Translations under genes and position numbers: made by a program
The notes under the pieces: generated by a model
Database searches by the model: none
What the model was told of the DNA's origin: nothing
The model's input: only the letters and a program-made list of their open reading frames with translations
NCBI GenBank assembly: GCA_002790835.1
Contig: PFVX01000046.1
Span: 1 to 49,516, forward strand
Direction: 5' to 3'
Source of the DNA: a bacterium CG_4_9_14_3_um_filter_65_15
GTDB lineage: Bacteria; Krumholzibacteriota; Krumholzibacteriia; LZORAL124-64-63
Length of the DNA stretch: 49,516 nucleotides
In this document: one piece after another, positions 1-49,516 of the stretch
Numbering within the stretch: position 1 is the first letter of the stretch
Layout of the letters: each line of letters begins with the position of its first letter

Positions 1-51
1 ATCCCAATGAGGATCGAGGCCGCTGTCAACCTCTCGCGCTTCGATTTCTAG
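1..51 (+). CDS. C-terminal end of an unidentified protein (partial)
   Basis: Frame 1 is open from the window edge to a TAG at 49-51 and gives 16 residues ending in Arg-Phe-Asp-Phe. A terminal Phe after alternating hydrophobic residues is what outer-membrane barrels usually show, which would fit the locus. Too little is visible to name the protein. It would converge on the malG-like gene. The 43 bases between the two stops hold no clear terminator. Confidence 0.35.
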   Translation: MPMRIEAAVNLSRFDF

Positions 52-94
52 GCAAAAGAGATTTGGCTCCCCGGATGGGACTCGAAACCCTCCC

Positions 95-940
95 CTACCC
101 CTTCACACTCCCCAGGGTCAACCCGCTGATCAGGAAACGGTTCAGGACCAGGAAAAGCACGACCACCGGCACGCTGACCAGCAGCGATCCGGCGGCGTAG
201 TTGGCCCATTCGGTCTGGTAGGTGGTGAACAGGGATTCCAGGCCCAGAGGCAGGGTCATCAGCTCACGGCTGGTCAGCATCACCCGGGCGACCATGAACT
301 CGCTCCAGCCGGTCATGAAGCTGAACAACGCGGTGATGACCAGGGCGGGTGCGCTCAAAGGAAGCGTCACGCGCGCGAAGGCCTGCAGGGGGCTGCAGCC
401 GTCGATGAGGGCGGCCTCGTTCAGATCCACGGGGATGGTGTCGTAATAGCCCTTCATGGTCCAGATGCAGAACGGCAGGGCCGTGGCCACGTAGGCGATC
501 ATCACGCCGCCCAGGGTGTCCACCAGGTGGAACTTGCGCATCATCAGATACAGCGGCAAAAGCAGCATGGTGGCCGGGAACATCTGGGTCATGAGGATGC
601 CCTGCAGGGCCGCCCCGCGCGCCTTGAATCGGTACCGCGACAGCGCGAAACCGCCCAGGCTCGCCAGGGCCACGCCGATCAGCGCCGTGCCCAGCGACAC
701 GATGGCCGAGTTGCGCAGCCACAGAAAGAACGGCTTCTCGGTGAACATGATGCGATAGGCATCCAAGGTGGCGCCCTGGGGGATGATCTCAAGGTGCGTG
801 CTGTAAAGCTGGTCACCCGGCCGCAGGCTGATGCCGAAGACCTGGATCACCGGGAACAGGGCGAACAGCACCAGCAACCACACCAGCGCATGGACCCACA
901 CCATGCCCCAGATGGACTTGATCCGACCCGGTCGCGCCAT
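95..940 (-). CDS. malG: ABC transporter permease, MalG-type (maltodextrin/sugar)
   Basis: Inner-membrane permease of a CUT1-type sugar importer, 281 residues. It has about six hydrophobic segments. The cytoplasmic EAA loop that docks on the ATPase is visible as EAALIDGCSPLQAF followed by a VTLP element. The ATG at 940 was chosen because it overlaps the TGA of the upstream malF-like gene (TGATG), which indicates translational coupling, and because a longer open frame upstream is only the malF shadow. Last gene of a malE-malF-malG operon. The matching ATPase is not in this operon but probably the one at 20875. The substrate (maltodextrin) is inferred from the neighbouring amylases and starch-binding proteins. 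Confidence 0.92.
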   Translation of the reverse strand: MARPGRIKSIWGMVWVHALVWLLVLFALFPVIQVFGISLRPGDQLYSTHLEIIPQGATLDAYRIMFTEKPFFLWLRNSAIVSLGTALIGVALASLGGFALSRYRFKARGAALQGILMTQMFPATMLLLPLYLMMRKFHLVDTLGGVMIAYVATALPFCIWTMKGYYDTIPVDLNEAALIDGCSPLQAFARVTLPLSAPALVITALFSFMTGWSEFMVARVMLTSRELMTLPLGLESLFTTYQTEWANYAAGSLLVSVPVVVLFLVLNRFLISGLTLGSVKG

Positions 941-1818
941 CAGTAGGCCTCCTGTCGGGACACCCGGTCGTAGCCCCGCACGATCACCACGAGCACCAGG
1001 AAGATGAACACGCTGAAGGCGGCCGCGTAGCCGTAGCGGTAGTAGAAGAAGGCGGCCTTGTACACGTAGGTCACCAGGATGTGGCTCTTGTCCGCGGGCA
1101 GGCCCTGGTCGGTCACCAGCCAGATCACGTTCAGGTTGTTGAAGGTCCAGATCGTGCCCAGCACCAGGGCCGGCAGCAGCACCGGCTTGAGCATGGGCAG
1201 GGTGATGCTGAAGAAACGCTTCACCGGCCCGGCGCCGTCGATGCGCGCGGCCTCGTACAGCTCCCGGGGTATGCTCTGCAGCCCGCCCAGGGCGATGACC
1301 ATGATGAACGGGAACCCCAGCCAGATGTTGGTGATCACCGCGGCGGAAAACGCCGCCGATTCGCTGGCGAACCACGACACCGGGTGCAGGCCCACCGAAG
1401 TTAACAGCTGGTTCACCGCACCGTACTCCACGTTGAACATCCCCCGCCAAGTCAGCGCCGAGATGTACTGCGGCACGGCCCAGGGCAGGATCAGCAGGGC
1501 GCGGTAGACGTTGCGCCCCGGCAACTTACGGTTCAACAGCAGCGCCGCGCCCAGGCCCAGGGTGAAGTGGAAGATGAGGTTGATCACCGTCCAGGCGATG
1601 GTCTTGCCGAAGATGTGGTAGAAGTCGGGCTCGGTGAAGATCCGCGCGTAGTGCATGAAGCCCTTCAGCTGCGGATCCCGGAAATGGTACATGTTCCAGT
1701 TGGTCAGCGAGACATAGACGTTGAACAGGAAGGGATAGGCGACCACCGCGATCAGCACGACCGCCGCCGGCATCAGGAACCAGAATGCGAGCTGGGATTG
1801 GGACCGACCGAGTTTCAC
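940..1818 (-). CDS. malF: ABC transporter permease, MalF-type (maltodextrin/sugar)
   Basis: Partner permease of the same importer, 292 residues. After a short basic N-terminus come about six membrane spans and the EAA loop, seen as YEAARIDGAGPVKRFF before a TLP motif. The start is a GTG at 1818, preceded by a strong purine-rich ribosome-binding site (AGGGGGAAGC) and placed 8 bases after the malE-like stop. The open frame continues upstream, but that part is antisense reading of malE. It lacks the long periplasmic insertion of enterobacterial MalF, like most CUT1 permeases. Confidence 0.92.
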   Translation of the reverse strand: MKLGRSQSQLAFWFLMPAAVVLIAVVAYPFLFNVYVSLTNWNMYHFRDPQLKGFMHYARIFTEPDFYHIFGKTIAWTVINLIFHFTLGLGAALLLNRKLPGRNVYRALLILPWAVPQYISALTWRGMFNVEYGAVNQLLTSVGLHPVSWFASESAAFSAAVITNIWLGFPFIMVIALGGLQSIPRELYEAARIDGAGPVKRFFSITLPMLKPVLLPALVLGTIWTFNNLNVIWLVTDQGLPADKSHILVTYVYKAAFFYYRYGYAAAFSVFIFLVLVVIVRGYDRVSRQEAY

Positions 1819-1826
1819 GCTTCCCC

Positions 1827-3086
1827 CTATTCCCGCATGCGGGCGATCATGTCCACGGCGCGTTTCTGCATGAACTGCGCCGCTTCCTGCGGGGTCATCT
1901 CCCCGTTCATCACGTTCTGATAGCCCGGGCGCATGCTGTCCCAGATGGCCCGCATCTCCGGCACGATGGGCATCAGCCGGCCCTTGGCGATCTGGGCGTT
2001 GCTGGCGCGCATCGTCGCATCGGTCTCGAAGTCCGGCAGCTTGCGCGCCTCCAGGTCGCTGGGCAGCACGCTCAGCTTGCGCGCCAGGTCCACCTGGGCC
2101 TCGTAGCCGGTCAACCAGGCCAGCAGCGCGGCCGTGCATTCCTTCGTGGCGGGATCCAGGTAGGCGTTGATGGAGTAGCACTTGGCGCTGGTCATGGGCG
2201 TGGGCCAAAGCCCGGTGGCGCTGACCATCGGCATGGGCGCCAGCTCGATCTCGATGCCCGCTTCGCGGTAACCGTTCCAGGACCAGGGACCGTTGATGAT
2301 ATAGGCCGCCTGACCCGTCTTGAACATGGTGTCGGCCAGGGGGTAGTCACACTCCCGGGGCATGACGTCCAGCCGGCGCAGGTTCTGCATGAACCCCAGG
2401 GCGCCGACCATGGCCTGCGTACCCAGGGTGGGAACCGCGCGGTCGTCCATGACCCAGCCGCCGTAGCCGCCGAGCCAGGGCACCAGCCAGAAGGGTTCGA
2501 GCAGGTTGAAGACCAACCCGAACTGGTCGGTCTTGCCGTCGCCGTCCAGATCGCGGGTCGTATCGCGCAGCTGGGCGACCCAGTCATCCGTATTGACGGG
2601 GATGGAGTCCACCAGCGCCTTGTTGGCCACCAGGGTCAGATGGTTGCCCACCTGATCGGGCAGCCCCCAGGTCTTGCCGTCGAGAATCGGCAGGGCGCCC
2701 GGGTCGAAGCGGGCGATTTCGCCGGCGGGCAAAAGGTCTTCGATGGGCATGAGCAGCCCCATGATCTGGTACGGCCCGATCTTGTCGGCCGGACCGTAGA
2801 CCATGCTGGGGCCGCCGTAGGCCAAGGCCGCGGTCTGGAACTGCGTCTGCAGGTCTTCGGTGCGGTAATGGACGCGCTGGATGTCGAATTCGGCGAATTC
2901 CGGATGCTGCTGGCGGAACTGCTCGACGTGCTTGTCGAACAGGGTCTGTTCCTGCGGGTCCATCTGTTCCCAGACGATCACCTGGCCGCTGCGATCCACA
3001 TGACCGCACGCCGACAGCAGCGCCGCCAATAACAAGGGCGCCAACACCCGCAAAACCCGCCTGATCCAAGTAGTTGTATCTGTCAT
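1827..3086 (-). CDS. malE: Sugar ABC transporter substrate-binding lipoprotein, MalE-like
   Basis: Extracytoplasmic solute-binding protein of family 1, 419 residues. The N-terminus is a lipoprotein signal with lipobox LLSAC, lipidated Cys27, so it should be membrane-anchored rather than freely periplasmic. The mature part reads like a CUT1 binding protein (IVWEQMDPQEQ near the start, then GLPDQVGNHLTLVANKALV in the hinge region). First gene of the malEFG operon. The start at 3086 has no strong Shine-Dalgarno. The upstream gap to the divergent operon is about 108 bases and must hold both promoters. Maltodextrin specificity comes from context only. Confidence 0.9.
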   Translation of the reverse strand: MTDTTTWIRRVLRVLAPLLLAALLSACGHVDRSGQVIVWEQMDPQEQTLFDKHVEQFRQQHPEFAEFDIQRVHYRTEDLQTQFQTAALAYGGPSMVYGPADKIGPYQIMGLLMPIEDLLPAGEIARFDPGALPILDGKTWGLPDQVGNHLTLVANKALVDSIPVNTDDWVAQLRDTTRDLDGDGKTDQFGLVFNLLEPFWLVPWLGGYGGWVMDDRAVPTLGTQAMVGALGFMQNLRRLDVMPRECDYPLADTMFKTGQAAYIINGPWSWNGYREAGIEIELAPMPMVSATGLWPTPMTSAKCYSINAYLDPATKECTAALLAWLTGYEAQVDLARKLSVLPSDLEARKLPDFETDATMRASNAQIAKGRLMPIVPEMRAIWDSMRPGYQNVMNGEMTPQEAAQFMQKRAVDMIARMRE

Positions 3087-3112
3087 GGCAGGGAAGATTA
3101 CATCGTTTTGCG

Positions 3113-3141
3113 TTGAATCACAATGGCCGATCGGGTATCTT
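3113..3141 (+). promoter_or_regulatory. Candidate sigma-70-type promoter for the starch-binding operon
   Basis: TTGAAT at 3113-3118 and TATCTT at 3136-3141 are separated by 17 bases, each matching the consensus at four of six positions. They lie between the divergent malE-like gene and the five-gene operon starting at 3195. On the other strand a TTGTGA / TGTAAT pair with short spacing could serve malE. This is a motif match only. Confidence 0.35.
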
Positions 3142-3194
3142 CCCTCCCCAGCGCGCCCGGCCTTTTACCCAAGCTCCGGATCGACGGTATCACC

Positions 3195-6100
3195 ATGTCC
3201 AAGACCATGTTTCCGCCGCATCGCAACCGGATTTTCCTGCTCGTGACCTTGATCGCCCTCCTCGGCGCATCGGCCGCCGTGGCGGTCCCCTATCACGCCC
3301 CGGTGATCAACGGCGTGATCACGCCCGACGGAACCGACTGGGACCCCGCGGATCTGGTCGTCAACGACCGGGCCGACGACAACACCTCCCGCACCGCCAA
3401 CGTGCGCAACCTGTGGGTGACCTGGGATCAGGACAACCTCTATCTGGGCATAAGTTATCAGGATTTCGGGCCCGACGAGGCTCTTGCCGTCTACCTGGAC
3501 CTGGACAAGGAGATCGGCCTGCGCTCGGCCGCCGATCTGGACACCTATGCCGGCAACTTCCTGCTGCCCGAAGGCCACGGCATCGACCTGGTCCTGGGCC
3601 GGCTGCCCGGCGACAGCGTTGACCTCGGCGGCCCCGCCCCCGGCGTGCGCCTGGTCAATGACGACACCGGCGCCACCATCGACATCGGTGACCTGATCAC
3701 CTCCGCCCAGGCCGTCAGCGTGGGCAAGGATGCCTCCGCGCTGCCGTTCTGGTTCAACGCGGAATTCGCCCTGCCCTGGTCGGTGATCTACCCCGACGGT
3801 ATGCCCGACCTGGCCGTGCTCAAGGCCGTGGCCGTGGCGACCAAGTCCAGCGCCGATCTCAACGGAATCGACTCCGCTCCCAACAACGCCGGCCTGGACG
3901 GCGGCAGCGCCCAGGTTGAATTGGCGAATCTGCACGCTTCGATCCTCGACATCTCGGGCGACGGCGCCCCCGATCCGGCCACCGGGTCCATCTCCGGCAC
4001 GGTGACCCTGCCCGGCGACGACGGCGCCACCGCCGTGAGCGCAACTGCCGTCATCACCGGCTTTGCGGGCCGCGATCCCGGCTCCGCCCTCTCCGCGGTG
4101 ACCACCACCGCCGGAGTCACCGCCTACACCCTGCCCCGCCTGCCCGACGGCACTTACACCGCCAGCATCTCCGCTGAGGGCTACTTGCCGTCATCCGGGT
4201 CGTTCACGGTCGCCGGCGGGCAAGCCACCACAGGGGCGGACTTCACCCTGGAAAAGGCCATCGCCATCCGGGGCACGGTCGATTTCGCCTCCGGACCCGG
4301 CGCAGCGGGCTCCTTGACCCTGCTGGATTCCGGCGGGACCGTCCTGCAGACCAAGACCTTCACCGCCGCGGGCGGCGCCTATGTCTTCTATGTCGAGGCC
4401 GGCCAGTACACCGTGCGCGCCGAAGCCGACACCTATCTCCCCGGCGAGATCCCCGTGACGGTGCCCGCAGGAACCGACGTAACCGGCGTCGATTTTCTCC
4501 TCGCGAGGCAGACCGAGATCAGCGGCACCGTGAGTTTCGACTCCGGCCCGGGTGCCGCCGGCACCATCCGCCTGCTCGACACCCAGGGCACCGAACTCGA
4601 TTTCACCGATTTCCCCGCCAACGGAGGCCCCTTCTCCTTCTTCACGGCCACCGGAGGAGATTTCGTGCTCTCGGCCTCGGCGCCCACCTATGTCACGACG
4701 GAAATGGAGATTACCGTTAGCGCGGGCACCGATCTGACCGGGCTGGAGATGGCGCTTCCGCGGGCCCCCCGGGTATTCGGCGCCGTGGAATTCGAAGGAC
4801 CGGTCTCCGCCGGCAGCCTGGAACTGTACGACGAGTTGGTCGGAGCCGTCCGCGACACCGGCAGTTTTGCCGCCGCCGGGGACACCTTCTCCTTCTACCT
4901 GAATCCCGGCACCTACCGCCTCAGCCTCACCGCTCCCGGATACCAGCCCCTGGAACAGGCGCTGACCGTGGGCTTCGACGACCTGGACCTGGGCGACCTC
5001 ACCCTGCAGGCCGTTCGCGCCGACCATCTGGAGATCGTGAACGCCCTCGGCATCACCCAACCCGACGTCCGGGGCACCGTCTCGATTCCCGCCGACGAAT
5101 TGTGGTTCCTGACGCCCGTGACGCTGGCCGCGCGCGACGCCGACGGCCGGGACGACCTGTTCGACCTGGACGGCGGTCTCGGCGGCTTTGTCCTGAGCGC
5201 CCTGAAGATGGACGACCAGAGCACACCCCGCGGCACGCCGACTTTCTACGCCTCCGAAGACCTCGAAGACACCACCACGACGGTGGATTTCCAGGACGGG
5301 CGCGCGAAGTTCTGGATGACCAACACCGCCGTCGAGGTGCTCAGAGTCTACCTGGCCCAGCCGGGCAAGGATCCGGTGGCCGGCCGCATCATCGTGGCCT
5401 TCCAGGATCCCAAACCCACCACCGTGGTGCTGACCACGGCTGCGGAAACCCTCGCCGCCGATGGTCTGACCACCGTCCAGATCACGGCCCAACTCTACGA
5501 CTCGGCCCGCAACCCCAGCCGCCTGGCCGACATCCCGGTCACGTTCGCCGTATCGCCTGCTTCCACCGGTGACGGCCGCTTCATCGTGCCCTCGGCCACC
5601 ACCAACGCCGACGGCCAAGCGACCGCCGAGCTGTCGGCCACCGGTTCGGGCACCCTGCTGGTCACCGCATCGGTGGTGATCAACAACGTCGCCCTCACCG
5701 TGGTTGCGGGATCCCTGGAGAGCGGCGAGGCCCTCTTGTCCATCACCACGCTGGCCGGCCCGCCGACAGGCTGGGAGATCATCCTTCCGGGCAATCTCAG
5801 CGACCTGTCCACCCCCGTGAACGTGACCGCCCAGCTGGTCGATGTGTTCGGCAATCCTTCCCCCACGGAAGGCCAAAGCTTCACCTTCGCAGCCAGCCCC
5901 ACCGCGCTGGGCGGCTTCTCTCCGGCCAGCGCCGTGACCGACACCAACGGCCGCGCCATCAGCGCCTTCACCCCCGCCGGGGCCGCCGGGCTGGTCACCC
6001 TTGGCGGACAAGGCGGTGCCTATCCCGTGCGGGGCGCCGGATTGCGCCTGCGCGACGTCATGGTCATCAGCGACCCGGACTGGGAGCACGAACCCGGCAC

Positions 6101-9100
6101 CCGTCACGTCTTTCCGCCGACGGACCTGACCGCCCTGGTGGTGGACAACAGCCCGGGCGCCCTGATCCTCGACATCCCCTTCGCGTCCGACTGGGCCGGC
6201 CTGCAAATGCATGTGATCTTCGAGACCAAGTTTGACGCTGCGGGTGCGACATCCGACCCCTTCGTGCAGCCGGTCAATTACGCCCACGACCTGCTTCCCG
6301 ACTTCGCCATCACGTGCAAGTACAGCGCCGACGACTATGGGGACTTCCGTCGCTGGAACACCGTGCTCAACGCGTGGGAGTGGTACGACCCCGATTCCGA
6401 CACCTATACGACCGTCCAGGGCTACAACATTCAGAATCTCTGGACCCGCAAGGACGGTGACGGGTTCCACATCGAGATTCCCTGGGCGGCTTTCGGCGGC
6501 ATGCCCGATTCCCTCCGGCTGGAGACCTACCTGACCCAGGAGGACGGCGGCGTCAAGCGCTCCGCCTTCGATTCGGCCCCCCAGGACTCCACCCTGAACC
6601 TGACCTTCGACTACCTCGACCCCGGGCCCAACGACTGGGTCGCCGCCCTGGGTCCCGTCACCCTGTCCGCGTGGGGCGGACCTTATGTGGTGAAAACCGA
6701 CTTCCCCGCCGCACCGGCGGTGAGCAACGTCCAGATCACCCCCGCGGCCGTGAACGCCGGTGAGCCCATCACCGTGACCGCCCGGGTCACCGACGGCGGC
6801 GACGGCATCGGCGACGTGCTGGCCGACCTGTCCCCCGCCGGCGGCGGCGCGCTGGTGAGGATGTATGACGACGGCGCACCCAGCCACGGCGACCAGGCGG
6901 CCGGCGACGGGACCTACAGCATCCAGTTCCTGGTTCCGGTCGGGAATCCCGGCGGCAACCAGGTGCTGAAGATTTCCGCCTTCGACGCCGGCAACACCAG
7001 TACGGCCGGCGGCGAGGCCACCTTGTCGGTGACCGCCATCGTCGAGCCCATCCTCGAGATCAGTGATCCGGTCGGCGACGATCACGGCCCCAATCAACCG
7101 GGGACCGCGCGGAAGTTCTACACCTATCCCACCAACATCGTGTTCGGCGAGGGCAACTTCGACCTGACGGGGCTGACGGTCTACGAGACCTCCACCACCA
7201 TCGCCGGACAGACCATCGACATGTTCGCGTTCCAGGTCTCGATGGTCGATTTTCCCGACCCCGCCGACCCCAGCACGGCCGACTGGAACCCGCTCTACGC
7301 CGAACTGAACCTCGAGAAGATCGACATCCTCATCGACAGCGGCCCCGGCGGCGCCACCACCACCCTGCCCAACCGCCAGGCAGCCTTCCAGTCCTGGGAC
7401 GCCTGGGACTACGCCATCATCCTGGACGGCTGGTACAAGGCCGTCATTCCCAGCCTGGGCCAGAACACCCTGCAGTCGTGGCGCGACAACGCCCTGCGCA
7501 CGGACCAGGACATCATTCTTCTGGGCGATCCCGCGCGCAACACGGTCACCGCCCTCGTGTCCCGGGCCGCCCTGGGCGACCCCACCGTGGATGATATTCT
7601 CGGCTGGGACATCGCCGTCTGCATGTCCAGCCACGACTTCGGCGGCGAAGAGGTGCTGGGCGGCATCCGCTGGGTGAACGAGGCCCGCAGCGAGTGGAAC
7701 TTCGGCGGCGGCCAGAACAGCGACCGCGATTCCAATCTCATGGATCTGCTCCTGGTCCCCGGGTCCGGTCACGGCCCCGGCAAGAGCCAGGAGGAGATCC
7801 TGGACTACGAATCCGCAGCCGCCCTGGCGAGACTCGACCTCGGCCTGACCCCGGTGGCCATCGAGATGAGCGCCCCCGAAGACACCGGACCACCGGTGAT
7901 CGATACCGGCGGCGGCGGATCCATCCTGACCCGCGTCGAACCCCTGGTCGATGCGCCCGTGGCCATGTCCATGCGGATCACCGACGACACCCGGGTCAAC
8001 AGGGCATCCATGCGTTATCGCAGTTCCGGTTTCACCGGCCAGGGTTGGGACCGCGAAGTGGCCATGGGATCCCTCGGCAACAACCTGTGGGTGACCGACA
8101 TTCTGCCGACCTGGCTGGATTCGAATCTGGTCTACTCCCCGGTGGACAGCAGCCGCTACATGGAATTCGAGGTCACCGCCGTCGACGACAGCAACAAGGT
8201 CTCGGTCACGCCCGTGACGACCCTCCAGGTGGCCCCGGCGGCTTCGTCCCGCACCACCTCCAAGGCGATGAACGACGGCGACATGAGCCTGCTGCAGGTC
8301 GAAGGTTCCACCCTTGAGATTCCCGACAGCCTGCGCAGGAAACTGCTGCAAAACCACATCGCCTCGGCCTGGACCGGCACGGATGTGGCTGCCGACACCA
8401 TGGGCTCGCGGATCTCCCTGGACTGGAGCCTGTACGCGACGCCCTCGATCCTGGAGGAAGCGCCGCAGACCCCACCCGGCCGGCCGTTGGGAGTCCTGCG
8501 CGGCATCGGCCTGTCCACTTCCGATTCCCTCGGCGGCACTCTCGTTCAGAGCGGCGATCTGCCCGGCGTGATGCGCCTTTCCCTGCACTATCCCCAGGCC
8601 TGGATCCCACGGGGCGCGGACGAGAGCAAGATCGGCATCTACGAGTACCAGGCCGCCAACAACCGCTGGTTGCTCCTGGGCGGCACGGTCGCCACCGCGG
8701 GCAACCTGGTGACCGCCACGATCAGCCGCACCGGGACCTACGGCCTCTTCCTGACCGAAGGTTTGACCCGCAAAGGCGGAGATGTCATCTCGGGCATTCT
8801 GGTCTCCCCCAATCCCTTCTCTCCCAATGGTGACGGCCTGTACGACGAGACCCACATCTCGTTCTACCTCGACCGCGAGGCGACGGTGACGGTGGAGATC
8901 TTCAACTCCCGGGGCAAGCGCCAGCGGGTCCTGGAGCAGACCTTCCACTATTCGGGTGACGAGCAGGACGGCCGCGTTCCCCACCGCGTGGCGGGACTGA
9001 TCTGGGACGGCCGCGACTTCGCCGGAGACATCGTGACCTACGGGATCTACATTCTGCGGATCGAGACCACCTACAACCAGGCCGGCGGGACCCGCACCAT

Positions 9101-9134
9101 CCGCAGCAACCACTCCCTGGCGGTGATCAAATGA
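3195..9134 (+). CDS. Giant secreted multidomain protein with glucodextranase-C-like module and FlgD-like C-terminal domain
   Basis: About 1979 residues. The ATG at 3195 is preferred over 3123 because it places a classical signal peptide at residues 1-30. Order: a CBM9/DOMON-like sandwich (~30-250); about four CarboxypepD_reg/CNA-B-like repeats, each opening with a short I-x-G-T-V strand (~260-610); two invasin-type Ig-like domains (~740-950); a sandwich beginning VISDPDWEHEPG (~955-1170); an Ig-like domain; a module like the C-terminal domain of glucodextranases and pullulanases, with DPVGDDHGP and FDLTGLTVYE (~1285-1550); a long unassigned stretch; and a FlgD-Ig-like end with VSPNPFSPNGDG (~1861-1979). 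No glycosidase domain is visible, so it is more likely a surface or matrix carbohydrate-binding protein than an enzyme. Its stop overlaps the PorV-like start (ATGA). Confidence 0.85.
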   Translation: MSKTMFPPHRNRIFLLVTLIALLGASAAVAVPYHAPVINGVITPDGTDWDPADLVVNDRADDNTSRTANVRNLWVTWDQDNLYLGISYQDFGPDEALAVYLDLDKEIGLRSAADLDTYAGNFLLPEGHGIDLVLGRLPGDSVDLGGPAPGVRLVNDDTGATIDIGDLITSAQAVSVGKDASALPFWFNAEFALPWSVIYPDGMPDLAVLKAVAVATKSSADLNGIDSAPNNAGLDGGSAQVELANLHASILDISGDGAPDPATGSISGTVTLPGDDGATAVSATAVITGFAGRDPGSALSAVTTTAGVTAYTLPRLPDGTYTASISAEGYLPSSGSFTVAGGQATTGADFTLEKAIAIRGTVDFASGPGAAGSLTLLDSGGTVLQTKTFTAAGGAYVFYVEAGQYTVRAEADTYLPGEIPVTVPAGTDVTGVDFLLARQTEISGTVSFDSGPGAAGTIRLLDTQGTELDFTDFPANGGPFSFFTATGGDFVLSASAPTYVTTEMEITVSAGTDLTGLEMALPRAPRVFGAVEFEGPVSAGSLELYDELVGAVRDTGSFAAAGDTFSFYLNPGTYRLSLTAPGYQPLEQALTVGFDDLDLGDLTLQAVRADHLEIVNALGITQPDVRGTVSIPADELWFLTPVTLAARDADGRDDLFDLDGGLGGFVLSALKMDDQSTPRGTPTFYASEDLEDTTTTVDFQDGRAKFWMTNTAVEVLRVYLAQPGKDPVAGRIIVAFQDPKPTTVVLTTAAETLAADGLTTVQITAQLYDSARNPSRLADIPVTFAVSPASTGDGRFIVPSATTNADGQATAELSATGSGTLLVTASVVINNVALTVVAGSLESGEALLSITTLAGPPTGWEIILPGNLSDLSTPVNVTAQLVDVFGNPSPTEGQSFTFAASPTALGGFSPASAVTDTNGRAISAFTPAGAAGLVTLGGQGGAYPVRGAGLRLRDVMVISDPDWEHEPGTRHVFPPTDLTALVVDNSPGALILDIPFASDWAGLQMHVIFETKFDAAGATSDPFVQPVNYAHDLLPDFAITCKYSADDYGDFRRWNTVLNAWEWYDPDSDTYTTVQGYNIQNLWTRKDGDGFHIEIPWAAFGGMPDSLRLETYLTQEDGGVKRSAFDSAPQDSTLNLTFDYLDPGPNDWVAALGPVTLSAWGGPYVVKTDFPAAPAVSNVQITPAAVNAGEPITVTARVTDGGDGIGDVLADLSPAGGGALVRMYDDGAPSHGDQAAGDGTYSIQFLVPVGNPGGNQVLKISAFDAGNTSTAGGEATLSVTAIVEPILEISDPVGDDHGPNQPGTARKFYTYPTNIVFGEGNFDLTGLTVYETSTTIAGQTIDMFAFQVSMVDFPDPADPSTADWNPLYAELNLEKIDILIDSGPGGATTTLPNRQAAFQSWDAWDYAIILDGWYKAVIPSLGQNTLQSWRDNALRTDQDIILLGDPARNTVTALVSRAALGDPTVDDILGWDIAVCMSSHDFGGEEVLGGIRWVNEARSEWNFGGGQNSDRDSNLMDLLLVPGSGHGPGKSQEEILDYESAAALARLDLGLTPVAIEMSAPEDTGPPVIDTGGGGSILTRVEPLVDAPVAMSMRITDDTRVNRASMRYRSSGFTGQGWDREVAMGSLGNNLWVTDILPTWLDSNLVYSPVDSSRYMEFEVTAVDDSNKVSVTPVTTLQVAPAASSRTTSKAMNDGDMSLLQVEGSTLEIPDSLRRKLLQNHIASAWTGTDVAADTMGSRISLDWSLYATPSILEEAPQTPPGRPLGVLRGIGLSTSDSLGGTLVQSGDLPGVMRLSLHYPQAWIPRGADESKIGIYEYQAANNRWLLLGGTVATAGNLVTATISRTGTYGLFLTEGLTRKGGDVISGILVSPNPFSPNGDGLYDETHISFYLDREATVTVEIFNSRGKRQRVLEQTFHYSGDEQDGRVPHRVAGLIWDGRDFAGDIVTYGIYILRIETTYNQAGGTRTIRSNHSLAVIK

Positions 9135-10021
9135 CGAAACGATCGACACGATTTCCCGCCGGGACGTGCCTGCTGCTCTGGGCGGCCTTGGCCGTGCTAT
9201 CGCCGCCTGCGGCCCGCGCCGACTTCAAGCAACAGCACATCGGGGCGCGTCCCATGGCCCTGGGTTCGGCCTATGTGGCCTTGGCCGACGACGCCAACGC
9301 CGTGTACTGGAACCCCGCCGGCCTGACCCGCCTGGCCACCCCGATGATCATGGGCACGCGGACCCGGTTGTTCACCAGCGACATCAACAACGACTACGTG
9401 GCCGTGGGCGTGCCCGGTCGCCTCCTTTCCTTCGGCGCGAGCTGGGTCCGCCTGGGCATCGACAACATCTACTCCGAGGACACCATCAACCTGGCGGTGG
9501 CCGCCAAGGCACCCTGGCTGAAGGGGCTGTCGGTCGGCATCGCCGGCAAGCTCTTCCTCCTGGACGCCCCCGGATACGTCCAGTACGACGACCCCAACTA
9601 CCTGGGCGGGGACCACGATTTCAGCTTCGATCTGGGTTGGCTCTACGACAAGGGCGGCAACTGGACCCTGGGTGGAACCTTCTACAACGTCCTGTCCCCC
9701 AAGCTGCAACTGATCAGCACCACCACGGATCCCGATCCCGTGTACAGCGAATGGGTCCTGGGCGGCAGCTACCTGTTCCGCGAGACCCTGCTGGCGACGG
9801 CCGACCTGCGCAGCCGCGAGGGTGAACTCAACAACATGGTCATCAACTGGGGCGCGGAAATCTGGTTTTTCAACACCCTGGCGCTGCGGGCGGGCATGGC
9901 CGAGGGCAAAGTGACCCTGGGCGCCGGCCTGCAGGACGCCCACTGGCGCCTGGGGCTGGCCCTGGAGACCAACAACAAGCTGGGCGACATCTATGAGATT
10001 TCGTTCACCCTCAGGAAGTGA
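9131..10021 (+). CDS. PorV/PorQ-like outer-membrane protein
   Basis: Predicted outer-membrane beta-barrel of 296 residues with a signal peptide ending near Ala-Arg-Ala. The mature start carries the hallmark of the PorV/PorQ (UPF0164, FadL-related) family: GARPMALGSAYVALADDANA followed by YWNPAGL. In type IX secretion, PorV carries C-terminal-domain cargo to the cell surface. Here the gene overlaps the end of a giant secreted protein by four bases, so a cargo-carrier pairing is tempting but unproven. PorV-like proteins also occur in bacteria without a known type IX system, where their role is unclear. Confidence 0.8.
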   Translation: MTKRSTRFPAGTCLLLWAALAVLSPPAARADFKQQHIGARPMALGSAYVALADDANAVYWNPAGLTRLATPMIMGTRTRLFTSDINNDYVAVGVPGRLLSFGASWVRLGIDNIYSEDTINLAVAAKAPWLKGLSVGIAGKLFLLDAPGYVQYDDPNYLGGDHDFSFDLGWLYDKGGNWTLGGTFYNVLSPKLQLISTTTDPDPVYSEWVLGGSYLFRETLLATADLRSREGELNNMVINWGAEIWFFNTLALRAGMAEGKVTLGAGLQDAHWRLGLALETNNKLGDIYEISFTLRK

Positions 10022-10031
10022 CGGGCCACCG

Positions 10032-11621
10032 ATGCGACTGAACAGTTATACGGCAGGCAGGTGCAGGTTGGCCGCGGGCCATCCCTTGGCTCTCCTGGTG
10101 CTGGTCGCGGCCCTGGCCCTGCCCTGCACCTCCCAGGCCGGCAACCGCATGGAGGGCTACTACTCCCTGTCCATCGCCGCCGAGAAGCAGGACACCCGCT
10201 GGCATTTCGGCGCTCCGGACGAGAACGGAATCCCCAGCCATTACGCCGAACTGAAGTTCTTCTCCAATCCCAACGACCGGCTGGAAGTCTTCTCCAAACT
10301 CCGCGCCTGGGCCAACCGGGACGACGGCAGCACCTCGGACGTGGAATTCTACCGCCCACCCTGGTACAGCGCCGAAGGTCACATCAAGATCCGGGAAACC
10401 AAGTGGGAGTCGTACATCTTCTACCGGCAGAACCGGTTCTACATCAACGACGAACCGCTGCTGCGCCTGGTCGACGACAACAAGCTGAAGAACGATTCCT
10501 ACGGCCCCATGGCCCAGGGAGTCCGCGTGGATTTCTGGGATACCGACCTCCTGGGAGTCAAGGGCCTGGGCGGCACCTTGATCGTCAGCGACTCGGGCAG
10601 CACCGTTCCCGCCGGCGACACCTACTACGTCGCCCGGCTGCGCCACAAGGTCTGGGGTGAGCGCATCACCTCCGGAGCGATGCTCCTGCGCAAGGACTTC
10701 GGCTTCGACTCCACCGGCAAATCGTACAACCAGGTCTATTCCGCCGACGTGACCTTGTCCCCGCGCAACCTGGTCGACACCGGACTCCAGCTCGGCCCCA
10801 TCAACCTCGAGCAATCCCGCTGGACGGCCGAAACCGCCTGGAGCATCCGGCCCGGCGAAGAGGCCAGCATCGGCGCCTCCCGCGCCCGTGCGCGCGCCAT
10901 CGCCATGGAGATGCGCAACATCGTCATCGGTGACCTGACCCTCAACGGCTGGTACAACGACTTCGGCGAGGATTTCCGCAGCTACCTGTCCAACCGATTC
11001 GACGACAGCCACGAGTACAACCGGGTGCAGAAGCACGCCGAAGCCATCTGGCTGGTCCCGCGCAAGTCGGTGACGGCGAAATTCACCTACGACCATTATC
11101 GCAAGCGCATCGCCGACGAACCGGGCGGCGGTCTGCGCCCCGCCACCGAGCTCTACGGCGAGCTCTACATGGAATACATCAACGGCTTCAAGTCCCGCTT
11201 CGCCTACAAGCAGTGGCGCGGCTATGACGGATCCCTGGAGATCAACGACTTCTACACCTACCCCGACTGGTTCGGGGAGGTTTCGGTGGAGAACTTCCTG
11301 GCCAAGATCAGGATCCAGGGCCGCGTCCACGACGCCGGCACCTTCCGCCAGGTCACCGCGTTCGGCTTCGACATGCAGGTGAACATCACCACCAAGCTGA
11401 AGGGTTACCTGCGGGCCATGAACGTCAACGAGAAGACCGAGGCCCGGCACACCCTGTTCGCCCAGCTGAAGTACGACCTGGGCTGGGGCGCGGACCTCTA
11501 TCTCGAATTCGGTGATCCGGGCCAGTCGGACAACCTCGTGTATACCGATTGGTTCGTGAACGAGAGCAACGGAGACAACTTGCGCGACCGGATCAAATTG
11601 AGCCTGTCGTCGTGGTTCTAG
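10032..11621 (+). CDS. Outer-membrane beta-barrel protein of unknown specificity
   Basis: 529 residues. The start at 10032 gives a signal peptide (hydrophobic LALLVLVAALALPC stretch, cleavage near SQA) and lies 10 bases after the previous stop with an AGGAAG ribosome-binding site. The mature protein alternates polar and hydrophobic residues with many aromatic girdle residues and ends in Ser-Trp-Phe, the C-terminal aromatic expected of a BAM substrate. I do not recognise a named family. It sits between the PorV-like protein and the starch-binding barrel, so it may be a channel or structural partner for glucan uptake. That is inference from position. Confidence 0.75.
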   Translation: MRLNSYTAGRCRLAAGHPLALLVLVAALALPCTSQAGNRMEGYYSLSIAAEKQDTRWHFGAPDENGIPSHYAELKFFSNPNDRLEVFSKLRAWANRDDGSTSDVEFYRPPWYSAEGHIKIRETKWESYIFYRQNRFYINDEPLLRLVDDNKLKNDSYGPMAQGVRVDFWDTDLLGVKGLGGTLIVSDSGSTVPAGDTYYVARLRHKVWGERITSGAMLLRKDFGFDSTGKSYNQVYSADVTLSPRNLVDTGLQLGPINLEQSRWTAETAWSIRPGEEASIGASRARARAIAMEMRNIVIGDLTLNGWYNDFGEDFRSYLSNRFDDSHEYNRVQKHAEAIWLVPRKSVTAKFTYDHYRKRIADEPGGGLRPATELYGELYMEYINGFKSRFAYKQWRGYDGSLEINDFYTYPDWFGEVSVENFLAKIRIQGRVHDAGTFRQVTAFGFDMQVNITTKLKGYLRAMNVNEKTEARHTLFAQLKYDLGWGADLYLEFGDPGQSDNLVYTDWFVNESNGDNLRDRIKLSLSSWF

Positions 11622-11691
11622 AATCGTTCCAGACGGCGGACCGCGGCTGCAGACTGCGGATCCGTTTCAACAACTGCAGCGGGAGACTGCC

Positions 11692-14139
11692 ATGAGCGTC
11701 AACGCACAAAGTCGGCATTCCACTTTCCGGTCGGGCCTGCGCCGCCTATCGGCCTTCAGCCTGGGCGCCTGCCTGATGCTGGCCACACTGGCCGCATCCG
11801 CTGCACCAACACCCGGCGACGGAGGGGTCCTGTTCACCTACAGCGCACCCGACGCCGCTGCGGTGTTCCTGGCCGGTGATTTCAACGGGTGGGACGCCAC
11901 CGCCACGCCCCTGGTCAAGGGTGACAAGGGCCTTTGGAAGGTGACGGTTCCCCTGGAACCCGGCGAGTACGAGTACAAGTTCGTGGTCGATGACCAATGG
12001 CAGGACGACCCGGACAACTCCCGCCGCAAGTCAGACCCCTTCGGAGGCTTCAACTCCCTGGTCGTCGTGGGCGCCGACGGAAAGCCCGAGGCGGATGCCG
12101 CGGCAGCCGCACCCGCCCAGGCCGGAACCCCCGCGCCCGCCGCAACCGACAAGATCGCCGTGGGCCGGCCCAAGGCCACGGCCGACGGCGTGCTGTTCAC
12201 CTATCGCGATCCGGGCGCCGGCGCCGTCTTCCTGGCGGGGACCTTGAACGGCTGGAGCGCCACCGACACCCCCATGAAGAAGGACGGCAAGGGCAACTGG
12301 TCCGTGGTTAAGAAGCTGGATGCGGGCAGTTACGAGTACAAGTTCGTGGTGGACGGCAACTGGGTGGCCGACCCGGAGAATCCCGACACTTCGGCCGACC
12401 CCTACGGCCGCGTGAACTCCGTCGTCGCGGTGGATGACAAGGGGAAGGTCGTCGCGGCGTCCGCCGCGCCGGCTTCCGCCTCCACGGGAACCACGTTGAC
12501 CACCAAGATGACCATGAGCGGGCGTTACCTGACCCGGTTCGAGCTGACCAAGAACGTCAACTCCGACCCGCGGTACCGCCTCCTGCGCCCTTCCATGAGC
12601 GTGGACATGAACTTCAACACGCAGGTCAACGACCTGGTGGACGCCTATACGCGGCTGCGCATGGACAGCAACGACAACGTGATCCTCAACAACATCACCG
12701 GCAACCTGGACGAGGCGACGATGTGGGTCCATCCCGACAAGTTCGACGTCAAGGCCTACTGGAACCGGGAGATCTTCACGAGCACCGATCCCCTGAACCT
12801 CGCGGGCAACACCAACCACCCGGGGTCCATCGGGCACGACCACCTGCAACTGGGCAAGGGAACCGCGGGCGCCGTCGTGACCGCCGACCCGTTCGGAGTG
12901 CATTTCCGGGGCTTTTTCGCCAACGTCCACAATTTCGACTACTACAACGACCCGCGCCTGTTCGACAACACGGGCGGGGACCGCATCTGGGGCCGCTTCT
13001 CACACAAGATCGGGTCGGTGGATCTGGGGGTTCCCATCTGGCTGCAGCGTGAGCTCATCTGGATGAACTTCGAATCCATCGTGGGCCAGCCGTCCACCGG
13101 CATCCCCGCCCTGGACGACTACCTGGCGCGCTCGGGTGACTCGAGCACCTGGTTCGAGACCGAGTACCACGATTACAAGTTCGGCGTCGACGCCACCATG
13201 CCCCTGCGCGACGAGACCATGCGCCTGGGCGCCGAGGTCCTCTATGTCGACACCGCCGAACGCTTCGTGACGGGCAACCAGGCGGGCCAGAACAACGTGA
13301 ACGGCACCATCGACGTGCCCTTCGACGACCGCAGCGCCCTGCTCGCCTCCCTGCGCCTGGACTACGACCCGGACGTGGAAACATCCGTGAGGCTGCAGCA
13401 CCGTCGCCAGAACACCCACGGGGCCACCGCCGACCAGCGCACCCTGCTGCTCGGCTTCGTGGACCAAGCCATCGCGGAAAACCACATCTTCTTCGCCATC
13501 GCCGACGCTCCGGCCCCGACCACCTGGAACTGGACGGAATTCGAGTTGGACAAGACCAGCGGAGACCGCCAGCTGAAACTCTATTGCTGGTACTCGACCC
13601 TGCAGGAGGATTTCGCCGCCGTCGGGCGGACCGTGCCGGGCGACACCACCCGCACCGACCGGACCCAGGGGACCCTGTACCTGTCCGGCCTGGTCGGCAA
13701 GGGTGAGGCCGACTCCCGTTTCGGCCACGGCGAACTGGAATTCGGGCTGACCTTCATGGACCCCGACGTGGGCGACCAGGACGCCAAGTCCTACGAGTTC
13801 ATCGGACGCTGGCGCCGACAGGTCTCGCGCACGGTCGACGCCATCGCCGACGTCCGCCACATCGCCTACGACGTCACCGGCTCCGACGCGACCGTCAACG
13901 ACGACTTCTGGGCCCCGTTCCTGGGCCTGGAGTACGAGCCCCAGGCCAACCTGGACCTGGTCTTCGGTTACGGGGTGGATCCGGTGGAACTGAGCATCGA
14001 CTACAACGGCCGCCAGTTCGGCCGCTGGTGGTACCGCCAGCGCTACCTGTTCGACAACCCCGACGCCGGCCTGATGGATGCGGAACAATACCTGGAGAAC
14101 GCCAGGGTCTTCACCCTGCGCGCCCAGTTGACCTTCTAA
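11692..14139 (+). CDS. Tandem starch-binding (CBM48-like) modules fused to an outer-membrane beta-barrel
   Basis: 815 residues. Signal peptide (~1-37); two E-set starch/glycogen-binding modules of the CBM48/AMPK-GBD type at ~43-126 and ~164-246; Ala/Pro-rich linkers; then a barrel-like region from ~266 ending in LTF with a terminal Phe. Both modules carry the family pattern VFLAG-x-x-NGW, then YEYKFVVD, then a D-P-x-G-x-x-NS loop. Such modules normally sit on enzymes, kinases or soluble binding proteins, not at the N-terminus of a barrel. If the barrel spans the outer membrane, starch could be bound directly at a pore. Which side of the membrane the modules face cannot be read from sequence. 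Fourth gene of the operon, with a GGGAGA ribosome-binding site. Confidence 0.85.
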   Translation: MSVNAQSRHSTFRSGLRRLSAFSLGACLMLATLAASAAPTPGDGGVLFTYSAPDAAAVFLAGDFNGWDATATPLVKGDKGLWKVTVPLEPGEYEYKFVVDDQWQDDPDNSRRKSDPFGGFNSLVVVGADGKPEADAAAAAPAQAGTPAPAATDKIAVGRPKATADGVLFTYRDPGAGAVFLAGTLNGWSATDTPMKKDGKGNWSVVKKLDAGSYEYKFVVDGNWVADPENPDTSADPYGRVNSVVAVDDKGKVVAASAAPASASTGTTLTTKMTMSGRYLTRFELTKNVNSDPRYRLLRPSMSVDMNFNTQVNDLVDAYTRLRMDSNDNVILNNITGNLDEATMWVHPDKFDVKAYWNREIFTSTDPLNLAGNTNHPGSIGHDHLQLGKGTAGAVVTADPFGVHFRGFFANVHNFDYYNDPRLFDNTGGDRIWGRFSHKIGSVDLGVPIWLQRELIWMNFESIVGQPSTGIPALDDYLARSGDSSTWFETEYHDYKFGVDATMPLRDETMRLGAEVLYVDTAERFVTGNQAGQNNVNGTIDVPFDDRSALLASLRLDYDPDVETSVRLQHRRQNTHGATADQRTLLLGFVDQAIAENHIFFAIADAPAPTTWNWTEFELDKTSGDRQLKLYCWYSTLQEDFAAVGRTVPGDTTRTDRTQGTLYLSGLVGKGEADSRFGHGELEFGLTFMDPDVGDQDAKSYEFIGRWRRQVSRTVDAIADVRHIAYDVTGSDATVNDDFWAPFLGLEYEPQANLDLVFGYGVDPVELSIDYNGRQFGRWWYRQRYLFDNPDAGLMDAEQYLENARVFTLRAQLTF

Positions 14140-14150
14140 GGAGTGCCAAC

Positions 14151-14588
14151 ATGCGACCGGACCTATCCGCCGCGAGATCCGCGACCCTGACCGCAACCAT
14201 ATTGCTGCTGGCTGTCCTGCTGGTGGGATGCAGCTACACGAGGATCCTGCGCAGCCGCCTGCCGTCGCCCCACCGCGTGGACGACTTCGAAAACGCGGTC
14301 CTGTTCCAGTACGAGGCGCCCCAGGCCAAGCACGTCAACCTGTGCGGCAACTGGGACGACAACACCTGGTGCGGCACTCAGGGCACCGGCCGCTTCGACC
14401 AGACCATCGGCGCCATGCAGGATGAGGACCACGACGGTGTCTGGCAGGTCACCGTCCCTCTCAAGGCCGGTCGCTACCAGTACAAGTTCGCCGTGGACTG
14501 GGGCATCCGCTGGGAATCCGACCAGAACAATCCCTTGTCCGAGGAAGACGGTTTCGGAGGATCCAATTCGATCCTGATCCTGCACTGA
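14151..14588 (+). CDS. Small starch-binding (CBM48-like) lipoprotein
   Basis: 145 residues. Lipoprotein signal with lipobox LLVGC, then about 30 linker residues and one CBM48/AMPK-GBD-like module (VLFQYEAPQAKHVNLCGNW, then YQYKFAVDWG, then EDGFGGSNS). Compared with the other modules in the locus it has an insertion after the first strands (around NTWCGTQGTGRFDQ) and two cysteines (in CGNW and WCG) that could form a disulfide. The ATG at 14151 follows AAGGAGTG by 5 bases and lies 11 bases after the barrel stop; longer upstream frames are shadows. Last gene of the operon. A likely function is a glucan-binding accessory lipoprotein, analogous in role but not in sequence to SusE/F. Confidence 0.85.
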   Translation: MRPDLSAARSATLTATILLLAVLLVGCSYTRILRSRLPSPHRVDDFENAVLFQYEAPQAKHVNLCGNWDDNTWCGTQGTGRFDQTIGAMQDEDHDGVWQVTVPLKAGRYQYKFAVDWGIRWESDQNNPLSEEDGFGGSNSILILH

Positions 14589-14616
14589 CCAATCGTCTCT
14601 CCCACCCCGAAACAGG

Positions 14617-14646
14617 AACAGGCCCGGCTTCAGCCGGGCCTGTTTC
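14617..14646 (+). terminator. Rho-independent terminator of the starch-binding operon
   Basis: A 13-bp perfect stem (left arm 14617-14629, right arm 14632-14644, core GGCCCGGCT) is followed by a short T run. It lies 28 bases after the lipoprotein stop and ends the 3195-14588 operon. Confidence 0.85.
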
Positions 14647-14661
14647 GTTCACCATGCCGAC

Positions 14662-14692
14662 AAAAAAACCCCCCGGTCCGAAGGCCGAGGGG
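14662..14692 (-). terminator. Rho-independent terminator of the CBM20-like gene
   Basis: Read on the minus strand, a GC-rich hairpin (14692-14669, CCCC pairing with GGGG, one internal mismatch, TTCG loop) is followed by seven T residues (14668-14662). It lies just after the stop at 14719 and sits back to back with the plus-strand terminator. Confidence 0.85.
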
Positions 14693-14718
14693 CTGCGAAC
14701 TTCCCGTAGGGGAATGGC

Positions 14719-15867
14719 TTACCGGAACATGCTCTTGAGCGAGCCCCAGCTGCTGTCCTGGGCATCGACCGGCATGCAGTCGATGGCGCCGTCATCCCAC
14801 CCGAAGAACAGGTCGGTCTCGGCGAGGATGCTGTTGTCCACGGTGAAGGAGCGGTTGCCCACGCCTTCCCAGGTCTGGCAGGCGTCCTTCTTGAACTTGA
14901 ACTCGAAGGTGAAGGGGATCTGCGTGCCCTGCGGGAAGACCAGGCAGGCCTGGTACAGGTTCGAACCGATCATGACCATGGGCTTGCCGTCGCCCCAGTT
15001 GGTCAGCTCGGCCAGTCCACCGGTCACACACACGCCGCCGTCGGTGGTCGCGGCGCCCAGGCAAACCTGAATGCAGACGACTTTGTCCTCGGTCAGGAAG
15101 GTCTCGTTGCCGCAGCCCATGGGCAGGTCTTCCCAGCTCTGCGTGTCGAGCACGACGGAGGGGGAAAGGCCGTCGGTGGGCAGGGTCACGGCGCGGTTGG
15201 CGTGGCTTTCCCAGGTGGCGCAGCCATCCTTCTTGAATTTGTACTCGAAATACGGATTGGAACCGGCCGGGAAGGTCACGACGCCTTCCCAAAGGTCGCC
15301 GCTGGTGTTGATCAGGTTGACGCCCGTACCCCAGGTGCCGATTTCGGCCGCCGAACCGATGACGCAGACGTCGCCGGCGGTGACCGCACCACTCAGACAG
15401 ACGGAGAACGTCACGTCGATGGGACTGGGCAGGACATTGGACACGGTGTAGGTCTGGGGGGCAGCATTGCTGGCCTGGTCCAGCAGACCGGAGTAGTCCG
15501 TCATGTCACTCAGATCGTGGAAGGTGATGTCCACGGCGACCCAGGCCGCTCCGGCCATCATGCTGGTCGGGACCTGAGCCGTGTACTCGTCGTTGGCTCC
15601 ATTGTCGCCGAGGAAGGCCATGGCCACGCTCATGTTGCCGCCCAAGTCGTTGGTGATGACCATGTCGGCGGAGATGTCCGCACCCTGGCCGGCCGCGTCG
15701 GTGACGCCGCCCTTCCAGACCTGGGCGTAGACGTCCACGGGGCTCACGGGAGTGACGATGGCGCCGCTGTTGGGCCAGACATTGCCGGCCCAGCCGATGA
15801 CGGCGAGGGCGTTACCCGCTGCACACAGCAGCATGGCGGCGCTCGCCAGCAGGATCAATTTCTTCAT
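14719..15867 (-). CDS. Secreted protein with two CBM20-like starch-binding domains
   Basis: 382 residues. Signal peptide of 22 residues (cleavage after ALA), an N-terminal beta-rich domain of no recognised family (~23-140), then two CBM20-like domains (~152-250 and ~265-355). Each has the family pattern: a VTFSV- or CIQVCL-type strand, GSAAEIGTWG or GGLAELTNWG, an FEYKFKKD strand and a W-E-x-x-x-NR motif. Four cysteines recur at matching places in both repeats. No catalytic domain is present, so this is probably a free or surface-attached starch-binding protein. The ATG at 15867 follows GGGAGGGT. Monocistronic, with its own extended -10 motif and terminator. Confidence 0.85.
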   Translation of the reverse strand: MKKLILLASAAMLLCAAGNALAVIGWAGNVWPNSGAIVTPVSPVDVYAQVWKGGVTDAAGQGADISADMVITNDLGGNMSVAMAFLGDNGANDEYTAQVPTSMMAGAAWVAVDITFHDLSDMTDYSGLLDQASNAAPQTYTVSNVLPSPIDVTFSVCLSGAVTAGDVCVIGSAAEIGTWGTGVNLINTSGDLWEGVVTFPAGSNPYFEYKFKKDGCATWESHANRAVTLPTDGLSPSVVLDTQSWEDLPMGCGNETFLTEDKVVCIQVCLGAATTDGGVCVTGGLAELTNWGDGKPMVMIGSNLYQACLVFPQGTQIPFTFEFKFKKDACQTWEGVGNRSFTVDNSILAETDLFFGWDDGAIDCMPVDAQDSSWGSLKSMFR

Positions 15868-15978
15868 GGTACCCTCCCGAGCTGAAATGAAGTTCATGGG
15901 GCAAAAGATTACCGGGGGGCACGATATCCGAGCCCGATGGCCGCAGAAACCACCGGGCCAGACCTGGCCCCATGAGGA

Positions 15979-15987
15979 ATGATAACA
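15979..15987 (-). promoter_or_regulatory. Extended -10 promoter-like motif upstream of the CBM20-like gene
   Basis: On the minus strand the bases read TGTTATCAT, an extended -10 (TGn plus TATCAT), about 112 bases before the ATG. The flanking bases (TGTGTTATCATT) match the motif before the amylase lipoprotein gene (TGTGTTATAATT at 18841). A weak CCCC/GGGG hairpin directly upstream may help end transcription of the gene at 16019. Confidence 0.45.
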
Positions 15988-16018
15988 CAATTACCCCGAT
16001 TAGTGGGGGATTTTTGCG

Positions 16019-18730
16019 TTAATTCGGATGATTCAGCAAAACCGTCCCACTCATGGCCGGAAGGGTCACGGTCCGGGATTCTGTGGAACCCAGATTCCAT
16101 TTGTCCCCGGTCCGGAAGGGGGCTCCGGTGGCCCGCGGAAAGACCTCCGGACCCACCACAACGGTCATTTCCAGGCCCTGGGGATCGGTCAATCGGTCCA
16201 GAAGGTCGCCCGGAAGGGTCATGGTCACGGGCGTGCTGCCCGCGTTCAGCAGAACCACGGCCAGATCCCCGCCCTGGCTGCGGGCGAAGGCGTATCCCTT
16301 GCGCTCGGTGGCCAGAGTGGTGAAGGCACCGCGGCTCAGCACGGGAGTGTCCCGGCGCAACCGCGTGATCGCCCCGTAGTAGTCGCGCAGGGCGGTCTTG
16401 CGGGGGTCGCCGGTGTATCGCCAGTCGAAGGGGCGGCGGCAATCGGGGTCCTTGCCCCCGGTCATGCCCACCTCGTCGCCATACCAGATATGGGGCATTC
16501 CCACGTAGTTCATGCCGAACATCGCCGCCAGCATCAGGCGGCGCACGTCACCGCTGCTGGTCAGGAAGCGGATGGTGTCGTGGCTGTCGGCCAGATTCAT
16601 CATCACCGCCACCGACTGGGGCGGATACTGGAAGCGGCCCGGACTCAGACGCTGGTCGAAGGCCGCGGCGCTGATGGCGCCCTTGCCGAAGAAATCCATC
16701 ACCGGGTCACGGAAGAACTTGTAGTTCATGGTCGAATCGAACCCCTTGGGCCCGATCCAGGCGCCGGCGTTGCCCCACAGCTCGCCCACCAGCCAGCAAT
16801 CGGGCTTGATGGATTTGCAGCGCTCGTTGAACAGCTTCCAGAACCAGTGCGGAACCTCGTTCGGCACGTCCAGACGGAAGCCGTCGATGTCCAGGTCGCC
16901 CAGCCAGTAGTCGGCCACGCTCAGCACGTAGTTCACCACGGGCCAGTTCGGCGTGGCCCGGGTGATGTCGGTGATGTTGTTCTCCGCCGCGTTGGGCAGC
17001 TTGAGGTCGTAGTTCAGATTGGGGTGCAGGCCGAATCCCCACCAACAGTCGTAGTAGTCGGAGGCCTTGAAGTCCCGCGTATTCGGCAGCGGCCAGCGGT
17101 GGAACTCGTACCAGTTGTAGTACTCGCTCTTGGGCCCCTTCTCCACCGCGTCGCGGAAGGCGAAGTGCCAGTTCCCTGTGTGGTTGAAGGCCATGTCCAC
17201 CACAATGCGGATGCCGTGGGCGTGGCAATCCTGGACGAAGTCCTTGAACTCCCGCTCGTCGGCGAAGTGCGGGTCGATCTTCAGGTAGTCGACCGGATCG
17301 TACTTGTGGTTGCTCATCCCCTGGTTCAGGGGGTTGAAGTAGATCACGGTGATGCCCAGGTCGTTCAGGTAATCCAGGTGCTCGCGCACGCCGGCGATGT
17401 CCCCGCCGTAGAAGGAGAAGTAGTCCGGCTTGCCGTCGGTGCGGTAGGGGCTGTGGACCAGCGGGGCGACATCGTACCAATCCTTGTCCAGGTGGAAGTA
17501 TTCGCCGTTGGTCTTGCCCGAGGCCGGCAGCTCCTTGGCCCCCTCGTACCAGGGTTCGCTGAAATCGGGGTCGTTGCCCTTGTCCCCGTTGGCGAAACGC
17601 TCGGGGAAGATCTGGTAGATGATGCCGTCCTTGGCCCACTCGGGCGTGGGAAAGGGCTCGTGCACGGCCGCGCTGTAAACGAATCCGCGGGCCGGCGCGC
17701 TGGGCTCCATGCCCTGCGGCCCGAAGTATTCCATGTAATCCCCGTCGTGGTAGGTGATCACGTACTCCATCGTGTCGGTGGGGTCATCCAGCTTGACCGT
17801 CGCCCGGTAGTACTGGAACGCGGCGTCGGACTCCACGGGCTCCATCCTGATGGTGTCGCCGGACAGGGCCTGTCCCGCGGGAAGATTCACGGCATAGTGC
17901 AGCTCCAGCCTGGTCACGTCGCCCTGATGGGCACGGGCGGTGATGATCACCTCGGTCGCGGTGACCGGGTTGCAGGTCGAGTAGTCGAAAACCGGCTCGA
18001 TGTCGTCGCTGAAGATCTTGTCGTCCCCCAGCTCGATGGTGATGGAGGAGAACGTGTCATCCACCTTCAGCACGCTGTTCTGGCCGCCGAAGCCGTCCTC
18101 GGCACCCACGGGGTTGGCGGGATCCTGCTGCCACTGGCCGTCCACCACGAACTTGTACTGGTAGGTGCCCTGGGGAAGCAGCAGGGTCACGGTGTAGGTG
18201 CCGTCGTTGTCGGGGTCGGTCATGCGGGTCTTCGAATCGTTCCAATCGTTGAAGGATCCGGCCAGAAAAACATTGGACACACCGGAGATGACCGGCGTGT
18301 AGGAGAACTCCACCGACCGGGCGGTGCCGTCGTCCGCGCCCGTCGCAGGGGCCGCTTCACCGGCGGCAGGAGCCGCGCCGCCGGAAGCGGCATCCATGGC
18401 GGCGGTGCCCGCGGGCACCGTCAGCACGCTGTTCTGGCCCCCGAACCCGTCATCGGTTCCGTTGGGGTTGGCCGGATCGGCGCCCCATTGGCCGTCGGCC
18501 ACGAACTTGTACTGGTAGCTGCCCGGTTCCAGATCCAGGGTCAGGGTCCACACGCCGTCCTTGTTCGCCATGGGGTTAGCCGAATCGCTCCAGCCGTTGA
18601 ACTCGCCCGCCAGAAAGACGCTTCCCGCGGCGGGGGCTTCGTATTGGAAGGTCACCTTGGCGCCTTGAACGGGCAGGGCCAGAGCCAGCAGGACCGGCAC
18701 GACCAGGATCAGGGAACGGGCTGCGCGCAT
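16019..18730 (-). CDS. Secreted GH13 neopullulanase/cyclomaltodextrinase-like amylase with two CBM48-like modules
   Basis: 903 residues. Signal peptide (~1-24); two starch-binding E-set modules (~25-106 and ~139-223) separated by an Ala-rich linker; a further N-domain (~236-350) of the type found before neopullulanase barrels; a GH13 TIM barrel (~365-800) opening with WAKDGIIYQIFPERFANGD; and a C-terminal beta domain. Catalytic residues are visible: nucleophile Asp621 (DGFRLD), acid/base Glu650 (LVGE) and transition-state Asp718 (SHD), plus region I DMAFNH. It should cleave alpha-1,4 (perhaps also alpha-1,6) bonds in maltodextrins. The signal peptide places it outside the cytoplasm, unlike most cyclomaltodextrinases. 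It lacks a lipobox. Divergent from the amylase lipoprotein. Confidence 0.93.
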   Translation of the reverse strand: MRAARSLILVVPVLLALALPVQGAKVTFQYEAPAAGSVFLAGEFNGWSDSANPMANKDGVWTLTLDLEPGSYQYKFVADGQWGADPANPNGTDDGFGGQNSVLTVPAGTAAMDAASGGAAPAAGEAAPATGADDGTARSVEFSYTPVISGVSNVFLAGSFNDWNDSKTRMTDPDNDGTYTVTLLLPQGTYQYKFVVDGQWQQDPANPVGAEDGFGGQNSVLKVDDTFSSITIELGDDKIFSDDIEPVFDYSTCNPVTATEVIITARAHQGDVTRLELHYAVNLPAGQALSGDTIRMEPVESDAAFQYYRATVKLDDPTDTMEYVITYHDGDYMEYFGPQGMEPSAPARGFVYSAAVHEPFPTPEWAKDGIIYQIFPERFANGDKGNDPDFSEPWYEGAKELPASGKTNGEYFHLDKDWYDVAPLVHSPYRTDGKPDYFSFYGGDIAGVREHLDYLNDLGITVIYFNPLNQGMSNHKYDPVDYLKIDPHFADEREFKDFVQDCHAHGIRIVVDMAFNHTGNWHFAFRDAVEKGPKSEYYNWYEFHRWPLPNTRDFKASDYYDCWWGFGLHPNLNYDLKLPNAAENNITDITRATPNWPVVNYVLSVADYWLGDLDIDGFRLDVPNEVPHWFWKLFNERCKSIKPDCWLVGELWGNAGAWIGPKGFDSTMNYKFFRDPVMDFFGKGAISAAAFDQRLSPGRFQYPPQSVAVMMNLADSHDTIRFLTSSGDVRRLMLAAMFGMNYVGMPHIWYGDEVGMTGGKDPDCRRPFDWRYTGDPRKTALRDYYGAITRLRRDTPVLSRGAFTTLATERKGYAFARSQGGDLAVVLLNAGSTPVTMTLPGDLLDRLTDPQGLEMTVVVGPEVFPRATGAPFRTGDKWNLGSTESRTVTLPAMSGTVLLNHPN

Positions 18731-18786
18731 GGATCAATCTCCTTGAAAAAAGGATGCCTCCGCGAACCGGAAAGACACTGCCCGCC

Positions 18787-18814
18787 AGATTAACAGACCA
18801 GGATCGCCCGTCAA
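18787..18814 (-). promoter_or_regulatory. Candidate promoter for the GH13 gene at 18730
   Basis: On the minus strand TTGACG (18814-18809) and TAATCT (18792-18787) are 16 bases apart. The -35 is good (five of six) and the -10 weak. It lies about 57 bases before the ATG. Confidence 0.4.
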
Positions 18815-18841
18815 GCCGGTCCGGCACGGTATTGGGTTTTG

Positions 18842-18850
18842 TGTTATAAT
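18842..18850 (+). promoter_or_regulatory. Extended -10 promoter of the amylase lipoprotein gene
   Basis: TGTTATAAT gives a perfect TATAAT with the TGn extension. No good -35 sits 17 bases upstream, as expected for an extended -10 promoter or one needing an activator. The transcript would start near 18857 and carry a leader of nearly 60 bases. Confidence 0.6.
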
Positions 18851-18879
18851 TACAGAAACAGCGGCAACATCACCTGGAC

Positions 18880-18900
18880 GGAGGGCAACCTCCTTTTTTT
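18880..18900 (+). promoter_or_regulatory. Leader hairpin plus T7 run before the amylase lipoprotein gene
   Basis: GGAGG (18880-18884), a GCAA tetraloop (a GNRA loop) and CCTCC (18889-18893) form a 5-bp hairpin followed at once by seven T residues, 14 bases before the ATG. It has the shape of a short intrinsic terminator or attenuator. The GGAGG is also an anti-SD-complementary sequence that the stem would hide. Function is not shown. Confidence 0.4.
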
Positions 18901-18914
18901 CCATGGAGTTCACC

Positions 18915-20777
18915 ATGCCCCGCATTCGGATTATTGCCCTGCTTGCCGCCCTGATCGCCCTGAGCTCCTGGTTGGCGGCCTGCACCGAGCACGACCCGGT
19001 GAAACCGGTGCCTGGATCCGATGACCCCTTCGCCAAGACCCACTCCGACACCTTCACCCTGCGGGCCTACGCGCTGGACTCGGTCTACCTGGCCGGGACG
19101 GTCAACAACTGGAGCACCCAGGATCCGGCCTGGCAACTGACCCTGGACGCCGACGGTTATACCTGGCGCTTGATCACCGACGTCCCCGACGGCCTGATCT
19201 CCTACAAGTTCATCATCCGCAAGGGCGCCGCCATGGCCTGGCTGACCGATCCGTCCGCCGTGGAGGTCGACCCCGGCGGCGGCAGCCCTTCCTACGGCAA
19301 CGCCGTGCGCGGTCGCACCTTCGTCACTCCCCAGGCCCTGCCCCAGCCCCTGGACCGCGCCCGCCTGGTGATCTACGAGACCAACATCAACGAACTGAGC
19401 AGCACCGGCTCCTTCGCCGGGGCCTACGGTGCACTGACGTCCGGCGCCAACCTGGCCGACCTCGGCGTCAACGCTCTTGAGTTCTTGCCCGTGACGGCGC
19501 CGTCGTACAACGGCTGGGGCTACGACCCGGTGCTGCAGTTCGCCCCCAACCCCAGCTTCGGTTGGCCCTCCACCTTCGCCCTGCTGGTGGATGCCGCCCA
19601 CGCCAACGGCATGGCCGTGATCCTCGACGTGGTCATGAACCACATGGCCGGCAGCACACCCCTGCGCCAGCTGGACGACTTCACCGGCCGCAACGACTTC
19701 ACCACCACCGAGAGCAATCCCTTCGGCATGGTGGAAATGAACTGGGCCAACGCGGCCCTGCGCGCCCACATGATCGACGCCCTGAGCCACTGGGTCTCCG
19801 CCTACAAGGTGGACGGTTTCCGCTTCGACTACATCAGCGGCGAGCCCTACTCCACCTGGGTGACCATCAAGACCGAGCTGCGGGCGCGTTTTCCGGACCT
19901 GTTGCTGATCGCCGAGGACTTCGGCTATCCGGCCAATTCCGTCACCTACGGCTATGACGCCCAGTGGGGCGGCAACCACACCGACAGCTGGGGCGGCGGC
20001 GGCAACAACTTCAACCAGGTGCTGATCACGGCCCTGACCGAAAGCGGGTTCGCCTGGCGCGGCCAGCTCAGCAACAGCATTGGCGCCTTCGGGCCCGCCT
20101 ACAACAACATGTGGGCCGTGGCCAACGTGATCTCCGGCAACAGCAACTACGCCGGCGCCGCGACCGGCGACGGGTTCAGCGACATCAAGTACCTCGAGAG
20201 CCACGACGAGAATCGTCTGGTGTGGGCCGTGGACAACCTGGGCTCCAGCGGCGCCCAGGGGATCGGCGGGTCCGCCAAGGCCTTCCTGGGAGCGGTGGTG
20301 AACATGACCAGCGTGGGCGTCCCCATGCTCTTCGGCGGCCAGGAGATGGGCTCAAGCGAGTACCGACCCGAAGGGACCTCGATTTACAAGGTGGACTACA
20401 TCGGTGGCGACCAGGACCTGCGCCGGGCGTACAAGCGGTTGATCAGGCTGCGCCTGAACCATCCAGCCCTGGCCACGGAGAACGTCTTTTTCCAGTGGCG
20501 CGGCGGGAACATCGACCAGACGGAATACACGATGACCTACTGGCGGGGGTCCACCAACGTCTCCAGCCAGGCCGAGATCGTCGTGGCCTGCAACTTCGAC
20601 CACAACGACCACGCGTGGGACGTGCCGTTCCCCGCCGCCGGCACCTGGTTGAAATACGATCTGGCCGCGGGCACCGTCACCGTCACATCCGTCACCGGCG
20701 GTTCCCTCGCCCTGACCGTTCCGGCCTCCACCGGGTGGGTATTCGTGCGCGAGGACGGCGTATCGGGAGTGCCGTAG
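18915..20777 (+). CDS. GH13 alpha-amylase-family lipoprotein with N-terminal CBM48-like module
   Basis: 620 residues. The ATG at 18915 is preferred over 18903: it has GGAG six bases upstream and directly opens a lipoprotein signal with lipobox LAAC (Cys23). A CBM48-like module follows (~48-120, VYLAGTVNNWS, YKFIIRKG). The GH13 barrel (~150-540) begins VIYETNINELS and shows region I DVVMNH, nucleophile Asp305 (GFRFD), acid/base Glu334 (LIAED) and Asp431 (ESHD), then a C-terminal beta domain. The IYE opening and GYDP motif resemble branching-enzyme- or trehalohydrolase-like GH13 members, but the lipid anchor and locus favour surface starch hydrolysis. Divergent from the 18730 amylase and followed after 97 bases by the ATPase gene. 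Confidence 0.9.
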   Translation: MPRIRIIALLAALIALSSWLAACTEHDPVKPVPGSDDPFAKTHSDTFTLRAYALDSVYLAGTVNNWSTQDPAWQLTLDADGYTWRLITDVPDGLISYKFIIRKGAAMAWLTDPSAVEVDPGGGSPSYGNAVRGRTFVTPQALPQPLDRARLVIYETNINELSSTGSFAGAYGALTSGANLADLGVNALEFLPVTAPSYNGWGYDPVLQFAPNPSFGWPSTFALLVDAAHANGMAVILDVVMNHMAGSTPLRQLDDFTGRNDFTTTESNPFGMVEMNWANAALRAHMIDALSHWVSAYKVDGFRFDYISGEPYSTWVTIKTELRARFPDLLLIAEDFGYPANSVTYGYDAQWGGNHTDSWGGGGNNFNQVLITALTESGFAWRGQLSNSIGAFGPAYNNMWAVANVISGNSNYAGAATGDGFSDIKYLESHDENRLVWAVDNLGSSGAQGIGGSAKAFLGAVVNMTSVGVPMLFGGQEMGSSEYRPEGTSIYKVDYIGGDQDLRRAYKRLIRLRLNHPALATENVFFQWRGGNIDQTEYTMTYWRGSTNVSSQAEIVVACNFDHNDHAWDVPFPAAGTWLKYDLAAGTVTVTSVTGGSLALTVPASTGWVFVREDGVSGVP

Positions 20778-20874
20778 CCCGCAACCCAGCCCGTTTTGGC
20801 CGTGGCCCCACGCTCCGCACTGTGCTAGCCTCTGCGGGTTCCCGTGGACCCATTCAGCGAGGGAGTGCAGAGCC

Positions 20875-21955
<1,081 letters not shown>

Positions 21956-21966
<11 letters not shown>

Positions 21967-22228
21967 CCGACTCCTGCTCGCGCCGCAGCAGCACCAGGTT
22001 GCGGTAGTAGATGATCATGCCCATGGACTGGCCGACGATGAATACCGGGTCCTTGATGTGCACGGCGTAGGCGAACAGCAGGGTGCTGCCCAGGATGCTG
22101 GCATACCAGAAATAGCGGGGAAAATAGCTGCGACCGCGGCGCTCGCTCATGAACCACTGGACCAGGAAACGGGACCCGAACACCCCCTGCCCCAAAAAAC
22201 CCAGGATCTTCCACATAGTCGGGGTCAT
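21956..22228 (-). CDS. LAB_N-domain small membrane protein (lipid A biosynthesis N-terminal-like)
   Basis: 90 residues with about three hydrophobic helices. The motif FGSRFLVQWFMSERRGRS followed by PRYFWYASILGS is characteristic of the lipid-A-biosynthesis N-terminal family (found at the N-terminus of some LpxB proteins and as stand-alone proteins). The stand-alone form often sits near glycosyltransferase genes, but here it lies alone between malK and an exonuclease. The ATG at 22228 was chosen because the conserved domain begins there; the longer open frame is antisense to the exonuclease gene. Substrate unknown. Confidence 0.8.
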
Positions 22229-22354
22229 GTTGACTCTTTCGACAGGCGGTATGGGACCGGGTCCTTGCAATCGGCCGGTCTCGGATGCATCCTCGCATGC
22301 GGAGCCCGTCGCTGCGGCGGGCACGGAATTCGTCCGCAACCATAGGGGCCGACC

Positions 22355-22939
22355 ATGAGATATTCCACCGATATCGTCGTCATCGACCTCGAGGCGACCT
22401 GCCCGGTGGAGGACGAAGGCAACAATACCATCGAGCGCAGCAGCATCATCGAAGTCGGCGCGGTGCGGCTGGACCGGCGGAGCCTGGAAATCGTGGCGGA
22501 ATTCAGCGAACTGGTCCGACCCGAAGATTATCCCATCGTGCCCTTCATCACCGGCATCACGGGCATCTCCCCGGATATGGTGGCCGGCAAGGACAACTTC
22601 GCCGCGGTGGGCGCGCGGTTCCTGGAGTGGTACGGGCCCCGCAACAAGGCCATCATCGCCGCCTTCGGCGCCTACTACGACATCCCCCTGCTGCGCAAGG
22701 AATGCGCCCGCTACGGCCTGGACTACCGCACCAACATCGCCGGCGGCGCCTTCGATCTGCGCGCCGTGGCCACGGTGTGGCTGGCGGCCAACGACCACCG
22801 CACCAGCGGCCTGACCCTCGACTCGATCCTGGAAAAGATGGATCTGGCCGGACGCTTCACGTCCCACCGCGCGGTGGAAGACGCCAAGGCGGCCGCGGCG
22901 GTCCTGCAGATGCATCACCTGGGCCGGGCGTTGGACTGA
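22355..22939 (+). CDS. DEDDh 3'-5' exonuclease, ERI1/KapD-like
   Basis: 194 residues. Exonuclease motif I has Asp11 and Glu13 (VIDLEATC), motif II an Asp in AAFGAYYDIPLL, and motif III His171 and Asp176 (HRAVEDA): the full DEDDh set. The acidic segment after motif I, the conserved Ile-Ile-Glu-x-Gly and the FDLR segment resemble the ERI1/KapD/Snp exonuclease family that trims RNA 3' ends. The target is unknown. Its last 83 bases are also covered by an antisense ORF. Divergent from the LAB_N gene across 126 bases in which I see no convincing promoter. Confidence 0.85.
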   Translation: MRYSTDIVVIDLEATCPVEDEGNNTIERSSIIEVGAVRLDRRSLEIVAEFSELVRPEDYPIVPFITGITGISPDMVAGKDNFAAVGARFLEWYGPRNKAIIAAFGAYYDIPLLRKECARYGLDYRTNIAGGAFDLRAVATVWLAANDHRTSGLTLDSILEKMDLAGRFTSHRAVEDAKAAAAVLQMHHLGRALD

Positions 22940-23300
22940 GCATCTCAGGTCGCGACAACTCCCAGGCCTGGAGATCGCGCGTGCGCACCAGTGGGGTCAT
23001 GACCACGCCGGGGCCCATGGCCTCCAGCGCCGCCCGCAGGGGGGGGATGTCGCCGGACCGGGCCACCAGGACCAGCAGACCGGCCGGCCGGACCAGTTCA
23101 CGCCGCGACCAGGGGCGCCAACATCCCGTCAGAAAACCCCCCGCCCCCAACATGAACAGGACGATGGGTACGAACGCGATGTGCTTGACCAACCCGCAAT
23201 AGGCGATCGCCAATCCGCTCGGCATCAGATCGCCGCGGCGGTAGGGCCGGGTCAGGGGATAGAGGGCCAGCATGATGCCCAGGGCCAGGGCGGTATCCAT
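22857..23300 (-). CDS. Small predicted membrane protein of unknown family
   Basis: 147 residues. Hydrophobic segments at about 1-18 and 27-58 (LAIAYCGLVKHIAFVPIVLFM), then a short VLVARSG...DIPPLRAALEAM stretch and a Pro/Gly-rich tail. The start at 23300 has a good ribosome-binding site (GGTGAGGAG), which supports translation. The last 28 codons lie antisense to the exonuclease gene and look like shadow sequence, so the tail may be a recent readthrough extension. It follows another small membrane ORF by 11 bases. Family not recognised. Confidence 0.55.
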   Translation of the reverse strand: MDTALALGIMLALYPLTRPYRRGDLMPSGLAIAYCGLVKHIAFVPIVLFMLGAGGFLTGCWRPWSRRELVRPAGLLVLVARSGDIPPLRAALEAMGPGVVMTPLVRTRDLQAWELSRPEMLSPTPGPGDASAGPPRPPWRLPPRGGT

Positions 23301-23311
23301 CTCCTCACCGT

Positions 23312-23479
23312 TCAGACGTTGACTCCGAAAACCAGGAAGGTCAGGGCCGACAACCAGATCCGGCCAAGGCTCTTCCAGTAATAGGGGTGGCCCTCGTAGA
23401 CCAGGGTCCAGGGGTCGCCTCCGCCCACCACCAGCTGTCCCGATACCAGGCTGGTCTATCCGGCATCCGGTTCATCCAC
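23312..23479 (-). pseudogene. Small membrane-protein ORF interrupted by an in-frame amber codon
   Basis: On the minus strand a GTG at 23479 with an ideal GGGAGGT Shine-Dalgarno opens MDEPDAG (GTG read as Met) and meets TAG at codon 8 (23456-23458). The same frame then continues in convincing coding style: TSLVSGQLVVGGG, PWTLVYEGHPYYWKSLGR, and a hydrophobic end WLSALTFLVFGVNV before TGA. The stop is 11 bases before the ATG at 23300, as in an operon. Read as one gene it would be 55 codons. A nonsense mutation or base-call error is likely; an internal GTG at 23431 could still make the C-terminal part. Confidence 0.45.
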
Positions 23480-23660
23480 GATCGCACCTCCCGGTGACAA
23501 CCCCTTGGCTTCCGATATCTTATCGGCGCCCACACCCTATCATAGCCGATCCGGGGGGGCCTTGGCCACCACCCGATTCCCCTTGAATCCTCGCGGGCGT
23601 TCCACCACTTTATTGTTACCAGCACGCCTTGAACCGTGGGCCCCTTGAGAGGAGAAACCC
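23480..23660. other. Intergenic region upstream of transketolase
   Basis: About 180 bases without a convincing gene. It contains a perfect 15-base palindrome CCGATATCTTATCGG (23512-23526) that could be an operator, and, close to the transketolase start, the ribosome-binding site GAGAGGAG. No well-spaced promoter stands out. Confidence 0.3.
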
Positions 23661-26006
23661 GTGTCTCGTGCCGATCAGATCTTTCAGCAACAGCAGGCGA
23701 ATTTCGCCCGCTGGGAAGTCCTCAAGGATATCGTTGATCAGCAAATCGACCTGATGCTCAATTACCGGCAAAGCGGACACCCCGGCGGCAGCCGCGCCAA
23801 GGCCCACTACTTCATCAGCCTGCTGCTGAGCGGCGCCATGCGCTGGGACATCCGCCACCCCGAGAAGCGCTTCGGCGACCGTTTCATCCTGGTCGCCGGC
23901 CACACCGTTCCCCTGGTGTACGCCACCTTGTCGGTGTTCAACGAGGCCCTGCGCGTCATGCACGAGAAGACCGGAAACGACAAATACCTGGTAGCCGGCG
24001 GCCGCGAGCGCATGCTGACCTGGGAAGACCTGCTGGGCTTCCGCAACATGGGCGGCCTGCCCGGTCACGCCGAGATGGCCGAGAAGAATCTCTTCGTGAA
24101 ATTCAACACCGGCCCCAGCGGCCACGGCGCTCCCGTCTGCGCCGGCGAGGCCCTGGCCCTCAAGAGGGCCGGCGCGCCGGAAGTCAAGGTCTTCGGGATC
24201 GAGGGCGAGGGTGGACACACGGCCGGTTGCTGGCACGAGACCAAGAACACCGCCTACGGTCTGGGCCTGGACAATCTCTACATGATCATGGACTGGAACG
24301 ACTTCGGCATCGACCCCCACCCCACCAGCAGCATCGTGGCCGGCACGCCGCGCGACTGGTTCGCCCCCTACGGCTGGCACGTTCACGAAGCCGCCAACGG
24401 CAGCGATTGGAACGACGTGGCGCGCGCACTGCTGGAGATGACCTGCGGCGATAATCCCGTCCTGCGCCCCGGCATGATGTTCGGCAAGACCCGCAAGGGG
24501 CGGGGTTACCACAAGTTCGACGCTCCCAGCCACGGCGCGCCCCACAAGCTCAACAGCACCGAGTTCTGGCAGTGCCGGGCCGATTTTACCGCCAAGTACC
24601 GTACCGAGTGGGTCGGCACCGATCAGCCGGCGCCCGAAGGCGCGGACGCCCAGCGCGAGCAGTTCGCCGCCAACCTCAACGTCGCTCTCGACGTGCTGCG
24701 CAATGACGAGGACCTGGTGGCCTACCTGGCCGACCGCCTGGTGGAACTGGGCGACAGCGTGCCCACCGACACCGCCGGCTTCAGCCTGCAGGTGAACAAG
24801 AATCCCCTGCACGACGAATCCCTGTTCGACGTGGCCACCTACCCCGAGGACATGTGGGCCAAGCCCGGGGACAAGCAGCCCAACCGGGCCGCCTTCGCCC
24901 GGTGGGGCAGCTACATCAACAGCTACAGCCTGAAGAAGTACGGCCGCCCCCTGTTCCTGGTCTGCTCGGCCGACCTGGCCGGATCGACCAACATCGCCGG
25001 GTTCGGCGCCGACTACGGCGACATGAAGAACACCGGCTGGTACGACCGTGAGAAGAATCCCGACGGGGTGATCATTCCCCAGGGCATCACCGAGTTCACC
25101 AACGCCGGCCTGATGGTGGGCGCCTCATCCGTGAATTTCGCCGACGATCCCGAAAGTGAATTCAACGGGTTCTGCACCGCCAGCAGCACCTACGGCTCGT
25201 TCAGCTACCTGAAGTACGGTGCCATGCGTCTGTACAGCCAGCTGGCCCAGGACTGCGAATGGAAGGTCGGCAAGACGATCTGGGTCGCCGGCCACAGCGG
25301 GCCTGAGACGGCCGAGGACAGCCGCACCCACTTCGGCATCTTCAGCCCCATGGCCACGCAGCTTTTCCCCGACGGCCAGGTCATCAACCTCTATCCCTGG
25401 GAATACAACGAGGTGCCGGTGATGCTGGCGGCGGCCATGAAGACCGACAAGCCCATCATCGCCCTGCACCTGACCCGACCGGGCGTGGCGATCCCCGACC
25501 GGCAGGCCCTGGGGCTCGGGTCGCACCTGGACGCGGCCAAGGGCGCCTACATCCTACGCGACTATCGGAACGGAGAGCCCAAGCACGGGGTGGTCCTGGT
25601 CCTGGGCACCATGAGCACGGCCAACCTGATCAAGGCCCTGCCGGAGATCGACCAGGCCGGGGTGAACGTGAAGTTCGTCGCCGTGCCCAGTCCGGAGCTG
25701 TTCGCCATGCAGCCCGAGGAGTACCGCCGGTCGGTGCTCTCCCAGGGCGACATGCTCAACAGCACCTACCTGACCAACGGCGCCCGCCGCACCATGAAGG
25801 ACTGGACCTTCAACCCGCTGGCCGACCGCTATGCCATGAGCAGCGACTGGGACGACCAGTGGCGGCCCGGCGGCGCCCTGGACGAGGTCTGCCTCAGCGC
25901 CCACATCGATCCGGGTTCCATCCGGGACGGGGTCGTGAAGTTCGCCCGCGACCACGACAAGCGCATGGAGATCCTCGGCGTCATGCTGGAGCAGGCCCGG
26001 GACTGA
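23661..26006 (+). CDS. tkt: Transketolase-family enzyme
   Basis: 781 residues, longer than the usual ~660-700 of transketolases. Thiamine-diphosphate enzyme: the N-terminal PP domain has SGHPGGSRAKAHY, and the cofactor/metal motif runs from GEGGHTAGC to MDWNDFG. The central Pyr domain carries TEFTNAGLMVGASSVNF, and the C-terminal domain LVLGTMSTANLIKAL. Expected to transfer two-carbon units in the pentose phosphate pathway, though the unusual length and divergent Pyr domain leave open a relative with another acceptor. The GTG start follows GAGAGGAG by seven bases. Followed by a strong terminator, so probably a single-gene unit. Confidence 0.85.
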   Translation: MSRADQIFQQQQANFARWEVLKDIVDQQIDLMLNYRQSGHPGGSRAKAHYFISLLLSGAMRWDIRHPEKRFGDRFILVAGHTVPLVYATLSVFNEALRVMHEKTGNDKYLVAGGRERMLTWEDLLGFRNMGGLPGHAEMAEKNLFVKFNTGPSGHGAPVCAGEALALKRAGAPEVKVFGIEGEGGHTAGCWHETKNTAYGLGLDNLYMIMDWNDFGIDPHPTSSIVAGTPRDWFAPYGWHVHEAANGSDWNDVARALLEMTCGDNPVLRPGMMFGKTRKGRGYHKFDAPSHGAPHKLNSTEFWQCRADFTAKYRTEWVGTDQPAPEGADAQREQFAANLNVALDVLRNDEDLVAYLADRLVELGDSVPTDTAGFSLQVNKNPLHDESLFDVATYPEDMWAKPGDKQPNRAAFARWGSYINSYSLKKYGRPLFLVCSADLAGSTNIAGFGADYGDMKNTGWYDREKNPDGVIIPQGITEFTNAGLMVGASSVNFADDPESEFNGFCTASSTYGSFSYLKYGAMRLYSQLAQDCEWKVGKTIWVAGHSGPETAEDSRTHFGIFSPMATQLFPDGQVINLYPWEYNEVPVMLAAAMKTDKPIIALHLTRPGVAIPDRQALGLGSHLDAAKGAYILRDYRNGEPKHGVVLVLGTMSTANLIKALPEIDQAGVNVKFVAVPSPELFAMQPEEYRRSVLSQGDMLNSTYLTNGARRTMKDWTFNPLADRYAMSSDWDDQWRPGGALDEVCLSAHIDPGSIRDGVVKFARDHDKRMEILGVMLEQARD

Positions 26007-26027
26007 TCCGATCCTGGAGACCGCACG

Positions 26028-26058
26028 CGAGCCCCCGACTTCGGCCGGGGGCTCGTTT
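26028..26058 (+). terminator. Rho-independent terminator after transketolase
   Basis: GC-rich stem with arms CGAGCCCCCG and CCGGGGGCTCG around a short ACTTCGG loop region, then TTT. It starts 22 bases after the stop. Confidence 0.8.
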
Positions 26059-26168
26059 CATTCCCGACCAGACCGAAAAAACCTTAAGGAATCCCTTACA
26101 CACCCGATAGTCTTGTCCACTTGATGAGAACCCTCGAACTTGGGACATCACCTAAGGGTAATTATTAA

Positions 26169-26453
26169 ATGAAAAAGTTAAACTGCTGGGAATTCAAGAA
26201 ATGCGGTCGTGAACCTGGCGGTTCCAACTCGGCGGGCGGGTTATGCCCCGCCGCGGTGGATCATCGGACCGACGGGATCAACAACGGCCACAATGGGGGA
26301 CGCTGCTGCTGGGCCATCCCCGAATCGGATTGCATTGGCGCCCTCCAGAACACGATCGTCACCTGCCTGCAATGCGAAGTCCTTGCCATGGTCCAGGAAC
26401 AGGAGAGCGTCGACTTCGTTCTCCTGGGTGGCATCCTGAATCGCATCAAGTGA
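26169..26453 (+). CDS. Two-CW domain protein
   Basis: 94 residues, cytoplasmic, Cys-rich. Two copies of a Cys-Trp motif are visible: NCWEFKKCGRE at the start and RCCWAIPESDCIG in the middle, followed by TCLQCEVLAMV. This matches the small two-CW family, which is often found alone or attached to signalling domains and may bind a metal or sense redox state; no reaction is known. The start has AAGGG about eight bases upstream. The leader (26059-26168) is more AT-rich than its surroundings and should hold the promoter, but no clean -35/-10 pair is seen. Confidence 0.8.
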   Translation: MKKLNCWEFKKCGREPGGSNSAGGLCPAAVDHRTDGINNGHNGGRCCWAIPESDCIGALQNTIVTCLQCEVLAMVQEQESVDFVLLGGILNRIK

Positions 26454-26578
26454 ACCCTCCCCTCCACGACGGATAATCGGCTCGCCGAAGCTGAATCCGA
26501 CCTGCCCCCTTGCCCGTGCCCGCGAGGTTCGGTATCCTCCCCCCTCTCGTCCCGTTTTCTCAACCGGAAAGGACCCCT

Positions 26579-27850
26579 ATGCGTGCTCGGCTTGACCGCC
26601 ATTGGCCGCTCCTGGTCGGCGGCCTATTCCTGCTGCCCGCCTGCAGTCGCGCCCAAGCCCCTGCCGGTGGGTCGGCCCCCACCCTCACCTTCGTCGAGAG
26701 CTGGCCCGAGCAGACCGTCCTGGACCTGCCGAACATCCCCGACGCTCCGGTGGTCTGGCAGGAGGTCATGGATCGGGCCGGGTCGCGCATCGACATCGCC
26801 AGTTTCTACTTCAGCCGCCCCGGCGACGGGGAGGATTCCTACGGCCCCGAGCGTGTGACGGATCGCCTGACGCCGGTGTTGAACGCGGTGGCGCGTGCTG
26901 CGGGGGACCGCGGAGCCGCGGTGCGGGTTCTGGCCGACGCCAAGTTCAACTCCACCTACCCCGAGGTTCCCGCCTGGCTGGACGCACACGACGGGATCAC
27001 CACCCGGACCTTCGATGCGCAGACGGCCTTCGGGAGCAGCGGGGTATTGCACGCCAAGTACTTCCTGGTGGACGACGACGAGTTCTACATCGGCAGTCAG
27101 AACTGGGACTGGCGGGCCCTGGGCCAGATCCACGAGCTCGGCGTGCTGGTCCGCCAACCGGCCCTGGCTGCGGATCTGCGGCGCGTCTTCGACCTGGACT
27201 GGAGTCTGGCCGCCGGCGAGGACCCGCCCCAGGGATCCGACACACCGGGCGCAACCGCTCCTGTGGTGACCGTAGCCGGCGACACCGTCACGGCCCACAT
27301 CGTGGCCAGCCCGCGGGATCATCTGCCGGCAGGCATCCCCTGGGACCTGCCCCAGATCGTCGAGATGATCGACGCGGCCGGCGACTCGGTCCACGTCCAG
27401 CTGCTCTCCTACGGGGTGACCGATCGAAAGAAGCGCCTGTTCGACGACCTCGACAGCGCCCTGCGCCGGGCCGCCGTGCGCGGCGTAGACGTGCGCATGA
27501 TCGTCTCGAACTGGAGCACCTCGCGCTACAGCCTGCCCTGGCTGCAGTCCCTGGCCAAGGTGCCGGGAATCGAGATCCGCGTCACGTCGATCCCCGAACA
27601 TTCCGGCGGCTTCATCCCCTTTGCCCGGGTCGAGCACGCCAAATACCTGACCTGCGACGGCCGGGCTCTGTGGATCGGCACCAGCAACTGGTCGCGGGAT
27701 TATTTCTTCGACTCGCGCAACGTCGGCCTGATCGCCGCCGGGGCCGGCGCTCCCCGCGACGCCGATCGCTTCTTCAACCTGAGTTGGCGCGGCCCTTACG
27801 CCCAAACCCTCGATCCGTGCGGCCAGTACAGCCCGCCACGGCGCAACTAG
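26579..27850 (+). CDS. Phospholipase D-like lipoprotein (PLD3/4-type)
   Basis: 423 residues. Lipoprotein signal with lipobox LLPAC. Two HKD motifs of the phospholipase D superfamily are intact: HAKYFLVDDDEFYIGSQNWD (~158) and HAKYLTCDGRALWIGTSNWS (~353), each followed by the expected G-S/T-x-N. The spacing and the FYFSRP segment near the N-terminus resemble the PLD3/PLD4 and poxvirus-K4 group, whose members include phosphodiesterases and nucleases, so the substrate may be a phospholipid or a nucleic acid. The ATG at 26579 follows GGAAAGGA; longer upstream frames lack a signal. First gene of a likely three-gene unit. Confidence 0.85.
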   Translation: MRARLDRHWPLLVGGLFLLPACSRAQAPAGGSAPTLTFVESWPEQTVLDLPNIPDAPVVWQEVMDRAGSRIDIASFYFSRPGDGEDSYGPERVTDRLTPVLNAVARAAGDRGAAVRVLADAKFNSTYPEVPAWLDAHDGITTRTFDAQTAFGSSGVLHAKYFLVDDDEFYIGSQNWDWRALGQIHELGVLVRQPALAADLRRVFDLDWSLAAGEDPPQGSDTPGATAPVVTVAGDTVTAHIVASPRDHLPAGIPWDLPQIVEMIDAAGDSVHVQLLSYGVTDRKKRLFDDLDSALRRAAVRGVDVRMIVSNWSTSRYSLPWLQSLAKVPGIEIRVTSIPEHSGGFIPFARVEHAKYLTCDGRALWIGTSNWSRDYFFDSRNVGLIAAGAGAPRDADRFFNLSWRGPYAQTLDPCGQYSPPRRN

Positions 27851-27866
27851 AGTCAGGAGATCGACC

Positions 27867-28400
27867 ATGGACCTGGAATACCCGTTCGAATCCATGAGCC
27901 GCGAGGAACTGCTGGGCTGGCTGCAGGACGCCGCCCGCCTCTGGCTCGCCCATGACGGCCTGTGGTTCCAGGCGGTGGAGTCCACCGAAGGCATGGCCGA
28001 AGCCATCGCCCACGACGCCTCCGCCTGGATGGAATTTTCGCCGCTGGAAGCCGGGCGGATCATGAAGCGACTGGGCATCGCACCCGGCGGGGGCATCGAC
28101 GCCCTCCTCACCTGCCTGCAGCACCGCCTCTACGCCCACTTGAACGAGCAGGAACTGGTGGAGAAATCCGAGACGCGCTGCGTTTTTCGCATGAAGAAAT
28201 GTCGCGTCCAGATGGCTCGGGGGCGCAAGGGGCTGCCCGATTTCCCCTGCAAGTCCGTCGGCATGGTCGAATACTCGGCCTTTGCCCAGACCGTGGACCC
28301 GCGGCTGCGCTGCAACTGCCTGGCTTGCCCGCCGGACGACCACCCCGACGATTGGTACTGCTCCTGGGAATTCACCCTCGCCGAAGTCGCGGAGGCCTGA
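27867..28400 (+). CDS. DUF6125-like cytosolic protein
   Basis: 177 residues. The N-terminal half has the pattern I associate with DUF6125: REELLGWLQDAARLWLAHDG, LWFQAVE, G-M-A-E-A, and FSPLEAGRIMKRLGI. The C-terminal half holds several cysteines (CRVQMARG, FPCKSVGMVEY, RCNCLACPPDD, YCSW) that could bind a metal; a related family is the L-2-amino-thiazoline-4-carboxylate hydrolase-like group. No reaction can be assigned. It lies 16 bases after the PLD-like gene and one base before the isochorismatase gene, so the three are probably cotranscribed. Confidence 0.7.
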   Translation: MDLEYPFESMSREELLGWLQDAARLWLAHDGLWFQAVESTEGMAEAIAHDASAWMEFSPLEAGRIMKRLGIAPGGGIDALLTCLQHRLYAHLNEQELVEKSETRCVFRMKKCRVQMARGRKGLPDFPCKSVGMVEYSAFAQTVDPRLRCNCLACPPDDHPDDWYCSWEFTLAEVAEA

Positions 28401-28401
28401 A

Positions 28402-28968
28402 ATGACAACCCCGACCGTTCCCGACCGCCTGCTGGCCGACCGCTGCGTGCTGGTGGTCGTCGACATCCAGGAGCGTTTCCGCGACCTGATCCATCACATG
28501 GACGAGGTCATGGCCAACACCGAACGCCTCGTCCGCTTCGCGCGGATTCTGGACATCCCCGTGCTGGTGACCGAACACTACCCCCAGGGCCTGGGCGCCA
28601 CCGCCGGGGAGATCGCCGCCCTGTGGGACGATTTCCGGCCCATCCAGAAGCTCCACTTCAGCTGCTGCGGATGCGGGGATTTCAACACCGCCCTGGCCGA
28701 CACCGGCCGCGACCAGGTCATCCTCTGCGGCATCGAGACCCACGTCTGCATCTACCAGACCGCGGCCGACCTCAGGCGCCAGGGGCTGCAGGTGGCCGTG
28801 GCCGCCGACGCCGTCTCCTCCTGCAGCAGGAAGAACCGCAAGTTGGGCCTGAATTCCCTGGCGGAACTGGGCGTCCAGTGCCCCGGTGCCCAGATGATCA
28901 TGTTCGAGATTCTCGAACGGGCGGACGACCCCCGCTTCCGCGAACTCAAGGACCTGTTGCGCGAATAG
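28402..28968 (+). CDS. Isochorismatase-family cysteine hydrolase
   Basis: 188 residues, the normal single-domain length. The catalytic triad is visible: Asp21 (VVDIQ), Lys83 (IQKLHFS) and Cys116 (GIETHVC), with the cis-peptide-type GIE-T-H motif. It is nearest to the YcaC/nicotinamidase-like group that splits amides or similar bonds; the substrate is unknown. Three extra cysteines (CCGC at 88-91) are unusual near the active site and could coordinate a metal. The ATG at 28402 lies one base after the DUF6125-like stop and has GGAGG upstream. Confidence 0.88.
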   Translation: MTTPTVPDRLLADRCVLVVVDIQERFRDLIHHMDEVMANTERLVRFARILDIPVLVTEHYPQGLGATAGEIAALWDDFRPIQKLHFSCCGCGDFNTALADTGRDQVILCGIETHVCIYQTAADLRRQGLQVAVAADAVSSCSRKNRKLGLNSLAELGVQCPGAQMIMFEILERADDPRFRELKDLLRE

Positions 28969-28996
28969 AAAAACGTCCCCGACCGGAGTCGGGGAC
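28969..28996 (-). terminator. Rho-independent terminator of the envelope operon
   Basis: Perfect 9-bp stem GTCCCCGAC / GTCGGGGAC (28975-28983 and 28988-28996) with a 4-base loop. On the minus strand it is followed by five T residues, so it ends the gene at 29018. It may partly serve the plus-strand gene too. Confidence 0.8.
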
Positions 28997-29017
28997 ATCG
29001 CATCACACCCTGCGGAA

Positions 29018-30019
29018 TCAGAAGGAATATCCGAATCCCAAGGCCAGGGTCTGCTTGAACTGCCCCCCCTTGCGGATGGCCCCGCGCACGAGGTCACCGT
29101 TGGTCAAGGCGCCGTCCTCATCCACCACCGGTTTGACCGTGTTGTCGTACTTGTCGTACACCCAGCGCATGCTCAGCACCACGGAAATGGCCTGGGTGAC
29201 GTGGGTGGTGAACGTGTTTTCGAAATCCGCATCCACGGCCGTGGTGTAGTCGGCGATGTCCGCAGGGACCGAGCCGTCGGCGACCATGTCGTCCTCGAAG
29301 ACCTTCTTGCCCGAGTAGCTGAACGGTTTGCTCAGGGTGAGCTTGCTCGACCAGTCCACCCGACCGTCCAGGGCCTTGACCATGTACTCGGTGATCATCT
29401 CGGCGGAAGCGGAAGTGCTGGTCACCTTCTCGGTCGCGTTGTCGGGCGAGGGGTTGGGATGGTACTCGCGGCTGTTCTGCCGCAGGGCCAGCCCCAGGCG
29501 CACCAGCAGGGTCTGCCCGTCCTTCTCCAGGAGCTGGCGGGACATACCGGCGGACTCCTTGAACTCCTTGGGGTTGAAGGTCAGGGGCCGCCCGGGATCC
29601 GAGGTCAGATCCTCGAACAGGGACTTGAAGCCTGCGGACACGAAGGGATCCCACCCGCCGTTGGTGGTCCAGCGCAACAGGGATTCCAGTTCGATGTTGT
29701 CGGTGGTCTTGTCCGGGCGCTTCCAGTACAGGATCCCGGAGGAGTCGCGATCCTGGCCGTGGGTCTGGCCATAGGCCAGGTTCATGGTGTTGCGCCAGTT
29801 GAACGACTCGTTGAACTGCTTCTCCAGGGCTCCGTCGATCACCCCGCTCCAGACGACCGAACCCTTGTCTCCGCCGTTCCAGTTGTTGCTGTAGCTGCTC
29901 TGCAGCAGGTTGATGCCCACGTCGAGCTTGTGGGTCCAGACGCCGACGGCCGGCTCTGCGGCCTGCGCTGCGGCGGCGGCCAGCAACGCCGCAGCCGGGA
30001 TCATCAATCGGAATTTCAT
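29018..30019 (-). CDS. DUF3078-like outer-membrane beta-barrel protein
   Basis: 333 residues. Signal peptide (Ala-rich, cleavage near AQA), then a barrel that opens with INLLQSSYSNNWNGGDKGS, the asparagine/tryptophan/glycine pattern of DUF3078 proteins of Bacteroidota and relatives. It ends in LALGFGYSF, a canonical barrel-closing strand with terminal Phe. Function unknown; family members are predicted outer-membrane channels or structural proteins. The ATG at 30019 has GGAAAGGA upstream and lies 23 bases after the mechanosensitive-channel stop, so the two are probably one transcript. Confidence 0.82.
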   Translation of the reverse strand: MKFRLMIPAAALLAAAAAQAAEPAVGVWTHKLDVGINLLQSSYSNNWNGGDKGSVVWSGVIDGALEKQFNESFNWRNTMNLAYGQTHGQDRDSSGILYWKRPDKTTDNIELESLLRWTTNGGWDPFVSAGFKSLFEDLTSDPGRPLTFNPKEFKESAGMSRQLLEKDGQTLLVRLGLALRQNSREYHPNPSPDNATEKVTSTSASAEMITEYMVKALDGRVDWSSKLTLSKPFSYSGKKVFEDDMVADGSVPADIADYTTAVDADFENTFTTHVTQAISVVLSMRWVYDKYDNTVKPVVDEDGALTNGDLVRGAIRKGGQFKQTLALGFGYSF

Positions 30020-30042
30020 GCGTTGTATCCTTTCCTTTGGAT

Positions 30043-30927
30043 TCAGTTCGAGGCCTGCTGCATATGGACGACCCGTTGCGGGAAGGGAATCTCGATCCCC
30101 GACCGGTCGAAGGCCTCCTTGCAGTTCTTGTGGAAGTCGAAGAAGACGTTCCAGTATTCGGCGGCGTTGACCCACGGCCGCACCACGATATTCACGCTGG
30201 AGTCGGCCAGTTCGGACACGGCCACCTTGGTGGCGGGATCCTTCAGGATCCGTTCATCCGCGTCCAGCACCTCGCGAATGATGGCCATGGCCTTGTCCAT
30301 GTCCGAGTCGTATCCGATACCCATGACCATGTCCACCCGCCGGGTCTCGTACCCGTTGAAGTTCTTGATGGTCCCGCCGAAGATGGCGCCGTTGGGCACG
30401 GTGATGCGGATGTTGTCCGGCGTGGCGATGGTCGTGCTGAAGATCTGGATCTCCTTCACCGTACCCTTGATCCCGGCGGCTTCGATGAAGTCGCCGGCCG
30501 TGAAGGGCCGGAACAGCAGGATCATCACCCCGGAGGCGAAATTGGCCAGGGTTCCCTGCAAGGCCATACCCACGGCGAAACCGGCGGCGCCCAAAAGGGC
30601 GATGAAACTGGCCGTCTCCACCCCGAACTGTCCGATGACCGCGACAACCGTGAAGGCGATAATGGCGAAATAGACCAGGCTGGCCACGAAGCCCGCCAGG
30701 CTGGTATCCACCTTGCGGGCCTGCATGAGGGAATTCAGGCCGCCGCGCACCCTTGCCGCCACAAAGCGACCAATCCAGAAAATGGCGATGGCGCCCAGGA
30801 CTTTCAGGCCCAGGCCCGGCCCCTGCTCCTTGGCATAATCCAGCAGGTTCACCCAGAAACCCGGATCGGTGAGCTTGGCGGTGGTGCTATCGGCGGCTGC
30901 GGCCGCTTGCCCCAGAAATGCGGTCAT
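30043..30927 (-). CDS. mscS: Small-conductance mechanosensitive channel, MscS family
   Basis: 294 residues, the typical short MscS length. About three membrane helices; the pore helix TM3 is clear as GAAGFAVGMALQGTLANFAS, followed by RPFTAGDFIEAAG of the beta domain and the C-terminal alpha/beta domain. It releases osmolytes when turgor drops suddenly. The ATG at 30927 follows GGAGGAATTC. A candidate promoter lies at the end of the preceding gene, so it may be transcribed both alone and with the upstream cluster. Confidence 0.92.
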   Translation of the reverse strand: MTAFLGQAAAAADSTTAKLTDPGFWVNLLDYAKEQGPGLGLKVLGAIAIFWIGRFVAARVRGGLNSLMQARKVDTSLAGFVASLVYFAIIAFTVVAVIGQFGVETASFIALLGAAGFAVGMALQGTLANFASGVMILLFRPFTAGDFIEAAGIKGTVKEIQIFSTTIATPDNIRITVPNGAIFGGTIKNFNGYETRRVDMVMGIGYDSDMDKAMAIIREVLDADERILKDPATKVAVSELADSSVNIVVRPWVNAAEYWNVFFDFHKNCKEAFDRSGIEIPFPQRVVHMQQASN

Positions 30928-31018
30928 ATCGAATTCCTCCAGGGGAAAATGGTGGTGAAAAAGGCCGGACAGGGCCGCATTCCGCGTTGCGTCCCCCCGA
31001 CCTTTGCGACATTCGGCC

Positions 31019-31046
31019 ATGGTAGCCGAGAATTCTCCGGCGTCAA
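31019..31046 (-). promoter_or_regulatory. Candidate promoter for mscS
   Basis: On the minus strand TTGACG (31046-31041) and TACCAT (31024-31019) are 16 bases apart. The spacer holds a perfect palindrome GAGAATTCTC that could be a regulator site. The -35 overlaps the stop codon of the OmpA-like gene. Confidence 0.4.
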
Positions 31047-32158
31047 TTGCCTTCCGACCCCGCCGTTCCCGCCGGGGTGATCACCACATCGATCCGGCGG
31101 TTGAGCGCGCGGCCGGCCGGGGTATCGTTGAGAGCCACCGGTCGGTCCGGACCGACCCCTGCGGTGGTGAGGGAATCTCCGGGCAGGCCCAGATCCCTTT
31201 CCAGCAACCGGGCCACCGTCTCGGCCCGGCGGCGGGAAAGGCGCAGGTTGGCCTCACGTCCGCCCGTATCGTCGGTGTGACCCTCGACCGAGATGGTCGC
31301 ACCCGGAAAAGCCCGCAGACCGTCCTCAACCCGCTTGATCAGATCCATTTGGCCCCCGGCCAGTTCGGCGCTGCCCACGGCGAACGACACGCCATGCAAC
31401 CGCACATGAATGCTCCCGTCGGCCTCCAGCAGGACTTTGCCCTCCTGCGGCGTGAAACGCCCCCGCAGACTGTCCACCGCATCCTCGAACCGCTGCTTGC
31501 GGCTCAGAACCGACTCGGCGGCGGAGCGGTCGGCTTCGGCGACTCCCGCCCGCAGTTGCGTTTCCCACAGCTTCTGGCGCAGGGAACTGTTCTCGACGCG
31601 CAGAGCGGTGATCACCGAATCCTGGGCCGCCATGCGGCCTCCGACCGCGGCCTGCAGATGGCGGTTGGCCACCGTCAGGGAATCGGCACGGATGGTCAGG
31701 GCGGTCAACCTTGTGCGCAGAGCCGTCTGCAGGGCCGTCGCACGCTCGTCTCCGCTCAACTGCGGCGACAGGTCAATTCCCGTCAGGGCGGCGATTTCGT
31801 CCAGGGCCTGGTCGAAGCGCCCGAGCAGGGCTTCCATGCCGCTCTTCCGCTTCCGCATCTGCTCCACGAAAATGGCCTCGTTCAGCAGGCGCCGGGCATC
31901 CCGCGCCAGGCCGTCCCATTCCGCGGGGGACGCTTCCCCTTTCTGCGCGGCCTCGAAACGGCGGTCCAGTTCCCACCAGGACGTGGGCAACTGGCCCTTG
32001 GCGCCGTGGTCCTTGGCTTCATCGAGCAGTCGCTTGACCTCGACCCCCGGCCCGGTGTCATCGGCGGCGACACAGGTCTCCCAGGCGGCGCCCGCGATCA
32101 GGGCGACCACAACCAGAGCCACCAGGCTCTCGGCAATGCGACGCGGTTTCCCCAGCAT
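31043..32158 (-). CDS. OmpA-family protein with long helical N-terminal region
   Basis: 371 residues. N-terminal signal or anchor helix (~8-28), then about 200 mainly helical residues of coiled-coil character rich in Ala, Glu, Leu and Arg, then an OmpA-like peptidoglycan-binding domain (~245-365). The domain's core is clear: VSFAVGSAEL, VEGHTDDTGG, LSRRRAETVARLL and NRRIDVVI, including the Asp and Arg that bind diaminopimelate. It probably tethers an envelope component to the cell wall. The ATG at 32158 follows GAGGAGAGGA and lies 13 bases after the GT9 stop. The N-terminal family is not recognised. Confidence 0.85.
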   Translation of the reverse strand: MLGKPRRIAESLVALVVVALIAGAAWETCVAADDTGPGVEVKRLLDEAKDHGAKGQLPTSWWELDRRFEAAQKGEASPAEWDGLARDARRLLNEAIFVEQMRKRKSGMEALLGRFDQALDEIAALTGIDLSPQLSGDERATALQTALRTRLTALTIRADSLTVANRHLQAAVGGRMAAQDSVITALRVENSSLRQKLWETQLRAGVAEADRSAAESVLSRKQRFEDAVDSLRGRFTPQEGKVLLEADGSIHVRLHGVSFAVGSAELAGGQMDLIKRVEDGLRAFPGATISVEGHTDDTGGREANLRLSRRRAETVARLLERDLGLPGDSLTTAGVGPDRPVALNDTPAGRALNRRIDVVITPAGTAGSEGN

Positions 32159-32171
32159 AACGATCCTCTCC

Positions 32172-33239
32172 TCAAGTCCTCGGTTCACGGTCCAACTCAT
32201 CCAGAAGCGATGCCGCCCGCTCGGCAACAGCGGCGGGGGAAATCTGTTCCAGGCAATTGAACAGGGGACATTTTTCCCGCACGCAAACCCGTTTCTGCGG
32301 GCAGACGACCTCAGGGCTCACCTGCACCGCCAAGGGTCCCCGTTGCCCCCAGCGCAGGGAGCTCATGACCGGAGCGGGCGGGAACAGCCCGATCGTCGCG
32401 GCCCCCAGGGCGGCCGCCAGATGCAGCGGCCCCGTCGAAGGAGCCACCAGCAGATCCCCCGCCGCCAGAACGGACATGAATTGCCCCAGGGTGAAGCGTT
32501 CCAGCAGGACACCCACCTTGCGGTCCAGGTGCTCTGCAGCGGCGCGGACCAGGTGGGCGTCGGCGGCCGCACCGGTCATGAACACCCGTGTGCCCTTCCT
32601 GCTGCTCAGCTGATTGGCCACCGCGGCGAATCGCTCCGGCCCCCAGTCCAGGGCCGATCCGCCCGATCCGGGGTGAATGAAGGCCACCCGCTCGGCTCCC
32701 GCAGCCTCCTCATCCCGCCAATTCCTGCCCCAGGCGGCCTGGGCGGGATCGAGCTGCAGTCGGGGGTGCCGCACATCCGCCATGGCTCTCGGCGTTTCCT
32801 GCCCCGAGAGCCCGGCCAGGGCACAGCCCAGTTCCAGATTCAAATCCATTTCGTGCCGGCCGCTGCGGGAACGCCCCTGCCGGCGGCCGTGCCTCAGCAA
32901 AAACCAACTGGAGATCCGGGACCGGGGTCCCCACAGGGGTCCGATTCCCGCCCGCCGCAGCATCAGCGCCAGTTCGCGCCGGTACTGCAGCATGAGCACG
33001 GCGTCGAATCGCTCGGCTGCCAGCGCCGCAACCAGACTCTGCAGCTTGTCTTGGGGCCAATCGTCGCGCCAGGTGTGAACCCCGGCGATGCCCTGCTGCG
33101 CCGCGGTCACCGCTTCAAGCCCCGGCGCGATCAGCAGGTGCAACGCCCAATCGGGCCTGATCCTATGCAACAGATCCACCACAGGCAGGGCCAGGACCAG
33201 GTCCCCCAGTCGATCGGTGCGCGTGATCAGGATCTTCAC
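32172..33239 (-). CDS. Glycosyltransferase family 9 (heptosyltransferase-like)
   Basis: 355 residues. Starts ILITRTDRLGDLVLALPV, the N-terminal motif of ADP-heptose:LPS heptosyltransferases, and carries the donor-site segments FIHPGSGGSALDW and APSTGPLHLAAALG. It probably adds a heptose or other sugar to the LPS inner core. A Cys-rich tail (CPQKRVCVREKCPLFNCLEQI) is common in a subset of this family. The GTG at 33239 overlaps the stop of the GT2 gene (GTGA), showing translational coupling. Confidence 0.88.
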   Translation of the reverse strand: MKILITRTDRLGDLVLALPVVDLLHRIRPDWALHLLIAPGLEAVTAAQQGIAGVHTWRDDWPQDKLQSLVAALAAERFDAVLMLQYRRELALMLRRAGIGPLWGPRSRISSWFLLRHGRRQGRSRSGRHEMDLNLELGCALAGLSGQETPRAMADVRHPRLQLDPAQAAWGRNWRDEEAAGAERVAFIHPGSGGSALDWGPERFAAVANQLSSRKGTRVFMTGAAADAHLVRAAAEHLDRKVGVLLERFTLGQFMSVLAAGDLLVAPSTGPLHLAAALGAATIGLFPPAPVMSSLRWGQRGPLAVQVSPEVVCPQKRVCVREKCPLFNCLEQISPAAVAERAASLLDELDREPRT

Positions 33240-33976
33240 GACCGCCCCAGCCGCCAGAGCTTCACGTACTTGGTCAGGATCGAGAAGGACGAGGCGGTAC
33301 ACAGGACCAGGCCGTGGGCTCCGTCCAGGATTCCCGCCTGCAGGAGGTACATCCTCCAGAAGCCCGTGACCGAACGAGCCACGGCTTCCGCCAGGCCGCT
33401 CCTGCGACCGTCGGCGTGCATTTGCTCCGCGGCCAGGGTCGTGTACCGGTTGAGTTTCGCCAGGTACTGTTCCATGTCGCTGTAGGCATAGTGCAGCAGA
33501 TGCCCCTCCAGGCGACCGCAGGAACCGGACACGACCACTTCCTCGTGCACGGGCCGCTCGTTGAATTCCGCGTGACGGCGGTCGAACAGCCGCACCACCG
33601 GGTCGGGATACCAGCCGCAGTGCCGGATCCATTTGCCGAGGAAACGGCTGAGACGGTTCACCCGGTAGGCCGCGAATCCGGGCGCTTCGGGCAGACCGGC
33701 GATGGCTTCGCGCAGCCCCGCATCGACTTCCTCGTCCGAATCGATGCTCAAAACCCAGTCGTTGCGGCACAGGGAAACGGCCTTCTGCTTCGTGGGCCCG
33801 AACCCAAACCATTCGGTCTGATGCAACCGGGCCCCGTGGCGTGCGCAGACCGCGGCCGTATCGTCGGCGCTGTGCTGGTCGAGCACGACGATCTCATCCA
33901 CGAAATCCAGTGAAGCCAGACAGCGGTCCAGGTCGACCGCCGCCTCACGGGTGATGATTGCCGCCGATACCTTCAA
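33236..33976 (-). CDS. Glycosyltransferase family 2, WaaE/KdtX-like
   Basis: 246 residues, a soluble GT-A enzyme. Motifs: SAAIITREAAVDLDRCLASL at the start, VLDQHSADDT, then DSDEEV as the DxD metal site, and a C-terminal segment with two weakly hydrophobic helices. This matches the LPS core beta-1,4-glucosyltransferase group (WaaE/KdtX). It pairs naturally with the GT9 gene it overlaps. The start appears to be TTG at 33976, overlapping the stop of the oxidoreductase gene (TTGA); no better start fits the conserved N-terminus. Confidence 0.85.
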   Translation of the reverse strand: MKVSAAIITREAAVDLDRCLASLDFVDEIVVLDQHSADDTAAVCARHGARLHQTEWFGFGPTKQKAVSLCRNDWVLSIDSDEEVDAGLREAIAGLPEAPGFAAYRVNRLSRFLGKWIRHCGWYPDPVVRLFDRRHAEFNERPVHEEVVVSGSCGRLEGHLLHYAYSDMEQYLAKLNRYTTLAAEQMHADGRRSGLAEAVARSVTGFWRMYLLQAGILDGAHGLVLCTASSFSILTKYVKLWRLGRS

Positions 33977-35013
33977 CCCGACTCCTTGCCGTCCGGGACC
34001 AGCAGGACCTTACCGACATTCCGGCGCAGTTCCAGCCTGTCGTGCGCTTCCCCGGCCCGGCTGAAGGGGTGCACGCTGTCGATAACGGGGGCGATACTCC
34101 CCGCTTCGGTCAGGGCGAGGATCTCGCGCATCCAGACGCCGATCCTCTCACCCTGATCCCACATGCGTCCCAGGTTCACGCCCCCGATCATGCGGTTGTC
34201 GTTCATCAACCGCAACGGGCTGGTGCTCAGCCACGGCACCCGGGCCAGGGTGGCCAGCGCCGTCCAAATTCCCGAGCGCCCGCCCCGGGCCGCATCGGAG
34301 AACCCGAACAGCATCAGGCGGCCGCACTTGGCCAGGGCGGCGTAGCTTTCGGCGATCCAGCGCCCGTTGCGCGGTTCGAGCACCACGTCGGCCCCCCGGC
34401 CGTCGGTGTTCTCCCGCACCCAGGCCGCGAAATCCGTCTGGCGGGAGTCGCACACCGCTTCCACCCCCAGCCCGCGCAGGTAATCGTGCTTGCCGGGCGA
34501 CGCCGATCCCAGCAGACGCACACCCAGGGGCTGCAAAAGCTGGATCACCGCCTGGCCGACCCCGCCGGCCGCCGAATGCACCAGCACGGTGTCCCCCGCC
34601 CCGGGGGAGGTCATCACCCGCACCATCTGCCAGGCCGTCAGGTAATTGACGGGCAGGGCGGCTGCGGACCGCATGTCCACCCCCGCCGGCAACTCGTGGA
34701 TCCGGTGGGCCGGAACGCAAACCGAACCACTGTATCCCCCGAAGGAGCACATGGCCAGCACCCGGCGTCCGCAGAGATCCTCCGCAACACCGGCGCCGGT
34801 CCGATCCACCACTCCGGCCACCTCGTAGCCCGCCACCGCCGGCAACTTGGGGGCGTCGGGATACAGGCCGCGCCGCATCATGATATCCGCGAAGTTCACA
34901 CCGGCAGCGTGAGTTGAGATGCGCACTTCCCCGGGACCCGGCTCCGGAGCGGGAACGTCCCGCACTTCCATGACCTCGGGGCCGCCTTTGCGGCGCATCC
35001 AGATCTGCTGCAT
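33973..35013 (-). CDS. Medium-chain NAD(P)H quinone oxidoreductase-like protein (VAT-1-like)
   Basis: 346 residues. The quinone-oxidoreductase type of the MDR superfamily: GroES-like N-domain with GVNFADIMMRRGLYP and PAVAGYEVAGVV, Rossmann motif HSAAGGVGQAVIQLL, and no cysteine ligands for a catalytic zinc. It resembles the VAT-1/zeta-crystallin group that reduces quinones or enones with NADPH. Its place directly upstream of two LPS glycosyltransferases, overlapping the GT2 start, is unexpected for this family. The ATG at 35013 follows GAAGGAG. Confidence 0.85.
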   Translation of the reverse strand: MQQIWMRRKGGPEVMEVRDVPAPEPGPGEVRISTHAAGVNFADIMMRRGLYPDAPKLPAVAGYEVAGVVDRTGAGVAEDLCGRRVLAMCSFGGYSGSVCVPAHRIHELPAGVDMRSAAALPVNYLTAWQMVRVMTSPGAGDTVLVHSAAGGVGQAVIQLLQPLGVRLLGSASPGKHDYLRGLGVEAVCDSRQTDFAAWVRENTDGRGADVVLEPRNGRWIAESYAALAKCGRLMLFGFSDAARGGRSGIWTALATLARVPWLSTSPLRLMNDNRMIGGVNLGRMWDQGERIGVWMREILALTEAGSIAPVIDSVHPFSRAGEAHDRLELRRNVGKVLLVPDGKESG

Positions 35014-35036
35014 GAAAGCTCCTTCGCGTCTGCGGA

Positions 35037-36857
35037 CTACCGGAAAGCCACGGGTTCGGGCTTCACCGAGGGGAACAGGAAGTTTTCCGGGGAGCGGCCG
35101 CCACCGAAAACGATTTCCACCACGGTATCCCCGCCGTCGGCATCATCCCTCACTCCCAACCGCACCTGCAGCGGGGGCAGCACCAGTTGGGGATTGTCCA
35201 GCCGCAGACCCAGCCCGCCGCCGTCCACAACATGGCGACCACCGCCGCTGCCGTCGTGCGCGGCGATGAAGCCGATATCCCCGTACCCCAGTACCATGCA
35301 GCGGAACCCGAGCAGTGTCCAGGGCGTGAAAATCCGCGTTTCCAGGCTCGCCACAAGGCGCTCGTCCCCGGTCAGCACCCCGTCATCCACACCGCGCAGC
35401 CCTTCCCGGTTGCCGAGGCTGATGCGATCCTCCGGGAAACGGTTGATTCCCCGGGTGTAGCCGGCGCGAACATACCACCGCTGGCTGTAGGCACCCAGCA
35501 GGTACAGGCGGCTGGCCAGGAGCCCTCCGGCGTCGATGACGCCCTCCTCGAATTTCCCGTTGCGCCAGTAGCCGCCACCCTCCAGGGACCCCGCCAGGAC
35601 CTGTCCCCCCTGCAACACCGACACCCGTCCCACCCCGAGCCAGCTGCCCGACCGGGCCTGGAACTCGCCGTCCTCGTAGCCCAGGGTCATCCGCAGGCTC
35701 CACCCCGCCCGGATATCCTCGGTCTCGCCCATGCCGTAGAAGAAGTTGGTCTTGAAATCGCGCACCTTCACCAGGGAAAGCCCGGCCAGCGCCAGGGTGC
35801 GGTCGTGATAACCACGGTTCTCGGTGAGGGATACCTCCGGGCGGGCACGAAAGTGCGTGCGCACGATCCCCATCGCGGGCACCAGCAGGATGCGGGCGGT
35901 CGTCGCGCGGTCACCCACCCGGCCGATGCGGAAAGCGCGCCCCAACCAGCCGTCCGCGGCGACGAAGCGACGGGGAACCCCCTCGTTGTCACGGTCATCC
36001 GTGCCCTCGAGCATGCCGCCCCCCACCAGGCTCACCCCGGGATGGACGAGGTTCTTGGTGACCTGGAAACGCCGGCGCAATCGGCGCCAGGAATCCTCGA
36101 AATCCAGGTCCATGTCGATGAAATGCCCGGTTGGATTGGGTTGCCTCAGATGACCGTGATAACCCCACTCGTGCGGCGATGCCGCGTTGTGGACCAACTC
36201 GTTGGACCAGGCCAGCCCGTGGCCCAGCAGGTTGACCGAATAGAGGCCGGCGTCGAAGCGGTCCGGGGCGACGACTTTGCCGTCCACGCCGAGGGGCCAG
36301 CTGTCACGGGTTTCCACCACCACCGCAACGTTGCTCTCGGGGCCGACCAAAGGGATGACCATGATGCGCACGTCGTCGATGAACGGCAGCGAGCGCAGCA
36401 ACAACTCGGAATCCGCCAGGGCCAGGGGGTCCAGGGCTTCACCGGGCGAAAAAAGGAGCTGGCGCCGGATGGTGCCGTCCCCCGTCGTGGATTGCAGCGG
36501 CGTGGTCAAGCTTTTGAACAGGCGGGTGCTCAGATTTCCCTTGGCGTGCCAATCCTCGTCGAAGACGGTGACCTGGCTGACCAGGACGACATCGATGGTG
36601 CGGCCGGCGAATTCCAGATAGCGGTCGGCGGTGGCTTCGGCCCGCCCCCGCAGGTCTTCCATGGGATGCGGTCTCGTTCTCAGGTAGCGATCGAAGAGGC
36701 GGTTCAGCCAGGACCGCCCCTCTACCGGAGAGGTTGCGGAGCTGTCGGCAGAGGCCGCGGGAGCAGCGGGGGCGACACGGGGCAAGGTCAGCGACAGGAG
36801 CGACGCCAGGGCCAGCGCCAAGGCCGTCGAAGTCCGCATCCTGCCGGCTGCATTCAT
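35037..36857 (-). CDS. Omp85/BamA-like outer-membrane protein
   Basis: 606 residues. Signal peptide (ALALASLLSLTLP, cleavage near APA); a region with one recognisable POTRA-like unit (~120-200, FSPGEALDPLALADSELLLRS, then a VVVETRDSWPL strand); and a long barrel of alternating strands with an RGINRFPEDRIS-type segment. It is shorter than BamA (about 800 residues, five POTRAs), so it is more likely an accessory Omp85 protein than the main assembly factor. Starts one base after the YchJ stop. An alternative start is Met7. Confidence 0.72.
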   Translation of the reverse strand: MNAAGRMRTSTALALALASLLSLTLPRVAPAAPAASADSSATSPVEGRSWLNRLFDRYLRTRPHPMEDLRGRAEATADRYLEFAGRTIDVVLVSQVTVFDEDWHAKGNLSTRLFKSLTTPLQSTTGDGTIRRQLLFSPGEALDPLALADSELLLRSLPFIDDVRIMVIPLVGPESNVAVVVETRDSWPLGVDGKVVAPDRFDAGLYSVNLLGHGLAWSNELVHNAASPHEWGYHGHLRQPNPTGHFIDMDLDFEDSWRRLRRRFQVTKNLVHPGVSLVGGGMLEGTDDRDNEGVPRRFVAADGWLGRAFRIGRVGDRATTARILLVPAMGIVRTHFRARPEVSLTENRGYHDRTLALAGLSLVKVRDFKTNFFYGMGETEDIRAGWSLRMTLGYEDGEFQARSGSWLGVGRVSVLQGGQVLAGSLEGGGYWRNGKFEEGVIDAGGLLASRLYLLGAYSQRWYVRAGYTRGINRFPEDRISLGNREGLRGVDDGVLTGDERLVASLETRIFTPWTLLGFRCMVLGYGDIGFIAAHDGSGGGRHVVDGGGLGLRLDNPQLVLPPLQVRLGVRDDADGGDTVVEIVFGGGRSPENFLFPSVKPEPVAFR

Positions 36858-36858
36858 A

Positions 36859-37344
36859 TCAGGCTCCGCAGCACCGCTTGAACTTGCGGCCGCTGCCGCA
36901 CGGGCAGGGGTCGTTGCGCCCGACCCGGGGTTCGGATCTCACCACCGGTTTGTTGACTCCCTGTTCGCCATCCTTGAAGTACCACGCTCCATTGAGTTTT
37001 TCGAAATGGCCGACTTCGTGGTAGGGACTGAACTCTCCACCGTATTCGAAGCTGGCGATGAACTCCACCTCACCGGTTTCGTCCTGCTCACCGCCGTCCC
37101 GGGTCTCGACGATCTGCAGACCCAGCCACTTGCTGTTCTCCGCCCAGTCCCGTGTCGCTTCGGGGTCGTTGTCTTCGCGGGCATCCGGATGCATGGACGC
37201 GGTCAGGAAATCGACATCCGCCACCACGAAGGCCGAGTAGCGCGCGCGCATGAGCTCCTCGGCGGTGGCGGCGACACGATCACCCTTGATGACGGGTCCA
37301 CAGCATTCGGTGAAAAGCTTCTCGGATCCGCAATGGCAGTTCAT
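36859..37344 (-). CDS. ychJ: YchJ-family protein with SEC-C motifs
   Basis: 161 residues. Two zinc-binding SEC-C-type motifs flank an NTF2-like domain: [15 protein letters not shown] at the start and [18 protein letters not shown] at the end. The middle [22 protein letters not shown] is the YchJ (UPF0225) signature. Function is unknown; the C-terminal zinc motif equals that of SecA. First gene of the envelope cluster, start preceded by GGAGG, stop one base from the Omp85-like ATG. Confidence 0.9.
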
Positions 37345-37363
37345 TCTCGACCTCCGGCGTCAA

Positions 37364-37389
37364 GACGGGCCGCACTGTGGCGGCCCGTC
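37364..37389 (-). terminator. Inverted repeat, probable terminator of the OPT gene
   Basis: Perfect 10-bp arms GACGGGCCGC / GCGGCCCGTC with a 6-base loop, 25 bases after the transporter stop on the minus strand. The T run after it is weak (TTG), so termination may be only partial. Confidence 0.5.
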
Positions 37390-37413
37390 CTGTCAGCATG
37401 TCACGACGCACCG

Positions 37414-39423
37414 TCAACCGGCGTTGCGGGCGCTCTTGTACAGGTAGTATCCCAACAGGCAGAAGACGATCAGGGTCACCACGGCCGACAGTTCCATGTG
37501 TTCGGCCCAGTTGTTCAGACCCAGGGCTCCGGCAACGCTCCATTCCTGGTTTCCGGTCGCCTTGATGCCTGCGAATTTCGCGAGGGCAGCCAGCACACCC
37601 ATGATGGCGCCGCCGGCCACGAAACCGCTGGCCATGAGGGTGCCCTTGTCCTTGCGCTTGGTCTGCTGCTTCTCCGTGCCGCCCTGACCCACCCAATGGG
37701 CGATCAGGCCGCCGGCCAGGACGGGCGTGTTGACCGACAGCGGCAGATACATGCCCAGGGCGAAGGCGAGGGCCGGCAAACCGGTCCATTCGAGGATCAA
37801 GGCCATGAACACACCGGCCATGTACAGCAGCCAGGGTGCGGGCTGGCCGGTCATCAAGGGTTCGATCACCGCAGCCATGGCGTTGGCCTGGGGAGCGGGC
37901 AGGGCCTCGCTCTGGAAGCCGTAAGTCGCATTCAGGAGCATGATCACACCGGTCACCGACACGGCGGCCACCACGGTACCCAGGAACTTCCAGCGCTGCT
38001 GGGTGGCCGGGGTCGTGCCCAGCCAGTAGCCGATCTTCAGGTCGCTGACGAAACCGCCGCTCATGGAAAGCGCCGTGCAGACGACTCCGCCGATGAGCAG
38101 GGCGGCCACCATCCCGTCGCTGCCGCTGAGGCCCACGGCCTTCAGCAGCACCGAGCTGATGATCAGGGTCATCAGGGTCATCCCCGAAACGGGGTTGCTG
38201 CCCACGATGGCGATGGCCCGCGCGGCCACGGTCGTGAACAGGAAGCTGATGCCGCCCACGATGACCAGTCCCACGATGGCCTGGACCAGGCTCACGCCCG
38301 GCACCAGGGCCCAGAAGAAGAAGAACACCACGGCCAGCACCAGGAAGGTCATCAAGGTGACCATGTTCAAGGGCAGGTCGTGCTGGGTGCGTTCCACGGC
38401 TTCGGTAGCGCCGCCGGTCTGGGCCCCCGAATTGAAGGCCAGTTTGACCGCCCCGACGATGATGGCGCGGCTTTTCCACACGCCGATCATCCCGCTCATG
38501 GCGATGGCGCCGATACCCACGGGCCGCACGAAGTTCTTGAAGATGTCACCGGTGTCCATGGCAGCCAGGGCCGGAAGTTGGTAGAGGACACCATCCACGT
38601 GCACGCCTTTGCCCAGCATGCCGATCATGGGAATCATCACCCACCAGCTGAGAAAGGAGCCGCAGGCGATGATCAAGGAATAGCGCAGGCCGATGATGTA
38701 GCCCAGGCCCAGAACCGCCGCCTCGGTCAGCATGTGATACTCGAGCCTGACCTTTTCGCTGATGGAACGACCGAAACCGAAGGCCGTGGTCGAGAACGTC
38801 TCGCGCCACAAGCCGATGGTCTGGTGGCTGAGCAACTGGAAGAGCATGGCGATGCCGCCGCTCTTGACCAGCACGCTGGCCTGCTCGCCCCCCGTCTCGC
38901 CGGCCATGAGCACTTCCGTGCTTGCGGTGGCTTCCGGGAAGGGGAACTCGCCGTGCATGTCCTTGACGAAGTAGCGCCGGAAGGGGATCAGCAACAGGAT
39001 GCCCAGGAACCCGCCGAGCAGGGAGGCTGCGCACATCTGCAGGAAGTTGGTGCGGTCGGCCAGGTCCAGGATGTAGATGCCCGGAAGGGTGAAGATGGCG
39101 CCGGCCACCACCACGCCCGAGGCCGAGCCGATGGACTGGATCAGCACGTGTTGCTGCAGGACGTCCTTCTTGCCCAACATGGCCGAGACCCCGATGGCCA
39201 GGATCGTGACGGGGATTGCGGCCTCGAACACCTGGCCGATCTTCAGCCCCAGATAGGCCGCGGCAGCCGAAAAGACCACCGCGAAGAACAACCCCATGGC
39301 CACGGAGTAAGCGGTGATCTCCGGCACGATCTTCTCGGCCGGTACCACCGGCTGGTAGGTCTCCCCCGGCTCCAGCTTCCTGTATGCGTTCTCGGGGAGT
39401 GTCTTACTGTGCCCGACTTCCAT
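37414..39423 (-). CDS. OPT-family oligopeptide transporter
   Basis: 669 residues with about 14-16 membrane spans. It fits the bacterial oligopeptide-transporter branch: AYSVAMGLFFAVVFSAAAAYLGLKIGQ near the N-terminus, FRRYFVKDMHGEFPFPEATAS, the GSGVVVAGA-like GSASGVVVAGA, and GGFVSDLKIGYWLGTTPATQQ. It should import small peptides by proton symport. It faces peptidase T across a shared upstream region, a sensible pair: peptides come in and are then cleaved. The ATG at 39423 follows GGAGGT. Confidence 0.9.
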   Translation of the reverse strand: MEVGHSKTLPENAYRKLEPGETYQPVVPAEKIVPEITAYSVAMGLFFAVVFSAAAAYLGLKIGQVFEAAIPVTILAIGVSAMLGKKDVLQQHVLIQSIGSASGVVVAGAIFTLPGIYILDLADRTNFLQMCAASLLGGFLGILLLIPFRRYFVKDMHGEFPFPEATASTEVLMAGETGGEQASVLVKSGGIAMLFQLLSHQTIGLWRETFSTTAFGFGRSISEKVRLEYHMLTEAAVLGLGYIIGLRYSLIIACGSFLSWWVMIPMIGMLGKGVHVDGVLYQLPALAAMDTGDIFKNFVRPVGIGAIAMSGMIGVWKSRAIIVGAVKLAFNSGAQTGGATEAVERTQHDLPLNMVTLMTFLVLAVVFFFFWALVPGVSLVQAIVGLVIVGGISFLFTTVAARAIAIVGSNPVSGMTLMTLIISSVLLKAVGLSGSDGMVAALLIGGVVCTALSMSGGFVSDLKIGYWLGTTPATQQRWKFLGTVVAAVSVTGVIMLLNATYGFQSEALPAPQANAMAAVIEPLMTGQPAPWLLYMAGVFMALILEWTGLPALAFALGMYLPLSVNTPVLAGGLIAHWVGQGGTEKQQTKRKDKGTLMASGFVAGGAIMGVLAALAKFAGIKATGNQEWSVAGALGLNNWAEHMELSAVVTLIVFCLLGYYLYKSARNAG

Positions 39424-39646
39424 GGATACCTCCGCAGGCGACGATTAATCAGAAAAGCGGGTTGCCGCCGGCAACCCTTGTCTCTTGCCCGAAACCCTAA
39501 CATTCAGGGTGCCGGGGGACAAGGCTTCTCTTGACCCGGAATCCGGCATTCCCGCTTGCGTGCGACCGCAGCGCGGGTCATTTTGGCTCCAACCAGTCAA
39601 ATCCGGGGCTCCGCGGCCCCACGGTCCCGCCTTCCGGAGGACGACC

Positions 39647-40906
39647 ATGCTGCAACGCCTTACCGATTCCCCGTTCCCTTCCCTCGTCGACCGTTTCGTG
39701 ACCTACGCCAAGATCCATACGACCAGCAGCGAGGAAAGCGATACCTACCCGTCCACCGAGCGCCAGTGGGATCTGGCGCGGGTCCTGGTGGATGAGTTGA
39801 AGGCCCTGGGGCTGGCCGACGCCGGCGTGGACGAACACTGCTACGTGACCGCCACCCTGCCCGCCAGCTCCGGCTGCGAGAACGTGCCCGCGATCGCCTT
39901 CATCGCCCACATGGACACCTATCCCGAGGTCGGCGGCGAGAACGTGGTCCCGACCTTCCACGAGAACTACCAGGGTGGCGACATCGAACTGCCCAAGGAA
40001 GGGCGGAAGATCCTCGCCGCGGAGAACCCCTACCTGCAGCAGTGCCTCGGCGAGACGATCATCACCGCCGACGGCACCACCCTGCTGGGCGCCGACGACA
40101 AGGCCGGGGTCGCCGAGATCATGGACGCCCTGACGCGGATCCTCGAGAATCCCGAGTGGAAGCACGGCCCGGTGAAGATCGCCTTCACCCCCGACGAGGA
40201 GGTCGGCCAGGGAGTCCAGCACTTCGACGTGGAGAAGTTCGGCGCCACGGTGGCCTACACCATGGACGGCGGCCGGCGGGGCGAAGTGGAGGACGAGACG
40301 TTCTGCGCCGACAGCGCCATCGTGACCTTCGTCGGCCGCGACATCCACCCCGGCTTCGCCAAGGATAAGATGGTCCCGTCGGTCAAGGTCGCCGGCGCTT
40401 TCCTCGCCGGGTTGCCGCGCGAGGGCGCGCCCGAGACCACCGAGGGCAAGCAGGGCTACATCCACCCCATCGCCATCAAGGGCAACACCAGCGAGACCGA
40501 TGTCACCCTGCTGATCCGCGACTTCGATCTGGACCAGTTGAAGCCCAAGGCGGAGACGATCCGCGGGTACGCGGAGGCCGCCTGCGCCCAGTGGCCGGGG
40601 TCCGGCTTCCGCATGGAGATCAAGGAATACTACCGCAACATGAAGTACGACCTGGCCAAGGAGCCCCGCGCGGTGGAATACGCCCTGGAGGCAGTCAAGA
40701 GGGTCGGAATCGAGCCCATCCGGGGGTCCATCCGCGGCGGCACCGACGGATCGGTCCTGTCGGCCAAGGGCCTGCCCACACCCAACGTCTTCACCGGCGA
40801 GCAGGCCTTCCACGGCTACGGCGAGTGGATCTGCGTGAAGGACATGGAGCTGGGCGTGGAGACGCTGCTGCGGATCATCGAGGTCTGGCGGGAGAAAGAA
40901 GCCTAG
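39647..40906 (+). CDS. pepT: Peptidase T (tripeptide aminopeptidase)
   Basis: 419 residues, normal for the family. M20 zinc peptidase: metal ligands and catalytic residues are visible in [24 protein letters not shown] (bridging Asp) and [10 protein letters not shown] (general-base Glu), with the lid/dimer domain [16 protein letters not shown] and the C-terminal IRGGTDGS and [12 protein letters not shown]. It removes the N-terminal residue from tripeptides in the cytosol. The ATG at 39647 follows GGAGG by six bases. The last ten codons form part of a large inverted repeat that continues past the stop. Confidence 0.93.
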
Positions 40907-41029
40907 ATTTCCCGGAATGGACGAAGAAGCGCCCGAAACGGTCCTCGGCTTTCAGCCTGCGGATTGTTTCGGGCGCTTCTTCGTCCATTCCGGGAAAACC
41001 CACTCAATCCCGCCAGACCTCGATGATCC
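40872..41029. repeat. Large inverted duplication at the pepT 3' end
   Basis: Left arm 40872-40939, right arm 40966-41029. Two perfect blocks are shared in inverted order: 21 bp (40872-40892 with 41009-41029, inside the pepT coding end) and 32 bp (40908-40939 with 40966-40997). Between them are unmatched stretches of 15 and 11 bases. The central 26 bases pair further (GGCT/AGCC with a three-base loop), making an almost unbroken hairpin of over 90 bases from 40908 to 40997. No T run follows, so it is not a normal terminator. Confidence 0.95.
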
Positions 41030-41072
41030 CCCTGGTCTTGACGGTGCCGATGAAAGAGGCTTTCGTGTCGCC

Positions 41073-43145
<2,073 letters not shown>

Positions 43146-43150
43146 GCCGC

Positions 43151-44833
43151 CTATTTGTCCCCTTTGCTCAAGGCCATGAGGATGCGTTCCCTGCGTTCGC
43201 TCAACAATGCGGCCACGGGCCCCAAGCTGGCAAAATACAGGCCCAGGGTCACGGCGAGCAGGATCGAAACCCCCCACAAACCCCATTTCGGATCCCCCAA
43301 CAGGGAAGGTAGAGCCGCGCACAACCACACCAGGGGCAGGAAGAGAAAAACCGCAACGAAGGACAAAAGGTTTCCCATTGCCGACTGTCGCGTGCGGCGA
43401 GAAGACATGGTGCGTGGAACGGGAAACAGGCAGGAGAGCAGGTTCCCAATCAGGGCGCGGTAGACCGCCATGACGATGAAGACCAGGGAGCCCGTCACCA
43501 GGATCATTCCCTCGATCCGCGTGCCGACGATCAAGATCGCAACCAGGCAGATGGCCAGAATCAGGAACTGGTATATCCACAGGCCCAGGTTTTTGCCCAG
43601 CAACACCCATGGCAAACGCCCCGGCAGCAGGAAGTAGCCCTGCACGCCACCCCGCTCGAAAGCGAGAATGTTGTTGTTGAGACCCTGGGTGATCAGGGAG
43701 ATGGAGAAAAACATGCCGTAGAACCGCAGCTGATCCGGGCCGAGTCCCCGATAGGGCTCGGTGATGTCCGCCAACACGCTCCAGCCCATGAACCCCATGA
43801 TCGCAGGCGTCAGAATCAGCAGCATGCGCCCCGTCAGGCTCCGCAGGATGATCCGGAGATCCTTCACCGCGTTGGCCACGGTTTCCGGGGGAATCCATCC
43901 GACCTCCAATCGCCACTCCACCGGTCGAAAGGACTTTCCGACCACGGCCCGGTCAGGGCCCGCCCCCTTCGCTCTCCCCCGATCACCGAGATAGAAACGC
44001 AGGAAGAACCAGCGCGAGACCAGCAGGCCGGCCATCAGCCACAGGGTCGTGCCGCCGAGGTTGATCAGCCACGTCCCGGTCTCGCCGGTCCGCGCGGCTT
44101 GCAGCGCGGACGCCGCCTGCCAGGGCGCCAGGGACCGACCAACCGCCAGGGCCGCCGTCACTCCCTGCCGCAGCACCGCCCCGTCAGCCAAGGGATGGTG
44201 ATCCAGGTATTCGCCCACCAGACCCGGTCCCATGCCCATGGCCAAGATGAGGACCAGGACCACCACCGCCAAGGCCTCACGGCTGCGGCGGCCGCGCAAC
44301 AGCACCTCGGTGCCCAGTTGGACCGCCTGCCCCCAGGCCAGCACTCCGAGCCAGACCGCCAGCACGACCGCAAGGCCTGCGGAAACGGACCCCGCTCCGA
44401 GGACCGCCGCCGCCGCGACAACCAGGAGGGCCGGCAGGTAGAAGAGATGATCGACCGATAGTGCCAGCGCGGCCTGAGCAATCCAGAATAGGCGGGCCGG
44501 GGTCAGAGGGAAGACCAGCAGACGTTCGGTGACAACTTCTCCCGTCTCCTTCTCCACCAGGAGTGGGAGCACGGTTCCGGCAAAGAAAGCTGCCGCGATC
44601 ACTCCGACCTGGAGCTTGAACAGCAGGGATTCGTCGCCGGCGCGGGCCGCCGGCAGCATCACCGCACCCAGGCCGATGGCCGCACCCACGGCGACCACGC
44701 CCCACAACACGCCCAGCAGGATGGTGCCGACGAGGTCCCAGACACCTTCCCCGCGGCGCAGCCGGTTCATCAGCAGCCGGCGGCGCAGCCAGACGATGGC
44801 CAGGACCTGGGACACGGTCCCTCCCCCGGACAT
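43151..44833 (-). CDS. ABC-2-type transporter permease of unknown substrate
   Basis: 560 residues with about 10-12 hydrophobic segments in two halves separated by a hydrophilic stretch (~285-350). The N-terminus WLRRRLLMNRLRRGEG and ERLLVFPLTPARLF (a conserved element in ABC-2 membrane subunits) support an exporter permease. The start at 44833 overlaps the stop of the ATPase gene (TGATG), so the two are coupled and form one exporter. The substrate cannot be told from sequence. Converges on YgiQ with a 5-base gap and no visible terminator. Confidence 0.82.
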   Translation of the reverse strand: MSGGGTVSQVLAIVWLRRRLLMNRLRRGEGVWDLVGTILLGVLWGVVAVGAAIGLGAVMLPAARAGDESLLFKLQVGVIAAAFFAGTVLPLLVEKETGEVVTERLLVFPLTPARLFWIAQAALALSVDHLFYLPALLVVAAAAVLGAGSVSAGLAVVLAVWLGVLAWGQAVQLGTEVLLRGRRSREALAVVVLVLILAMGMGPGLVGEYLDHHPLADGAVLRQGVTAALAVGRSLAPWQAASALQAARTGETGTWLINLGGTTLWLMAGLLVSRWFFLRFYLGDRGRAKGAGPDRAVVGKSFRPVEWRLEVGWIPPETVANAVKDLRIILRSLTGRMLLILTPAIMGFMGWSVLADITEPYRGLGPDQLRFYGMFFSISLITQGLNNNILAFERGGVQGYFLLPGRLPWVLLGKNLGLWIYQFLILAICLVAILIVGTRIEGMILVTGSLVFIVMAVYRALIGNLLSCLFPVPRTMSSRRTRQSAMGNLLSFVAVFLFLPLVWLCAALPSLLGDPKWGLWGVSILLAVTLGLYFASLGPVAALLSERRERILMALSKGDK

Positions 44834-45609
44834 CACGCCAGCCACGACAAGGTCGGACGGTCCTGCGGATCGGCGTCCACAAGATCCAGGAAGATCTCCT
44901 CCAGGGTCCGGTCGATGCCCATCTCCGCCACCGCTCCCTGCGCCACCAGCTTGCCGCGATGGATGACCGCCACGTGGGTGCACAACCGGTCGACGATCTC
45001 CAGGATGTGGGACGTCAAAAAGACCGTCACCCCGCGTTCCGTCAGATCCTCCAACAGGGCGCGGATGTGGCGCGATGCCACCGCGTCGATGCCCTCGAAG
45101 GGCTCGTCCAGGAAAAGCACGCGCGGCCCGGGGATCAACGCACAGGCCAGGGCCAGCTTCTTGCGCATGCCGTGGCTGAAGTCGGCCACGAGCTTCTTCC
45201 CCGCCGTCAGATCCATCATCTCCAGCAATTCCCCGGAGCGGCCGGCGATCTGCGCCCGCGGTAATCCGTGCATGCGCGCCACGAAGGCCAGATTCTCCGC
45301 AGCGGTCAGCCCCTCGAAAAGGGGCAGGTCCTCGGGCACCACGCCGATGAGCCGTTTGACCGCCCGGGCGTCCCGCTCCACGTCGTGCCCCAGGATGGAA
45401 GCCCCCCCGGAAGTTATGCGCAACAGGCCCGTGAGCATCTTGATGGTGGTGGATTTCCCCGCTCCGTTGGGTCCCAGGAAACCGAAGAAACAGCCCCGGG
45501 GCACCCTCAGACCGATGGAATCCACGGCCAGGAAATCGTCGAAGGAGCGGACCAGGTCATGGGTCTCGATGGCGGGAGAATCCTCCACGCCGTGATCGTT
45601 CTCGGACAT
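44833..45609 (-). CDS. ABC transporter ATP-binding protein (ABC-2/CcmA-type exporter)
   Basis: 258 residues. Walker A GPNGAGKST (~46-54), a Q-loop region where the usual Gln is replaced (VVPEDLPLF), signature variant FSHGMRKK in place of LSGGQ, Walker B VLFLDEPFEG and switch His (LTSHILEIVD). These are typical of the CcmA-like exporters that use separate membrane subunits. Coupled to the 560-residue permease downstream. The upstream gap to 45714 is about 104 bases and shows no sure promoter. Confidence 0.9.
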   Translation of the reverse strand: MSENDHGVEDSPAIETHDLVRSFDDFLAVDSIGLRVPRGCFFGFLGPNGAGKSTTIKMLTGLLRITSGGASILGHDVERDARAVKRLIGVVPEDLPLFEGLTAAENLAFVARMHGLPRAQIAGRSGELLEMMDLTAGKKLVADFSHGMRKKLALACALIPGPRVLFLDEPFEGIDAVASRHIRALLEDLTERGVTVFLTSHILEIVDRLCTHVAVIHRGKLVAQGAVAEMGIDRTLEEIFLDLVDADPQDRPTLSWLA

Positions 45610-45713
45610 GCATCATTCCTCAGGGATAAATGGGATGTTCTCGATGCCGGACATCCTACCACACCATCCGTTCCCGTCCATTTTCTCCTGCATAAATCTG
45701 CGCCGGCCGGGAC

Positions 45714-46406
45714 CTATGGCGAGCCGGGCTCTTCGAACAGGGTTTCCAGCCGGTTGGTGACCGGACTGTAGTGAGCCTCCAGTTCAAGGCGCACTTCCGC
45801 CAGGGCGGAATCCAGCTGGGCAGGATCGCCCTCCCAGACAGGCGCGGGAATTCCGGCGTCGAGTCGGTGGCTCGGAACGGCCCCGCCGACAGGTCCGGCC
45901 GGCGCCAGAGACCCGTCCGCGGGATCATGACCGAGATAGGTTTGATAAAGAAGCCGGTACAGGAAAGAGTACTCACGCGGGCCCATGCCCTGCTGCAGGA
46001 GCAGCTCGTTGCGCTTCTCCCAGAAGCCCGCATAGATCGGGGCCAGTTCGGATGCCGCCCGCAGGCCCTTGAAGAAGCCCAGCGGCCCGCTTTCCTTGAC
46101 GCCGCCGGCGGACACGAAATCGGCCACCGCCTGTTCCATGCCGAGTTGGCGCTCGTGCAGGCCCCGTCGGACCGCCAGAAACGCCTCCACCCTTTCTGGT
46201 GCCGGGGGATGCCGTCGATCCTCCACGTAGGCGCTGTCGGCCTTCACTTGGGACAACAGCCTCTCCTCACCCTCCTTGACCGCCTTGAAATCGGTGGTCA
46301 TGCGCACGGCGTACCAGCTCGTCGTTCCCACCACGGCTACCAGGACCAGGGTCATCAGACCGCAGCCCCACATGCATCCCTGTTTGACGGCTTTGTTCAC
46401 AACCAT
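45714..46406 (-). CDS. Membrane-anchored protein of unknown function, coupled to a sigma-54 activator
   Basis: 230 residues. One N-terminal helix (~12-35, CGLMTLVLVAVVGTTSWYAV) anchors a mostly helical soluble domain rich in Glu, Arg and Leu. No family recognised. The ATG at 46406 overlaps the stop of the sigma-54 activator (TAATG), so it depends on that gene for translation; a longer frame from 46448 is less likely. The cysteines before the helix (QGCMWGC) could be a lipid or redox site. It may be the sensor partner or an output of the regulator, but that rests only on position. Confidence 0.7.
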   Translation of the reverse strand: MVVNKAVKQGCMWGCGLMTLVLVAVVGTTSWYAVRMTTDFKAVKEGEERLLSQVKADSAYVEDRRHPPAPERVEAFLAVRRGLHERQLGMEQAVADFVSAGGVKESGPLGFFKGLRAASELAPIYAGFWEKRNELLLQQGMGPREYSFLYRLLYQTYLGHDPADGSLAPAGPVGGAVPSHRLDAGIPAPVWEGDPAQLDSALAEVRLELEAHYSPVTNRLETLFEEPGSP

Positions 46407-47794
46407 TACTCCGGTTCCTGAAGACGGTGAGTCTTGAGCTTGCGCCACAGAGTCGAGCGGTCGATGCCCAACCGGCGGGCGGCCCGGGTGCGGTTCCAGC
46501 CGGTAGCCGCAAGCGCCTCAAGCAGCAGCTCCCGCTCCCGTTCGGAATCGCCCTGGACGCTCTTGAGTGTAAGAGGCGCCGCACCGTCTCTGCGGCCGAG
46601 GCCCGGAGGCAGGTGCTCGGGCCCGATGGCCCGCATGCGGCTCAGCACCAGCGCGTGTTCCAGGGCGTTTTCCAGCTCCCGGACATTGCCCGGCCAGCTG
46701 TGGTTCATCAACCGGGCCATGGCCTCTGCGCTGATTTCCGGCAACCGGTCCTGTCCGCCCCGGCGAGAAATGCGGCCCAACAGCTCTTCCACCAGCAGCG
46801 GAATGTCTTCGCGTCGCTCCCGCAACGGCGGGATCGTCAGGGACACGACCTTGATCCGGTAGAAGAAATCCTCACGCATGCGGCCCGAAGCCAGCAACCG
46901 CTCCAGGTCCCGGTTGGTGGCCGAGAGGACGCGCACGTTCACCGGTCGCGGACGATTCTCTCCCACCCGTTCGATGATCCGTTCCTGCAGCACCCGCAAC
47001 AACTTGACCTGGACCACCGGGCTGACGTCCCCGATCTCGTCCAGGAAAATAATGCCTCCGTCGGCTTCCTCGAAACGGCCGATGCGATCCTGGACCGCCC
47101 CGGTGTAGGCACCTTTCGCGTGACCGAACAACTCGCTCTCCAGGAGGTTCTCCGACAGCGCCGAGCAGTTGACCTGGATGAACGGACCGCTCGCGCGCGA
47201 GCCCGCCTCGTGGACCGCCCGCGCCACCAGTTCCTTGCCCGTTCCGCTTTCGCCCCGGATCAGGACCGAGGCATCGCTGTCGGCCACGTTCCCGATCAGG
47301 TCGAACAGTTCCCGCATGCGGGGACCCTGGCCCACCAGGCGCCCGAGACGGTACCGCCGGCTCATGCGCCGCCGCAGGTCGGTCACCTCGGTCACGTCCC
47401 CCAGGATCAGGGCCATCCCGATGGTGCGGTCGCGGCGATCCTCCAGGCGCGCAGTGCACAGGAGCACCTGCCCGCGCCGGCCGTCCGACATATCCACGGC
47501 CGTCTGGAAATCCACGATCGGTTCGCCCGAACGCAGGGCCGACTCCAGAGTGTCGCGAGGACACGACTGCGACCCGAACAGATCGCAGACTCCAGTGCCG
47601 CTCAGGTCCACTGCTGAGCGACCGAGAATCTTCTCCGCAGCGGCGTTCATGGTCATGATGCGCAGATTCGCGTCGACGGCGATGATGCCCTCGCTGAGCG
47701 TCGAAAGCAGGGCCAGGAAGCTTTCCAGCCGGACCCGGGACAGCAGGCGGGCGATGGAAACCGCCCGAGGTGGAGTGGGTTGATCGTGGCTCAT
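46406..47794 (-). CDS. Sigma-54-dependent activator with PAS sensor domain
   Basis: 462 residues. PAS domain (~25-145); AAA+ domain (~150-385) with Walker A GESGTGKE (181-188), the sigma-54 contact loop as GAYTGA (228-233, Tyr for the usual Phe) and Walker B GGIIFLDEIG (246-255); and a Fis-type helix-turn-helix (NRTRAARRLGIDRSTLWRKLK, ~435-457). There is no receiver domain, so the signal is sensed by the PAS domain itself, which has Cys70 and Cys79 in the spacing of a known NtrC-type PAS subgroup, and Cys113. The ATG at 47794 follows GGAGGATT; Met at 47815 is less likely. Targets unknown. Confidence 0.92.
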   Translation of the reverse strand: MSHDQPTPPRAVSIARLLSRVRLESFLALLSTLSEGIIAVDANLRIMTMNAAAEKILGRSAVDLSGTGVCDLFGSQSCPRDTLESALRSGEPIVDFQTAVDMSDGRRGQVLLCTARLEDRRDRTIGMALILGDVTEVTDLRRRMSRRYRLGRLVGQGPRMRELFDLIGNVADSDASVLIRGESGTGKELVARAVHEAGSRASGPFIQVNCSALSENLLESELFGHAKGAYTGAVQDRIGRFEEADGGIIFLDEIGDVSPVVQVKLLRVLQERIIERVGENRPRPVNVRVLSATNRDLERLLASGRMREDFFYRIKVVSLTIPPLRERREDIPLLVEELLGRISRRGGQDRLPEISAEAMARLMNHSWPGNVRELENALEHALVLSRMRAIGPEHLPPGLGRRDGAAPLTLKSVQGDSERERELLLEALAATGWNRTRAARRLGIDRSTLWRKLKTHRLQEPE

Positions 47795-47804
47795 AATCCT
47801 CCAT

Positions 47805-47842
47805 GTTGCATTCATCGTTTTCGTTGCAACAATAACGTTGCA
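47805..47842. promoter_or_regulatory. GTTGCA operator cluster between the sigma-54 activator and thioredoxin
   Basis: Three GTTGCA copies at 47805, 47823 and 47837. The second is a palindrome GTTGCAAC, and TGCAAC with GTTGCA (47825-47842) form an inverted repeat with a 6-base gap. This looks like a dimer-binding site just upstream of the activator start, fitting autoregulation. No -24/-12 promoter is seen with it. Confidence 0.5.
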
Positions 47843-48058
47843 TTCCCACCGAACGTCAATCGTTTTTTGTTCCAGATCATCCCGGCCATTTTTTAGAGAT
47901 ATTTTAACTGATTATTCATGAACATGTTAGGTGACACGGGACTCTTTGCCGCGAGTCCAGGCCCCTTTCGGCACAGCCCCTGCATCAGATCCCGGAAAAT
48001 GGTGAATCAGCCCGCCGCGACGAGCGGCGATTCCCTGCGGGGAGGAAAGGATACAAGC

Positions 48059-48382
48059 ATGGCGGAAGTGATGCATTTTGGCGGCGACAATTTCCAGGCC
48101 GAGGTCATCGGCAGCGACGTTCCCGTTCTGGTGGACTTCTGGGCCCCCTGGTGCGGACCCTGCAAGATGATCGGCCCCATCGTCGAGGAACTCGCCGGCG
48201 AATACGACGGCAAGGCGAAAATCGGCAAGATCAACGTGGACGACAACCAGGAGATTGCCGGCCAGTTCGGCATCCGGGGCATCCCCACGGTGATGATCTT
48301 CAAGGGCGGCGAAGTTGCCGCGAGCTTCGTGGGACTGCGCTCCAAGGCCGACCTGGCCGCGGCGCTCGACGAACTCGTCTGA
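48059..48382 (+). CDS. trxA: Thioredoxin
   Basis: 107 residues, the standard length. Active site WAPWCGPCKM, the buried Asp of the fold, and the cis-Pro loop GIRGIPTVMIF are all present. A cytosolic disulfide reductase for enzymes such as ribonucleotide reductase. The ATG at 48059 follows GGGGAGGAAAGG; an upstream in-frame extension lacks domain sequence. It is divergent from the sigma-54 activator and ends in a strong terminator. The ~260-base shared upstream region is AT-rich near 47880-47920, where its promoter should lie. Confidence 0.95.
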   Translation: MAEVMHFGGDNFQAEVIGSDVPVLVDFWAPWCGPCKMIGPIVEELAGEYDGKAKIGKINVDDNQEIAGQFGIRGIPTVMIFKGGEVAASFVGLRSKADLAAALDELV

Positions 48383-48408
48383 CCTTTTTTTCGGAACCGA
48401 CACCTTGG

Positions 48409-48439
48409 CCGCCGGAGCCCCTCGGGTTCCGGCGGTTTT
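48409..48439 (+). terminator. Rho-independent terminator after thioredoxin
   Basis: Stem CCGCCGGA / TCCGGCGG extended by GCCC/GGGT, three-base loop, then TTTT. It starts 26 bases after the stop; a separate T7 run sits right after the stop codon. Confidence 0.85.
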
Positions 48440-48528
48440 GGCTTTGTTCCGGCTTCCCCTTGCCGATCCACAACTCGAGCATGACATTAGTTTCTGGAAA
48501 CCCATGACCCCTTGCCCCGAGGTAACCC

Positions 48529-49440
48529 ATGGCCGGATTCATCGACGGCGTGAAGAAGATTTTCCAGGGCGACACCCGCCTGAACAACCTGGTCTTTATC
48601 GTGTTCGACAGCTGCCGCTGGGACGCCTTTCAGGCCGCCAAGACGCCCAACCTGGACCGCATCGGCAAGGCCGAGAAGCGCTACAGCTATGCCAGCTGGA
48701 CCAGCCCCAGTCATTTCACGTTCCTCATGGGAATGGTGCCGCACCTCAGCCCCAAGGGCGTGTTCGCCTCCAATGTGTACCGCGATGAATTCGCCCAGTG
48801 GTCCCGACGCCTGAACGTCCCGGACGTGGAATTCGGCAAGTTCGTCCCCCAGCTCTCCCTGCCGTACTTCCTGAAGAGCCAGGGCCTGCGCACCGAAGGC
48901 GTGGTCAGCCTTCCCGTTCTCAATCCCACGACCAGCATGAGCGCCCACTTCGACCGCTACGAGCTCGCGCCCTCTCACAACGACCTGAGCGTGATCTTCG
49001 ACGGCAGCGACTCCTTCGCCGGCATCAAGCCGGACCGGGACAAACCGGGCTTCTTCTTCATCAACACCGGCGAGACCCACTACCCCTACCTGCTGCCGGG
49101 CGAGAAGGCCGACGACCTACCCCACATCAGCGGGGTCCACGGGGTATTCAAGCACCTCGACGACTTCCTGAAGAACCCTTCGGAGTTCCTGCAGGGCAAG
49201 CAGGAGGACGAGTTCTTCACCCCCGAGCAATTCCGCGCTTTCTACGAGAAGCAGATCGCCTGCGTGGAGCACCTCGACGGCGTGGTGGGCCGCTTCATGG
49301 ACCGCTGCCCGGAGAACACCTACTTCATGGTCATGTCCGACCACGGCGAGCTGTTCGGCGAGGACGGCTACTTCGGCCACGGACCGATCTTCCACGAAAA
49401 GGTGTTCGAGGTGTTCTTCCTGGAAGGGAAACTGCCCTAG
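48529..49440 (+). CDS. Sulfatase/alkaline-phosphatase-superfamily protein
   Basis: 303 residues, cytosolic by sequence (no signal peptide). Motifs of the superfamily: LVFIVFDSCRWDAF at the start (metal-binding Asp), TPNLDRIG, SYASWTSPSHFTFLMGM around the nucleophile position, and a C-terminal SDHGELFGEDGYFGHG that supplies metal ligands. The sulfatase C/S-x-P-x-R maturation site is absent, with SPSHF in its place, so a phosphodiesterase or phosphoglycerol/phosphoethanolamine-transferase-like role is as likely as sulfatase. At ~300 residues it is short. The start has GAGG upstream. Confidence 0.75.
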   Translation: MAGFIDGVKKIFQGDTRLNNLVFIVFDSCRWDAFQAAKTPNLDRIGKAEKRYSYASWTSPSHFTFLMGMVPHLSPKGVFASNVYRDEFAQWSRRLNVPDVEFGKFVPQLSLPYFLKSQGLRTEGVVSLPVLNPTTSMSAHFDRYELAPSHNDLSVIFDGSDSFAGIKPDRDKPGFFFINTGETHYPYLLPGEKADDLPHISGVHGVFKHLDDFLKNPSEFLQGKQEDEFFTPEQFRAFYEKQIACVEHLDGVVGRFMDRCPENTYFMVMSDHGELFGEDGYFGHGPIFHEKVFEVFFLEGKLP

Positions 49441-49487
49441 GAGCCTGCGCCGTAGAACTCCAGGAAGAGTTGTTGTAAAGTACGGGG

Positions 49488-49516
49488 ATGAGCACTTCAT
49501 TCCGTCCGTACCAGCC
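49488..49516 (+). CDS. N-terminus of a further gene (partial)
   Basis: An ATG 48 bases after the sulfatase-like stop opens MSTSFRPYQ before the window ends. ACGGGG upstream is a weak ribosome-binding site. The spacing suggests a co-transcribed next gene; its identity cannot be read. Confidence 0.35.

Follow-up and report, generated by a model that had tools for sequence, protein, structure and literature searches.

The 49,516-nucleotide stretch of DNA analyzed here (the window), from a Krumholzibacteriota MAG, encodes an 815-amino-acid (aa) protein that joins two N-terminal CBM48 modules to a C-terminal domain strongly supported as an outer-membrane β-barrel. We consider it reasonably likely that this protein is a maltodextrin porin, with periplasmic CBM48 modules that catch glucan leaving the pore and pass it to an amylase and to MalEFGK. 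Gene context suggests the transport role, whereas the pore activity and the hand-over of substrate are predicted. The original prediction, in which the protein binds glucan and places it at a pore, is thus kept as the best reading, with both the binding and the association with a pore being predicted properties.

The open reading frame (ORF) spans exactly positions 11692 to 14139 of the forward strand, as read from the ORFs of the window. Codon-position composition gives a GC3 of 0.90, and the barrel codons differ from those of the L041 ortholog at 102 first, 63 second, and 175 third positions; from this composition and this pattern of divergence, the ORF is judged to be a genuine gene. Antisense ORFs overlapping it were ruled out by codon-position G+C content. 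Orthologs have comparable N termini, without a lipobox.

Both CBM48 modules are well matched by established families. AMPK1_CBM (PF16561) matches two stretches (whole-protein E value of 4.4e-31; 107.4 bits against a curated Pfam cut-off of 26.8), and CBM_48 (PF02922) matches the protein with an E value of 1.7e-23. Their closest solved relatives are the glycogen-binding domains (GBDs) of AMPK beta, the GBD of AMPK beta-1 (1z0n) matching module 2 with an E value of 6e-10, and models of the modules superpose on the AMPK GBD with target-normalized TM scores of up to 0.86 (Foldseek); module 1 is modeled by AlphaFold2 (AF2) with a pLDDT of ~80. The putative glucan contacts are W67, K96, W103, and N121 in module 1 and W188, K217, W224, and N242 in module 2, which we take to be the Trp, Lys, Trp, and Asn positions that contact sugar in AMPK. 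All eight are unchanged in an alignment of four orthologs, and the contact motifs are present in 45 to 53 of 53 modules across relatives. With Pfam scores far above cut-off and contact residues intact, the two CBM48/AMPK-GBD-like modules first noticed in the sequence are confirmed.

The remainder of the protein belongs to no recognized family, as had been proposed: neither Pfam nor NCBIfam has a match to residues 259 to 815, and sequence comparison with the PDB gives none either, even when a 22-member profile is used. The alignment of the barrel family contains 23 strand-like alternation peaks, as opposed to 8.6 in shuffled alignments (z = 6.2), and its density of amphipathic strands is 4.1 per 100 aa versus 1.2 to 2.2 in most of the soluble families that served as controls and are encoded at these loci. 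Alternation z scores of the GH13, MalE, CBM20, and CBM48-pair control families from these loci range from -0.3 to 1.2. The 2,003-aa protein encoded nearby reaches a z score of 3.2 at half the density of the barrel, and a family of small CBM48 lipoproteins equals the barrel in density (4.1 per 100 aa) but has a z score of just 2.1. The last strand (VFTLRAQLTF) is a canonical β-signal, and its terminal Phe is kept throughout the barrel family.

Structure prediction points the same way. An AF2 run on the full-length protein with four sequences yielded no usable barrel, and the model of residues 259 to 815, also from four sequences, is weak overall (pLDDT, 42; pTM, 0.45); its central hairpins have a pLDDT of ~80 and consist of long, antiparallel strands of 11 to 20 residues. 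The closed barrel of at least 16 strands that had been anticipated is still a prediction at this level of confidence, in its closure as in its strand number. The 50 best PDB fold matches of this weak model are outer-membrane barrels, among them CymA, FadL/TodX, OmpG, TonB-dependent transporters, and autotransporter domains, and not the soluble propeller or enzyme that would have contradicted the original prediction. The top match, CymA (TM score of 0.23 and 7% identity on a weak model), speaks to geometry only, and we give no weight to CymA as a homologue on this basis. Alternation, the C-terminal β-signal, and the fold matches together rule out a soluble propeller or enzyme, and the proposal of a C-terminal outer-membrane barrel ending in Phe stands on the alternation, the conserved last strand, the hairpin model, and the fold matches.

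The side of the membrane on which the modules lie can be approached through the turns of the barrel. In known outer-membrane barrels, short turns are periplasmic, and a domain located N-terminal to a barrel with an even number of strands usually lies in the periplasm as well. The weak AF2 model has short turns (barrel numbering) at 142-143, 183-184, 249-251, 301-305, 366-367, and 452-455, alternating with longer loops at 154-168, 202-228, 271-283, 320-351, and 384-395. Adding alternating segments at both ends to the modeled hairpins gives ~22 strands, a count that is tentative, as is its parity, at a pLDDT of 42. If the short turns are periplasmic, then both termini of a ~22-stranded barrel would be periplasmic, and this parity, together with the short linker, would put the CBM48 modules at the periplasmic mouth rather than on the surface, where the likeness to SusE/F drawn in the original prediction had implied them to be. 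It is unlikely, in our estimation, that the N-terminal segment instead passes outward through the barrel and displays the modules on the cell surface to catch starch outside. Bacteroidota surface starch-binding proteins do place starch modules outside the cell, the cassette described below also encodes a T9SS-type surface protein, and a linker of 10 to 25 residues could in principle span the membrane; however, linkers to the start of the barrel profile are as short as 7 to 16 residues, leaving little room for threading, the normal location of a domain ahead of an even-stranded barrel and the turn and loop pattern of the model both fit periplasmic modules, and the GH13-CBM48 enzyme encoded at this locus carries an ordinary Sec signal, so that it too is likely periplasmic.

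The 815-aa protein is encoded within a five-gene cassette, ordered as T9SS-type surface protein, PorV/FadL-like protein, 542-aa barrel-like protein (B542), CBM48-barrel, and CBM48 lipoprotein (Table 1), which probably serves starch uptake. The B542 gene lies directly 5' of the CBM48-barrel gene in 36 of 40 loci, and the CBM48 lipoprotein gene, with conserved ribosome-binding site and lipobox, lies directly 3' of it in 37 of 40; most exceptions involve a contig end or a copy that has diverged strongly. The full five-gene order occurs in most loci that are long enough, and the order of the first three genes (2,003-aa type [BIG], PorV-like, and B542) is seen in 28. A single protein standing in for its partners, as originally envisaged, does not agree with a locus in which a CBM48 lipoprotein and further envelope proteins have genes of their own, arranged in a constant order. 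The PorV-family match of cassette gene 2 (NF033709; E value of 3e-15) scores 56.5 bits, below the cut-off of 90. Profile-profile comparison of the barrel with B542 gives an E value of 1.6e-4 and a probability of 51% over 151 columns (0.3% for the PorV control), suggesting a possible shared origin of the two as distant paralogs.

TABLE 1 Coordinates of features in and around the CBM48-barrel gene
Feature	Position	Strand	Basis
MalG-like permease, real start internal	95..1450	-	Pfam BPD_transp_1
MalF-like permease, real start internal	940..2208	-	Pfam BPD_transp_1
MalE-like solute-binding lipoprotein	1827..3086	-	Pfam SBP_bac_8
2,003-aa secreted protein, Glucodextran_C and weak T9SS-type C-terminal domain (cassette gene 1)	3123..9134	+	Pfam/NCBIfam, synteny
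PorV/PorQ-family (FadL-like) protein (cassette gene 2)	9131..10021	+	NCBIfam NF033709 below curated cut-off, synteny
542-aa barrel-like protein, B542 (cassette gene 3)	9993..11621	+	Marginal profile similarity to barrel, synteny
Sec (SPase I-type) signal peptide of 815-aa protein	11692..11805	+	Sequence; cleavage near residues 37-38 (ASA/A), by eye
CBM48 module 1, residues ~45-128	11824..12075	+	Pfam PF16561/PF02922, HMM, ortholog residues, AF2
CBM48 module 2, residues ~164-250	12181..12441	+	Pfam, AMPK beta-1 GBD alignment, Foldseek
Low-complexity short linker, module 2 to barrel	12442..12507	+	Mostly 7-25 residues to barrel profile start in relatives
Outer-membrane β-barrel, residues ~273-815, tentatively ~22 strands	12508..14136	+	Alternation, AF2 hairpins, PDB fold matches
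C-terminal β-signal strand VFTLRAQLTF	14107..14136	+	Terminal Phe and alternating hydrophobic pattern, 22-member alignment
CBM48 lipoprotein, lipobox LVGC (cassette gene 5)	14151..14588	+	Pfam, synteny
Secreted protein, two CBM20 stretches	14719..15867	-	Pfam PF00686; start at internal ATG (MKKLILLASAA)
GH13 amylase/neopullulanase-like enzyme, two N-terminal CBM48 modules, Sec signal peptide	16019..18730	-	Pfam, translation
GH13 lipoprotein, lipobox LAAC	18903..20777	+	Pfam
MalK/UgpC-type ABC ATPase	20875..21966	+	NCBIfam, Pfam OB_MalK

The 2,003-aa protein also contains CarboxypepD_reg and Big_1 domains and no catalytic domain recognized by Pfam or NCBIfam, and proteins of its type are conserved in the cassette with large changes in length between phyla. 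The window genome contains a SprA_N homolog within a 2,222-aa frame (G000:C68:35435-36685), representing the type IX secretion translocon in Krumholzibacteriota, and its presence makes the T9SS-like tail of the 2,003-aa protein plausible. The CBM48 array of the GH13 enzyme appears to have expanded to four or more repeats in relatives L051, L053, and L054.

These neighbors bear on a second alternative, in which the barrel is a scaffold or secretion accessory that docks the 2,003-aa protein or amylases and the CBM48 modules merely position enzymes on glucan. Its fixed linkage to T9SS-type cargo and a PorV-like protein, the SprA in the genome, and the neighboring B542, possibly a second barrel and a candidate for the pore itself, are all compatible with such a role; in its size and its long loops the barrel nevertheless resembles a channel, and linkage to the genes of the mal ABC importer fits uptake, so that we regard a scaffold as improbable.

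The barrel family extends beyond the source phylum. Its profile (A4) matched 35 of 80 Krumholzibacteriota genomes and, among ~307 genomes from elsewhere, 14, and phylum-wide follow-ups in three further phyla recovered the family in 17 of 20, 8 of 17, and 6 of 8 genomes; the named relatives are Krumholzibacteriia MAGs. Each of the 40 untruncated family members examined carries at least one CBM48 module, weakly so in the divergent L092. Two modules occur in the window protein and its closest relatives and in one lineage of another phylum (L093/L094), and a single module is found elsewhere. In other phyla, too, the cassette is found together with mal and GH13 genes. Direct search detected no paralogues of the barrel in the window genome, and no relatives were found in viral contigs.

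Two further occurrences of CBM48 in the window genome are of separate interest. A 376-aa ParA/MinD-like ATPase (L115:628-1758, G000:C68) has a C-terminal CBM48 and perhaps positions something on glycogen granules. In L114:2288-4822 (G000:C39), the CBM48 match in the C-terminal ~100 residues probably represents a small cytoplasmic protein consisting of CBM48 alone (MSLQKKPLKTRPVSKVTF...), and the long upstream frame appears to be spurious, running antisense to a peptidase gene.

Under the porin reading, the 2,003-aa protein would capture or hold starch outside the cell, and the barrel would act as a passive, plug-less glycoporin channel for starch breakdown products, with fragments entering through it and possibly through other barrels. 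Where the pore opens into the periplasm, the CBM48 modules on their short linker would bind emerging malto-oligosaccharides and stop their back-diffusion, the CBM48 lipoprotein would also retain fragments, the periplasmic CBM48-GH13 amylase would trim those handed over by the modules, and MalEFGK would import the products. The other cassette proteins (surface protein, PorV-like protein, B542, and CBM48 lipoprotein) would act upstream or alongside. Transport in the opposite direction, with the 815-aa protein exporting α-glucan much as AlgE exports alginate, is very improbable: CBM48 does occur on glycogen-synthesis enzymes, and polysaccharide exporters include large barrels that lack a plug and bind carbohydrate on the periplasmic side, but amylases, starch-binding proteins, and an ABC importer of the maltose type are encoded at this locus, whereas no glucan synthase or copolymerase was recognized among the locus proteins scanned.

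More broadly, and tentatively, the periplasmic-CBM48 barrel, B542, the T9SS surface protein, and the PorV-like partner may form one complex, a previously undescribed starch-uptake machine of at least four phyla that is distinct from both Sus and LamB, in which the CBM48 modules, obligatory in the barrel family, would draw glucan through the pore. Full-text searches of open-access papers turned up neither a CBM48-barrel fusion or CBM48-porin, nor this cassette, nor a system combining CBM48, T9SS, and maltodextrin. CBM48 modules and glycoporins are each known; their conserved fusion within a multiphylum cassette appears to be new. The locus is a concrete candidate for the passage of starch fragments across the outer membrane in uncultured Gram-negative phyla outside Bacteroidota and Proteobacteria and, if the proposal is true, would constitute a second route beside the Sus paradigm and a marker for starch use in metagenomes.

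The 815-aa protein has no Pfam match to LamB (PF02264), which excludes it from the LamB/ScrY family, and LamB is absent from the window genome. The plug domain PF07715 is likewise absent from the protein, and there is no SusD, so that it is not a TonB-dependent, SusC-like transporter; SusD (PF07980) was found in 0 of 78 Krumholzibacteriota genomes. The absence of LamB from the genome and of SusD from the phylum sample implies that another outer-membrane route is needed. Nine TonB-dependent plug proteins are encoded in the genome, all on other contigs, and maltodextrin could cross through these rather than through the 815-aa protein, in the way that MalA transports it in Caulobacter (PMC6851124).

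Individual parts of the system have counterparts elsewhere. The GBD of AMPK beta and the CBM48 modules of GH13 enzymes share the fold and contact residues of the modules described here but are attached to a kinase subunit or to enzymes, in contrast to a membrane barrel. PorV/PorQ and their T9SS cargo resemble cassette genes 1 and 2, which likewise pair a T9SS-tailed cargo with a PorV-family-like protein, although the cassette matches fall below curated cut-offs and no coupling to a glucan-binding barrel turned up in the open-access papers searched. SusCDEF of Bacteroidota similarly combines outer-membrane starch binding and passage in one locus with amylases; unlike that system, the 815-aa protein lacks a plug, the phylum sample lacks SusD, and the locus includes a maltose-type ABC importer. 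With the modules also probably periplasmic, the original description of a one-protein SusC plus SusE/F is not supported.

Among porins, CymA, the cyclodextrin porin of Klebsiella oxytoca, is an α-glucan porin and the best geometric match of the barrel model, and it has an N-terminal loop that works from the periplasm (PMC8049027); its barrel is smaller, and the loop has 15 residues where the 815-aa protein has modules. ScrY, the enteric sucrose/maltodextrin porin, is an outer-membrane sugar porin with an N-terminal extension, which in ScrY is periplasmic; this coiled coil has been proposed to act as a "sugar slide" that interacts with malto-oligosaccharides as they come in and guides them toward the inner membrane (PMC5557850, citing Dumas 2000). 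The ScrY barrel is trimeric, has 18 strands, belongs to the LamB family, and carries a coiled coil, whereas the 815-aa barrel has no LamB similarity, tentatively ~22 strands, and folded CBM48 modules. With the modules probably on the periplasmic side, ScrY would therefore be a better analogue of this protein than SusC plus SusE/F.
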